Origin: Bolinopsis microptera | Lineage: Eukaryota > Ctenophora > Tentaculata > Lobata > Bolinopsidae | DNA length: 64,000 bases | Reading direction: 5' to 3' | Assembly: GCF_026151205.1 (NCBI RefSeq) | Contig: NC_087080.1 | Coordinates: 1,544,879 to 1,608,878 of the forward strand | Shown: positions 1-64,000 of the stretch, in pieces | Position numbering within the stretch: position 1 is the stretch's first letter | Layout: the number at the start of each line of letters is the position of its first letter | The notes under the pieces: model-generated | Told to the model about the DNA's origin: nothing | What the model saw: the letters and a program-made list of their open reading frames with translations, nothing else | Database searches by the model: none | Made by a program: the position numbers and the translations under genes

Positions 1-245
1 TTCTACACTGTGTTTAAATTTAAAGTTACTTACAGGGCAGGAGTAACAACTAGTATATGGGGAGAGGGAGCGTAATAATGTAATTTCTACACTGTGTTTA
101 AATTTAAAGTAACTTGCAGGGCAGGAGTAACAACTAGATGGGGAGGGGGAGTGTAATAATTTAATTTCTACACTATGTTTGAATTTAAAGTGACTTACAG
201 GGCTGGAGTAACAACTAAATGGAGAGGGCGGTTCTAAAATGACTA
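1..245. repeat. ~80 bp interspersed/tandem repeat, three copies
   Basis: Three imperfect copies of a unit beginning TTCTACACTGTGTTTAAAT and including a GGGCAGGAGTAACAACTA block and a G-rich GGGGAGAGGGAG block. Two more copies lie at 1625-1770, so the repeat is dispersed as well as tandem. No coding potential seen. Confidence 0.8.
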
Positions 246-984
246 TCATGTGACCTACGTAAAAAGTGATAACTTATATGGAAAATAACTGATAGTGGTT
301 GTTTTAACTGAGAGGATTGCAATATTTTTAATCCAAATCCACCACATGAACATCTAGGCAGGCTGTGATTGGTTCAAGCACGTAACCAAACACCAAAATC
401 TGCTGCTGAGTCGGCTGAGATGTTTTAGGAAAATCTCTCAATTCTAGTCTTTTTTGAATTTGGGGGATCATTTTTCACATCCGTAATTTTTTTTTCAAAT
501 TTACACGTGAGTAGATCCAATTTTTTGAGTTAAGCTTTACCTCAACCTGACTGTGTATGTTGTATGTACAATCTCGCTCATTTCTTAAGCAGTGGTTCTG
601 ATAAATGCTCAAGGTCCTTAAAATGTTCAAAATACAACAGTTCAATTATTGGTTACTCAATACTGACAATAAAAACTATTGCGTGACCATAAGAATGATC
701 ATTTCCAGTATCAGTAAGTCAGTAAACTGCTGAACTCGTAAACAAATCCCTGTGTAACACCTTCCTTAAAGATTTCCCCTACACCAATCTAACATATTTA
801 TTAATTCTCTTTAGATCTATCAAATGATGGATATCCTGTAAACACCATCAGAGAGAGAGGTGAGATTACAAAGATCTTGGTAATGGTTACCATAGTAACC
901 ATCTACAGATGGTACCATGGTAACAGAGATCTTGTCAAGGTTCACAAAAGCAAGAGGAAGTTGCCGGTCGCCAGATGAACATTT
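246..984. other. No gene seen
   Basis: AT-rich sequence without a convincing open frame or splice-framed exon. A short cluster of GTTACCATGGTAAC-like words lies at 880-925, the same word that forms the 21 bp array near 22 kb. Confidence 0.5.
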
Positions 985-1110
985 TTTCAATATTGACGAC
1001 TACAACATTGACGGCTACATCATTGACTGCTACAACATTGACGGGCGACGGCTACAAAGCTACAACCTTGACGGCTACAATTACATTGACGGCTACATTG
1101 TCGGCTAGCT
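985..1110 (+). repeat. 15 bp minisatellite (GACGGCTACAACATT-like)
   Basis: About eight imperfect 15 bp units of the form TACAACATTGACGGC. Because 15 is divisible by three it leaves a short open frame (917-1108) repeating Y-N-I-D-G. That frame has no splice or start context and is treated as a by-product. Confidence 0.75.
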
Positions 1111-1624
1111 CCACGAGTACGCTGCTAGCCTGGTAGGACTTGTCACTCAATGCTGATTGGTGGGATATCGACACAATGTCGTCTAAAATAAATAAGTAAT
1201 CTAGCTTGGTAAAATGATGATTGATTAGCGTTATGCGGTAACTGGTATCATAATATGTCTGTCTGTCTCTCATTCTTAGTTACTTGAACCGTCGTCCTGA
1301 TCACTGACACATCCTTGTCATATAGCCACTTAACCCCTTAGGCCTGAAATCTGGCCCTTCACACCCAAAGTTGATATCTTACTCCCTCATTGCCTCAACC
1401 ATGGTGACCCATGAACCCTAACAGGACCAACTTTTATTTAAACATGTATCTTAACTTGCACCATTGATTAAGATAAGCTTGGTAGTGAATTTGTAAAAAC
1501 TAATGATTGATCTATGATGAATAAGTGGTTACTGTTTTCTAGTCTAAGAAATCAGTCTTAAGTTAGATGACTTCCGGCCCCCAAAGTTTAGGCTGGCCAA
1601 TGGCCTTATAAGTTTAGGCTGGCC
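1111..1624. other. No gene seen
   Basis: Unique-looking sequence without a credible coding region or RNA fold. Two copies of an AAGTTTAGGCTGGCCAATGG word lie about 30 bp apart near 1585-1630. Confidence 0.5.
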
Positions 1625-1770
1625 AATGGCGTGATAATGTAATTTTTACACTGTGCTCTAATTTAAAGTGCCTTACCTAGGGCAGGAGAAACTACTAAAT
1701 AGGGAGGGGGAGCGTAATAATGTAATTTCTACACTGTGTTTTAATTTAAAGTCACTTACCTCATAAGTCA
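1625..1770. repeat. Two further copies of the ~80 bp repeat
   Basis: The same TACACTGTG...AATTTAAAGT and GGGGAGGGGGAGCGTAATAATG blocks as at 1-245, about 1.4 kb away. Confidence 0.7.
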
Positions 1771-1785
1771 TATCCCCTATTCCCC

Positions 1786-2088
1786 TAATCACTAACCACT
1801 AACCACTAATTACTAACCACTAACCACTAACCACTAACCACTAACCACTAACCACTAACCACTAACCACTAACCACTAACCACTAACCACTAACCACTAA
1901 CCACTAACCACTAACCACTAACCACTAACCACTAACCACTAACCACTAACCACTAACCACTAACCACTAACCACTAACCACTAACCACTAACCACTAACC
2001 ACTAACCACTAACCACTAACCACTAACCACTAACCACTAACCACTAACCACTAACCACTAACCACTAACCACTAACCACTAACCACTA
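1786..2088. repeat. 7 bp satellite (CTAACCA)n
   Basis: About 43 near-perfect CTAACCA units, with slight variation only at the left edge. Not the canonical animal telomere repeat (TTAGGG). The word is close to the 10 bp ACCACTAGTA arrays at 33.6 kb and 23.6 kb. Confidence 0.95.
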
Positions 2089-2212
2089 GACCCCTTGAAG
2101 ACCAATCAGTTATTATACTTACTTACTTTACTTTACGTTGTTTAGCTGCAAGGCAGCAGGGTCATCAATAAAAACCAACTTTTTTCTTCTACTTCGGACG
2201 ACCATGGCTAGT

Positions 2213-2301
2213 GGCACAGGCGGGGATCGAACCCGCAACCTCGTGATTGAGCAGCATATCACGAGTAAGGCATTTCGATTAACGAACTGCGCCACTAAGC
2301 C
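2213..2301 (-). repeat. tRNA-derived SINE-like head
   Basis: On the minus strand an A-box-like TGGCGCAGTTC and a perfect B-box GGTTCGATCCC are correctly spaced. The ends GGCTTAG and CTGTGCC pair at six of seven positions including a G-U, and the T arm GCGGG/CCCGC is intact. The middle holds an over-long stem CTCGTGAT/ATCACGAG in place of a normal anticodon arm, so this is a tRNA-derived repeat or degenerate tRNA, not a working tRNA. Confidence 0.6.
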
Positions 2302-2423
2302 ACTCACCAGTGAGCAGTGACCCTTTAAGTAAACCAATCAGTGCCACGCCCTGACCTGTGATGACTAATGCTTACCACGACCTTGAAATGAATTGGTAAC
2401 TTAATACTTAACTAATAATTGAA

Positions 2424-2918
2424 GTGTTTGTGAGTGGGCGATGATAGTTTTCCAATCTGCTTCAAAACATGTCAGTCCCCTGACTCTCAGTTAATTGACC
2501 CCCGCCCCCTCGTCATCCAGTCACCTGACCTCCACTCTGCAACCAGTCCAACCAGTCATGTTGATCCCTGATTGGACGCTGTTGTGTCACGTGCTCTGGA
2601 ACAGACCAATCAGAGGCCAGATAATTGTCACGTGACCAGCGAGATCAGGAACAGGAGACGGAGGCGGAGTGCCGGCGTCCTGGGAACATGTTCGTCACCC
2701 AGTCCCGACAGAGTCGTTACCAGCATGTAGGGGACGGGTTGATTGAGGGTTGAGGCAGGGAGGGGTACCTCGGCACTGGGAACGTTCACCTCGTTAAGGG
2801 AGTTTATATAGGCTAAGTGAAAAGTTAGTCACTCAGTTTACTAATTCCATTGATTGGTTGCAGTTGCAATAACAGTTTTGATTCGATTTCACTCTTTGTT
2901 AACGATAAATCTTATTCG
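2424..2918 (+). promoter_or_regulatory. Promoter and 5' flank of SIX copy 1
   Basis: This is the conserved start of the ~2.9 kb unit. A TATA element TTTATATA is at 2803-2810, 116 bp before the ATG. Upstream are a divergent CCAAT pair (ATTGG 2571-2575, CCAAT about 2606-2610), two CACGTG E-boxes (2588-2593, 2629-2634) and a GC-rich CCCCCGCCCCCTCG block. All recur at the same offsets in the other four units, which supports function or very recent duplication. The transcription start is inferred to lie near the TCACTCAGT word about 25 bp past the TATA element. Confidence 0.65.
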
Positions 2919-4813
2919 ATGAACACTCTTATCTCCTTTGCTGAACCTCAGACCGGTGCTTGCTCTGAATACTACCAACCGTACGATCAAGCTCCCACAG
3001 TTATCCCACTCTACCCAGACTCTCACCCAGAATCCTACTACCCACATCAGTCCGACCATCTTGTCAATATTCCTGGATCTTACCCCAGTGGTTTTCAGGA
3101 CGTCGACAAATCCGGACTTTATTGTGGAGGATCTCCAGGAACTGTACCGTGCGAGAGTAGGTCCCCTCAGGATGGGCCATGTGGTGCTCGGTCTCCTCTA
3201 TCTGGACATTATAGCTCTCCTCAAACTAAAAACAGATCACCAAGTCAGATTGAGGCTTTTTCAGACGGTTCTCCGTTGATGAATCAGCGGTTCAAGGGAT
3301 CTCCGGAACAACTTGCATCAGTCCCACAATATCCGATTCGTGATTGCTCGGCTGAATATCAGATTCCAGTTAACCCTTCAACCCTCATGGTGAGTCTAGT
3401 TATTTAGCTTTTTCATGAGTCAGTATACATTTCCTGTACAACAACTTCTTTTAGGAAAACTTTGCTTAAATTTCCGAGCATTCCTATTTTAAAGTTATGC
3501 CGATATTATGATTTTAAACTTGTGTCACGTATCAAATTGCACCAACAGTAACAAAGTTATAATCCACTAATCGCTAAATTGTCCCAGCAGGGTTCCCAGA
3601 GCGTACTCACTCAATCAGTTTCTCAACCCTCCCTCTCCCTGCCCCAACACTACGACTATCCCTCTCCCCCGGACCTGTCCCCCTACCAACAAGTCTCCTC
3701 TGGTTACCCTGGTTACTCAGATTCCACCTTCCTGCCCCGGTTCACCCCCGCTCAGCAGCTTTCTCCTCCTGACGAGGTTTGTTAACGAGAACCAGTCTTA
3801 GATTTTACTTCTGCTTACATCCTACTTTTACTTGTTACTCGTCTCTTGGTACCTGTTCATGGTTCTAAAATACCAACCTGACATTAACGTGGGGTAGTTT
3901 TAACCTTACCGCACTTGTTAACAGTATATAAAATATAACGGTGCTTGTTACCGTTGCAACTAGCTGATCTCTAATAACAAACACTCAGGTCAACCAGAGA
4001 TCCCAGGTGTTCCAGACCAATTCTGACCTCCACAAGAACTGCATGGTAGCCCAGTTCCTAGCTACTTCCGGACAGTTTGGAAAGTTCTTCGAGTTCGTGA
4101 CGAGCAGCCAGTTCCGAGACCAGGACCACACCGGAGTACAGCAGCTCTGGCTTCACTGCCTCTACACTCAACGTATGTTATTTTCTCAAGTATATCTTTT
4201 ATTAATTAATATTAGCGTTTGTTTTTTTCTTATATTTTTCTTGGTTGTTTCCAGATCACTAAAAACTTGGAGGACTTTGCCGCTTCGACGCGCCGCGCAA
4301 ACTTGCATTCTTGCTTCGCATCGAAGATACGAATATCGTGACAAGATCTCCTGATCTCGTTGACATCGTCAATCAATAAAAAACAATTCATAGATAATAC
4401 TAAATTACTAACCCCAATCTCCACTAGACGCAGCCAGCAAGAAGACACCCCTGACAGCAGTTGATAGGCACAGACTAAGAAAGAGGTTCCCCTACCCCGC
4501 TAGCGTGTGGAATGGGGAGACCACCAGTTACAACCTGAAACAGTCCGCTAGAAGGCTGCTAGCTATAGCCTTCTCAGTGGACCAGTACCCGTCTAACGAG
4601 GAGAAGAAACATTTAGCAGACGTGTGTGAGATGGACTACCTGCAGATCTGTAACTGGTTCAAGAACAGACGGATGAGGGAGAAACGGCTGCAGAAGGAAG
4701 AGAGACGAGGATCAGGAAAGACCTCCCTCTCCTCCTCCTTTACCTCCCCAAGCTCCAGATCTATTACTGATGCTGTCACTGAGCTCTCCCAGCTACAAGA
4801 CCAAACTCTCTGA
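2919..4813 (+). CDS. SIX-family homeobox transcription factor, tandem copy 1
   Basis: Nuclear DNA-binding regulator of the sine oculis class. Exons are 2919-3389, 3591-3776, 3989-4172 and 4428-4813 (phases 0, 0, 1), giving 408 residues. Exons 1-2 (residues 1-219) are low-complexity, rich in S, P, Y, Q and G, as in activation regions. Exon 3 (220-280) matches the C-terminal part of the SIX domain (LHKN, QQLWLHCLY). Exon 4 continues it with AVDRHRLRKRFPYPASVW and the homeodomain (about 307-366) with the SIX-type core NWFKNRR. The N-terminal ~30-40 residues of a normal SIX domain, which help bind Eya, are not evident. The ATG at 2919 was chosen because upstream in-frame codons include no ATG and the TATA spacing fits. 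GEXTSY near the homeodomain start is nearest Six1/2, but subgroup is uncertain. Copy-specific: about 105 bp extra in intron 3 and a TSLSSSFTSPS tail variant. Confidence 0.85.
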
Positions 4814-5356
4814 TATGGGGTCCCTTGCTTTACTCGCCATGGTGGCGGGGGTTTTACCTAGCTTGCTAGTCTATTGCTCGCTCCTCTCTGTACAGGAAGG
4901 TTGAAAAGAGCGCCGCGCACAGGGACTGGTGTGCCAGGTAAGCGGGGGTTGTACGTTTCACTCCTTATCATGGAAGAAGTGAACTTTGTGGATGTAACGA
5001 TCTAGAGACGGGATCAGTGATTGAAAACATTTAGTTGTATAATGGTATAATGATGATAGGTGTTTCTGGAAACGGTGACCTTGGGTTTCTTATTGAAGGC
5101 ATAAGCTTTTTTACATAGTTATTTGTATATTTGTTGTATTTATTTGAATTTATATGTTATTAAGTTATTAACACTATTTGATTATTTATTAAAATACGCT
5201 TTTTCTTGTTCATTTACAATGATCATTCCTTTTCATTTATAAATGGTCATAAAATTTAATGATTGACACGAATTTATCCAGAACTCTCTAAAGAGTACAT
5301 TTTAAATGTAAATATCAAAACCCTGTTTGGGTAAAGCTTGGTTGATAATCGTTAAT
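4814..5356 (+). other. 3' flank of SIX copy 1 with exon-like 42 nt segment
   Basis: After the stop, 4896-4937 is bounded by a pyrimidine-rich CTCTCTGTACAG and by CCAG|GTAAGC, the look of a small internal exon. It is kept in all five copies (GAAGGTTG or GAAGCTTG at the start). It could be a spliced 3' UTR exon or an alternative C terminus. A weak ATTAAA poly(A)-like word occurs near 5188. The rest is AT-rich spacer up to the next unit. Confidence 0.4.
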
Positions 5357-5851
5357 GTGTTTGTGAGTGAGAGGTGATAGTTTTCCAATCTGCGTCAAAA
5401 CATGTCAGTCCCCTGACTCTCAGTTAATTTACCCCCGCCCCCTCGTCATCCAGTCACCTGACCTCCACTCTGCAACCAGTCCAACCAGTCATGTTGATCC
5501 CTGATTGGACGCTGTTGTGTCACGTGCTCTGGAACAGACCAATCAGAGGCCAGATAATTGTCACGTGACCAGCGAGATCAGGAACAGGAGACGGAGGCGG
5601 AGTGTCGGCGTCCTGGGAACATGTTCGTCACCCAGTCCCGACAGAGTCGTTACCAGCATGTAGGGGACGGGTTGATTGAGGGTTGAGGCAGGGAGGGGTA
5701 CCTCGGCACTGGGAACGTTCACCTCGTTAAGGGAGTTTATATAGGCTAAGTGAAAAGTTAGTCACTCAGTTTACTAATTCCATTGATTGGTTGCAGTTGC
5801 AATAACAGTTTTGATTCGATTTCACTCTTTGTTAACGATAAATCTTATTCG
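5357..5851 (+). promoter_or_regulatory. Promoter and 5' flank of SIX copy 2
   Basis: Near-identical to the copy 1 flank: TATA element at 5736-5743, 116 bp before the ATG at 5852, with both CCAAT boxes and both CACGTG boxes kept. Confidence 0.65.
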
Positions 5852-7649
5852 ATGAACACTCTTATCTCCTTTGCTGAACCTCAGACCGGTGCTTCCTCTG
5901 GATACTACCAACCGTACGATCAAGCTCCAACAGTTATCCCACTCTACCCAGACTCTCACCCAGAATCCTACTACCCTCATCAATCCGACCATCTCGTCAA
6001 TCTTCCTGGATCTTACCCCAGTGGTTTTCAGGACGTCGACAAATCCGGACTTTATTGTGGAGGATCTCCAGGAACTGTACCGTGCGAGAGTGGGTCCCCT
6101 CAGGATGGGCCATGTGGTGCTCGGTCTCCTCTATCTGGACATTATAGCTCTCCTCAAACTAAAAACGGATCACCAAGTCAAATTGAGGCTTTTTCAGACG
6201 GTTCTCCGTTGATGGATCAGCAGTTCAAGGGATCTCCTGAACAACTTGCATCAGTCCCACTATATCCGATTCGTGATTGCTTGGCTGGATATCAGATTCC
6301 AGTTAACCCTTCAACCCTCATGGTGAGTCTAGTTATTTAGCTTTTTCATGAGTCAGCATACATTTCATGTCAGCATACATTTCATGTACAACTTCTTTTA
6401 GGACAAATTTACTCAAATTTCAGAGTTTCCAATTTTAAAGAAATGCGGATATAGTGATTTTAAACTTGTGTCGCGTATCAAATTGCACCAACAGTAACAA
6501 AGTTATAATCCGCTAATCGCTGAATTGTCCCAGCAGGGTTCCCAGAGCGTACTCACTCCATCAGTTTCTCAACCCTCCCTCTCCCTGCACCAACACTACG
6601 ACTATCCCTCTCCCCCGGACCTGTCCCCCTACCAACAAGTCTCCTCTGGTTACCCTGGTTACTCAGATTCCACCTTCCTACCCCGGTTCACCCCCGCTCC
6701 GCAGCTTTCTCCTCCTGACGAGGTTTGTTAACAAGAACCAGTCTTAGATTTTACTTCTGCTTACATCCTACTTTTACTTGTTACTCGTCTCTTGGTACCT
6801 GTTCATGGTTCTAAAATACCAACCTGACATTAACGTGGGGTAGTTTTAACCTTACCACACTTGTTAACAGTATATAAAATATAACGGTGCTTGTTACCGT
6901 TGTAACTAGCTGATCTCTAATAACAAATACTCAGGTGAACCAGAGATCCGAGGTGTTCCAGACCAACTCTGACCTCCACAAGAACTGCATGGTAGCCCAG
7001 TTCCTAGCTACTTCCGGACAGTTTGGAAAGTTCTTCGAGTTCGTGTCGAGCAGCCAGTTCCGAGACCAGGACCACACCGGAGTACAGCAGCTCTGGCTTC
7101 ACTGCCTCTACACTCAACGTATGTTATTTTCTCAAGTATATCTTTTATTAATTAATATTAACGTTTGCTTTCTCTTATATTTTTCTAGGTTGTTTCCAGA
7201 TCACTAAAAAACAAGTAATAGATATTGATAATTTACTAAATTACTAACCCCAATCTCCACTAGACGCAGCCAGCAAGAAGACACCCCTGACAGCAGTTGA
7301 TAGGCACAGACTAAGAAAGAGGTTCCCCTACCCCGCTAGCGTGTGGAATGGGGAGACCACCAGTTACAACCTCAAACAGTCCGCTAGAAGGCTGCTAGCT
7401 ATAGCCTTCTCAGTGGACCAGTACCCCTCTAACGAGGAGAAGAAACATTTAGCAGACGTGTGTGAGATGGACTACCTGCAGATCTGTAACTGGTTCAAGA
7501 ACAGACGGATGAGGGAGAAACGGCTGCAGAAGGAAGAGAGACGAGGATCAGGAAAGACCTCCCCCTCCTCCTTCTCTACCTCCCCAAGCTCCAGATCTAT
7601 TACTGATGCTGTCACTGAGCTCTCCCAGCTACGAGACCAAACTCTCTGA
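5852..7649 (+). CDS. SIX-family homeobox transcription factor, tandem copy 2
   Basis: Exons 5852-6322, 6537-6722, 6935-7118 and 7264-7649 encode 408 residues with the same domain order as copy 1: S/P/Y-rich N terminus, shortened SIX domain, homeodomain with NWFKNRR. Splice donors are GTGAGT, GTTTGT and GTATGT. Differences from the other copies include GASSGYYQ in exon 1, EVFQ and FVSSSQF in exon 3, and LRDQTL at the C terminus. Intron 1 shares with copy 3 a small internal duplication of CAGCATACATTTCATG, so these two share a recent ancestor there. Open in every exon; nothing suggests a pseudogene. Confidence 0.85.
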
Positions 7650-8192
7650 TATGGGGTCCTTTGCTTTACTCGCCATGGTGGCGGGGGTTTTACTTAGTTT
7701 GCTAGTCTATTGCTCGCTCCTCTCTGTACAGGAAGCTTGAAAAGAGCGCCGCGCACAGGGACTGGTGTGCCAGGTAAGCGGTGGTTTTACGTTCCACTCC
7801 TGTTCATGGAAGAAGTGAACTTTGTGGATGTAACGAACTAGAGACGGGATCAGTGATTGAAAAAATTTAGTTGTATAATGGTATAATGATGATAGGTGTT
7901 TCTGGAAACGGTGACCTTGGGTTTCTTATTGAAGGCATAAGCTTTGTTACATAGTTATTTGTATATTTGGTGTATTTATTTGAATTTATATGTTATTAAG
8001 TTATTAACACTATTTGATTATTTATTAAAATACGCTTTTTCTTGTTCATTTACAATGATCATTCCTTTTCATTTATAAATGGTCATAAAATTTAATGATT
8101 GACACGAATTTATCCAGAACTCTCTAAAGAGTTCATTTTAAATGTCAATATCAAAACCCTGTTTGGGTAAAGCTTGGTTGATAATCGTTAAT

Positions 8193-8687
8193 GTGTTTGT
8201 GAGTGAGAGGTGATAGTTTTCCAATCAGTGTCAAAACATGTCAGTCCCCTGAATCTCACTTAATTGACCTCCGCCCCCTCGTCATCCAGTCACTTGACCT
8301 CCACTCTGCAACCAGTCCAACCAGTCACGTTGATCCCTGATTGGACGCTGTTGTGTCACGTGCTCTGGAACAGACCAATCAGAGGCCAGATAATTGTCAC
8401 GTGACCAGCGAGATCAGGAACAGGAGACGGAGGCGGAGTGCCGGCGTCCTGGGAACATGTTCGTCACCCAGTCCCGACAGAGTCGTTACCAGCATGTAGG
8501 GGACGGGTTGATTGAGGGTTGAGGCAGGGAGGGGTACCTCGGCACTGGGAACGTTCACCTCGTTAAGGGAGTTTATATAGGCTAAGTGAAAAGTTAGTCA
8601 CTCAGTTTACTAATTCCATTGATTGGTTGCAGTTGCAATAACAGTTTTGATTCGATTTCACTCTTTGTTAACGATAAATCTTATTCG
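8193..8687 (+). promoter_or_regulatory. Promoter and 5' flank of SIX copy 3
   Basis: TATA element at 8572-8579, with the same CCAAT and E-box arrangement as copies 1 and 2. A few substitutions (for example CAGTCACGTTGATC) are shared with copy 4. Confidence 0.65.
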
Positions 8688-10488
8688 ATGAACACTCTTA
8701 TCTCCTTTGCTGAACCTCAGACCGGTGCTTCCTCTGGATACTACCAACCGTACGATCAAGCTCCCACAGTTATCCCACTCTACCCAGACTCTCACCCAGA
8801 ATCTTACTACCCTGCACATCAGTCCGACCATCTCGTCAATATTCCTGGATCTTACCCCAGTGGTTTTCAGGACGTCGACAAATCCGGATTTTATTGCGGA
8901 GGATCTCCAGGAACTGTACCGTGCGAGAGTGGGTCCCCTCAGGATGGGCCATGTGGTGCTCGGTCACCTCTATCTGGACATTATAGCTCTCCTCAAACTA
9001 AAAACGGATCACCAAGTCAGATTGAGGCTTTTTCAGACGGTTCTCCGTTGATGGATCAGCGGTTCAAGGGATCTCCTGAACAACTTGCATCAGTCCCACT
9101 ATATCCGATTCGTGATTGCTTGGCTGAATATCAGATTCCAGTTAACCCTTCAACCCTCATGGTGAGTCTAGTTATTTAGCTTTTTCATGAGTCAGCATAC
9201 ATTTCATGTCAGCATACATTTCATGTACAACTTCTTTTAGGACAAATTTACTCAAATTTCAGAGTTTCCAATTTTAAAGTAATGCGGATATAGTGATTTT
9301 AAACTTGTGTCGCGTATCAAATTGCACCAACAGTAACAAAGTTATAATCCGCTAATCGCTGAATTGTCCCAGCAGGGTTCCCAGAGCATACTCACTCCAT
9401 CAGTTTCTCAACCCTCCCTCTCCCTGCCCCAACACTACGACTATCCCTCTCCCCCGGACCTGTCCCCCTACCAACAAGTCTCCTCTGCTTACCCTGGTTA
9501 CTCAGATTCCACCTTCCTGCCCCGGTTCACCCCCGCTCAGCAGCTTTCTCCTCCTGACGAGGTATGTTAACAAGAACCAGTCTTAGATTTTACTTCTGCT
9601 TACATCCTACTTTTACTTGTTACTCGTCTCTTGGTACTTGTTCATGGTTCTAAAATACCAACCCGATATTAACGTGGGTATATTTAACCTTACCACACTT
9701 GTTAACAGTATATAAAATATAACGGTGCTTGTTACCGTTGCAACTAGCTGATCTCTAATAACAAACACTTAGGTGAACCAGAGATCCCAGGTGTTCCAGA
9801 CCAACTCTGACCTCCACAAGAACTGCATGGTAGCCCAGTTCCTAGCTACTTCCGGACAGTTTGGAAAGTTCTTCGAGTTCGTGACGAGCAACCAGTTCCG
9901 AGACCAGGACCACACCGGAGTACAGCAGCTCTGGCTTCACTGCCTCTACACTCAACGTATGTTATTTTCTCAAGTATATCTTTTATTAATTAATATTAAC
10001 GTTTGTTTTCTTTTATATTTTTTCTTGGTTGTTTCCAGATCACTAACAAACAAGTAATAGATATTGCCGATTTACTAAATTACTAACCCCAATCTCCACT
10101 AGACGCAGCCAGCAAGAAGACACCCCTGACAGCAGTTGATAGGCACAGACTAAGAAAGAGGTTCCCCTACCCCGCTAGCGTGTGGAATGGGGAGACCACC
10201 AGTTACAACCTCAAACAGTCCGCTAGAAGGCTGCTAGCTATAGCCTTCTCAGTGGACCAGTACCCCTCTAACGAGGAGAAGAAACATTTAGCAGACGTGT
10301 GTGAGATGGACTACCTGCAGATCTGTAACTGGTTCAAGAACAGACGGATGAGGGAGAAACGGCTGCAGAAGGAAGAGAGACGAGGATCAGGAAAGACCTC
10401 CCCCTCCTCCTCCTCTACCTCCCCAAGCTCCAGATCTATTACTGATGCTGTCACTGAGCTCTCCCAGCTACAAGACCAAACTCTCTGA
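8688..10488 (+). CDS. SIX-family homeobox transcription factor, tandem copy 3
   Basis: Exons 8688-9161, 9376-9561, 9773-9956 and 10103-10488 encode 409 residues. Exon 1 has one extra codon (Ala in YYPAHQ), the only length change among the five proteins. The exon 2 donor is GTATGT where the other copies have the weaker GTTTGT, and the exon 3 acceptor is TTAG instead of TCAG. The exon 3 variant TSNQF is unique to this copy. Homeodomain and SIX remnant match the other copies. Its 3' half resembles copy 5 most closely in intron sequence, while its intron 1 resembles copy 2. Confidence 0.85.
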
Positions 10489-11106
10489 TATGGGGTCCCT
10501 TGCTTTACTCGCCATGGTGGCGGGGGTTTTACCTAGCTTGCTAGTCTATTGCTCGCTCCTCTCTGTACAGGAAGCTTGAAAAGAGCGCCGCGCAGAGGGA
10601 CTGGTGTGCCAGGTAAGCGAGGGTTTTATATTTCACTCCTGATCATGGAAGAAGTGAACTTTGCAGATGTAACGATCTAGAGACGGGATCAGTGATTGAA
10701 AACATTCGGATGTATAATGGTATAATATAACGGTGCTTGTTATTAGTTTGATTTGACCAAACTAATGCCTTTCATTGCTTTATAATGATGATAGCAGATA
10801 GGTGTTTCTGGAAACGGTGACCTTGGGTTTCTTATTGAAGGCATAAGCTTTTTTACATAGTTATTTGTATATTTGGTGTATTTATTTGAATTTATATGTT
10901 ATTAAGTTATTAACACTATTTGATTATTTATTAAAATAATCTTTTTCTTGTTCATTTACAATGATCATTCCTTTTTATTTACGATGGTCACAATTAATTC
11001 AATGAATTACACGAATTTAGAATTTATCTAGACCTCTCTAAAGAGTACATCTTAAATGTAAATATTAAAACCCTGTTTTGGTAAAGCTTGGTTGATAATC
11101 GTTAAT
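10489..11106 (+). other. 3' flank of SIX copy 3 with a private hairpin insertion
   Basis: Holds the conserved exon-like 42 nt segment and, at about 10717-10795, a roughly 70 bp insertion absent from the other copies. The insertion repeats the intron 2 phrase TATAACGGTGCTTGTTA and contains a 9 bp perfect inverted repeat ATTAGTTTG/CAAACTAAT with a short loop. Confidence 0.6.
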
Positions 11107-11601
11107 GTGTTTGTGAGTGAGAGGTGATAGTTTTCCAATCAACGTCAAAACATGTCAGTCCCCTGAATCTCAGTTAATTGACCCCCGCCCCCTCGTCATC
11201 CAGTCACTTGACCTCCACTCTGCAACCAGTCCAACCAGTCACGTTGATCCCTGATTGGACGCTGTTGTGTCACGTGCTCTGGAACAGACCAATCAGAGGC
11301 CAGATAAGCGTCACGTGACCAGCGATATCAGGAACAGGAGACGGAGGCGGAGTGCCGGCGTCCTGGGAACATGTTCGTCACCCAGTCCCGACAGAGTCGT
11401 TACCAGCATGTAGGGGACGGGTTGATTGAGGGTTGAGGCAGGGAGGGGTACCTCGGCACTGGGAACATTCACCTCGTTAAGGGAGTTTATATAGGCTTAG
11501 TGAAAAGTTAGTCACTCAGTTTACTAATTCCATTGATTGGTTGCAGTTGCAATAACAGTTTTGATTCGATTTCACTCTTTGTTAACGATAAATCTTATTC
11601 G
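11107..11601 (+). promoter_or_regulatory. Promoter and 5' flank of SIX copy 4
   Basis: TATA element at 11486-11493. The second E-box region reads AAGCGTCACGTG where the other copies have AATTGTCACGTG; the CACGTG core is kept. Confidence 0.65.
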
Positions 11602-13382
11602 ATGAACACTCTTATCTCCTTTGCTGAACCTCAGAGCAGTGCTTGCTCTGAATACTACCAACCGTACGATCAAGCTCCCACAGTTATCCCACTCTACCCA
11701 GACTCTCACCCAGAATCCTACTACCCACATCAGTCCGACCATCTCGTCAATCTTCCTGGATCTTACCCCAGTGGTTTTCAGGACGTCGACAAATCCGGAC
11801 TTTATTGTGGAGGATCTCCAGGAACTGTACCGTGCGAGAGTAGGTCCCCTCAGGATGGGCCATGTGGTGCTCGGTCTCCTCTATCTGGACATTATAGCTC
11901 TCCTCAAACTAAAAACGGATCACCAAGTCAGATTGAGGCTTTTTCAGACGGTTCTCCGTTGATGGATCAGCGGTTCAAGGGATCTCCGGAACAATTCGCA
12001 TCAGTCCCACAATATCCGATTCGTGATTGCTCGGCTGGATATCAGATTCCAGTTAACCCTTCAACCCTCATGGTGAGTCAAGTTATTTAGCTTTTTCATG
12101 AGACAGCCTACATTTCCTGTACAACAACTTCTTTTAGGACAACTTTGCTCAAATTTCCGAGCATTTCTATTTTAAAGTAATGTGGATATTGTGATTTTTA
12201 ACTCACGTATCAAATTGTACCAACAGTAACAAAGTTATAATCTGCTAATCGCTAAATTGTCCCAGCAGGGTTCCCAGAGCGTACTCACTCCATCAGTTTC
12301 TCAACCCTCCCTCTCCCTGCCCCAACACTACGACTATCCTTCTCCCCCGGACCTGTCCCCCTACCAACAAGTCTCCTCTGGTTACCCTGGATACTCAGAT
12401 TCCACCTTCCTACCCCGGTTCAGCCCCGCTCCGCAGCTTTCTCCTCCTGACGAGGTTTGTTAACAAGAACCAGTCTTAGATTTTACTTCTGCTTACATCC
12501 TACTTTTACTTGTTATTCGCCTCTTGGTACTTTTTACATGGTTCTAAAATACCAACCCGACATTAACGTGGGGTAGTTTTAACCTTACCACACTTGTTAA
12601 CAGTATATAAAATATAACGGTGCTTGTTACCGTTGCAACTAGCTGATCTCTAATAACAAATACTCAGGTGAACCAGAGATCCCAGGTGTTCCAGACCAAT
12701 TCTGACCTCCACAAGAACTGCATGGTAGCCCAGATCCTAGCTACTTCCGGACAGTTTGGAAAGTTCTTCGAGTTCGTGACGAGCAGCCAGTTCCGGGACC
12801 AGGACCACACCGGAGTACAGCAGCTCTGGCTTCACTGCCTTTACACTCAACGTATGTTATTTTCTCAAGTATATCTTTAATTAATTAATAGTACCGTTTG
12901 TTTTTCTTATATTTTTCTTGGTTGTTTCCAGATCACTAAAAAACAAGTAATAGATATTGATAATTTAATAAATTCTTAACCCCATTTCTCCACTAGACGC
13001 AGCCAGCAAGAAGACACCCCTGACAGCAGTTGATAGGCACAGACTAAGAAAGAGGTTCCCCTACCCCGCTAGCGTGTGGAATGGGGAGACCACCAGTTAC
13101 AACCTCAAACAGTCCGCTAGAAGGCTGCTAGCTATAGCCTTCTCAGTGGACCAGTACCCCTCTAACGAGGAGAAGAAACATTTAGCAGACGTGTGTGAGA
13201 TGGACTACCTGCAGATTTGTAACTGGTTCAAGAACAGACGGATGAGGGAGAAACGGCTGCAGAAGGAAGAGAGACGAGGATCAGGAAAGACCTCCCCCTC
13301 CTCCTCCTCTACCTCCCCAAGCTCCAGATCTATTACTGATGCTGTCACTGAGCTCTCCCAGCTACAAGACCAAACTCTCTGA
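11602..13382 (+). CDS. SIX-family homeobox transcription factor, tandem copy 4
   Basis: Exons 11602-12072, 12269-12454, 12668-12851 and 12997-13382 encode 408 residues. Copy-specific changes include SSACSEYYQ in exon 1 and MVAQILATS in the SIX remnant (FLATS elsewhere). Introns 1 and 2 share small deletions and substitutions with copy 5, for example the shortened TTTTAACTCACGTATC in intron 1 and TGGTACTTTTTACATGG in intron 2. The homeodomain is unchanged. All four exons are open and donors and acceptors are intact. Confidence 0.85.
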
Positions 13383-13917
13383 TATGGGGTCCCTTGCTTT
13401 ACTTGCCATGGTGGCGGGGGTTTCACCTAGCTTGCTAGTCTATTGCTCGCTCCTCTCTGTACAGGAAGCTTGAAAATAGCGCCGCGCACAGGGACTGGTG
13501 TGCCAGGTAAGCGGGGGTTTTACGTTTCATTCCTGTTCATGGAAGAAGTGAACTTTGTGGATGTAACGATCTAGAGACGGGATCAGCGATTGAAAACATT
13601 TAGTTGTATAATGGTATAATGATGATAGGTGTTTCTGGAAACGGTGACCTTGGGTTTCTTATTGAAGGCATAAGCTTTTTTATATAGTTATTTGTATATT
13701 TGGTGTATTTATTTGAATTTATATGTTATTAACACTATTTGATTATTTATTAAAATACGCTTTTTCTTGTTCATTTACAATGATCATTCCTTTTCATTTA
13801 TAAATTGTCATAAAATTTAATGATTGACACGAATTTATCCAGGACTCTCTAAAGAGTACATTTTAAATGTCAATATCAAAACCCTGTTTGGGTAAAGCTT
13901 GGTTGATAATCGTTGAT

Positions 13918-14414
13918 GTGTTTGTGAGTGGGAGGTGATATAGTTTTCCAATCTGCATCAAAACATGTCAGTCCCCTGATTCTCAGTTAATTGACCCCCG
14001 CCCCCTCGTCATCCAGTCACCTGACCTCCACTCTGCAACCAGTCCAACCAGTCATGTTGATCTCTGATTGGACGCTGTTGTGTCACGTGCTCTGGAACAG
14101 ACCAATCAGAGGCCAGATAATTGTCACGTGACCAGCGAGATCAGGAACAAGAGACGGAGGCGGAGTGCCGGCGTCCTGGGAACATGTTCGTCACCCAGTC
14201 CCGACAGAGTCGTTACCAGCATGTAGGGGACGGGTTGATTGAGGGTTGAGGCAGGGAGGGGTACCTCGGCACTGGGAACGTTCACCTCGTTAAGGGAGTT
14301 TATATAGGCTAAGTGAAAAGTTAGTCACTCAGTTTACTAATTCCATTGATTGGTTGCAGTTACAATAACAGTTTTGATTCGATTTCACTCTTTGTTAACG
14401 ATAAATCTTATTCG
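13918..14414 (+). promoter_or_regulatory. Promoter and 5' flank of SIX copy 5
   Basis: TATA element at 14299-14306, 116 bp before the ATG, with both CCAAT boxes and both E-boxes present. Small differences include an extra TA in GTGATATAGTTTTCC. Confidence 0.65.
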
Positions 14415-17400
14415 ATGAACACTCTTATCTCCTTTGCTGAACCTCAGACCGGTGCTTGCTCTGAATACTACCAACCGTACGATCAAGCTCCCACAGTTAT
14501 CCCACTCTACCCAGACTCTCACCCAGAATCCTACTACCCACATCAGTCCGACCATCTCGTCAATATTCCTGGATCTTACCCCAGTGGTTTTCAGGACGTC
14601 GACAAATCCGGACTTTATTGCGGAGGATCTCCAGGAACTGTACCGTGCGAGGGTGGGTCCCCTCAGGATGGGCCATGTGGTGCTCGGTCTCCTCTATCTG
14701 GACATTATAGCTCTCCTCAAACTGAAAACAGATCACCAAGTCAGATTGAGGCTTTTTCAGACGGTTCTCCGTTGATGGATCAGCGGTTCAAGGGATCTCC
14801 GGAACAATTCGCATCAGTCCCACAATATCCGATTCGTGATTGCTCGGCTGGATATCAGATTCCAGTTAACCCTTCAGCCCTCATGGTGAATCAAGTTATT
14901 TAGCTTTTTCATGAGTCAGTATACATTTCCTGTACAACAACTTCTTTTAGGACAACTTTGCTCAAATTTCCGAGCTTTCCTATTTTAAAGTAATGCCGAT
15001 ATTGTGATTTTAAACTCACGTATCAAATTGAACCAACAGTAACAAAGTTATAATCCGCTAATCGCTAAATTGTCCCAGCAGGGTTCCCAGAGCGTACTCA
15101 CTCCATCAGTTTCTCAACCCTCCCTCTCCCTGCCCCAACACTACGACTATCCCTCTCCCCCGGACCTGTCCCCCTACCAACAAGTCTCCTCTGGTTACCC
15201 TGGTTACTCAGATTCCACCTTCCTGCCCCGGTTCAGCCCCGCTCAGCAGCTTTCTCCTCCTGACGAGGTTTGTTAACAAGAACCAGTCTTAGATTTTACT
15301 TCTGCTTACATCCTACTTTTACTTGTTATTCGTCTCTTGGTACTTTTTACATGGTTCTAAAATACCAACCTGACATTAATTGATAGACACTCCAGAAAGC
15401 AGATAGTCTTCCTGGGTGATGCAAATATTGATCTTATAAAATACGATACCGACGCTTACAGCCAGGATCTTATAAGCTTACTAGAAAAATATGGGTTTGC
15501 CCAGACTGTCTCCAAGCCTACCAGGGTAACTGACCACAGTGCAACGCTTATTGATCACGTGTATACTAATCACGTGACCAACGTTATTAGTTGTAATGTC
15601 GTGACGTTGGATATGTCAGATCATCTCGCGGTTAGCACGACCATTAGTTTAGGAGCCACACCTAGTTTGAACGAGCGATTCCGTAGTCAACGTGTAAAGA
15701 ACAACAACACTAGCTTGAAATTAGAGGCCCGTGTATTTAACGAAGCTAATCATGCTAAATTCAAAGAGCTTATTGTAAGTGAGACCTGGGATGATGCTAC
15801 CTCCTCAACGTGCGCTGATGAACAATACAATTCCATCTATCAAACGTACAAGAAACACTACAATACTGCATACCCCCTGAAGCGCGACAGTTCGAGAAGA
15901 AAATTCGAAAGAGCTGACCCAAAGCCTTGGATCTTACCCTGGCTTGAGGCGGCATGCAACCGCAAGAAATTACTTTTTTTTGAAAAAACTATAAATCCAT
16001 CACAAAAAAACTGCGACGCGTATGATAAAATGAAAAAGTTTTGTCACAAACATGTGAATCTAGCCAAAGAAAAGTACTATAAAAAAATGTTTGACAAATA
16101 CCAAAACTGCTCTAAAAGTCAATGGAAAATTATCAACGGCCTCCTGAACCGTAACAGAAAAAAGTTCGGACACACCCGTCTGAAGGACGACGATGGCACG
16201 ATTATAAGCTCCGATCTGGCAGTCGCTGAGAAATTTAACGGCTACTTCTCCGGTATTGCAGCCAGTATCAAGAGGCAAATCGCTGCCCGTCGAACCTTTG
16301 ACCCAGGTGGTTTCAAGCATTTTCTTAAGGCTTCGTGTAGTAACTCGATGTTTCTTAAGCCTACATCACACGGTGAAGTCCAAAAGATAATATCAGGGCT
16401 TAAGAACAAGTCCACACTCGATTGTAAAATTGAGCCATTGAAAATTGCAAATAGCTGCGAAAACTTTACCAGGGCACTAGCTAATGTCATTAACTGTTCT
16501 TTCTCCAGTGGTACCTTCCCAAATGCTCTAAAAACTGCGAAAGTCGTTCCTATCCACAAAGGTGGTTCAAAATTGGAAGTAGCTAATTATAGGCCGATCT
16601 CTCTTTTGGGATCATTCTCGAAAATTTATGAGAAACTTATGCATGCTCGTGTTTTAGAATTTTTAGATAAGAACGATTCTCTTTTCGAAAATCAATACGG
16701 ATTTCGGCCAGGATGGTCGTGTGAACATGCACTGCTCAATGCCCAAAATTCTATACTACACTCTCTGAATAAGAAACAAATTTCCCTACTGCTCCTGCTC
16801 GATTACAGTAAAGCCTTTGACGTGCTTGATCATGAGACTTTGCTTAAGAAGCTTGACCATTATGGGATCAGGGGAGTCGCGCACGAATGGTTTAGATCTT
16901 ACCTTTGTAATCGATCTCAATACGTAACTTTAAACGGAACTTGCTCTTCTAGCATGCCCATAGTTTACGGCGTACCTCAGGGTAGCATTTTAGGACCTCT
17001 CTTATTTGTAATTTATATAAACGACCTACCTGGAATTAGTGATTTTGCAAAGTTCATCCTTTATGCCGACGACGCAAACATATTGATTAGTGGAACCACC
17101 CTAGAAGAAATACAATTAAAAGCTAATCAGCTAATTTCACGTCTTGTAGATTGGGTAGGTGCTAATGGGCTATCTTTAAATGTAAAAAAGACGTGTTACA
17201 TGATTTTCACTAGAAAAAGAATCGACTTCAGCGGCTTTAATTTGTCCATTGACAACACTGTAATCGAACGTAAGACTGAAGCAAGATTTTTAGGAGTGAT
17301 CCTAGACGAAAAGCTCACTTGGCAAAAACACATTACGGCAGTTAGAATAAAGATGGGTCGCTACCTCGGAGTTATGTATAAGCTAAAGCACCTTCTACCT

Positions 17401-19216
17401 ATCAAAGCCCGCCTAAACATTTTCCAAAGCCTTATCCAATCCCATCTAAATTTCTGTTCTTTAGTGTGGGGATTTGCCTCAAAATGTCACATTGAATCTC
17501 TGTTCACCAAGCAAAAGCAGGGAATTAGAGCTGTTATGTCAGGATATGTAAATTATAGATATAAAGACGGCAATCCCCCGGAGCACACAAAAAGTGCGTT
17601 TAGATTGCATAATATCCTAACAGTCCATAGCGTCATTGTAAAAAACGCTCTTATTCTACTACACAAAGTAAGGAACATGCCAAGCCTTCTCCCTAAATCC
17701 ATCAAAGAAATTTTCCCTCACGATATTCCCACCTATAATTCCACATACGAACATAACCTTTCTTGGTTCACAACTTACAACGGCCCAACATTTAGAAATA
17801 CTCTTTTCTTCAAAGGACCCATGCTCTCTATTACAAAACAAAGTAAGGATATAACTATTCCAAGTTCTACCTTTCCAATTGAAATCTTTAAAAATTCAGC
17901 TAAGCGCGAACTCCTCAAGCTGCAAAGCTCAGGAGACGATGAAAATTGGCCAAATTTCTTACTTTATAGTATACCTGGGCTAAGAAAGTCTCAAAGAGAA
18001 GGGCGCTCGCAAATAGACTACAGCACCGAGTTATAAGTAAGCGACAACACGTAAAGAAAGATCACTCGCGACAAATGACTATGATCTTTTATCAACAACA
18101 TATCATTTTAATTTCACTGCCATTATGCAATGCCGAATTTACATCTGCCGCGCAAAACTTTTTATCTATTATTATTAAATAGTAATTAGCATGTTTACAA
18201 ATTGCGACTTCATCCAGTTTTGCAGACCGTTAGTTATATAGTACTTTTAGTAGGGCTTTTATTTTAATATATTTTATTTTACATTATTATATTTTAGTGT
18301 GACTTCTATAATTTCATTTATGTAATAACCATTGATTAATAAATTGCGGCACACGCCAACCTCCACCGTGGGGTTTCAAAACAAAACAAACAATTAACGT
18401 GGGGGGTATATTTAACCTTACCACACTTGTTAGCAGTATATAAAATATAACGGTGCTTGTTACCGTTGTAACTAGCTGATCTCTAATAACAAATACTCAG
18501 GTGAACCAGAGATCCCAGGTGTACCAGACCAACTCTGACCTACACAAGAACTGCATGGTAGCCCAGTTCCTAGCTACTTCCGGACAGTTTGGAAAGTTCT
18601 TCGAGTTCGTGACGAGCAGCCAGTTCCGGGACCAGGACCACACCGGAGTACAGCAGCTCTGGCTTCACTGCCTCTACACTCAACGTATGTTATTTTCTCA
18701 AGTATATCTTTTATTAATTAATATTAACGTTTGTTTTCTTTTATATTTTTTCTTGGTTGTTTCCAGATCACTAACAAACAAGTAATAGATATTGATAATT
18801 TACTAAATTACTAACCCCAATCTCCACTAGACGCAGCCAGCAAGAAGACACCCCTGACAGCAGTTGATAGGCACAGACTAAGAAAGAGGTTCCCCTACCC
18901 CGCTAGCGTGTGGAATGGGGAGACCACCAGTTACAACCTCAAACAGTCCGCTAGAAGGCTGCTAGCTATAGCCTTCTCAGTGGACCAGTACCCGTCTAAC
19001 GAGGAGAAGAAACATTTAGCAGACGTGTGTGAGATGGACTACCTGCAGATCTGTAACTGGTTCAAGAACAGACGGATGAGGGAGAAACGGCTGCAGAAGG
19101 AAGAGAGACGAGGATCAGGAAAGACCTCCCCCTCCTCCTCCTCTACCTCCCCAAGCTCCAGATCTATTACTGATGCTGTCACTGAGCTCTCCCAGCTACG
19201 AGACCAAACTCTCTGA
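14415..19216 (+). CDS. SIX-family homeobox transcription factor, tandem copy 5 (LINE in intron 2)
   Basis: Exons 14415-14885, 15082-15267, 18501-18684 and 18831-19216 encode 408 residues with the same domains as the other copies. Intron 2 is enlarged by a 3.0 kb LINE in the same orientation; exon boundaries are untouched, so the protein is still encoded. The exon 1 donor is GTGAAT, weaker than GTGAGT in the others. Protein variants include QVYQ in exon 3 and LRDQTL at the C terminus. The 5' half is closest to copy 4 and the 3' half to copy 3, a mosaic best explained by unequal exchange or gene conversion. Efficient expression is uncertain given the donor change and the insertion. Confidence 0.8.
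15380..18392 (+). mobile_element. 5'-truncated LINE (Jockey/CR1-like), in SIX copy 5 intron 2
   Basis: Non-LTR retrotransposon bounded by a short ATTAA repeat at 15375-15379 and 18393-18397, interrupting the phrase GACATTAACGTGGGG that is continuous in other copies. One frame is open from the left edge to the stop at 18036. It starts within the apurinic-type endonuclease (GDANIDL, then MSDHLAV with the catalytic SDH). The reverse transcriptase follows, with YRPISLLG, DYSKAFD, VPQGSILGPLL and the YADD catalytic box. A 3' untranslated tail of about 350 bp ends in an A/C-rich CAAAACAAAACAAACAA. The first part of the endonuclease and any ORF1 are missing, so it is immobile alone. Its long intact frame suggests a recent insertion. 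Family assignment is by motif only. Confidence 0.85.
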
Positions 19217-19640
19217 TATGGGGTCCCTTGCTTTACTCGCCATGGTGGCGGGGGTTTTACCTAGCTTGCTAGTCTATTGCTCGCTCCTCTCTGTACAGGA
19301 AGGTTGAAAATAGCGCCGCGCACAGGGACTGGTGTGCCAGGTAAGCGGTGGTTTTACATTTCATTCTTGTTCATGGAAGAAGTCAACTTTGTGGATGTGA
19401 CGATCTTATTGGGCGGCGCTCAGCCTGTCATTCTGCTTCATCTTTATTCGATCTATCTATCGACGGGATCAGTGATTGAAAAAATGTATGTTGGTGGTTT
19501 TGGAAAATGTAACTTTTTGAACTCGACTCGCTATTTGTCATTGTTGTATGATTATTTTAATATTTGTTCTATTTATTTGAATTTGTATGCTATTACCCCT
19601 ATTTAATCATAAATCAACATACGCGTTTAATTGTTTATTT
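19217..19640 (+). other. 3' flank of SIX copy 5, end of the tandem array
   Basis: Matches the other 3' flanks, including the exon-like segment, to about 19400, then diverges (TTATTGGGCGGCGCTCAGCC insertion). Similarity becomes patchy and ends near 19640. Confidence 0.6.
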
Positions 19641-20258
19641 ACAATAATTAATTACAAATGATCATTATAATTATAATCAATTACAATAATCATTTACAAA
19701 TGAAATAACACAATAATTTGCACGAATACAGACATCAATTCAATAAACATTTTGATTCTAATTTTAAGTTTTGCCATCCACTATTATAAAGTTCATCTGG
19801 ACTTGATTATATCGGTTTTAGTCTGATGGCACTATTTCTAAAACATAAAACAAGGACTTTCAATGTCTATACTCAGTTTTTCGTTTTCGTTTAATTTTAT
19901 TTTTCACAGAACATTTATCAAAATGAGGTCTGACAGTTCAACATTATGTCTTTATAAAGAATAACAATTAAATATGGAATATGGAGTAAATCATTATCAG
20001 CGCCGATAATAAAATTTCATTTATGGAAACTTGCCGATTTTAGCAAGAGATTAAGAAGAGCCAAAATTAAAGTTTTACTGTAAAACTTTAATAAAAACAG
20101 CAAAATTTAGCTATAATTCTCCATAATTTTTACAGCTCTAAACCCTTTGATAGCCATACTTTGCCTAAAAAAGACTCGTTATGTTTTATATCCCCATGGA
20201 CGATTGTCAAATATCATAAGTTAAATATGTATTCTCCCAATACAATATCTATTTCAGT
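19641..20258. other. AT-rich spacer, no gene seen
   Basis: Low-GC sequence with repeated AATTAC/AATCATT words and no credible exon. Confidence 0.5.
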
Positions 20259-21076
20259 CCACCTAAAGTCTACCTAAAGTCTACCTAAAGTCTACCTAAA
20301 GTCTACCTTAAGTCTACCTGAAGTCTACCTAAAGTCTACCTAAAGTCTATCTAAAGTCTACCTAAAGTCTACCTAAAGTCTACCTTAAGTCTACCTGAAG
20401 TTTACCTATAGTCTACCTAAAGTCTATCTAAAGTCTACCTAAAGTCTACCTAAAGTCTACCTGAAGTTTACCTAAAGTTTACCTTTACCTAAAGTCTACC
20501 TAAAGTCTACCTAAAGTCTACCTGAAGTTTACCTGAAGTTTACCTAAAATCAACTTAAAGTCTACCTAAAGACTACATAAAGTCTACCTAAAGTCTACCT
20601 TAAGTCTACCTAAGGCTAAAGTCTACCTAAAGTCGACCTAAAGTCTACCTTAAGTCTACCTAAAGTCTACCTTAAGTCTACCTGAAGTTTACCTAAAGTC
20701 TACCTAAAGTCTATCTAAAGTCTACCTAAAGTCTACCTGAAGTTTACCTAAAGTCTACCTTTACCTAAAGTCTACCTAAAGTCTACCTAAAGTCTACCTG
20801 AAGTTTACCTGAAGTTTACCTAAAATCAACTTAAAGTCTACCTAAAGACTACCTAACGTCTACCTAAAGTCTACCTTAAGTCTACCTAAGGCTAAAGTCT
20901 ACCTGAAGTCTACCTAAAGTCTACCTAAAGTCTATCTTAAGACTACCTAGTCTACCTAAAGTTTAACTGAAGTCTACCTAAAGTCTACCTAAAGTCTACC
21001 AAAAGTCTACCTAAAGTTTACCTAAAGTCTATCTAAAGACTACCTTAAGTCTATCTTAAGTCTATCTTAAGTCTAG
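20259..21076. repeat. 11 bp satellite (AGTCTACCTAA)n
   Basis: About 70 units with substitutions (TTAAGTC, GAAGTTT, ATCTAAAG). A larger block is duplicated: the series around 20440-20640 is repeated at about 20730-20900 with the same odd units (TTTACCTAAAG, AAAATCAACTTAAAG, AAGGCTAAAG). On the minus strand each unit reads TTTAG|GTAGAC, which joins acceptor-like and donor-like words. Confidence 0.9.
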
Positions 21077-21094
21077 TTAAACTACTACAACTTT

Positions 21095-21200
21095 CTAAAA
21101 TCAGAAAAACTGATCTACGCCAGATAAGCCAACACTTTCCGTATTAAAGATATTCCTCTTTAAAGTTTTTCTCAACTTCCTTCAATAACATTGACAAATA
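21095..21200 (-). mobile_element. LINE 3' end remnant
   Basis: On the minus strand this reads ATGTTATTGAAGGAAGTTG, then AAAGAGGAA and CTGGCGTAGATCAG, the same 3' coding end and stop region as the better copy at 62429-62683 (LLKEVGTN...). Heavily decayed. Confidence 0.6.
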
Positions 21201-21204
21201 CCTT

Positions 21205-21330
21205 TACCTAAAGTCTACCTAAAGTCCACATTAACTATTAAAATCTACCTAAAGTCCACATTAACTATTAAAATCTACCTGAAGTCTACCTAAACTATTA
21301 AAATCTACCTAAAGTTTACGCTCATTCTGA
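21205..21330. repeat. Short repeat of CTACCTAAAGTCCACATT units
   Basis: Three imperfect ~33 bp units combining the 11 bp satellite word with AACTATTAAAAT, probably an offshoot of the adjacent 11 bp array. Confidence 0.7.
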
Positions 21331-21755
21331 GGTCATCGTTAACTTGTGCTAGGAGCTGGCCACTTGAGTTTGCAGAGTAGTTGTACTTGGATGAAAACCA
21401 AACGTCATTAACCTGAGATTCAATTATTAATTGCAATACCAGACAGGTAATATGACTGTAATTGACATGGAATTAAATTATTTATTGGCGCAGGTATTAT
21501 TATTGGGATGAACATAAGATTCGATTTGATGTTGAAATTTTCTAGATACAGGAAATGTTACTGGAATCTTTTCTGGTGGGAAATAATAAATATAAATTGT
21601 TTGTGCTACAAAGAAAAGGAGTTCGGACACTCGATCAGTAGCTTTCTACTAAGACCACACCTTTATTCGATATAAAAATGCTCGCCATATAACATAACAT
21701 ATTATGTATAAGATGAACCATATTTAAAATAAAAGAGAGCCTCTCAGACTACGTG
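21331..21755. other. No gene seen
   Basis: Unique AT-rich sequence between two arrays. No convincing exon was found on either strand. Confidence 0.5.
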
Positions 21756-21756
21756 G

Positions 21757-22647
21757 AGTGACTGTAACCATGGTAACAAACACTGTAACCATGGTAACAA
21801 ACACTGTAACCATGGTAACAAACACTATAACCATGGTAACAAGCACTGTAACCATAGTATAAAACACTGTAACCATGGTAACAAACACTGTAACCATGGT
21901 AACAAACACTGTAACCATGGTAACAAACACTGTAACCATGGTAACAAACATAATAACCATGGTAACAAACACTATAACCATGGTAACAAACACTGTGACC
22001 ATGGTAACAAACACTGCAACCATGGTAACAAACACTGTAACCATGGTAACAAACACTGTAACCATGGTAACAAACACTATAACCATGGTAACAAACACTA
22101 TAACCATGGTAACAAACACTGTGACCATGGTAACAAACACTGTAACCATGGTAACAAACATTTTAACCATGGTAAAAAACACTGTAACCATGGTAACAAA
22201 CACTGTAACCATGGTAACAAACACTGTAACCATGATAACAAACACTGTAACCATGGTAACAAACACTGTAACCATGGTAACAAACACTGTAACCATGGTA
22301 ACAAACACTGTAACCATGGTAACAAACACTGTAACCATGGTAATAAACACTGTAACCATGGTAACAAACACTGTAACCATGGTAACAAACACTGTAACCA
22401 TGGTAATAAACACTGTAACCATGGTAACAAACATTGTAACCATGGTAAAAAACACTGTAACCATGGTAACAAACACTGTAACCATGGTAACAAACACTGT
22501 AACCATGGTAACAAACACTGTAACCATGGTAATAAACACTGTAACCATGGTAACAAACACTGTAACCATGGTAATAAACACTGTAACCATGGTAACAAAC
22601 ACTGTAACCATGGTAACAAACACTGTAACCATGGTAACAAACATCCA
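21757..22647. repeat. 21 bp satellite with a 14 bp palindrome per unit
   Basis: About 42 units of CATGGTAACAAACACTGTAAC. Each junction forms the perfect palindrome GTAACCATGGTAAC. As 21 is divisible by three and the unit has no stop, long frames are open on both strands (MVTNTVT on plus, MVTVFVT on minus). These are periodicity artefacts without splice or promoter context. Confidence 0.95.
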
Positions 22648-22904
22648 CAAATAATTTGTTATCTTTTCACAAATGATGAAGAAATTTAATTTCTGGGGAT
22701 TACTGATAGTTAGATAATATCCGGTTGGGGATTGATATGAACATTAATGAGTTTTTTAGAGGAATTTATTAACCTCCATGATCTGTCTGAGATCGAGATT
22801 ATCAATAATTTATGACAATAATGTTAGAAATAGTCGCTAAGGAATAAATTATTCGTTTCCCGAAAATTAAACCCCCAGGTGTTTCAAAATCACGCTATAA
22901 ATAA

Positions 22905-23032
22905 ATAAAACCCAATACTCAGTAACCAAATGTATCGTATGACTTGGGAGCATTCTGAACTCAGTAACCAAATGTATCGTATGAATTGAAAGCATTCTGA
23001 ACTTAGTAACCAAATGTATCGTATGAAAACTT
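22905..23032. repeat. ~54 bp repeat, three copies
   Basis: Three copies of a unit with CTCAGTAACCAAATGTATCG and AGCATTCTGAAC, the last truncated. Confidence 0.8.
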
Positions 23033-23600
23033 TTTGAAGATTTTGAAAATTTTTTGTATCCTGTCACTTGACCATAATTTAAATCGATAAAAAGGATTTT
23101 ATTAAACATATCATATGAAAGAGTAAATTTGATATTTTTCGATTTTGAGTCATTCTTCAAATATTGTGTGTTTTGTTGTTTTGTTATTTTGTTATTTTGC
23201 TATTATGTTATATTATGTTGATATTTGTTTTGATTTATTACTATTTGTTCTTTTGTTTTATTTTTCCATTAGTAATATATTTTGGTGTTCAGTGATGTTT
23301 TGAAATGTTCAATAAATTTTGTTTTCGTAACTATATTTATTCAGGACGTTACAGAAGGAATTGATTTAATGTAGTTGGAGGAGTCCTAACTCTCCTCACG
23401 TCGAAAAATGGCGTTTCTAGCTTGTATCAAATATATCTAAAATTCATTATTCTTACTTGACACTGAGGATTGGTATTTTTTCTACATAATATCAATAAGC
23501 AGATCGTTTGCCCGCCAATTTAAGTGTTTCGTTTGAAATATAATGCTCCTACTTGATTGCAGTTGAACACTCTTTGGGAAAACAAGCAACAACTAATCAT
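23033..23600. other. No gene seen
   Basis: AT-rich sequence with a TTTTGTTGTTTTGTTATTTTG simple stretch near 23170-23210. No supported feature. Confidence 0.5.
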
Positions 23601-23603
23601 TAG

Positions 23604-24615
23604 GACTAGTGGTTGCCAGTGTTTACTAGTGGTTAATAGTGGTTGCTAGTGGTTGCTAGTGGTTACTAGTGGTTACTAGTGGTTACTAGTGGTTGCTAGT
23701 GGTTATTATTGGTTGCTATAAGTGGTTATTATTGGTTGCTAGTGGTTATTATTGGTTGCTATAAGTGGTTATTATTGGTTGCTAGTGGTTGCTAGTGGTT
23801 GCTAGTGGTTACTAGTGGTTGCTAGTGGTCATTAGTGGTTGCTAGTAGTTGCTAGTGGTTACTAGTGGTTGCTAGTGGTTGCTAGTGGTTATTATTGGTT
23901 GCTAGTGGTTATTATTGGTTGCTAGTGGTTATTATTGGTTGCTATAAGTGGTTATTATTGGTTGCTAGTGGTTGCTAGTGGTTGCTAGTGGTTACTAGTG
24001 GTTGCTAGTGGTTGCTAGTGGTTACTAGTGGTTGCTAGTGGTTGCTAGTGGTTATTATTGGTTGCTATAAGTGGTTATTATTGGTTGCTAGTGGTTATTA
24101 TTGGTTGCTAATGGTTATTATTGGTTATTAGTGGTTACTAGTGGTTGCTAGTGGTTGCTAGTGGTTGCTAGTAGTTGCTAGTGGTTACTAGTGGTTGCCA
24201 GTTGTTACTAGTGGTTGCTAGTGGTTACTAGTGGTTGCTAGTGGTCATTAGTGGTTGTTAGTAGTTGCTAGTGGTTACTAGTGGTTGCTAGTTGTTACTA
24301 GTGGTTACTAGTGGTTGCTAGTGGTTACTGGTGGTTGCTAGTTGTTACTAGTGGTTACTAGTGGTTACTAGTGGTTATTAGTGGTTACTAGTGGTTGCTA
24401 GTGGTTACTAGTGGTTGCTAGTAGTTGCTAGTGGTTATTAGTGGTTGCTAGTGGTTACTAGTGGTTGCTAGTGGTCATTAGTGGTTCCTAGTGGTTACTA
24501 GTGGTTATTAGTGGTTACTAGTAGTTGCTAGTGGTTACTAGTGGTTGCTAGTGGTTGCTAGTGGTTATTGGTGGTTGCTAGTGGTTACTACTTACTAGTG
24601 GTTACTAGTGGTTAC
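23604..24615. repeat. 10 bp satellite (TAGTGGTTGC/TAGTGGTTAC)n
   Basis: About 100 units with interspersed variants (TTATTGGTTG, TATAAG, TCATTAG). It abuts the last exon of the GPCR gene: on the minus strand the coding GCG AAG runs straight into GTAACCACTAG, the first unit. It is thus the 3' flank of that gene, or a downstream intron if GTAACC acts as a donor. Confidence 0.95.
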
Positions 24616-27600
24616 CTTCGCAAGAACTCGTTTATCATCCACGGCGTCCTTTCCAAGCACAAGATACCGGAAATACTGATTGTAGTTATGATCCACCCTG
24701 GAAAAACAAATGTTACATTTTCAGAGGGAAACCCTACAGGAAAAAAATCTTGTTAACAATTCTGATAGTTCGCGTATAATTTCCAAACCACTTATTTTAA
24801 TTTATTATTTTGAGTTATAACTCTTCGTCCCTATTGGTTATGTTTCATAGTTTTGTTTTCGGTTCTTCTATCTCAAATATTGTTTAAGCGAGTTTGTGAT
24901 TGAGCAGGGTTGCAGTTTTGCACCGTTTCAAATTTTAACAGCGCCAGTGAAGGCCGGGTTTACACAAGTATCAAGTATGCTCATAATCTGAATATAATTG
25001 GCGATTAAGATCTCGGATGATAACAAGAACAGAAAAAAAGATTCACAGTATTTCTAGTTGAAACGCTAGGAACAAACCAGTACAGGATGAAGGGGGTGAG
25101 GAGGATAGAAACGAATAACAAACCAGTAAAGGAGGAAGGGGGTGAGGAGGATGGAAACGAATAACAACCCAGTAAAGGAGGAAGGGAGTGAGGAGGATAG
25201 AAACGAATAACAAACCAGTAAAGGAGGAAGGGGGTGAGGAGGATGGAAACGAATAATAAACCAGTAAAGGATGAAGGGGGTGAGGAGGATGGAAACGAAT
25301 AACAAACCAGTAAAGGATGAAGGGGGTGAGGAGGATGGAAACGAATAACAAACCAGTAAAGGATGAAGGGAGTGAGGAGGATGGAAACGAATAACAAACC
25401 AATAAAGGATGAAGGGGGTGAGGAGGATGGAAACAAATAACAAACCAGTAAAGGATGAAGGGGGTGAGGAGGATGGAAACGAATAACAAACCAGTAAAGG
25501 ATGAAGGGGGTGAGGAGGATGGAAACAAATAACAAACCAGTAAAGGATGAAGGGGGTGATGAGGATAGAAACGAATAACAAACCAGTAAAGGATGAAGGG
25601 GGTGAGGAGGATGGAAACAAATAACAAACCAGTAAAGGATGAAGGGGGTGAGGAGGATGGAAACGAATAACAAACCAGTAAAGGATGAAGGGGGTGAGGA
25701 GGATGGAAACGAATAACAAACCAGTAAAGGATGAAGGGGGTGAGGAGGATGGAAACGAATAACAAACCAGTTAAGGATGAAGGGGGTGAGGAGGATGGAA
25801 ACGAATAACAAACCAGTAAAGGATGAAGGGGGTGAGGAGGATGGAAACGAATAACAAACCAGTAAATGATGAAGGGGGTGAGGAGGATGGAAACGATTAA
25901 CAAACCAGTAAAGGATGAAGGGGGTGAGGAGGATAGAAACGAATAACAAACCAGTAAAGGATGAAGGGGGTGAGGAGGATTGAAACAAATAACAAACCAG
26001 TAAAGGATGAAGGAGGTGAGGAGGATGGAAACGAATAATAGACCAGTAAAGGATGAAGGAGGTGAGGAGGATGGAAACGAATAACAAACCAGTAAAGGAT
26101 GAAGGGGGTGAGGAGGATGGAAACGAATAACAAACCAGTAAAGGATGGAGGGGGTGAGGAGGATGGAAACGAATAACAAACCAGTAAAGGATGAAGGGGG
26201 TGGGGAGGATAGAAACGAATAACAACCCAGTAAAGGATGAAGGGGGTGAGGAGGATAGAAACGAATAACAAACCAGTAAAGGATGAAGGGGGTGAGGAGG
26301 ATGGAAACGAATAACAAACCAGTAAAGGATGAAGGGGGTGAGGAGGATGGAAACGAATAACAAACCAGTAAAGGATGAAGGGAGTGAGGAGGATGGAAAC
26401 GAATAACAAACCAATAAAGGATGAAGGGGGTGGGGAGGATGGAAACGAATAACAACCCAGTAAAGGATGAAGGGGGTGAGGAGGATGGAAACAAATAACA
26501 AACCAGTAAAGGATGAAGGGGGTGAGGAGGATGGAAACAAATAACAAACCAGTAAAGGATGAAGGGGGTGAGGAGGATGGAAACGAATAACAAACCAGTA
26601 AAGGATGAAGGGGGTGAGGAGGATGGAAACGAATAACAAACCAGTAAAGGATGAAGGGGGTGAGGAGGATGGAAACGAATAACAAACCAGTAAAGGATGA
26701 AGGGGGCGAGGAGGTTGGAAACGAATAACAAACCAGTAAAGGATGAAGGGGGTGAGGAGGATGGAAACAAATAACAAACCAGTAAAGGATGAAGGGGGTG
26801 AGGAGGATGGAAACGAATAACAAACCAGTAAAGGATGAAGGGGGTGAGGAGGATGGAAACGAATAACAAACCAGTAAAGGATGAAGGGGGTGAGGAGGAT
26901 GGAAACGAATAACAAACCAGTAAAGGATGAAGGGGGTGAGGAGGATGGAAACGAATAACAAACCAGTAAAGGATGAAGGGGGCGAGGAGGTTGGGAACGA
27001 ATAACAAACCAGTAAAGGATGAAGGGGGTGAGGAGGATGGAAACGAATAACAAACCAGTAAAGGATGAAGGGGGTGAGGAGGATGGAAACGAATAACAAA
27101 CCAGTAAAGGATGAAGGGGGTGAGGAGGATGGAAACGAATAACAAACCAGTAAAGGATGAAGGGGGTGAGGAGGATGGAAACGAATAACAAACCAGTATA
27201 GGATGAAGGGAGTGAGGAGGATGGACCCGTAGTACCAGCAGAGTTGGAACATGTTGACTTTAGTGGACATGTCCGCATACTCAACACCAGGTAACATACA
27301 CAACAGAGAGATTAGTATGTAGGGCAGCAGTCCTGAAGAAGGTTACTATGGTTACTATTGGTAACTAGTGGTTACTAGTGGTTACTAGTAATGAGTAAGT
27401 TACTCTGGACAGTGGGTTAAAATCAATATGCAATCATTTGCATTCTACCAACATTTCACTTCGGTTAGCCCCTTACCTAGGATAGCCCTTACCTAGGATA
27501 GCCCTTACCTAGGATAGCCCCGAGACAGAGCCAACATGATACAGTCTGAGGTGGTGCTGTTGCCTCGTTTGGTAGCTGAACTAACCTACGCCTGGTGAAT

Positions 27601-30600
27601 ATTAGAGTTGTTGGCCATTTTGATGAAGTTGAACGGCTCAATAGTATTTACAACAAAACAAGGAGACTAAATTAAACGGTAATTAATTTTGCACAGAATA
27701 GATTTTTTTCCTCTAACCAGACCCCTCGCGCATTGCAGTAGCGCGCGCCCGCCGAATAGAATTTTCTGGAACGTCACAATAATTAAACAATGTTCTGGAA
27801 AACATGAGCAGATTTTTGTATACGATTGGATAGATACGTAATTGGCTTTATTGTCCTCTGTACTACTTTATCGGACGTTATTTGACCGGACATTGTGTGA
27901 ACAGACATAGTTTTAAGCGAACATTAAAATGAACGCTAGCGCCTCTAACCTTGAATTAATGTCCGTTCAAATAAAATCTGATAAGTTAGCTGCACGACTA
28001 CGATGTACACAAAAATTTTGTTGCGAAATGATCGATTGAAACCTCGTTTAACAGTCCATTTGCGCGCGCAAGTTTAAGTGTACATTGTCAGCAGTGAGTG
28101 TAAGTAAGAGTTTCTCAATTACAAGACACTAACTTTCTGAAGAGAACAATAGAGCTGCACGTGGTGATAACAATTACAAGACACTAACTTTCTGAAGAGA
28201 ACAATAGAGCTGCACGTGGTGATAACAAGACACTAACTTTCTGAAGAGAACGATAGAGCTGCACGTGGTGATAACAATTACAAGACACTAACTTTCTGAA
28301 GAGAACGATAGAGCTGCACGTGGTGATAACAATTACAAGCTACACTAACTTTCTGAAGAGAACGATAGAGCTGCACGTGGTGATAACAATGACAAGACAC
28401 TAACTTTCTGAAGAGAACGATAGAGCTGCACGTGGTGATAACAAGACACTAACTTTCTGAAGAGAACGATAGAGCTGCACGTGGTGATAACAATTACAAG
28501 ACACTAACTTTCTGAAGAGAACGATAGAGCTGCACGTGGTGATAACAAGACACTAACTTTCTGAAGAGAACGATAGAGCTGCACGTGGTGATAACAATTA
28601 CAAGCTACACTAACTTTCTGAAGAGAACAATAGAGCTGCACGTGGTGATAACAATTACAAGACACTAACTTTCTGAAGAGAACGATAGAGCTGCACGTGG
28701 TGATAACAATTACAAGCTACACTAACTTTCTGAAGAGAACGATAGAGCTGCACGTGGTGATAACAATTACAAGACACTAACTTTCTGAAGAGAACGATAG
28801 AGCTGCACGTGGTGATAACAATTACAAGACACTAACTTTCTGAAGAGAACGATAGAGCTGCACGTGGTGATAACAATTACAAGACACTAACTTTCTGAAG
28901 AGAACAATAGAGCTGCACGTGGTGATAGCAATTACAAGACACTAACTTTCTGAAGAGAACGATAGAGCTGCACGTGGTAATAACAATTACAAGACACTAA
29001 CTTTCTGAAGAGAACAATAGAGCTGCACGTGGTGATAACAAATACAAGCTACACTAACTTTCTGAAGAGAACAATAGAGCTGCACGTGGTGATAACAAGA
29101 CACTAACTTTCTGAAGAGAACGATAGAGCTGCACGTGGTGATAACAATTACAAGCTACACTAACTTTCTGAAGAGAACGATAGAGCTGCACGTGGTGATA
29201 ACAATTACAAGACACTAACTTTCTGAAGAGAACGATAGAGCTGCACGTGGTGATAACAATTACAAGCTACACTAACTTTCTGAAGAGAACGATAGAGCTG
29301 CACGTGGTGATAACAAGACACTAACTTTCTGAAGAGAACAATAGAGCTGCACGTGGTGATAACAATTATAAGACACTAACTTTCTGAAGAGAACGATAGA
29401 GCTGCACGTGGTGATAACAATTACAAGACACTAACTTTCTGAAGAGAACGATAGAGCTGCACGTGGTGATAACAATTACAAGACACTAACTTTCTGAAGA
29501 GAACAATAGAGCTGCACGTGGTGATAACAATTACAAGACACTAACTTTCTGAAGAGAACGATAGAGCTGCACGTGGTGATAACAATTACAAGACACTAAC
29601 TTTCTGAAGAGAACAATAGAGCTGCACGTGGTGATAACAATAACAAGACACTAACTTTCTGAAGAGAACAATAGAGCTGCACGTGGCGATAACAATTACA
29701 AGACACTAACTTTCTGAAGAGAACAATAGAGCTGCACGTGGTGATAACAATTACAAGCTACACTAACTTTCTGAAGAGAACGATAGAGCTGCACGTGGCG
29801 ATAACAATTACAAGACACTAACTTTCTGAAGAGAACAATAGAGCTGCACGTGGTGATAACAATTACAAGCTACACTAACTTTCTGAAGAGAACAATAGAG
29901 CTGCACGTGGTGATAACAATTACAAGACACTAACTTTCTGAAGAGAACAATAGAGCTGCACGTGGTGATAACAATTACAAGCTACACTAACTTTCTGAAG
30001 AGAACGATAGAGCTGCACGTGGTGATAACAATTACAAGACACTAACTTTCTGAAGAGAACGATAGAGCTGCACGTGGTGATAACAATTACAAGACACTAA
30101 CTTTCTGAAGAGAACAATAGAGCTGCACGTGGTGATAACAATTACAAGCTACACTAACTTTCTGAAGAGAACGATAGAGCTGCACGTGGTGATAACAATT
30201 ACAAGACACTAACTTTCTGAAGAGAACGATAGAGCTGCACGTGGTGATAACAATTACAAGCTACACTAACTTTCTGAAGAGAACGATAGAGCTGCACGTG
30301 GTGATAACAATTACAAGACACTAACTTTCTGAAGAGAACAATAGAGCTGCACGTGGTGATAACAATTACAAGACACTAACTTTCTGAAGAGAACGATAGA
30401 GCTGCACGTGGTGATAACAATTACAAGACACTAACTTTCTGAAGAGAACAATAGAGCTGCACGTGGTGATAACAATTACAAGACACTAACTTTCTGAAGA
30501 GAACGATAGAGCTGCACGTGGTGATAACAATTACAAGACACTAACTTTCTGAAGAGAACGATAGAGCTGCACGTGGTGATAACAATTACAAGACACTAAC

Positions 30601-33600
30601 TTTCTGAAGAGAACGATAGAGCTGCACGTGGTGATAACAATTACAAGACACTAACTTTCTGAAGAGAACGATAGAGCTGCACGTGGTGATAACAATTACA
30701 AGACACTAACTTTCTGAAGAGAACGATAGAGCTGCACGTGGTGATAACAATTACAAGACACTAACTTTCTGAAGAGAACGATAGAGCTGCACGTGGTGAT
30801 AACAATTACAAGACACTAACTTTCTGAAGAGAACGATAGAGCTGCACGTGGTGATAACAATTACAAGACACTAACTTTCTGAAGAGAACGATAGAGCTGC
30901 ACGTGGTGATAACAATTACAAGACACTAACTTTCTGAAGAGAACGATAGAGCTGCACGTGGTGATAACAATTACAAGACACTAACTTTCTGAAGAGAACG
31001 ATAGAGCTGCACGTGGTGATAACAATTACAAGACACTAACTTTCTGAAGAGAACGATAGAGCTGCACGTGGTGATAACAATTACAAGACACTAACTTTCT
31101 GAAGAGAACGATAGAGCTGCACGTGGTGATAACAATTACAAGACACTAACTTTCTGAAGAGAACGATAGAGCTGCACGTGGTGATAACAATTACAAGACA
31201 CTAACTTTCTGAAGAGAACGATAGAGCTGCACGTGGTGATAACAATTACAAGACACTAACTTTCTGAAGAGAACGATAGAGCTGCACGTGGTGATAACAA
31301 TTACAAGCTACACTAACTTTCTGAAGAGAACGATAGAGCTGCACGTGGTGATAACAATTACAAGACACTAACTTTCTGAAGAGAACGATAGAGCTGCACG
31401 TGGTGATAACAATTACAAGACACTAACTTTCTGAAGAGAACGATAGAGCTGCACGTGGTGATAACAATTACAAGACACTAACTTTCTGAAGAGAACGATA
31501 GAGCTGCACGTGGTGATAACAATTACAAGACACTAACTTTCTGAAGAGAACGATAGAGCTGCACGTGGTGATAACAATTACAAGACACTAACTTTCTGAA
31601 GAGAACGATAGAGCTGCACGTGGTGATAACAATTACAAGACACTAACTTTCTGAAGAGAACGATAGAGCTGCACGTGGTGATAACAATTACAAGACACTA
31701 ACTTTCTGAAGAGAACGATAGAGCTGCACGTGGTGATAACAATTACAAGACACTAACTTTCTGAAGAGAACGATAGAGCTGCACGTGGTGATAACAATTA
31801 CAAGACACTAACTTTCTGAAGAGAACGATAGAGCTGCACGTGGTGATAACAATTACAAGACACTAACTTTCTGAAGAGAACGATAGAGCTGCACGTGGTG
31901 ATAACAATTACAAGACACTAACTTTCTGAAGAGAACGATAGAGCTGCACGTGGTGATAACAATTACAAGACACTAACTTTCTGAAGAGAACGATAGAGCT
32001 GCACGTGGTGATAACAATTACAAGACACTAACTTTCTGAAGAGAACGATAGAGCTGCACGTGGTGATAACAATTACAAGACACTAACTTTCTGAAGAGAA
32101 CGATAGAGCTGCACGTGGTGATAACAATTACAAGACACTAACTTTCTGAAGAGAACGATAGAGCTGCACGTGGTGATAACAATTACAAGACACTAACTTT
32201 CTGAAGAGAACGATAGAGCTGCACGTGGTGATAACAATTACAAGACACTAACTTTCTGAAGAGAACGATAGAGCTGCACGTGGTGATAACAATTACAAGA
32301 CACTAACTTTCTGAAGAGAACGATAGAGCTGCACGTGGTGATAACAATTACAAGACACTAACTTTCTGAAGAGAACGATAGAGCTGCACGTGGTGATAAC
32401 AATTACAAGACACTAACTTTCTGAAGAGAACGATAGAGCTGCACGTGGTGATAACAATTACAAGACACTAACTTTCTGAAGAGAACGATAGAGCTGCACG
32501 TGGTGATAACAATTACAAGACACTAACTTTCTGAAGAGAACGATAGAGCTGCACGTGGTGATAACAATTACAAGACACTAACTTTCTGAAGAGAACGATA
32601 GAGCTGCACGTGGTGATAACAATTACAAGACACTAACTTTCTGAAGAGAACGATAGAGCTGCACGTGGTGATAACAATTACAAGACACTAACTTTCTGAA
32701 GAGAACAATAGAGCTGCACGTGGTGATAACAATTACAAGACACTAACTTTCTGAAGAGAACGATAGAGCTGCACGTGGTGATAACAATTACAAGCTACAC
32801 TAACTTTCTGAAGAGAACGATAGAGCTGCACGTGGTGATAACAATTACAAGACACTAACTTTCTGAAGAGAACGATAGAGCTGCACGTGGTGATAACAAT
32901 TACAAGACACTAACTTTCTGAAGAGAACGATAGAGCTGCACGTGGTGATAACAATTACAAGACACTAACTTTCTGAAGAGAACGATAGAGCTGCACGTGG
33001 TGATAACAATTACAAGACACTAACTTTCTGAAGAGAACGATAGAGCTGCACGTAGTGATAACCACCAGGAACCCCTGCACGATGAGATTGGAGAAGAGGA
33101 TTAGAGAGGGTCTGTAGTTGGTGTCCGTTGTGGTGTGTATTGCACATCCTCCGTATCCGGACCTGCATGTTTTGCGGAGTATTTAGAATCTTACCGACCA
33201 TTACAGCGTTATATTATGCAATATAATCAGCATTAAGACTTAAAACTAACACAAACTCATGTTGCAATGACTCACGTATACTCGATGTGCATTCCGAAGC
33301 CTGATGCGATGGAGGTGATGAGGGGAATTAGTCCCAGACACCAGATAAATGCTAGCAGCAGGCCACTCTGTTAAAAGAAGTTACAATTATAGAATCCATT
33401 ACCATGGTAACCAACGTTACAATTATAGAATCCATTACCATGGTAACCAACGTGACAATTACGTTCACTAATTGAGTTGAAATTACGTAATTGAGATCAA
33501 TTTTACGAACCTGCTATTATAACCTACAATGAACATTAACAACCTGACGTTATATTACAAAGTAAAATAACCACTAGTAACCACTAGTAACCACTAGTAA

Positions 33601-36600
33601 CCACTAGTAACCACTAGTAACCACTAGTAACCACTATTAACCACTAGTTACCACTAGTAACCACTAGTAACCACTAGTAACCACTAGTTACCACTAGTAA
33701 CCACTAGTAACCACTAGGTACCACTAGTTACCACTAGTTACCACTAGTAACCACTAGTAACCACTAGTAACCACTAGTAACCACTAGTAACCACTAGTAA
33801 CCACTAGTTACCACTAGTTACCACTAGTTACCACTAGTTACCACTAGTTACCACTAGTAACTACTAGTAACCACTAGGTACCACTAGTAACCACTAGTAA
33901 CCACTAGTTACCTCTAGTAACCACTAGTTACCACTAGTTACCACTAGTAACTCACCCTGACAATACCAGCAGTGTTCCTACTGGGCATGTTGCAGAATAC
34001 TGGATAAAGGGACAAGACCAGAAAGGTAATAGTCCGGGTCAGGGTCAGGTACTCTTCTGCGAGAGGGAAGAAGCCACACCCTGACCAGCCAAACACCCAT
34101 CTGCAAGTACGTCACGGTTTAATGGGTGGGGTTACGGGTGAGATGTAAAGTAATTAAGGTTTACATCTTTTATATAGAATCATAATATTATGTCAATCAA
34201 GTCAAATGTCCGGAAAGTCTTAAATCAGCAAATATTAGTTGCTAATTGATTAATAATTAATAATCCACTAAACCTGTCTGCAGCCACAGTAATTCCACGA
34301 GGAAAGACGATGAGGACGAGAAATAGGAGGTCAACCATAGTTAAGTTCAGAATCAGAGCTGCCCCGAATCTAGTAAAAGTTGGGGTCGTTACTTTAACCC
34401 ATTAGAATCAGAGCTGCCCCGAATCTATTAAAAGTTGGGGTCGTTACTTTAACCCATTAGAATCAGAGCTGCCCCGAATCTAGTAAAAGTTGGGGTCGTT
34501 ACTTTAACCCATTAGAATCAGAGCTGCCCCGAATCTAGTAAAAGTTGGGGTCGTTACTTTAACCCATTAGAATCAGAGCTGCCCCGAATCTAGTAAAAGT
34601 TGGGGTCGTTACTTAAACCCATTAGAATCAGAGCTGCCCCGAATCTAGTAAAAGTTGGGGTCGTTACTTTAACCCATTAGAATCAGAGCTGCCCCGAATC
34701 TAGTAAAAGTTGGGGTCGTTACTTTAACCCATTAGAATCAGAGCTGCCCCGAATCTAGTAAAAGTTGGGGTCGTTACTTTAACCCATTAGAATCAGAGCT
34801 GCCCCGAATCTAGTAAAAGTTGGGGTCGTTACTTTAACCCATTAGAATCAGAGCTGCCCCGAATCTAGTAAAAGTTGGGGTCGTTACTTTAACCCATTAG
34901 AATCAGAGCTGCCTCGAATCTAGTAAGAGTTGGGGTCGTTACTTTAACCCATTAGAATCAGAGCTGCCCCGAATCTAGTAAAAGTTGGGGTCGTTACTTT
35001 AACCCATTAGAATCAGAGCTGCCCCGAATCTAGTAAAAGTTGGGGTCGTTACTTTAACCCATTAGAATCAGAGCTGCCCCGAATCTAGTAAAAGTTGGGG
35101 TCGTTACTTTAACCCATTAGAATCAGAGCTGCCTCGAATCTAGTAAGAGTTGGGGTCGTTACTTTAACCCAATATAATCAGAGCTGCCCCGAATCTAGTA
35201 AAAGTTGGGGTCGTTACTTTAACCCATTAGAATCAGAGCTGCCCCGAATCTAGTAAAAGTTGGGGTCGTTACTTTAACCCAATATAATCAGAGCTGCCTC
35301 GAATCTAGTAAGAGTTGGGGTCGTTACTTTAACCCATTAGAATCAGAGCTGCCCCGAATCTAGTAAGAGTTGGGGTCGTTATTTTAACCCATTAGAATCA
35401 GAGCTGCCCCGAATCTAGTAAAAGTTGGGGTCGTTACTTTAACCCATTAGAATCAGAGCTGCCCCGAATCTAGTAAAAGTTGGGGTCGTTACTTTAACCC
35501 ATTAGAATCAGAGCTGCCCCGAATCTAGTAAAAGTTGGGGTCGTTACTTTAACCCATTAAAATCAGAGCTGCCCCGAATCTAGTAAAAGTTGGCGTCGTT
35601 ACTTTAACCCAATAGGGACGACGAATTTGTCGATTTTGATTCCATTTAACACACTAGGTCACCTCACAGCAACTACTACTGCTACTTTGTCGGAACTAAG
35701 TCCGATCTACGACAGATAACCCCCTCCATATATCCCTGTCCCGCATCAGGGTTAACAGTTCCTCTTTATAGTTTGTCCCAACTTCCTTCAGTAACATGGT
35801 CGGCCTTGCTATGTAGGGCACCCTCTGATTTTTCTTTTCTACCCCTTATCTCCTTAACTGTGCTCTCGATCCAGGAGCTTAAGTAGATGAAATCATTCAC
35901 ATTTTCTATGGTTTTCCCAGATTGACTTTGAAGGTCACTAGATTGATCCTCCATATTCAATGTCATAACCTTAGTGTTGCCTTGATCGTTTATGTGTAGC
36001 CCCACAATTGCCAATTTTTTGGTCCTAGTGGGTCTCTAATGACCCATTTAACCAATTTTTCGCAGTTTATGGTGATAATCACTCGCTTTTGAGGCGATTT
36101 TGCACTTTTTATGTCATTTTGTAGACCGAATTCAAAAATCTACATGCACATATTATGTAAAAATACAAGTAAGCCGAGTGGGAGACATGGTATCGGCCAT
36201 ATGTTTTATCTTATGCAACAGTTTTTATTTTATCCTAACGTCTTCGTTTCAGAAGTGATAGCCGAAAAACGTGATGGGCCGTATGCGACCGCAGTTGGCA
36301 AACAGCGTCTAGCTCTGTTTGTGAACATCTGATTATCACGGGCTTTTCATAAGCCTTTTTTCGCATAGCACCCATGGCCTTCACGAAGTTTTAATGGCCC
36401 AATAAAGGCCAAATGTTTATTGGAATAATTTCCAATTATCTCGACTATTTAACTTAATTATCTAATTGTTACTCACTCATTAGGCCCATATTCCGAAGTG
36501 AATAATGTAGCCCACTAGTTTAACTAACTTGTTGCTATGGTAACACACTAGTTTAACTAACTTGTTACTATAGTAATACACTAGTTTAAATAACTTGTTG

Positions 36601-39600
36601 CTATGGTAACACACTACTTTAACTAACTTGTTGCTATGGTAACACACTAGTCTAACTAACTTGTTGCTATGGTAACACACTAGTTTAACTAACTTGTTGC
36701 TATGGTAACACACTAGTTTAACTAACTTGTTACTATGGTAACACACTACTTTAACTAACTTGTTGCTATGGTAACACACTATAAGTTTAACTAACTTGTT
36801 GCTATGGTAACACACTAGTTATAGTTTAACTAACTTGTTACTATGGTAATACACTAGTTTAACTAACTTGTTACTATAGTAATACACTAGTTTAACTAAC
36901 TTGTTGCTATGGTAACAAACTAGTTATAGTTTAACTAACTTGTTGCTATGGTAACACACTAGTTTAACTAACTTGTTGCTATGGTAATACACTAGTTTAA
37001 CTAACTTGTTACTATGGTAATACACTAGTTTAACTAACTTGTTGCTATGGTAATACACTAGTTTAACTAACTTGTTACTATGGTAATACACTAGTTTAAC
37101 TAACTTGTTGCTATGGTAATACACTAGCTTAACTAACTTGTTGCTATGGTAACACACTAGTCTAACTAACTTGTTGCTATGGTAATACACTAGTTTAAAT
37201 AACTTGTTACTATGGTAACACACTAGTTTAACTAACTTGTTACTATGGTAACACACTAGTTTATGACTAACTTGTTACTATGGTAACACACTAGTTTAAC
37301 TAACTTGTTGCTATGGTAACACACTAGTTTAACTAACTTGTTGCTATGGTAATACACTAGTTTAACTAACTTGTTACTATAGTAATACACTAGTTTAACT
37401 AACTTGTTACTATAGTAATACACTAGCTTAACTAACTTGTTGCTACGGTAACACACTAGTTTAACTAACTTGTTACTATGGTAACACACTAGTTTAACTA
37501 AATTGTTAATTGCTAAATGCTATGGTAACACACTAGTTTAACTAACTTGTTGCTATGGTAATACACTAGTTTAACTAACTTGTTACTATAGTAATACACT
37601 AGTTTAACTAACTTGTTGCTATGGTAATACACTAGTTTAACTAACTTGTTACTATGGTAATACACTAGTTTAACTAACTTGTTGCTATGGTAATACACTA
37701 GCTTAACTAACTTGTTGCTATGGTAACACACTAGTCTAACTAACTTGTTGCTATGGTAATACACTAGTTTAAATAACTTGTTACTATGGTAACACACTAG
37801 TTTAACTAACTTGTTACTATGGTAACACACTAGTTTATGACTAACTTGTTGCTATGGTAACACACTAGTTTAACTAACTTGTTGCTATGGTAATACACTA
37901 GTTTAACTAACTTGTTACTATAGTAATACACTAGTTTAACTAACTTGTTGCTATGGTAATACACTAGTTTAACTAACTTGTTACTATGGTAATACACTAG
38001 TTTAACTAACTTGTTGCTATGGTAATACACTAGCTTAACTAACTTGTTGCTATGGTAACACACTAGTCTAACTAACTTGTTGCTATGGTAATACACTAGT
38101 TTAAATAACTTGTTACTATGGTAACACACTAGTTTAACTAACTTGTTACTATGGTAACACACTAGTTTATGACTAACTTGTTACTATGGTAACACACTAG
38201 TTTAACTAACTTGTTGCTATGGTAACACACTAGTTTAACTAACTTGTTGCTATGGTAATACACTAGTTTAACTAACTTGTTACTATGGTAATACACTAGT
38301 TTAACTAACTTGTTACTATGGTAATACACTAGTTTAACTAACTTGTTACTATAGTAATACACTAGCTTAACTAACTTGTTGCTACGGTAACACACTAGTT
38401 TAACTAACTTGTTACTATGGTAACACACTAGTTTAACTAAATTGTTAATTGCTAAATGCTATGGTAACACACTAGTTTAACTAACTTGTTGCTATGGTAA
38501 CACACTAGTTTAACTAACTTGTTGCTATGGTAACACACTATAAGTTTAACTAACTTGTTTCTGTTGAAGCCTAGAAGTATCCCCCTGATCCACGACAGCG
38601 CTGTTATTACAGAAGATCCTGTACCTGAAAGGAAGGTAGATTAATTTACTTTACTGCATAAATTCATAAATTCATACGAGTTGGTAACACCTAGGTAACC
38701 TAGGTAACGAGTGGGTAACACCTAGGTAACCTAGGTAACGAGTGGGTAACACCTAGGTAACCTAGGTAACGAGTTGGTAACACCTAGGTAACCTAGGTAA
38801 CGAGTGGGTAACACCTAGGTAACCTAGGTAACGAGTGGGTAACACCTTGGTAACCTAGGTAACGAGTGGGTAACACCTAGGTAACCTGTTGTTTGTTATG
38901 ACACAATTTTAACTTATTGGAAATGTTGCACGCCTGACGCATTCCATTGTCCAAGCTGCACGTGACACAATTCAGCCAATCAGAGGACTGGAACCCGCAA
39001 AGTTAAAGTTGTGAACGTTTATTCGGCCCAAAATAAGACTTTTTGGGATCACTCAAAACCTAGGTTGTCCCAAATTTTGCTCCTGGGGAGCTAACTTAAG
39101 TTTCAAGGGACGAAAATTTTGCTGAAAACCGGAAGTCGATATATTTTACTTTCGGAGATAGGCCCAAGCCAATAAGGTTTCCTGGGAGGTTATTCGATCG
39201 TTTTTAACCGATAATAACCATTCTTAACCAATCAAACCAAGCAAACTAACCCATTGTCGTCTTTACTATTAAAGTTTTATTATTATTAGGTTTTAAAAAC
39301 GCAATATTTATTCAACAATCCACTCGGTATAACATTGTGATATGAAATTTATATCACGATAAAGATAATAGGCAACTAATATTATAAGAGTCTCGCTCAT
39401 CTACAATGAGATTATTGATAAAGGAGTAATTATTGATCACGAGACACGTATCGCAATATAATATATTTAATTTTCTTTCGAATCAACAATTTGTCTAGAA
39501 TATTGATCATTGACTGTGCAATTGCAACACCACTAATTAATGGAGCTTGGAATTTTGTTCAGAATTAAATTTCTTAAATCCCCCTCTCTGTACCCCCATC

Positions 39601-40257
39601 GCCCTCTCTGTACCCCTCCCCCTCCCCCTCTCTGTACCCCCTCCCCACTCTCTCACATGACATGTACCCCCTCCCCACTCTCTTCCACATGACATGTACC
39701 CCCCTTCTCTAGGGTACAAACCTAGGAAGAATACGAAGAAGAGCCACATGACATGTACCCCCCTTCTCTAGAGTACGAACCTAGGAAGAGTACGAAGAAG
39801 AGCCACATGACATGTACCCCCCTTCTCTAGAGTACGAACCTAGGAAGAGTACGAAGAAGAGCCACATGACATGTACCCCCCTTCTCTAGAGTACGAACCT
39901 AGGAAGAGTACGAAGAAGAGCCACATGACATGTACCCCCCTTCTCTAGAGTACGAACCTAGGAAGAGTACGAAGAAGAGCCACATGACATGTACCCCCCT
40001 TCTCTACTCTCTAAGGGTACAAACCTAGGAAGAGTACGAAGAAGAGCCACATGACATGTACCCCCTTTCTCTAGGGTACAAACCTAGGAAGAGTACGAAC
40101 CTAGGAAGAGTACGAACCTAGGAAGAGTACAAACCTAGGAAGAGTACGAACCTAGGAAGAGTACGAAGAAGAGCCACATGACCAGGATCCCGAGCTCGCT
40201 CGTGTGCCTCCCACTTGCAAACATGTACAAACTTACGTTCTCCTCAATCTCTATCAT
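24595..40257 (-). CDS. Rhodopsin-like seven-transmembrane receptor (GPCR), nine exons
   Basis: Plasma-membrane receptor of 323 residues; ligand unknown. Exons in order: 40152-40257, 38555-38624, 34274-34369, 33956-34100, 33276-33367, 33025-33162, 27509-27591, 27194-27332, 24595-24697. Every junction is GT-AG and phases agree (1,2,2,0,2,2,1,2). Exon 1 starts MIEIEENVS with an N-glycosylation site, then TM1. Exon 3 has TM2 (NLTMVDLL, matching NLxxADLL). Exon 4 has the ECL1 signature WVFG, the TM3 cysteine, and YPV where DRY is usual. Exon 5 holds TM4. Exon 6 has the ECL2 cysteine (GYGGC) and TM5. Exons 7-8 hold TM6 (GLLPY in place of CWLPY), ECL3 and TM7 (TPFILY near NPxxY). Exon 9 is a helix-8-like tail with stop TAG at 24595-24597. 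The loss of DRY makes coupling uncertain. Most introns hold satellite arrays seeded at splice sites. An extra 3' exon is possible if GTAACC after AAG is used as donor. Confidence 0.8.
24698..25065 (-). other. 3' part of GPCR intron 8
   Basis: Unique intron sequence between the 46 bp array and the exon 9 acceptor (TTTTTCCAG just above 24697). No further exon seen. Confidence 0.5.
25066..27230 (-). repeat. 46 bp minisatellite built on the exon 8 / intron 8 junction
   Basis: About 47 units. On the minus strand each holds about 30 nt matching the end of exon 8 (CTCCTCACCCCCTTCATCC, then TTTACTG), followed by the donor GTTTGTTATTCG. The first, slightly different copy (CTATACTG|GTTTGT at 27194) is the real exon end. 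As 46 is not divisible by three and the unit has no stop in any minus frame, all three frames stay open for up to about 2.2 kb. These frames encode shuffled TM7 pieces (LLTPFILYWFVIRF) and are not separate genes. Confidence 0.9.
27345..27395. repeat. Short 10 bp repeat in GPCR intron 7
   Basis: About five GGTTACTAGT-type units just upstream, on the minus strand, of the exon 8 acceptor. Same word as the large 10 bp arrays. Confidence 0.75.
27472..27520 (-). repeat. 16 bp repeat (x3) spanning the exon 7 donor
   Basis: On the minus strand GGCTATCCTAG|GTAAGG is repeated three times in tandem. The first copy is the end of exon 7 with its donor; the next two lie in the intron with intact donor words. 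Confidence 0.85.
27592..28110 (-). other. 3' part of GPCR intron 6
   Basis: Unique sequence between the 55 bp array and the exon 7 acceptor. It contains a short dispersed repeat at 27711-27756 (CTCTAACCAGA..., TTGCAGTAGCGCGCG), also found at 42221-42264. Confidence 0.5.
28115..33058 (-). repeat. 55 bp minisatellite built on the exon 6 / intron 6 junction, ~90 copies
   Basis: On the minus strand each unit carries about 40 nt of exon 6 end (GTGCAGCTCTATCGTTCTC, TTCAGAAA) followed by the donor GTTAGTGTCTTG. The true exon copy at 33025-33060 differs by CTACGTGC where array units have CCACGTGC, creating a CACGTG word in each unit. Unit lengths are 55, 57 (GCTACACT variant) and 49 bp (loss of TTACAA). 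The stretch from about 30480 to 32690 is nearly uniform, while 28115-30480 mixes variants, showing recent homogenisation of one block. Confidence 0.95.
33375..33452. repeat. ~36 bp direct repeat, two copies
   Basis: Two copies of TTACAATTATAGAATCCATT followed by ACCATGGTAACCAACG, lying in GPCR intron 4 next to the exon 5 acceptor. Confidence 0.85.
33566..33953. repeat. 10 bp satellite (ACCACTAGTA)n in GPCR intron 4
   Basis: About 38 units. On the minus strand it begins a few bases inside the intron, directly after the exon 4 donor GTGAGTTACTAG. The same family as 23604-24615 but in the opposite orientation. Confidence 0.95.
34340..35622 (-). repeat. 55 bp minisatellite built on the intron 2 / exon 3 junction, ~23 copies
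   Basis: On the minus strand each unit contains the acceptor CTTTTACTAG followed by the first ~20 nt of exon 3 (ATTCGGGGCAGCTCTGATTC). Here the 3' splice site is amplified. The true exon at 34369 is the last copy in transcript order. Minor variants (CTCGAATC, AATATAATC) are shared by neighbouring units. Confidence 0.95.
35650..36014 (-). mobile_element. LINE remnant, reverse transcriptase C-terminal part
   Basis: On the minus strand a frame reads NTKVMTLNM, then DFIYLSSWIESTVKEIR and RKEKSEGALHSKADHV, the end-of-RT region of many LINEs (DFxYLGSWI...DIxxRKxxAW). It is then joined, by an internal deletion, to the 3' end seen at 62429-62683 (TTACTGAAGGAAGTTGGGAC) and a TAG/TAC-rich tail. It lies in GPCR intron 2. 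Confidence 0.75.
36015..36490. other. GPCR intron 2 sequence, nothing recognised
   Basis: Short open frames only. TGATAATCAC and GATTATCAC words lie about 260 bp apart in opposite orientation, too short to call an element. Confidence 0.4.
36495..38575 (-). repeat. 33 bp minisatellite starting at the exon 2 donor, ~63 copies with higher-order structure
   Basis: On the minus strand the unit contains GCAACAA|GTTAGTTAAACT, matching the exon 2 end and donor (AGAAACAA|GTTAGTTAAACT at 38555). It also carries TGTGTTACCATA. As 33 is divisible by three it leaves frames repeating VCYHSNKLVKL. Marker units with GTTTATGACTAAC (37260, 37835, 38166) and with AATTGTTAATTGCTAAATGC (37500, 38440) reveal a higher-order block of about 0.9 kb and an internal ~0.33 kb block. 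Confidence 0.95.
38670..38895. repeat. 31 bp minisatellite, ~7 copies
   Basis: Units of GAGTGGGTAACACCTAGG followed by TAACCTAGGTAAC, in GPCR intron 1 just beyond the exon 2 acceptor. Confidence 0.95.
38896..39590. other. GPCR intron 1 sequence, nothing recognised
   Basis: Unique AT-rich sequence. No exon-like segment in phase with the receptor was found here. Confidence 0.5.
39591..40175 (-). repeat. 59 bp minisatellite built on the exon 1 / intron 1 junction
   Basis: About eight units plus degenerate ends. On the minus strand each unit has CATGTGGCTCTTCTTCGTAC and TCTTCCTAG|GTTCGTAC, the last ~29 nt of exon 1 (TM1) with its donor. The copy at 40152 is the genuine exon end. Near 40080-40150 a shorter sub-unit (AGAGTACGAACCTAGGA) has amplified. 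Confidence 0.95.
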
Positions 40258-42860
40258 CGCTGCGAAATTAAGTAGAAAATAGAAATTTGCAGAAAAATAA
40301 TTACTGGATCAGAAATTGTATAAACTTTTTCAATTGTTCGGAAATTCGTAAATAGTGTTAAAACCTGACAGTACTCTATTTAGGTCTAAGTCGTCACCCA
40401 GTGACAAATTTGTGAGAATTAGGCCCCTCCGCAAGAATCCTGAAGTTCTCTCATAAGTATATAAATAATCATAAAATAATAAATAGTTTTCGAAATTGTC
40501 CCACATTCAAACGACGATTTGGCGCCCCCCTAAGACGACACCCCCCCCCCCCCCCCCCCCCCTTCCTAGTTGGTACACTTGCTAGTTGGATGTTTCCTCC
40601 TCCAATAAAAAACCTCTACCTGACAATTAACCGGCCTCATTTGCTCTCTTAGCCGACCTTGCAGTATGCTGAATGCAAAGCACCGTCCTTAATTCACAAA
40701 AACAGAAATTCCTTTACAATACTAATTTTGAATATCTTTCACACTGCCAAACCGGTTGAAAAATTTGAAGAAAAATTAGACACAACCTGCTCCCACAAAA
40801 AAGATTAGAGATTAAAACGAAGATATTAAAACCAGCTATTAGCCTCATTCGGCAAAGCTAAGAAAATGGAGGGAAGTTGCAAGATTGGCACGATCTTAAT
40901 GTTGCTGTGAGAAATAATAGAAATAAAGTTGCCATTGCACTGGAAATTAAGTATATTCTTTTCAAGTTATTAGGTTATTAGGTTAATCATCTCTGAGTAA
41001 CAGAGGAATTTAATTCTCCCTTTGAATCAATCAAGCTAGATGATTTGTTGTAAATACTGAGATCAAACTATCAATTTACAGGCTATCGTAAAACATGTTG
41101 CAAGGCATGTCATCTCTGAGTAATTGCAATATTATTAGCAGAAATCACTGACGATGACCTTGTTGCATATAAAATATATAATCTACTATTAAAGATTTAA
41201 AACAAACGATTAATATTTCGAATCTTCAAATATCCTTGCAAAAATATACTGAGAACACACCACTTATACTCATATAGTGATGAACATTAAGAATAGCATT
41301 AACAGTAATTAACAGTAATTAACGACATAAACCGTTAAGAACTTGATGTCCATTATCTATGTGTTAATGTACAGTGAGACAAGGTGCAGTGGTAACCACG
41401 GTAACCACGGTAGCCAAGGTAAAGTCGGAAAAGGGTGAAAAATAAACCGAACAGCCTACTGAAAAACTTAGTGATACAGAGTCACAGACTTTGGATCTGA
41501 TGTTATTGAAAGTCATGAGTAATGCATTGCAGCTTAATCTGTAATTCTCAGACGGGTGCCCATTGCCGAATTGATAGATAGCATTTTATTTTACAAATTA
41601 TTTGTTTTATTTCTTCATTGCAACAAATCATTGAATGAACATGCCTAACGTTAAACTATAAAATATGACTTTATATGCGAAATCGAAAAACAAAGGTAAT
41701 AAACTATAAAATACGATACAAAGGTAAAGGAGCGCCACTATAAAATACGGTATAGATTTATTAAACTAGTGGCTGTACCGAGGACGGTAACCAGTGTACA
41801 CTGTACAGTGCAGTTCACGTGCAGTGAACACTCTCACATTATTACCTGCAAAGCTGCAGCCTACCATATTATCTGCGACAATTCTGCTTAATAGATCAGA
41901 CAATTTCCGGCTTTTAACAATCTAGTACGGGCTCGTGTATTTAATGTAAGAGAAAGTAGCGAGGAGCGGTGTGGAGCAGTAAGGAGCTGCGAGAATCTGT
42001 GTGGGGCCGAGAGGGACAGTGAGTTATCGAGTGAACTTCGAGAGCATGAGAAATGTGTAATTTTATTTGGCAATAGGAAACGATGGCTCGATTTAAACAG
42101 GACGTTTCACTGTTTTTCCAACAGCGGCTCTTCGGTCAAATGAAACCTCATTTTGTTCATTACCATTACTATTAAAATCATTTTATTAAACCGTATTGTC
42201 TTATTATAAAGGGCGACTTGCTCTAACCAGAGCCCTCTCGCTTGCAGTAGCGCGCGACTGCCGAGGCTATGTGAAAACGGCGACTGCTCCCCCTATCACT
42301 CCTACTTTTGCTACCTTTCAGTTTTATGGTGGACACTGTACCTTAGCCCCGTTTCCCCTTGGCTTGAACTGACTACCCTATTAGTATTATAATTTGCAAA
42401 TTCAGTAGCGAGAAACATACAAACAGAAACGTCCAAACCGAGAAAAGAGTTGATGTGATTGGCTCACCCTACCCTTATAAATCTCTGTAGACTGAACTCT
42501 GGAGACTGTTTTATATTAATCATAATGATTTTATCAACACTATTCATTGAATGGTGCACAGTCGATGCTTTAAATTAATTTATTAACTTTAAGTATTGAT
42601 GAAAAATGAATTCCTAGAAAATATGGATAATCTGTGTTGAATTTTTCAAAATTATCTGTAGCTTAGTATAAGGACTTACAGCAGTATCTCAGTGGCGGAG
42701 GTCTGTGTCTTTTCTCGTGATCTTCGTTTCAATATCATGAGGCTCGTTGCTGGATTCTGAAATGGTTGAGTGACAAGAATTTGTTATTATGTAGTTTTTG
42801 GTAAACACCACATTTCGTGTTCGAATGTTAAACTAGAAATGATCATATTTCATGAAATAA
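40258..42860. other. Upstream of the GPCR gene; no gene seen
   Basis: AT-rich, with a C run of 22 at 40541-40562. There is a cluster of inverted words at 41796-41836 (AGTGTACACTGTACAGTGC, GTTCACGTGCAGTGAAC) and the second copy of the GCAGTAGCGCGCG repeat at 42221-42264. This should hold the receptor promoter, but no core element stands out. Confidence 0.45.
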
Positions 42861-42864
42861 TAAT

Positions 42865-43705
42865 TATTGAACAGTTTGTAGAAAAATTTAAACGAGAAGA
42901 ATATTTTTCACTTCTTGTACTTACTATTCGCAGCTGCCTAACAATGTTTACAAAGGTTTCACATTTTGTTATGTAAGTTGAAAGGTTCGTTCCTACTGAG
43001 TAAGAGTCTGAAATAAATTGTTATAATATGATATAATAGCAAAACATCAAAACTTTGTTAAATCTTTGAATAGATTTTGAATTTTGTTTAATGTTAAGTA
43101 CATATTTATAAATAACATGTATTTAATATTGAATAATGTTTATAAATGTTTATAAACACAAATATGTCTCACAGTGATGGAGTTATGTGTCTTTTTCAGG
43201 GTAACTATTGATCACTTATCAATGCCATGAAGCTCGTTGCTGTAATCTGTATTCTGAAATGGTGGTTTTATTGCCGAGTGACACATTATTTCTGGTATTG
43301 TACATGTAATTTCTGGTGATCAGCACAGTTCATGTTTAAAATGCGAAAGTAAATTTGTTCACAGTCAAGTTCAAAATAAGTTAGATAATATCAATGTGTG
43401 TATCAAACAGCAAGTGAATTTTAGGAATTCAGCACAATAGAAGTGTTATCACGAAAAAGCACTTAAAAAGGGGCATTTTTTACTAACCTTCAATTCTCAT
43501 TAATTGGTTGAAGCTGATATCCTCTCTGTTGAACATCCGTATAGTCTTTATGCAGCATCGTCTTCGTTCCTGGAGTTGGTTATTAATAACTTAAAATAAG
43601 AGTAAATTATCATTAATTGACGATATAAAGATCTTCTCGCTTTTGCCATTTGAAATGGAAAGCACCGGATTTCCAGTCAGTTTCTAATATTTGCTAGACA
43701 ATATC
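42865..43705. repeat. ~0.85 kb duplicated segment, left copy
   Basis: Matches 44065-44935 in order and orientation: GAAAGGTTCGTTCCTACTGA, ATGTCTCACAGTGATGGAG, CTAGACAATATCA and others. The copies have diverged by substitutions and small indels, so the duplication is older than the SIX array. Confidence 0.8.
43498..43569 (-). CDS. Possible terminal exon of the cysteine-rich gene (duplicate A)
   Basis: Minus-strand segment between CAACTCCAG and the donor-like GTTAGTAAA. In phase 1 it reads GTKTMLHKDYTDVQQRG then YQLQPINEN and a stop. It is a short hydrophilic tyrosine-containing tail, as in cytoplasmic ends. No membrane-spanning exon linking it to the gene at 45465 was found, so its membership is inference. 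Confidence 0.3.
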
Positions 43706-44064
43706 ACCAAGCTATCAATGGTGTATGTTATTACAATTAACTAGATTCTACGTATTAGGTATAGGTACGTACCGTAATTGTAACTGCTGATAAAAGCTGA
43801 AAGTAGGTTTAAAAACGAAAGTAAGTAAGTTTGCTTTTCTAAGGTTGTTATATATTAGGGCTGGATACACTTCAGCAGCAAAACTAATTACAACACTACA
43901 AATCTATTACATTTATTGAGTATTATGTAACGCGATGGAAATATTTTAGGCGGGTAATATTATCCTGTCCAAACCCAGGTTTCATAACATGAAGACTTTG
44001 TTGTAACTTTGTATGAGAAGTATTAAAATAAGCCTAATAATGTTAAAATTTTTTGGATATTGAT

Positions 44065-44935
44065 TGAGCAGTTTTTTGAAAGATTTCGACGAAAAGAGTA
44101 ACCCTCCGCTTCTTGTACTTACTGCTCACAGCTCATAAAATGGTCAACAAAGGATTCACATCTTTTCAGTTGAAAGGTTCGTTCCTACTGAGTAAGGGTC
44201 TGAAACAAATTGTTGTAATATGAAATTATAGCAATACATCAAACCTTTGTTAAATCTTTGAATAGATTTTGAATTTTGTTTAATGTTAAATACATATTTA
44301 TAAATAATATTTATTTAAATTGAATAATTTTTATGAATGTTTAAAAACACAAATATGTCTCACAGTGATGGAGTTATGTGTCTTTTTTCAGGGTATTCAT
44401 CACTTATCAATGCCATTAAGCTCGTTTCTGTAATCTGTATTCTAAAATAGTGATTTGATTGCTGAGTGACACATTATTTCTGGTATTGTGCATGTAATTT
44501 CTGGTAATCAGCACGGTTCATGTTCAAAATGCGAAAGTAAATTTGTTCACAGTCAAGGTCAAAATAAGTTAGATAATATCAATGTGTGTATCAAACAGCA
44601 ATTGAATTTTAGGAATTCAGCAAAATAGAAGTGTTGCAGTATATGACGAAAAAAACAAACATTTTTCTTACTAACCTTGAATTCTCATAGATTAATTGGA
44701 GCTGATATTCTCTCACTTTCTTCCTGTTCATCTCTATTCTGTCGACATTCGTATAGACTTTATACATCATCGTCATTGTTCCTGGGGTAGTTAATTAATA
44801 ACTTGAGATAGGAGAAGATTAAAATTAGACTTTATTAAGATCTTCTGGTTTTTGTCATTTTAAATGGAAATCACCGGATTTGCGGTTAGTTTCTAATATT
44901 TGCTAGACTATATCATCAAGGGTTTATGCTGTAAA
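44065..44935. repeat. ~0.85 kb duplicated segment, right copy
   Basis: Partner of 42865-43705, with the same order of landmarks. Confidence 0.8.
44676..44781 (-). CDS. Possible tail exon of the cysteine-rich gene (duplicate B)
   Basis: Minus-strand segment between CTACCCCAG and GTTAGTAAG, open in phase 1: GTMTMMYKVYTNVDRIEM, then REYQLQLIYENS. It aligns with the candidate exon at 43498-43569 but is 34 nt longer and lacks the stop. This suggests duplicated alternative tail exons. Confidence 0.3.
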
Positions 44936-45082
44936 ATTGAGCTGGATTCTACGTACATCTTACGATTGTATTAAGTGTTTTAGTTTACATTTAATGAATT
45001 TATGAAACAAAGTGTTTTACTATGTTGAATGAAAATGCATTCTTTTGTTACATTTTTGAATTTAAATTGATTTTACATTTTA

Positions 45083-45207
45083 TTTTGCTTTGTATGCTGC
45101 TCCCTGTGTCGAGATCTCAGAGCAGGTTACCTCGATAACTTTTCTGGGGACTTTTGGGTATTGGGTTTCTGCTGTCATACTTTTCCACTCAGAAAACTCA
45201 AACATAC
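45083..45207 (-). pseudogene. Fragment of a sushi-like exon
   Basis: In one minus frame: FSEWKSMTAETQYPKVPRK then VIEVTCSEISTQGAAYK and a stop. It resembles the middle of the exon at 45465-45659 (AEWRTAIRTTTQFP, VKVNC) but lacks the start and the last cysteines. Probably a decayed duplicate. Confidence 0.45.
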
Positions 45208-45464
45208 ATTTTCTTATTTAGATATCTAAGTTAGATTGCAGTATCATCTGAGCTATTTGTCATAGCCCATCAACTGTAAGATTAAATTAAATCAGTTTTC
45301 TTTAGTAATATAACCATTAACCAACTCTCCCCATTACAGCATTACGACATTATTTTACCCCCTTTTGTCGGTTATGCTGATACTACCCTGGTTATATGAA
45401 GTGTTTAGTTATCCTTTTGTAGAGATGCTATGGTCATTTAGCATATCTGATTCTACAATTATAC

Positions 45465-45659
45465 CTGTATTCATACACTCGGGTTCATTAAAATCGAAAA
45501 TAAATTCCGTTCCTGAGGTGCAGGTCACCTCGCTGCTCCCTTTATTGAGAGCTCTGGATTCAATACAATTCACTTTCACCACGGTTCCTGGGACTACTGG
45601 GAACTGTGTTGTTGTTCTGATCGCAGTTCTCCACTCAGCATTCAGTCCCGTACAGCTCA
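45465..45659 (-). CDS. Sushi/CCP-like exon of the cysteine-rich gene
   Basis: A 195 nt phase 1-1 exon with acceptor TATCGACAG and donor ACAG|GTATAA. It holds four cysteines in sushi-like spacing: VSCTGLNAEW, GTVVKVNC, SSEVTCTSG and NEPEC. It follows the last S module and is the most C-terminal secure exon. Confidence 0.65.
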
Positions 45660-48600
45660 CTGTCGATATGTCATATTAAATCACGTTAAACTGATTAATA
45701 AGGGTTATTTTGACGGTTTCTTATGTTCTCTTCCGCAGTTCCGCGATTTAATTTTTCTGTCCCAACCCGAACCCTTTCAAGCAACCTCAAATATAACTAC
45801 ACTATCGTTTGCTCGGGGGTCCAAGTCTCAAATACTGTATACAATTTACCATTCTGTAGCGCAGTTAAATTGAATTTAAAACATAACAATAATATAAGAT
45901 TTAAAGTTATCTTACCACAGGCAGTTTTGTTAGTGTTTGGTTTCCATCCAGCGTCACATGTCTCACAGCTTGTCATAGCATCATTTCGATATGTTCCTTC
46001 CCGACACGGCTCTGGAATTATAACGTTATATATTATTACAACTGGTAAATCGTTGTGGAAGATAAGGAAATCGTTATTATATAAGACGTACACTTCAGAT
46101 GTGTTACAATCAAATTAGATTTAAAACAATAGGTGAATAACTAAATATCCACACAACCACGGTTTTTTGATAGAATTATTACCACCCAGACTCTTACGGT
46201 TCTTGTCTTTTCGTACCACAAATTTGCCTTCTTGATTCTAAGCCCTATCTGGCGCCTTATTCTTATCCTGTCTTAACCCTTATCCTATCTTTGCCCATCT
46301 ATGTAGATATAATCATCTCAGCTCGAATCTTGTTAACAATTCTTACCACATTTTGTTCTCCCTGAGTTTCGTTCCTGGCCAAGTTCACAAACTGTACACA
46401 AGGCTGCTCCTTCTGAACTGATCGTGTTATCAGGACATTCTTTACATGTGTTCATCTCAATGTTCTTGTAGCTTCCAGCTGGACATGGCTCTGAAGAATT
46501 AGGAAATCTTTAAGCAACGATTCGTTTGAACTACCTTATTAATATTAAGAAGTTATTGTGAGTACCAATATCCTCGGTTCTCATTCTATAGCACAGTTAA
46601 TTAAATTTAAAACACAACAATATTTTTAAACATAAGCTTTAAAGTTATCTTACCACAGGCTGTTTTGTCAGAGTTTGGTGTCAATCCAGCTTCACATGTC
46701 TTACAGCTTGGCATAGCATCATTCCGATATTTTCCTTCTCCACACGGCTCTGGAATTAATAACGTTAAAACTGGCAAATCGCAATGGGAGATAAGAAAAT
46801 CGTTATTATATAACTATTTAAGTACAGTTCAGATGTGTTACAATAACATTAGATTTTTAACAATATGTGAAAAATTAAATATCCACACAACCACGGTTTT
46901 TTTGATAGAATTATTACCACCCAAACTTTTACGGTTCTAGCCTTTTCGTACCACAAATTTGCCTTCTTGATTCTAAGCCCTATCTGGCGCCTTATGCTTA
47001 TCCTGTCTTAACCCTTATCCTATCTTTGCTCATTTATGCAGATAAAATCATCTCAGCTCGATTCTTGTTAACAATTCTTACCACATTTTGTTCTTTCTGA
47101 ATTTCGTTCCTGGCCAAGTTCACAAGCTGTACACAAGGCTGCTCCTTCTGAACTGATAGTGTTATCAGGACATTCTTTACATGTGTTAATCTCAATGTTC
47201 TTGTAGCTTCCAGCTGGACATGGCTCTGAAGAATTAGGAAATCTTTAAGCAACGATTCGTTTGAACTACCTTATTAATATTAAGAATTTATTGTTAATAC
47301 CAATATCCTCGGTTTTCATTCTATAGCACAGTTAATTAAATTTAAAACACAACAATATTATTAAACATAAGCTTTATTCTTTAAATTTATCTTACCACAG
47401 GCTGTTTTGTCTGAGTTTGGTGTCAATCCAGCTTCACATGTCTCACAGCTTGTCATAGCATCATTCCGATATGTTCCTTCTCCACACGGCTCTGGAATTA
47501 ATAACGTTACAACTGGCAAATCGTAATGGAAGATAAGAAAATCGTTATCATATAAGTATTTAAATACAGTTTAGATGTGTTACATTGTTACAATAACATT
47601 AGATTTATAACAATAGGTGAATAATTAAATATCCACACAACCACGGCATACCACAAATTTGCCTTCTTGATTCCAAGTCCTATCTGGCGCCTTATCCTTA
47701 TCCCGTCTTAACCCTTATCCTATCTTTGTCCATCTATGCAGATATAATCATCTCAGCTCGATTCTTGTTAACAATTCTTACCACATTTTGTTCTCCCTGA
47801 GTTTCGTTCCTGGCCAAGTTCACAAACTGTACACAAGGCTGCTCCTTCTGAACTGATCGTGTTATCAGGACATTCTTTACATGTGTTCATCTCAATGTTC
47901 TTGTAGCTTCCAGCTGGACATGGCTCTGAAGAATTGGGAAATCTTTAAGCAGCAATTCGTTTGAACTACCTTTTTAATATTAAGGGGGGGGGGGGGGGGG
48001 TTCATGTGAGACATGTGACGCTGGATTGACACCAAACTCTGACAAAACAGCCTGTGGTAAGATAACTTTAAAGCTTATATTTAATACTATTGTTGTGTTT
48101 TAAATTTGAATTAAATGTGCTATAGAATGAAAATCGAAGATATTGTTACTCACGATAACTTCTTAAGGGGGGGGGGGGGGGGGGTTCACCCTGATTTCTT
48201 GTGAAACTTGGTTTCGAAATAGCAGTTGACCAACAAACTAGGACCAGAGACCGAACTTTTGAGGGGGTCCCGGACCCCAACCGCCAAACGGTGCCCGCGG
48301 GGCAGCCACGCCCATATTTGGTCCAAATTCTTGGAAAAATGCCTGGCAAATTTTGGAATTTGGCCGCCAAATTTTTTTAAAGGCCTAACTCAAATTCCAA
48401 TACAAAACTTAAGGTCGAAATGCGATTCTACGTCGATTCTGAAAATTTCATGTAAAAATATTGAAACCCTATTGAGTTCTATTGTTTTGAGCGAAATCAG
48501 TTTTGCAAATATCGCGAACTGAGATATGGGCGATTTTGTTCATTTTTTGCGATTATTTGAACACAGAATCCACAGTTAGTTAGATACTGAGCTGATAATC

Positions 48601-49008
48601 ATAGAGAATGTGTAGTATAGGCTTACCTTTCATATAAAGTTGGTTTCATTCAAAAATATTGATATTTGACCAATTTATGGGCCAAAGTCGATCAAATTTG
48701 GTGCGTATGCCCAAATATGGTCATATTGTTTTTGGCTCATAACTCAGTCATTTTTTGTCCAATCTTGATGAAAATTCATATACGAGTTCACGGGACCACT
48801 AGCTACAAGTAGAGCACATAAAATCTGGTTTTTGGGCATGTTCAGGTTATTTAGCTAAATTGGGCCTAATTTGGACCAAATATGGGCGTGGCTGCCCCGC
48901 GGGCACCGTTTGGCGGTTGGGGTTTGGGACCCCCTCAAAAGTTCGGTCACTGGTCTTAGTTTGTTGGTCAACTATCTCGAAACCAAGTTTCACAAAAAAA
49001 TCAGGGTG

Positions 49009-49039
<31 letters not shown>

Positions 49040-52000
49040 TTAAGAAGTTATCGTGAGTAACAATATCTTCGATTTTCATTCTATAGCACATTTAATTCAA
49101 ATTTAAAACACAACAATAGTATTAAATATAAGCTTTAAAGTTATCTTACCACAGGCTGTTTTGTCAGAGTTCGGTGTCAATCCAGCGTCACATGTCTCAC
49201 AGGTTGTCATAGCATCATTCCGATATAATTTTTCTCCACACGGCTCTACAATTTTAACGTTAGAAATGGCAAATTTTTGTGGAAGATAAGAAATCGTTAC
49301 TATATAAGTATATTAATATCAAGAAGTTATTGTGAGTACCAATATCTTCGGTTATCATTCTATAGCACAGTTAATTCAAATTTAAAACATAACAATAACA
49401 TTTAATTTAATGAGCTTCAAAGTTATCTTACCACAGGCTGTTTTATCAGAGTTTGGAGTCAATCCAGCGTCACATGTCTCACAGCTTGTCATAGCATCAT
49501 TTCGATATGTTCCTTCTCCACACGGCTCTGGAATTATAACTTTATAACAGGCAAATCGTAGCGGAAGATAAGAAAATCGTTATTATATTATTTAAAGTAC
49601 AGTTCAGATGTTTTACAATAACATTAATTAATCAATGTGTGACAAATTAAATATCCACATATTCCTCGGTTTTTCGAGGAAATTATTGCCACCCAGACTC
49701 TTACGCCCTTATGGTTCTTGTCTTTTCGTACCACACATTTGCCTTCTTGATTCTTAGCCCTATCTGGCGCCTTATTTTTATCCCGTCTTAACCCTTAACG
49801 TATCTTTGCCCATCTATATATAAATATATTCATCTCAGCTCGGTTCTTGTTAACAATTCTTACCACATTTTGTTCTCCCTGAGTTTCGTTCCTGGCCAAG
49901 TTCACAAGTTGTACACAAGGCTGTTCCTTTTGAACTGATCGTGTTATCAGGACATTCTTTACACGTGTTCATTTCAATGTTCTTGTAGCTTCCAGCTGGA
50001 CATGGCTCTGAAGAATTAGGAAATCTTTAAGCAGCAATTCGTTTGAACTACCTTATTTAGAAGTTATTGTGAGTACCAATATCCTCAGTTTTCATTCTAT
50101 AGCACAGTTAATTTGAATTTAAAACATAACAATAATATTAAATATAAGCTTTGAAGTTATCTTACCGCAGGCTATTTTGTCTGAGTTTGGTGTCAATCCA
50201 GCGTCACATGTCTCACAGCTTGTCATAGCATCATTCCGATATGTTCCTTCCCCACACAGCTCTGGAATTATAACGTTATATATTATTACAACTGGTAAAT
50301 CGTTGTGGAAGATAAGGAAATCGTTATTATACAAGTACACTTCAGATGTGTTACAATTACATAAGATTTAAAACAATAGGTGAAAAATTAAATATCCACA
50401 CAACCACGGTTTTTAGATAGAATTATTACCACAAAGACTCTTAGTCTTACGGTTCTTGTCTTTCCGTACCACAAATTTGCTTTCTTGATTCTAAGTCCTA
50501 TCTGGCGCCTTATCCTAATACCGTCTTAACTCTTAGCCTATCCTTGCCCATCTATATAATATACATATAATCATCTCAGCTCGGTTCTTGTTAACAATTC
50601 TTACCACATTTTGTTCTCCCTGAGTTTCGTTCCTGGCCAAGTTCACAAGCTGTACACAAGGCTGCTCCTTCTGAACTGATCGTGTTATCAAGACATTCTT
50701 CACATGTGTTCATCTCAATGTTCTTGTAGCTTCCAGCTGGACATGGCTCTGAAGAATTGGCAAAACTTTAAGCAGCCATTCGTTTGAACTACCTTATTAA
50801 TATTAAGAAGTTATCGTGAGTAACAATATCCTCGATTTTCATTCTATAGCACAGTTAATTTAAATTTAAAACACAACAAAATATTAAATATAAGCTTTAA
50901 AGTTATCTTACCACAGGCTATTTTGTCTGAGTTTGGTGTCAATCCAGCGTCACATGTCTCACAGCTTGTCATAGCATCATTCCGATATGTTCCTTCTCCA
51001 CACGGCTCTGGAATTATAACTTTATAACACACATAACCCCGGCATGCGCAGGGATTATATTTCAATTTTCCCGCGACGCGCGGGAAAAATTTATAATAAT
51101 TTCGAGTGCGAAGCACGAGGGATTATTATGAAAATAACCCCGACGTGCTTTAGCACGAGGGGTTATTTTAATATAACTTAAGCGTGCCGGTGTTATGTGT
51201 TATAAACCCCTCCGGGTTAGTGCTAGGACCAACAAATTTGACATTTTACTCTTAATTCTAGCTATATGAGATCATTATGGAAAATATGAAATGGAATTGG
51301 GGACTTCCAAATAAATACAACTAAGGTACTATGACTTTGAATTGAAATTGGCGTTATATCTAAACACTATTCCTCAGTCAGAACGTTGAATGAATATGAA
51401 TATCGATAAGGGGCGTCGAGTTAAGCCTGGCAAGCGATAAAAGCTAATAATGATATCGTGTCATGAAGTTCATCAAAGTAGACGACTATAATACATGGCT
51501 TAAATATCAAACTCGACAAAATTAACCGAACCGGACAAAATCAAATGTAACCGTCGAGACAAGTTTTGGAACTGGTCCTATTAATGTAAGAGTTTAAGTA
51601 ATGTAGTGTGCTGGAGTATTGCCAGCGCCTGCAATTAGACCGATACGTAGATCGAGTGTATTTATAGTTCTTACGTTAAGCCATAGGTCACGTGACATTT
51701 TTACCAATGCGCGTCGTAGTAGTTAGTCACGTGATACACGTCATCAAAACACGTGACAGTACGCGGTTGAAATTCTCATGGAATATCAAAACAAAACAAA
51801 TCTTGTTGAGCCAAATTAGCGGGGCGGGATTATAAAAGCTGTGCCGGGGTTATTTATTCAGCGGGAAAAAACTAACAGCGGGAGCCGGGATTATCAGAAT
51901 CTATTTAGCGGGAGCCGGGATTATCAGAATCTTATTCTATCCCGGAGGGGTTTATAACGTTATATATTATTACAACTGGCAAATCTTAGTGGAAGATAAG

Positions 52001-55000
52001 AAAATCGTTATTATATAAGTACAATTCAGATGTTTTACAATAACAGTAGAGAAACAATATGTGACAAATTAAATACCCACATATTCCACAGTTTTTCGAC
52101 GAAATTATTGCAACCCAGACTCTTGAGCCCTTACGGTTCTTGTCTTTTCCCACCATTAATTTGCTTTCTTGATTCTTAGCCCTATCTGGTGCCTTATCCT
52201 TATCACGTCTTAACTCCTACCATATCTTTACCCATCTATATTCTATATAGATATAATCATCTCAGCTCAGTTCTTGTTAACAATTCTTACCACACACAGT
52301 TCTCCCTGAGTTTTGTTTCTGGCCAAGTTCACAAGTTGTACACAAGGCTGCTCCTTCTGAACTGATCGTGTTATCAGGACATTCGTTACATGTGTTCATG
52401 TCAATGTTCTTGTAGCTTCCAGCTGGACATGGCTCTGAAGAATTAGGAAATCTTTAAAAGCAGCAATTCGTTTGAACTACCTATAATTATTAAGATGTTA
52501 TTGTAAGTACCAATATCCTTGGTTTTCATTCTATAGCTCAGTTAATTCAAATTTAAAACATAACAATAATATTAAATATAAGCTTTAAAGTTATCTTACC
52601 ACAGGCTGTTTTATCAGAGTTTGGTGTCAATCCAGCGTCACATGTCTCACAGCTTGTCATAGCATCATTCCGATATGTTCCTTCTCCACACGGCTCTGGA
52701 ATTAATAACGTTAAAACTGGCAAATCGTAGTGGAAGATAAGAAAATTGTTATCATATAACTATTTGAGTACAGTTCAGATGTGTTACAATAACATTAGAT
52801 TTATAATAATATGTGAAAAATTAAATATCCACATATTCCACGGTTTTCGAAGAAATTATTGCCACCCAGACTTTTACGATTCTTGTTATTTCGTACCACA
52901 CATTTTCTTTCTTGGTTCTAAGCCCAATACTAATTCAAATTGTTATCAGTCATTAGGATTAATTCTAAAAATTCGCTTCATCAACAAACTATGAAGCACA
53001 ATGAACATTGCACAATGCACATATCCTATAATATATGTGTTTATGTTAAAATAACTAAATGGCATACTTGAAATTTAGACAGAAAACACGTAATCACGAG
53101 CTTACAGATCAGCAAGTTGGCTTATTCGTAAATTAAAGTTATTGTTTGTTAAACCAATGCTTGTTGTTATTAGTCACCTGGTTGTGTTCCGTAGTAATCA
53201 GATGCTGTGTCGCGGGGCCTGAACATTATCTTTGCTACGTCCCTGTTCCAGTACGTGCTCCACCTACTGTCATCACACGTTGATTGAGAGAGCAGTATGC
53301 TGAGCACCTCCACCTCGTTACAGTGTATCACTAGTCTAACACCTGCAGTCCTGGTTAGAGTGATACGCCACACCTTGTCAGCAGTAGAGGGGAGATTAAC
53401 AGGGAAGTTAGTGTAGGATGAGGTGCATAAGCTGAGCCCGTATTTTAGAGTAGAGCTGAAGGAGAGCCGGACATCTCCTGCTTTCTCTCCCTCAGCTGAG
53501 TAGAAGAACACTGCCAACCAATCGTCACTCCCCAGCAAACTATCAGTTTGAATTTCTAAAGGTGTCGACTCAAGATCCCACTCTATTTTCACGTAACGTT
53601 CGACTGGTAACCAACCTGTTAATTGTATGTTTAATTCATGACTACTGAGCAACGATTAATGAATATCATGAATTTAAAGAAGAGGTGTTCTAGCAAAATT
53701 GTAAAGGAATTGTAAGAATGTCGCCCATAGTTTATTCTCAGAATTTAAGGGCCCGACCATACTATGACTGTTGTCACCATGACTGTTGTCACCATGACTG
53801 TTGTCATGGTGCGGTCAGATGTAATGACCATATGTACGTAGTGTGTTTATAGGGCGTGCCAAGGATACGTGACAACTCCTCAGGCACTCGGCTTTTCAAA
53901 AGCCGTACCTAGCTGATAATCCGTGCCTGACGTGACTGCAGGCACAGTCTATTCAGTACTCGTGCCAACTGTCATGGATAACGTGACGTCACGATTACCT
54001 AATAAGGTCAATATTTTGCGTGATATGGACATTTGCAGTGCAGAGCGCAAAGATAGCAGTATAGTACAGACAGATCCGTCTAAAAAAATCGATCTACTGA
54101 CAGAAGAAGCTTCCAAAGGATTTATGACGTTTTTAGGTTCAATTTTAAGTTTCATTCGGGTGGCCAACTTTTCCAAAATTGTCCACGTGTCTTAAGGCCA
54201 CTTTTTGCCACTTTTGCCACTTTTTACCTCCTTTCTTGTTTGTCAAATATCTTCAGCTGTGGACATCGTAGAAGGATACGAATTAATAGAGGGTAATTAT
54301 CATATCGACGAAAAAAACTTTTGTAAGACAAATGCAATGTTCATGTCAGACAATTAGATAATTGGATAGTTACTAATTAGCAAGTAACCAAAAATCATTA
54401 AAATGTTTATTGGCTCAAAATGATCGGAATTTCTTGAAACACTGGGAAAGGTAGTATAGGTAGTTTTTGAAAAAACTTTTTTTCCGCCAAAAGTTTTTTC
54501 GAATAGAAGGTCTAATGAAAGCATCAAACCATGGTTTGATGGCCGAACTGCATCCGACCGAATTGGTCCTCACTGGGAACCAGATTGGTCCCCACTGGGA
54601 ATCGAACCCCAGTCGTCCGTGTGGGAAGTAAATGTATTAAAACCACTAAACCACCCGGCCGACGTGACAGCACATTTTACTATTTTCATCCCAATTATCA
54701 TAGTACGTTTAGAGATCGAGCCTAAAATCATGACAAATGGCACAGTGTGTTAAGAGGCCGTGCCTTTACTCGTGACAACAGTCATAGTATGGCTCTTACT
54801 TCCTTTTCCCATAGGTAGTATACAAATTTGCGAAATTTGTGACTAAAATTATGGTATTACCAAAATGTTTGTAACCAAATTTATTGTGAATCAAATTTAT
54901 TGACCTTAAGGTATACATCGCATACATATCATTATGGTACACTTTTTATCAGTATATTATGTAATCATTTGATTTAACCTGTTATCCGGTTTGCAGGAAC

Positions 55001-56689
55001 CATGTAATTCAAATTTTTCCCGATTACTTCATTTCCCGATTATTTCGCTGCCTGTTAGGTGCCTTGCCGTCACTCGATAGGCAGCAGTATTTATGCGACC
55101 AGCTCTGTAAAACATTTTTCTTACAACGACATATTATGCTATCTTTTATAATCCAATATTTTAGAACTTTACACCTTGTTGTATTTGCGGAAGATCAAAG
55201 CATACAGACTGTTACAATGCTGAAAACAGCAAACTTTTTTCCCTAGAGCGTTAATTTTATTGACGGAGGTCATTAGTATCAAGATCTTAGTTTTAAGTTA
55301 TTTTTAAACAAAACACTTATTTAACAATAGATGTATGTCCAATCAGATAATGTAACTACACAAGCCACAGCAACTAAGTCTATGATATGTAGGCTGAGAC
55401 ATCTAGAAAATGCCGTTTTGAGTATAAGTTGTTAACTCAGAGTCAGACCCCTGTTTGTTTCAGCTGTTAGATTTAGCATGAAGCAAACAGAGGAGTGAAT
55501 TACCGAGAATTAAACAATTTGAACTTATTATAGTGACACCAGGTGGATTTTCAATGTTATCATTTAGGTCTTGATTCTTTTCTGTTTGATCCCTGTCACC
55601 CTGTGGTCAATTCAAAGATAATACTTTCGACACTTGCACTTCTACTGGATAAAATTCACCTCATTGGACACACTACCTACAGCTCTTATCCTGACGTACA
55701 CTAAGTATCAGCCCGAAAGCAGCTCAAAAATATTTCTACTGAGTTTGATTAATGTAGTTAACCTAAATTCGTTACAATTTGCAGGCCGTGAATGAATGGG
55801 GAAAATGAGCGACCGATTACATTCCCGGTATCATTTTGCATAAATTTGAGAACGGTTACTTAAATTGATCTACTTCCTTTGTGTTTGGAAAAAGGAGATA
55901 CGGTCGATGGTCCAATCTATCCAATTTTTGGTTTTGGTGAAAAGTATTTAATACTATAATTAGTAGAAGAGCTTAAGTGTGTACCATATGTGTACATGTA
56001 TGTATATATATACATGTGTATATGTACCATATGTGTACAGATACACGAGTATTCTATAATACTTGCACTTATCTCCCACCCCAGTATAAAAATTGATAAC
56101 ATGTAACAGTCTATACCTGATGTGTGGAATGCAATGAGTAGAGTAATGATAATAATAGCTATGATTACGTGAACAAAGCCGTTGGAAATTTCAGGGTATC
56201 TAGGGCCTGGGTAGTTTAGCGGTTATAACACCAGTCCGGATAGCTGGAGGTCCCGGGTTCAATTCCCGGTCCAGTCCCAGTGCCTTGATTTTTCCGATAT
56301 GCTTGTTCACTAATTCAGATGCGAAGTTTGAGCTCTATTCGCAAATACACACCACCCAACAAAATCATACAAATATATGCAATATTTAGACTACCCTTGG
56401 AGTGAAGTGCTTAAGTGTGTACCATATGTGTACAGATACACGAGTATTCTATAATACTTGCACTTATCTCCCACCCCAGTATAAAAATACTATAATTATC
56501 TCATTTCAACGGGTATAAGTGGTACTATTTCTATTTTCTATAACGATAAATTATTGATCTATTTTTGATCAATGATAAGTAAAATAGCAGCTCATGCATG
56601 CATATGTTATATTATAGCTTACCACAGAGAGATAGCGAGATGATTTGTAGGAATATTAACTTCGTTTGAAGATTCCGCATGTCTGCCAT
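45465..56689 (-). CDS. Secreted/surface protein with repeated ephrin-receptor-like Cys-rich modules
   Basis: Seventeen exons, all phase 1, encode about 777 residues to the end of the sushi-like exon. Exon 1 (56623-56689) is a signal peptide, MADMRNLQ...SLSLC. Exon 2 (53178-53615) is a 146-residue domain. Short modules (S, 32 aa): 52600-52695, 50912-51007, 50166-50261, 49432-49527, 49150-49245, 47396-47491, 46654-46749, 45916-46011. Long modules (L, 48 aa): 52291-52434, 50605-50748, 49864-50007, 47782-47925, 47082-47225, 46347-46490. The last is sushi-like (45465-45659). S reads EPCGEGTYRNDAMTSCETC; L reads EPCPAGSYKNIEMNTC, like GCC2/GCC3 or TNFR-type repeats. Known relatives are extracellular binding proteins; ligand unknown. 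One L is missing between the S at 49432 and the S at 49150. The 3' end (membrane anchor or secreted) is unresolved; without splicing, the sushi exon stops at 45409. Confidence 0.75.
47984..49039. mobile_element. Foldback-type element with homopolymer ends and inverted flank copy
   Basis: Inserted at TTAA|GAAGTTATCG, which is continuous in sister units. Order: G run (47984-48000), inverted copy of the adjacent 165 bp (48001-48166, including part of an S exon), G run (48167-48184), terminal arm (48185-48329), unpaired centre, inverted arm (48868-49010), C run (49011-49039). Arms of about 145 bp are over 90% alike and contain GGTGCCCGCGGGGCAGCC. There is no coding region in the centre, so it is non-autonomous. 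An assembly or cloning artefact involving the homopolymers cannot be excluded. Confidence 0.65.
51015..51957. mobile_element. Nested terminal-inverted-repeat insertion in the cysteine-rich gene
   Basis: Inserted just upstream of the S acceptor at 51007, where sister units read ATTATAACGTTATATATT without interruption. The left sub-element (51015-51200) has imperfect ends ATAACACACATAACCCCGGC and, inverted, ATAACACATAACACCGGC, and an internal stem AAAATAACCCC/GGGGTTATTTT. The right sub-element (about 51195-51957) has inverted ends TTATAAACCCCTCCGGG. A 28 bp GCGGGAGCCGGGATTATCAG repeat occurs twice near 51865-51925. No transposase frame. Confidence 0.7.
53178..53615 (-). CDS. N-terminal 146-residue domain exon of the cysteine-rich gene
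   Basis: A 438 nt phase 1-1 exon with acceptor CAATTAACAG and donor CCAG|GTGAC. It starts GWLPVERYVKIEWDLES. Alternating hydrophobic stretches (DDWLAVFFYS, VWRITLTRTAGVRLVIHCN) suggest a beta-sandwich. It ends WSTYWNRDVAKIMF, then DTASDYYGTQPG. Fold and function are not recognised with confidence. Confidence 0.7.
53757..54792. mobile_element. Non-autonomous element with perfect 21 bp terminal inverted repeats
   Basis: Ends at 53757-53777 and 54772-54792 are exact inverted copies beginning CCATACTATGACTGTTGTC. At the left end the inner word GACTGTTGTCACCAT is repeated in tandem. The interior has no transposase frame and contains a tRNA-like segment. It sits in the first intron of the cysteine-rich gene. 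Confidence 0.75.
54588..54663 (-). repeat. tRNA-like (SINE-type) segment
   Basis: Minus strand: A-box-like TGGTTTAGTGG (54643-54653) and B-box GGTTCGATTCC (54598-54608). The T arm CTGGG/CCCAG is intact. It lies inside the inverted-repeat element, which may have captured it or carry it as part of its body. Confidence 0.55.
54800..55970. other. Intron 1 sequence of the cysteine-rich gene, nothing recognised
   Basis: AT-rich, with only short open frames that lack splice or start context. Confidence 0.45.
55972..56093. repeat. ~80 bp direct repeat, expanded copy
   Basis: GCTTAAGTGTGTACCATATG ... CACTTATCTCCCACCCCAGT is repeated at 56408-56488. This copy has an extra palindromic ATGTATATATATACAT segment flanked by a second CCATATGTGTAC. 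Confidence 0.85.
56205..56276 (+). repeat. tRNA-like sequence
   Basis: A 72 nt cloverleaf-like segment. The acceptor GCCTGGG/TCCAGTC pairs at six of seven positions including a G-U; the D-arm region is TAGTTTAGCGGTTATAAC and the T arm CCGGG-TTCAATT-CCCGG is perfect. The anticodon loop would be CCGGATA, lacking the universal U33. More likely a tRNA-derived repeat than a functional gene. Confidence 0.5.
56408..56488. repeat. ~80 bp direct repeat, short copy
   Basis: Partner of 55972-56093. The two copies flank the tRNA-like segment. Confidence 0.85.
56623..56689 (-). CDS. Signal-peptide exon of the cysteine-rich gene
   Basis: 67 nt from ATG to donor G|GTAAGC. It encodes 22 residues: a short polar start with KLIF, then a hydrophobic run LQIISLSLC. 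It ends in phase 1, matching exon 2, which begins with the second base of a Gly codon. The linking intron of about 3 kb holds the inverted-repeat element and repeats. Confidence 0.6.
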
Positions 56690-56759
56690 TCTACATTGTT
56701 AGAAAAATCGATGTTTAACTTTAAACGAAATATCAACAACTGAAGATTGAGGAAAGTAC

Positions 56760-58420
56760 ATAATACAAGTTTAATAATTAACTCGCCCCACGAAAAACCT
56801 CACCGAACCTCCACACGGTGTGGGGTGGGTGGCTCGAACGGGAGGTGCATGGGTGTTTCTAACCTATGCAAAGGAAGGGACTAGCCATCTCTACAACAAG
56901 GAAAGGCTCTAATAGCCTCTACTAACCTTAGAACCGCAGCATAACCGCTTTTCCCAAAGGCAAATAACACCTTCCGTAGGAAACGAACACGCTCACAGGC
57001 TCCCACATGACGTGTAACCCCAGGATTTGGTTTTGAATCGGACACTGAAAACAACGATAGAGGAGCGGTCTAAACGCTCACAGGCTACCATGTGTCTCGT
57101 GTAACCCAAGGATTTGACACGTTCACAGGCTACCATGTCTCGTGTAACCCCAGGATTTAGCACGCTCACATACTACCACGTCTCGTGTTACCCTAGGACT
57201 CACTTAACAGACTCTAACACGCTCACAGGCTTCAACGTCTCGTGTACCCTAAGATTTGGTTTTGGATCGGACCCTCAAAACAACGATAGAGGAGCGGTGT
57301 CCACGCTCACAGACTACCACGTCTCGTGTAACCGCAGGACTCTAACACTTAACAGACTCTAACACGCTCACAGGCTTCCACGTTTCGTGTACCCTAGGAT
57401 TTGGTTTTGGATCGGAAACTCAAAACAACGATAGAGGAGCGGTCTACACGCTCACAGACTACCACGTCTCGTGTAACCCCAGGATTTAACACGCTCACAG
57501 GCTACCACGTCTGATCGTGTACCCTAGGATTTAACACGCTCATAGGCTACCACGCCTCGTATACCCTAGGATTTTGTTTTGGATCGGACACTCAAAACAA
57601 CGATAGAGGAGCGGTCTACATGCTCACAGGCTACCATATCTCGTGTAACCCCAGGATTTAACACGCTCATAGGCTACCACGCCTCGTGTACCCTAGGATT
57701 TTGTTTTGTGTCGGACACTCAAAACAACGATAGAGGAGCGGTCTACGCGCTCACAGACTACCACGTCTCGTGTAACCCCAGGATTTAACACGCTCATAGG
57801 CTACCACGCCTCGTGTACCCTAGGATTTTGTTTTGGGTCGGACACTCAAAACAACGATAGAGGAGCGGTCTACACGCTCACAGACTACCACGTCTCGTGT
57901 AACCCTAGGATTTAACACGCTCACAGGCTACGACGTCTCGTGTAACCCCAGGATTTAACACGCTCACAGGCTACCACGTCTCGTGTAACCCTAGGACTCT
58001 AACACTTAACAAACTCTAACACGCTCACAGGCTTCCACGTCTCGTGTACCCTAGGATTTGGTTTTGGATCGGACACTCAAAACAAAGATAGAGGAGCGGA
58101 CTACATGCTCACAGGCTACCATATCTCGTGTAACCCCAGGATTTTACTAGATCAAAGGCTACCACGCCTCGTGTACCCTAGGATTTGGTTTGGATCGGAC
58201 ACTCAAAACAACGATAGAGGAGCGGTCTACACGCTCACAGGCTTCCATGTCTCGTGTAACCCTAGGATTGAACACGCTCACAGGCTACCACGTCACGTGT
58301 AACCCTAGGACTCTAATACTTAACAGACTCTAACACGCTCACATGCTTCCACGTCTCGTGTACCCTGGGATTTGGTTTTTGGATCGGACACTCAAAACAA
58401 CGACAGCTAGGAGTGGTCTA
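56760..58420. repeat. Composite tandem repeat (~127 bp main period)
   Basis: Repeats built of CTCAAAACAACGATAGAGGA, GGTCTACACGCTCACAGGC, ACCACGTCTCGTGTAACCC and CAGGATTTAACACG. Exact 127 bp spacing holds at 57588-57715-57842. Elsewhere spacing is about 125-230 bp because a ~40-45 bp sub-unit (ACACGCTCACAGGCTACCAC) is repeated a variable number of times. Short open frames repeating SDTQNNDRGA are by-products. Confidence 0.9.
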
Positions 58421-58532
58421 CAGTGACGTTACAGGAAAATTGCATACTCCTACGAGTTGCACGTAGCAGGCCATGACCGGAAGTCCCTGTCTTCTCATCG
58501 TTAACCCGTAAGGGGTTGCACCAGGGGCGGTG

Positions 58533-59695
58533 GATACAGCCGATTAAAATGTTGCTCGCACTAAACACAACGTAATATCAACAAAACCGATAAAAATGCC
58601 GTTTTAACATTTAACAATCTTTGCACGTGCACGTGCGTGTAACAACCCTCGTTATCCTTGTTACTATGCAACCTTTTGCTTCTTACCTAATTTGCACGTG
58701 GGCGGTCGTACAGACATATTGTACAAACAAAGATAATTCTCTGAATTATTATAGTACTAGAAAGCCCGTGGTAACAGAGACGAATCTAGTAGTATTCTTT
58801 GAAAGAAAGTTTTAATCGCATCAAAAAATATCCATCCCAACCGAAGATACAGCCGATTTAAATATAAAACACTTTAAACACAACGTAATTACCACAAAAC
58901 CGATGAAAATGACGTTAAAACAACCTTTGCACGTGCATGTGTGCATTAAAACACCGTTGCTATGGAACGTTTTGGTTGTTACCTAAATTCCTATTTTTCA
59001 TCTAATTTGCACGTGGGCGGTCGTACAGTGTACGTACAGACAAAAATAATTCTCTGAATTATAGTAGAGACTAGAAAGCCCGTGGTAACAGGGACGAAGC
59101 TAGTAGTATTCTTTGAAAGAAAGTTTTAATCGCATCAAAAATATCCATCTCAACCGAAGATACAGCCGATTTAAATATAAAACACTTTAAACACAACGTA
59201 ATTACCACAAAACCGATCAAAATGACGTTAAAACAGTCTTTGCACGTGCATGTGTGCATTAAAACACCGTTGCTATGGAACCTTTTGGTTGTTACCTAAA
59301 TTCCTATTTCTCGTCTGATTTGCACGTGGGCGGTCGTACAGACAGACAAAAATAATTCTCTGAATTATAAGTAAGATTATATGACTAGAAAACCCGTGGT
59401 CACAGGGAGGAAGCTAATAGTATTCTTTGTTGGTAAGTTTAAATGGCGTCAAAAAATATCCTACATATGAACCGAAGATACAGCCAATTAAAATGTTGCT
59501 CGTACTAAACACAGCGTAATATCAATAAAACTGATCAAAATGACGTTAAAACAATCATTGCACGTGCACGTGCGTGTAATAATCCTCGTTACCATGGTAA
59601 CTACGCAACTACCTATTTCTCGTCTGATTTGCACGTGGGCGGTCGTACAAACGACAAGCAAAGATAATTCTCTGACTTATAAGTAAGATATAGAG
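58533..59695. repeat. ~315 bp tandem repeat, four copies
   Basis: Units begin GATACAGCCGATT at 58533, 58845, 59158 and 59476 and contain a TTGCACGTGCACGTG word, TTTGCACGTGGGCGGTCGTA and AAAGCCCGTGGTAACAG. Copies 2 and 3 are closest; copy 4 is truncated. Each unit has at least two CACGTG words. Confidence 0.9.
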
Positions 59696-60686
59696 GCAAC
59701 AAAAAGGTGCATTCAAAAGAAAAAATGGTTCGGCTCTATCACAAATTTCATTTTGCATCTTAGGGCTTAGGGGCGCAAAAATCATTGATGTTAAGTACGC
59801 CGAAAAACCAGTCGAAAATACGCCGTTTGTCTAAATTCTAAGACATAGGTGAAATACGGCACATTTTGCAGCTTTAGAACTTTAGAAAAAAAGTTTGATG
59901 TTAAATTTTGTCCGAATACGCTCGTATGCCGTACGTTTATAAGATACGTTACGTACTTAACATCCTTGGCCAAATTGTCGTTTGAATGTGGGATAATTTT
60001 GAAAAACTTAACTGAAGTACTAGCAAAACTGCACGTTTTGCTCTAGAAAGTAACACACTTTTTAGAGATTTTTTACCGACGTATCCTCTAAAATCACCTA
60101 ATTTGTTCAATTTTAGGAGGGGCGCCAAAAGGGAAGGGGCATCAACAGGGGGCGCTTTTTTGGCGCCAACAGGCAACGTTACACCACTGATTCAAGTGCG
60201 ACCTATTTCTGTAATTTAGTATATTGTGTCATGTTAACTGTTACTAAGGACAAATAAGACCGTCATTACTTTGCAACGTAGCTATGGACGAGATGGTATT
60301 CAATGTGATCATTTGCATTTTGCGGCGAGGTAGTGCAGTGGGGAAAAAAAGAAAACACACTATATTACAAATGTTTTGAATTGTCTTGCTTAAAACTTTA
60401 AAAGTTGAAGACTGACAGCTCATAAAAACCATACTCAATGCCAAATTCCAATGAGTGGTAAAGCTTCTAGAATTTCCTATCACAAAACAGTGCGACCAGT
60501 GGGCCTAATGGCATTATCCTGCTCGCTGCGTCTTTGCAGTGTTCGTTACCAAAATCAGTTGTTATCGATTTTACCCGAGAGAAAACGTCCGCGGTAAATT
60601 TAGATTTCCAGAGAGCGGGAGTTAAAACCAAACGTCAGGCACAACTCTAACTCTCTAAGAAAACTCTGGCAAGGTTTGTGTCCGGA
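59696..60686. other. No gene seen
   Basis: Unique sequence. Short open frames at 59791-60176 lack start or splice context. A GGCGCC-rich patch lies at 60120-60165. Confidence 0.45.
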
Positions 60687-61320
60687 CATTGGGAGAGGGA
60701 CAAATCTTAATATGCTAAACTAATGGTAAGCACCCATTAAAATAGGATAAACTATGCTCATCCACATGGGATTCCTTGTCCAAACGTTGACCGTTTAGAG
60801 CTGATTTGCATTGCCAACTCGGAGATTTTCTTCCGAAAGTGGTTGGTTTCGGGCTGGGGCATTGGGAGAGCAAAGAGGGACAAATCTTAATATGCTAAAC
60901 TAATGGTCAGCACCCATTAAAATAGGATAAACTATGCTCATCCACATAGGATTCCTTGTCTAAACGTTGACCGTTTAGAACTGATTTACATTGCAAACTT
61001 GGAGATTTTTCCGAAAGTGGTTGGTTTCGGGCTGGGGCATTGGTTGTCATACGTTGTATGACCCACCGCGCACGAGTGCGCGGCTCGCCCTGTATTTTGA
61101 GTGCCCGGCTCCCCCTGTAGCGTAGAAACTCTACAAAGCTACAAGTACAGGATATATAGTGAAACGACATTGGGGGTCACGACGTGATACAAGGCATTGG
61201 GAGAGCAGAGCGGGACAAATCTTAATATGCTAAACTAATGGTAAGCACCCATTAAATTAGGATAAACTATGCTCATCCACATAGGACTCCTTGTCTAACG
61301 GACGGTTAACTTTAAGAGCT
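60687..61320. repeat. ~175 bp repeat, three copies, with a hairpin-rich insert
   Basis: Copies begin CATTGGGAGAG at 60687, 60860 and 61195 and share TAATATGCTAAACTAATGG and CTATGCTCATCCACAT. Between copies 2 and 3, about 150 bp (61044-61194) is inserted, with stems GTCATAC/GTATGAC and CCGCGCAC/GTGCGCGG. CATTGG occurs at both of its edges. Confidence 0.85.
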
Positions 61321-61324
61321 GCTT

Positions 61325-61475
61325 TACTAAGAAACTTGGTACTTTGAATTATTGAAGTGGTGGAATTGCCGGCCCAGTCTACAAGACGCAGCTTACTGTA
61401 CTAAGAAACTTGGTACCTTGAATAATTGAAGTGGTGAAATTGCCGGCCCAGTCTACAAGACGCAGCTTACTCATA
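61325..61475. repeat. ~70 bp direct repeat, two copies
   Basis: Two copies of ACTAAGAAACTTGGTACCTT ... TTGCCGGCCCAGTCTACAAG, ending GACGCAGCTTACT. Confidence 0.9.
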
Positions 61476-61489
61476 CTGTACTCAATCCT

Positions 61490-62015
61490 TGATATGGAAG
61501 ATAATTGTGTCCTTTAAGAGTTCGGGTGATCCTGTAGAATTGCAGGTCACTCTATAATATGCAGAGACCACAGTCCAAACGGTATATGTCTAACTATGGT
61601 CCAGTTGGCAGTTAATGTTATGAAGGTTATTTTGATTGTTGATTGGGACTGGCCAAAAAGTACTAACCAATGTTAACGGAATAGAAATTTAATGCACAAT
61701 AATTATGTGAGTTGTGAAATGTTTGAAATCCTACACACCTAATATTATTTATTCATTATCTTTTCTTAATCTTATTATTGTAAGAAAAGATAATGAAAAA
61801 ATTATAATATACCTACAATTCTACGTGCTTATTGTCACAAAATCTTAATTTCTCTTTTAAAGTAAAAGAAAATAACTTTAACATTAAGATTCTATAAACG
61901 AGCCAGTTAGTAAAGACAGGAAAGGTGTGCAAATGCAATGGGAGAGCCAAGCTCGTAAGATTCGTCGAATTATTATATGTCATACTTATTACTTATAGGT
62001 ACTCATTTTGTGTCA
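61490..62015. other. No gene seen
   Basis: AT-rich sequence. A 14 bp inverted pair ATTATCTTTTCTTA/TAAGAAAAGATAAT lies near 61757-61793. Confidence 0.45.
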
Positions 62016-62017
62016 TT

Positions 62018-62240
62018 TCCTTGTAGCCCAATGCGATTGTTTAACTTTAACTTTAAGTTTATGAAGAATTATGTAATTACAGATAGTGTCATTTCCTTGT
62101 AGCCCAATGCTAACGTTTAACTTTAAGATTTATGAAGACTTATGTAATTACAGATAGTGTCATTTCCTTGTAGCCCAATGCTAATGTTTAACTTTAAGAT
62201 TTATGAAGACTTATGTAATTACTAATTACAGAGAGTAGCA
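62018..62240. repeat. ~70 bp direct repeat, three copies
   Basis: Three copies of GTGTCATTTCCTTGTAGCCC followed by AATGCTAATGTTTAACTTTAAG and a GACTTATGTAATTACAGA end. Confidence 0.9.
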
Positions 62241-62403
62241 GAGAATTTTTGCGTGTGGATCGAATTTCGAGCCTCGAAAACACAATTATTAAACCAAAAA
62301 TAAGTTTTTAGCAATTTTAAACGGGAAAAACGTCCGCAGAAAATCTAGATTTGCAGAAATCAAGAGTTAAAGCCAAAGGTGAGGCACAACTCTAAAATAA
62401 CTC

Positions 62404-62715
62404 CGGCCAGTATGCAGTATAACTTTGTATGGTAAGTCTACCAAGGCTGTCAAACAAGTTACGAAGCAGGAGATTAAAAATGGCGGGACACTGCATCAGA
62501 CATCCTGAGCTACTTGCCAGTGATTTAGAACCTACGCACGGTAGAGCACAGCAAGGCCTACCAAGACAAAGCTACTTGTCTATGTTACTGAAGGAAGTTG
62601 GGACAAACTCTAAAGAGGAACTGCGAACCCTGATGCGGGACAGGGATATATGGAGGGTGTTATCTGGCGTAGATCGGACTTAGCTCCGACATAGTAGTAG
62701 TAGTAGTAATTAGTA
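62404..62715 (+). mobile_element. LINE 3' end (C terminus of the reverse transcriptase ORF)
   Basis: Open frame 62429-62683: LPRLSNKLRSRRLKMAGHC, then RTLMRDRDIW and GVDRT before the stop, typical of LINE ORF2 C termini (RRLxxAGHC, DRxxW). It is followed by a (TAG)n tail. The same family as the minus-strand remnants at 35650-36014 and 21095-21200. 5'-truncated. Confidence 0.75.
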
Positions 62716-62744
62716 TAGAAGCTTACAGACTGAGTTTATCCTGC

Positions 62745-62870
62745 CACTAAAAGTGGAGCATACCTTCCTAATTCCTGCGTTAGCAAAGCTGGATCTATCC
62801 AATCCTACCCATGTGGAGCATACCTTCCCAGTTCCTGCGCTAGCAAAGCTGGATCCATCCAATCCTACTC
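62745..62870. repeat. 66 bp direct repeat, two copies
   Basis: Two adjacent copies of GTGGAGCATACCTTCC ... TTCCTGCGTTAGCAAAGCTGG ... CAATCCTAC, with a few differences. Confidence 0.9.
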
Positions 62871-63009
62871 ACGAGACTGTGATCATTATAATACTTTTTC
62901 ATCATTTTTATAAAGTATTAGTGATTTCGTGTCTAACGTTATCCGAAACCGATACATCTAAAATAATGTGCAACAAATTAGTCGCGGGTTACTTTTATTC
63001 ACAGTATGT

Positions 63010-63075
63010 GGTACTACTACTACTACTACTAGTACTACCAGTTAGTAATAATAGTAGTACTGCATGTAGTAGTAT
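63010..63075. repeat. TAC/TAG trinucleotide-rich inverted stretch
   Basis: GTACTACTACTACTACTAC is followed by AGTAATAATAGTAGTAC and GTAGTAGTATT, able to fold as a stem. Possibly a further LINE-tail remnant. Confidence 0.6.
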
Positions 63076-63156
63076 TAAAAGTACTCTGTGAACTACTCTC
63101 CGAAAGATCACCTGTTATTTCCCCGTTTTATGAGAAGGTCATGTATTCATCGTGGC

Positions 63157-63216
63157 AAAACGGTCGCTACGGTCGCTTAGATACGGTCGCTTAGCGCGTA
63201 TCTAAGCGACCGTTTT
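63157..63216. repeat. Long perfect hairpin
   Basis: Arms 63169-63185 and 63197-63213 are exact 17 bp inverted copies (ACGGTCGCTTAGATACG) with an 11 nt loop. A third AAAACGGTCGC word lies at 63157 and pairs alternatively with GCGACCGTTTT. Confidence 0.85.
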
Positions 63217-63904
63217 GGGCGAGCGAATTAGTCAGAGCCCTTAAGCGAGCGCATTAGTAAGAGCCAGAAATAACTCATTCCTTATTTATTTTACAATAAT
63301 TTTGATTTCAAAATAAGTTACAACATACAAATTACAAACCATGCAAACAAATTTGGATGCGACCATCTTAATCTTTTGATAATATGTACATAAATTTAAT
63401 TTCAGTATGAGAAGAGGATTAAGTTGCAAATTCTGTCAAAAATCTCATTTTGAAGACATATTTATATTATAAATACGTATACCAAAAATAAAATTTGTAA
63501 CTTAAACTAAAGTATAACTAAAATTACAAACATTTTTGTCATAAAACGAACTTTTAAGGCTGATTGAATTTTGAAATGATTAGAGTAAACTTTGCATAGT
63601 TAAAAAAATATAAATGAAAACTCAACGGCAATTCATGCACAGTTCAATTAACAATTACACATTAAACTTAAAACTAAAAGAGACTCTAAGATGAGTAAGT
63701 TGACAGTTCTTATTACTTTATTCTCGAAATCACTGTTACTATGGTAACTTAAGTCGTGTAACTATGGTAACAACGTTCTAGATAGGCCACCACTAGAGAT
63801 AATTAATTGATATTTAATTACTGATTACATTTGTACATTAAAATTCATTAAACAAATAAATAATAATATGACGTTCGACTGAGTCAAATACCCAGTCAAT
63901 GGAT
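63217..63904. other. No gene seen
   Basis: AT-rich sequence with no supported exon. One GTTACTATGGTAAC word near 63733-63750. Confidence 0.45.
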
Positions 63905-63916
63905 GGCAGATTATTC

Positions 63917-64000
63917 GACGTCACGTGTTTTGGTGACGTCACGTGTTTTGGTGACGTCACGTGGTTTGGTGACGTCACGTGGTTTGGTGACGTCACGTGG
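63917..64000. repeat. 20 bp repeat with CRE and E-box words, continues past the window
   Basis: Units of GTGACGTCACGTGTTTTGGT or its GTGGTTTG variant. Each contains the palindromic TGACGTCA (CRE-type) overlapping CACGTG (E-box). At least four units lie in the window. Confidence 0.9.

Follow-up and report, generated by a model that had tools for sequence, protein, structure and literature searches.

The window analysed here, a stretch of 64,000 nucleotides, carries on its minus strand a predicted GPCR-like receptor gene (40257-24595) of nine coding exons and 323 codons. Exons 1-3 are placed at 40257-40152, 38624-38555 and 34369-34274, exons 4-6 at 34100-33956, 33367-33276 and 33162-33025, and exons 7-9 at 27591-27509, 27332-27194 and 24697-24595. 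In this predicted model the nine joined exons form an open frame that starts with the ATG at 40257 and closes with a stop codon whose last base is 24595 (a coordinate derived from the exon lengths), with GT-AG borders in all eight introns. Splice sites were placed by eye, with preference for those that maintain the frame; the exon edges are therefore predictions, and the consistency of the intron phases is partly a matter of that choice. At exon 3, hand reading rejected the nearer acceptor (GGGGCAG/CT, slash at the splice site), which loses the frame, and the frame-keeping acceptor is CTAG/ATTCGG at 34370/34369.

Hydropathy of the 323-codon product exceeds 1.2 at nine peaks, of which three overlap with neighbours. 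Together they account for all expected transmembrane segments but TM7, which stays below this cut-off (six of seven). A Pfam search of the product returned no family at E<=1. A PDB search at E<=0.01 gave four weak hits: three entries for the gastrin-releasing peptide receptor, the best at E=0.00098, and one for galanin receptor 1 (E=0.008, residues 24-301). The label "GPCR-like" seems fair to us for what would be a very diverged receptor.

Two other genes share the window. At 2829-19216 on the plus strand a diverged SIX-type homeobox gene is repeated in tandem, with five copies at intervals of about 2.9 kb; the one copy scanned matched Homeodomain (E=6.3e-12) and SIX1_SD (0.0018, below its cut-off), and a reverse transcriptase ORF (15361-18036; RVT_1 5e-33) apparently sits within the fifth copy. 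Tandem, diverged SIX-type genes are not reminiscent of amphioxus, and in the passages available to us 18 SIX-class homeodomains are given for the ctenophore Mnemiopsis, at most a weak pointer to the host lineage. At 45900-52700 on the minus strand, a gene in which two kinds of short cysteine-rich exon alternate (EPCGEGTYRN... and EPCPAGSYKN..., by eye) contains a 282-bp exon duplication at 49042-49588 and an inverted exon piece near 48000-48150, with long C/G runs at the break points (by eye). Rfam (gathering thresholds) and ARAGORN found one tRNA-Ser in the window and nothing else.

Arrays in the receptor-like gene

Merging overlapping TRF rows gave eleven arrays in and just after the GPCR-like gene (A1-A11, all listed on the minus strand), covering 11,805 of the 15,663 bp of the gene interval. 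All array kinds together make up 11,660 of its 14,691 intron bases (79%).

In six of these arrays the tandem unit spans a splice junction of the predicted gene model, at five donors and one acceptor. A1 (39578..40182) lies at the exon 1 donor and consists of a 59-bp array (6.9 copies by TRF) with a nested 17-bp array (5.4 copies) and 20-30-bp rows at its far end; its upper end, 40167 by TRF, was widened to 40182 by eye to take in 31 exon nt. A3 (36513..38559) is a 33-bp array of 60.6 copies (TRF) at the exon 2 donor, and A4 (34349..35615) holds 23 copies (TRF) of a 55-bp unit at the exon 3 acceptor. A7 (28116..33062), again with a 55-bp unit, has 90 copies (TRF) at the exon 6 donor. At the exon 7 donor A8 (27470..27520) has only 3.2 copies (TRF) of a 16-bp unit, and A10 (25071..27225) has 46.8 copies (TRF) of a 46-bp unit at the exon 8 donor. 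TRF and the gene model thus place the six where a preceding sequence-only reading had put them, and its six unit lengths (59, 33, 55, 55, 16 and 46 bp) are those returned by TRF.

Of the remaining five, A5, A6, A9 and A11 were outside that reading. Three lie close to exon edges: A5 (33568..33951; 10-bp unit) begins 4 bp after exon 4, leaving the genuine donor outside its unit, A6 (33380..33461; 36-bp unit) ends 12 bp before exon 5, and A9 (27341..27389; 10-bp unit) ends 8 bp before exon 8. A11 (23605..24615), about 100 copies of a 10-bp unit, reaches into the last exon, where its first two units supply the final residues and the stop codon of the gene model. A2 (38676..38887), a 31-bp array in intron 1, is the only array away from an exon edge, at 51 bp from exon 2.

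For A1, A3, A4, A7, A8 and A10, in that order, TRF gives an exon overlap of 16, 5, 21, 38, 12 and 32 nt; by eye the unit contains 31, 5, 21, 37, 11 and 32 exon nt, leaving 28, 28, 34, 18, 5 and 14 intron nt (unit length minus the by-eye count). The breakpoints therefore fall 5-37 nt into the exon, counted by eye, and 5-34 nt into the intron, at a variable offset from the splice site. The weakest of the junction-spanning cases is A3 at exon 2, with its 5 exon nt. The exon copies of A7 and A10 are, by eye, one or two letters off the array consensus. A7 matches itself exactly over 1,342 bp at lag 55, and A3 contains a 364-bp exact repeat whose copies are 906 bp apart; these long exact self-matches, observed directly like the anatomy and the open frame, are signs of recent expansion and fit slippage and unequal exchange.

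The six units had been described as unrelated to each other, and among themselves this holds: none of their pairs is similar at z>3 (60 shuffles per pair). It does not extend to the other arrays of the gene, since by the same comparison the A8 unit resembles A2 and the A3 unit resembles A2, A5 and A9; A5, A9 and A11 have one 10-mer in common, in both orientations (orientation by eye). GTTACC/GGTAAC or GGTTAC/GTAACC motifs are present in A2 and A3 (both of GTTACC type), A5, A6, A9 and A11, six of the eleven arrays, and were absent from A1, A4, A7, A8 and A10 when searched for there. They occur also in four of seven other arrays checked in the window (21761-22643, for example), so that part of the pattern is a local array background. 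GTTAC(C)/G(G)TAAC cores are thus common to otherwise different arrays, and outside arrays the GTTAC-type 6-mers are somewhat over-frequent (57 vs 39 in mononucleotide shuffles). By pattern, A3 also holds 28 sites resembling the X-box, an RFX-type motif; three more lie outside the listed arrays, at 886, 59588 and 63735. Introners are dispersed families of near-identical introns. We do not favour this reading for the arrays: in the comparison within the gene the units of A1, A4, A7 and A10 were like none of the others at z>3, whereas A5, A9 and A11 do have their 10-mer in common.

Decoy splice sites

The sequence-only reading had credited the gene with tens to about 90 decoy copies of individual splice sites. 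The upper figure stands, whereas not every site is copied tens of times: pattern counts, which allow small variants and include the genuine site, are 11 (A1), 59 (A3), 23 (A4), 90 (A7), 3 (A8) and 46 (A10), a range of 3 to 90 and a total of 232, of which 226 are decoys. In A3, 55 of the 59 donor copies have exact AAGTTAGT, and in A10 40 of the 46 have exact CTGGTTTGT; all 90 donor copies of A7 are intact AAAGTTAGT.

If used instead of the genuine site, 215 of the 226 decoys would break the reading frame; the cell must therefore either favour the genuine site or dispose of misspliced RNA. With the other 11 the frame would stay open as far as the normal stop, nine at exon 8 and two at exon 2 (10/46 and 3/59 donors with the genuine site included). 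Among the first 28 copies of A10 the frame is open at every third copy, with the end of TM7 repeated. A 481-codon ORF at 25897-27342 (minus) reflects the 46-bp array of intron 8 being open in the frame of exon 8, which means that exon 8 could lengthen by 46 residues for every three units.

We compared non-consensus letters at the sites with the number expected from the rest of the unit (A8 is too short for this). The sites of A10 (8 vs 8.8), A1 (3 vs 3.6) and A4 (1 vs 2.6) differ little from expectation or fall slightly below it; those of A3 (6 vs 19.9) and A7 (0 vs 9.3) have fewer changes, and 6 of the 33 equal-length windows in the A3 unit and 21 of the 55 in the A7 unit do as well as the site itself. 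Neither erosion nor upkeep of the decoys is consistent across the arrays, though A3 and A7 tend toward upkeep, and we set aside selection on decoy sites because its signal is not consistent among A1, A3, A4, A7 and A10.

An intron with as many as 90 near-identical donors is a natural test of splice-site choice. If the first donor is the one chosen, it can be asked whether exon definition, the order of transcription or something else decides.

Origin of the arrays

We consider it probable that the arrays are minisatellites of the "mirage" type known from amphioxus, of ordinary birth and expansion, tolerated with the exon-proximal splice site intact. Ordinary slippage or end-joining would have produced short tandem duplications within and near the introns of this one gene, and six of the duplications would have taken in an exon edge. 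Edge duplications would be tolerated, since coding sequence and an intact splice site are both preserved in the exon-proximal copy; splicing would rely on the first copy of a donor (or the last of an acceptor) and discard the remaining copies, and unequal exchange and slippage would then expand the arrays, to as many as 90 copies. We infer the mutational route, the neutral tolerance and the use of the exon-proximal site. Ordinary minisatellite birth is favoured by the variable ends of the duplications, by the lack of any match to the exon on the far side of the intron (see below) and by the long self-matches. Also in favour of the mirage explanation are the decoy sites, neither consistently eroded nor consistently conserved relative to the other columns of their units and for the most part frame-breaking. 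Three points count against neutral mirages: random seeding predicts fewer edge arrays than the six seen, the donors of A7 and A3 lean toward a conservation that neutrality does not need, and the exon edges and site use are predicted, the splice sites having been chosen by frame.

On this view, mirages in the strict sense are the motif-free arrays (A1, A4, A7, A8 and A10). A3 falls into both classes, and its 5 exon nt could be the chance end of an ordinary array. Elsewhere in the window, an 81-bp array at 1-228 has, on the minus strand, a donor-like TGTAAGT in two of its three copies (by eye) and diverged relatives about 1.5 kb away, at about 1635-1760; it is possibly another candidate mirage.

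Alternatively, tandem duplication in this lineage may preferentially strike splice junctions, donors above all (6 of 16 junctions here); should the host lie outside the cephalochordates, distant animals would share the process, which would point to a mutational route linked to transcription or splicing. We regard this broader proposal as unlikely. We are at least as doubtful of its mechanistic form, put forward by the sequence-only reading, in which a mutational process targeting splice junctions (R-loop or spliceosome-linked breaks, or reverse-splicing-like duplication) seeds the arrays there. If true genome-wide, such seeding would link the origin of minisatellites to splicing or transcription.

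The case for targeting is the placement of the arrays, together with donors making up five of the six junctions spanned. When the ten intronic arrays (A11 left out) were randomly placed in three ways, overlap with an exon by at least 5 nt, seen in six of the ten, was expected in 1.22-1.33 (P 3e-4 to 4.6e-4), and overlap or a distance of at most 12 bp from an exon edge, seen in nine, was expected in 2.0-2.7 (P<=3e-5); edge overlap is thus above chance inside the gene, as the reading had implied, but these P values come from one gene chosen for its striking look and are not genome-wide probabilities. That choice, together with survival bias, may account for the edge excess within the gene.

Against targeting, the offset from the splice site is not fixed: a cut or reverse-splicing event at the junction predicts duplications that end at the splice site, and the ends vary. 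Furthermore, in the neighbouring genes short arrays (period <=100, score >=40) touch none of 53 junctions set by sequence patterns, 27 in the cysteine-rich gene and 26 in the SIX-type copies, where the patterns recovered 26 of the 30 junctions expected across the five copies. Arrays of period >100 were left out of this comparison, among them the 282-bp row at 49042-49588, a whole-exon duplication that does span splice junctions of the cysteine-rich gene. Fisher tests of 6/16 and 9/16 junctions against 0/53 give P=6.7e-5 and P=2e-7, although the neighbouring introns have few short-period arrays, so the comparison reflects array load as much as location. With variable offsets, no touched junction among the 53 and a GTTAC-type background, we find the proposed mechanism unsupported.

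That the arrays have a role in splicing, as redundant or regulated sites yielding length isoforms, most plausibly at exon 8, is quite improbable. The open frames at exon 8 and exon 2 and the 90 intact donors of A7 are what such a role would draw on, but the great majority of decoys break the frame, the site changes in A10, A1 and A4 are about equal to or slightly below expectation, and the open frame of A10 may merely reflect a pyrimidine-rich sense strand.

Less credible still is an origin of the introns themselves from tandemly duplicated exon pieces that held a proto-splice site (the Rogers model). The units at exons 1 and 7 hold TAG/GT after pyrimidine-rich sequence (by eye), so that each copy could act as both acceptor and donor; yet, compared with 200 shuffles each, all six units failed to match the exon on the other side of the intron better than chance (p 0.125-0.815), and on the absence of that far-side match we rejected intron gain from these repeats.

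Least credible of the accounts considered is an assembly artefact or decaying pseudogene: very long arrays of closely similar copies are difficult to assemble and the receptor has diverged beyond Pfam detection, but the 323-codon frame is open across nine exons and the array copies carry scattered variants.

Comparison with described boundary repeats

The Rogers model, in which tandem duplication of a proto-splice site creates an intron (as cited in PMC3087553), has in common with our case a duplicated exon segment with splice signals, and differs in the far-side exon match that all six of our units lack. In human segmental duplications, the passages available from PMC2812944 describe internal tandem repeats at exon-intron boundaries, with 30-bp units, four repeats on average and recent paralogues, which can bring cryptic splice sites into use. 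Minisatellite expansion at the boundary is the shared feature; new introns are reported there, whereas no unit here matches across its intron.

The closest parallel is in amphioxus. The sequence-only reading knew of no described system with this location rule; in this it was mistaken, since the "mirages" of amphioxus, tandem repeats across exon-intron boundaries, are in print, and the rule is not new. The passages we draw on describe them in Adh3 and the globins BflGb6 and BflGb9 (PMC3087553), with PGBD5 added and troponin C cited later (PMC3902484). Their units measure 10-72 bp in Adh3 and about 150-160 bp in the globins; both 5' and 3' sites are affected, AG/GT signals recur in many copies, and the arrays are internally homogenised (PMC3087553, PMC3902484). 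Length and somatic instability are reported at Adh3 (PMC3087553), and BflGb6 has three or six units depending on haplotype (PMC3087553, PMC3902484). The Adh3 data and globin RT-PCR suggest regular splicing without interference (PMC3087553), which, with the same anatomy, supports the mirage explanation for the GPCR-like gene. Among the papers listed by our open-access literature search we saw no genome-wide test of mirages and, judging by titles, nothing on intron minisatellites in ctenophores.

The units of the GPCR-like gene likewise span exon-intron boundaries, at five donors and one acceptor of the predicted model, with units of 16-59 bp and 232 site copies by pattern. They differ in extent: three or six units in BflGb6, against 3 to 90 here at six junctions of one gene. 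Amphioxus-style mirages can thus reach the extreme of a gene whose introns are 79% array, all array kinds counted, and as far as the passages show, this scale within one gene is new relative to the mirages described.
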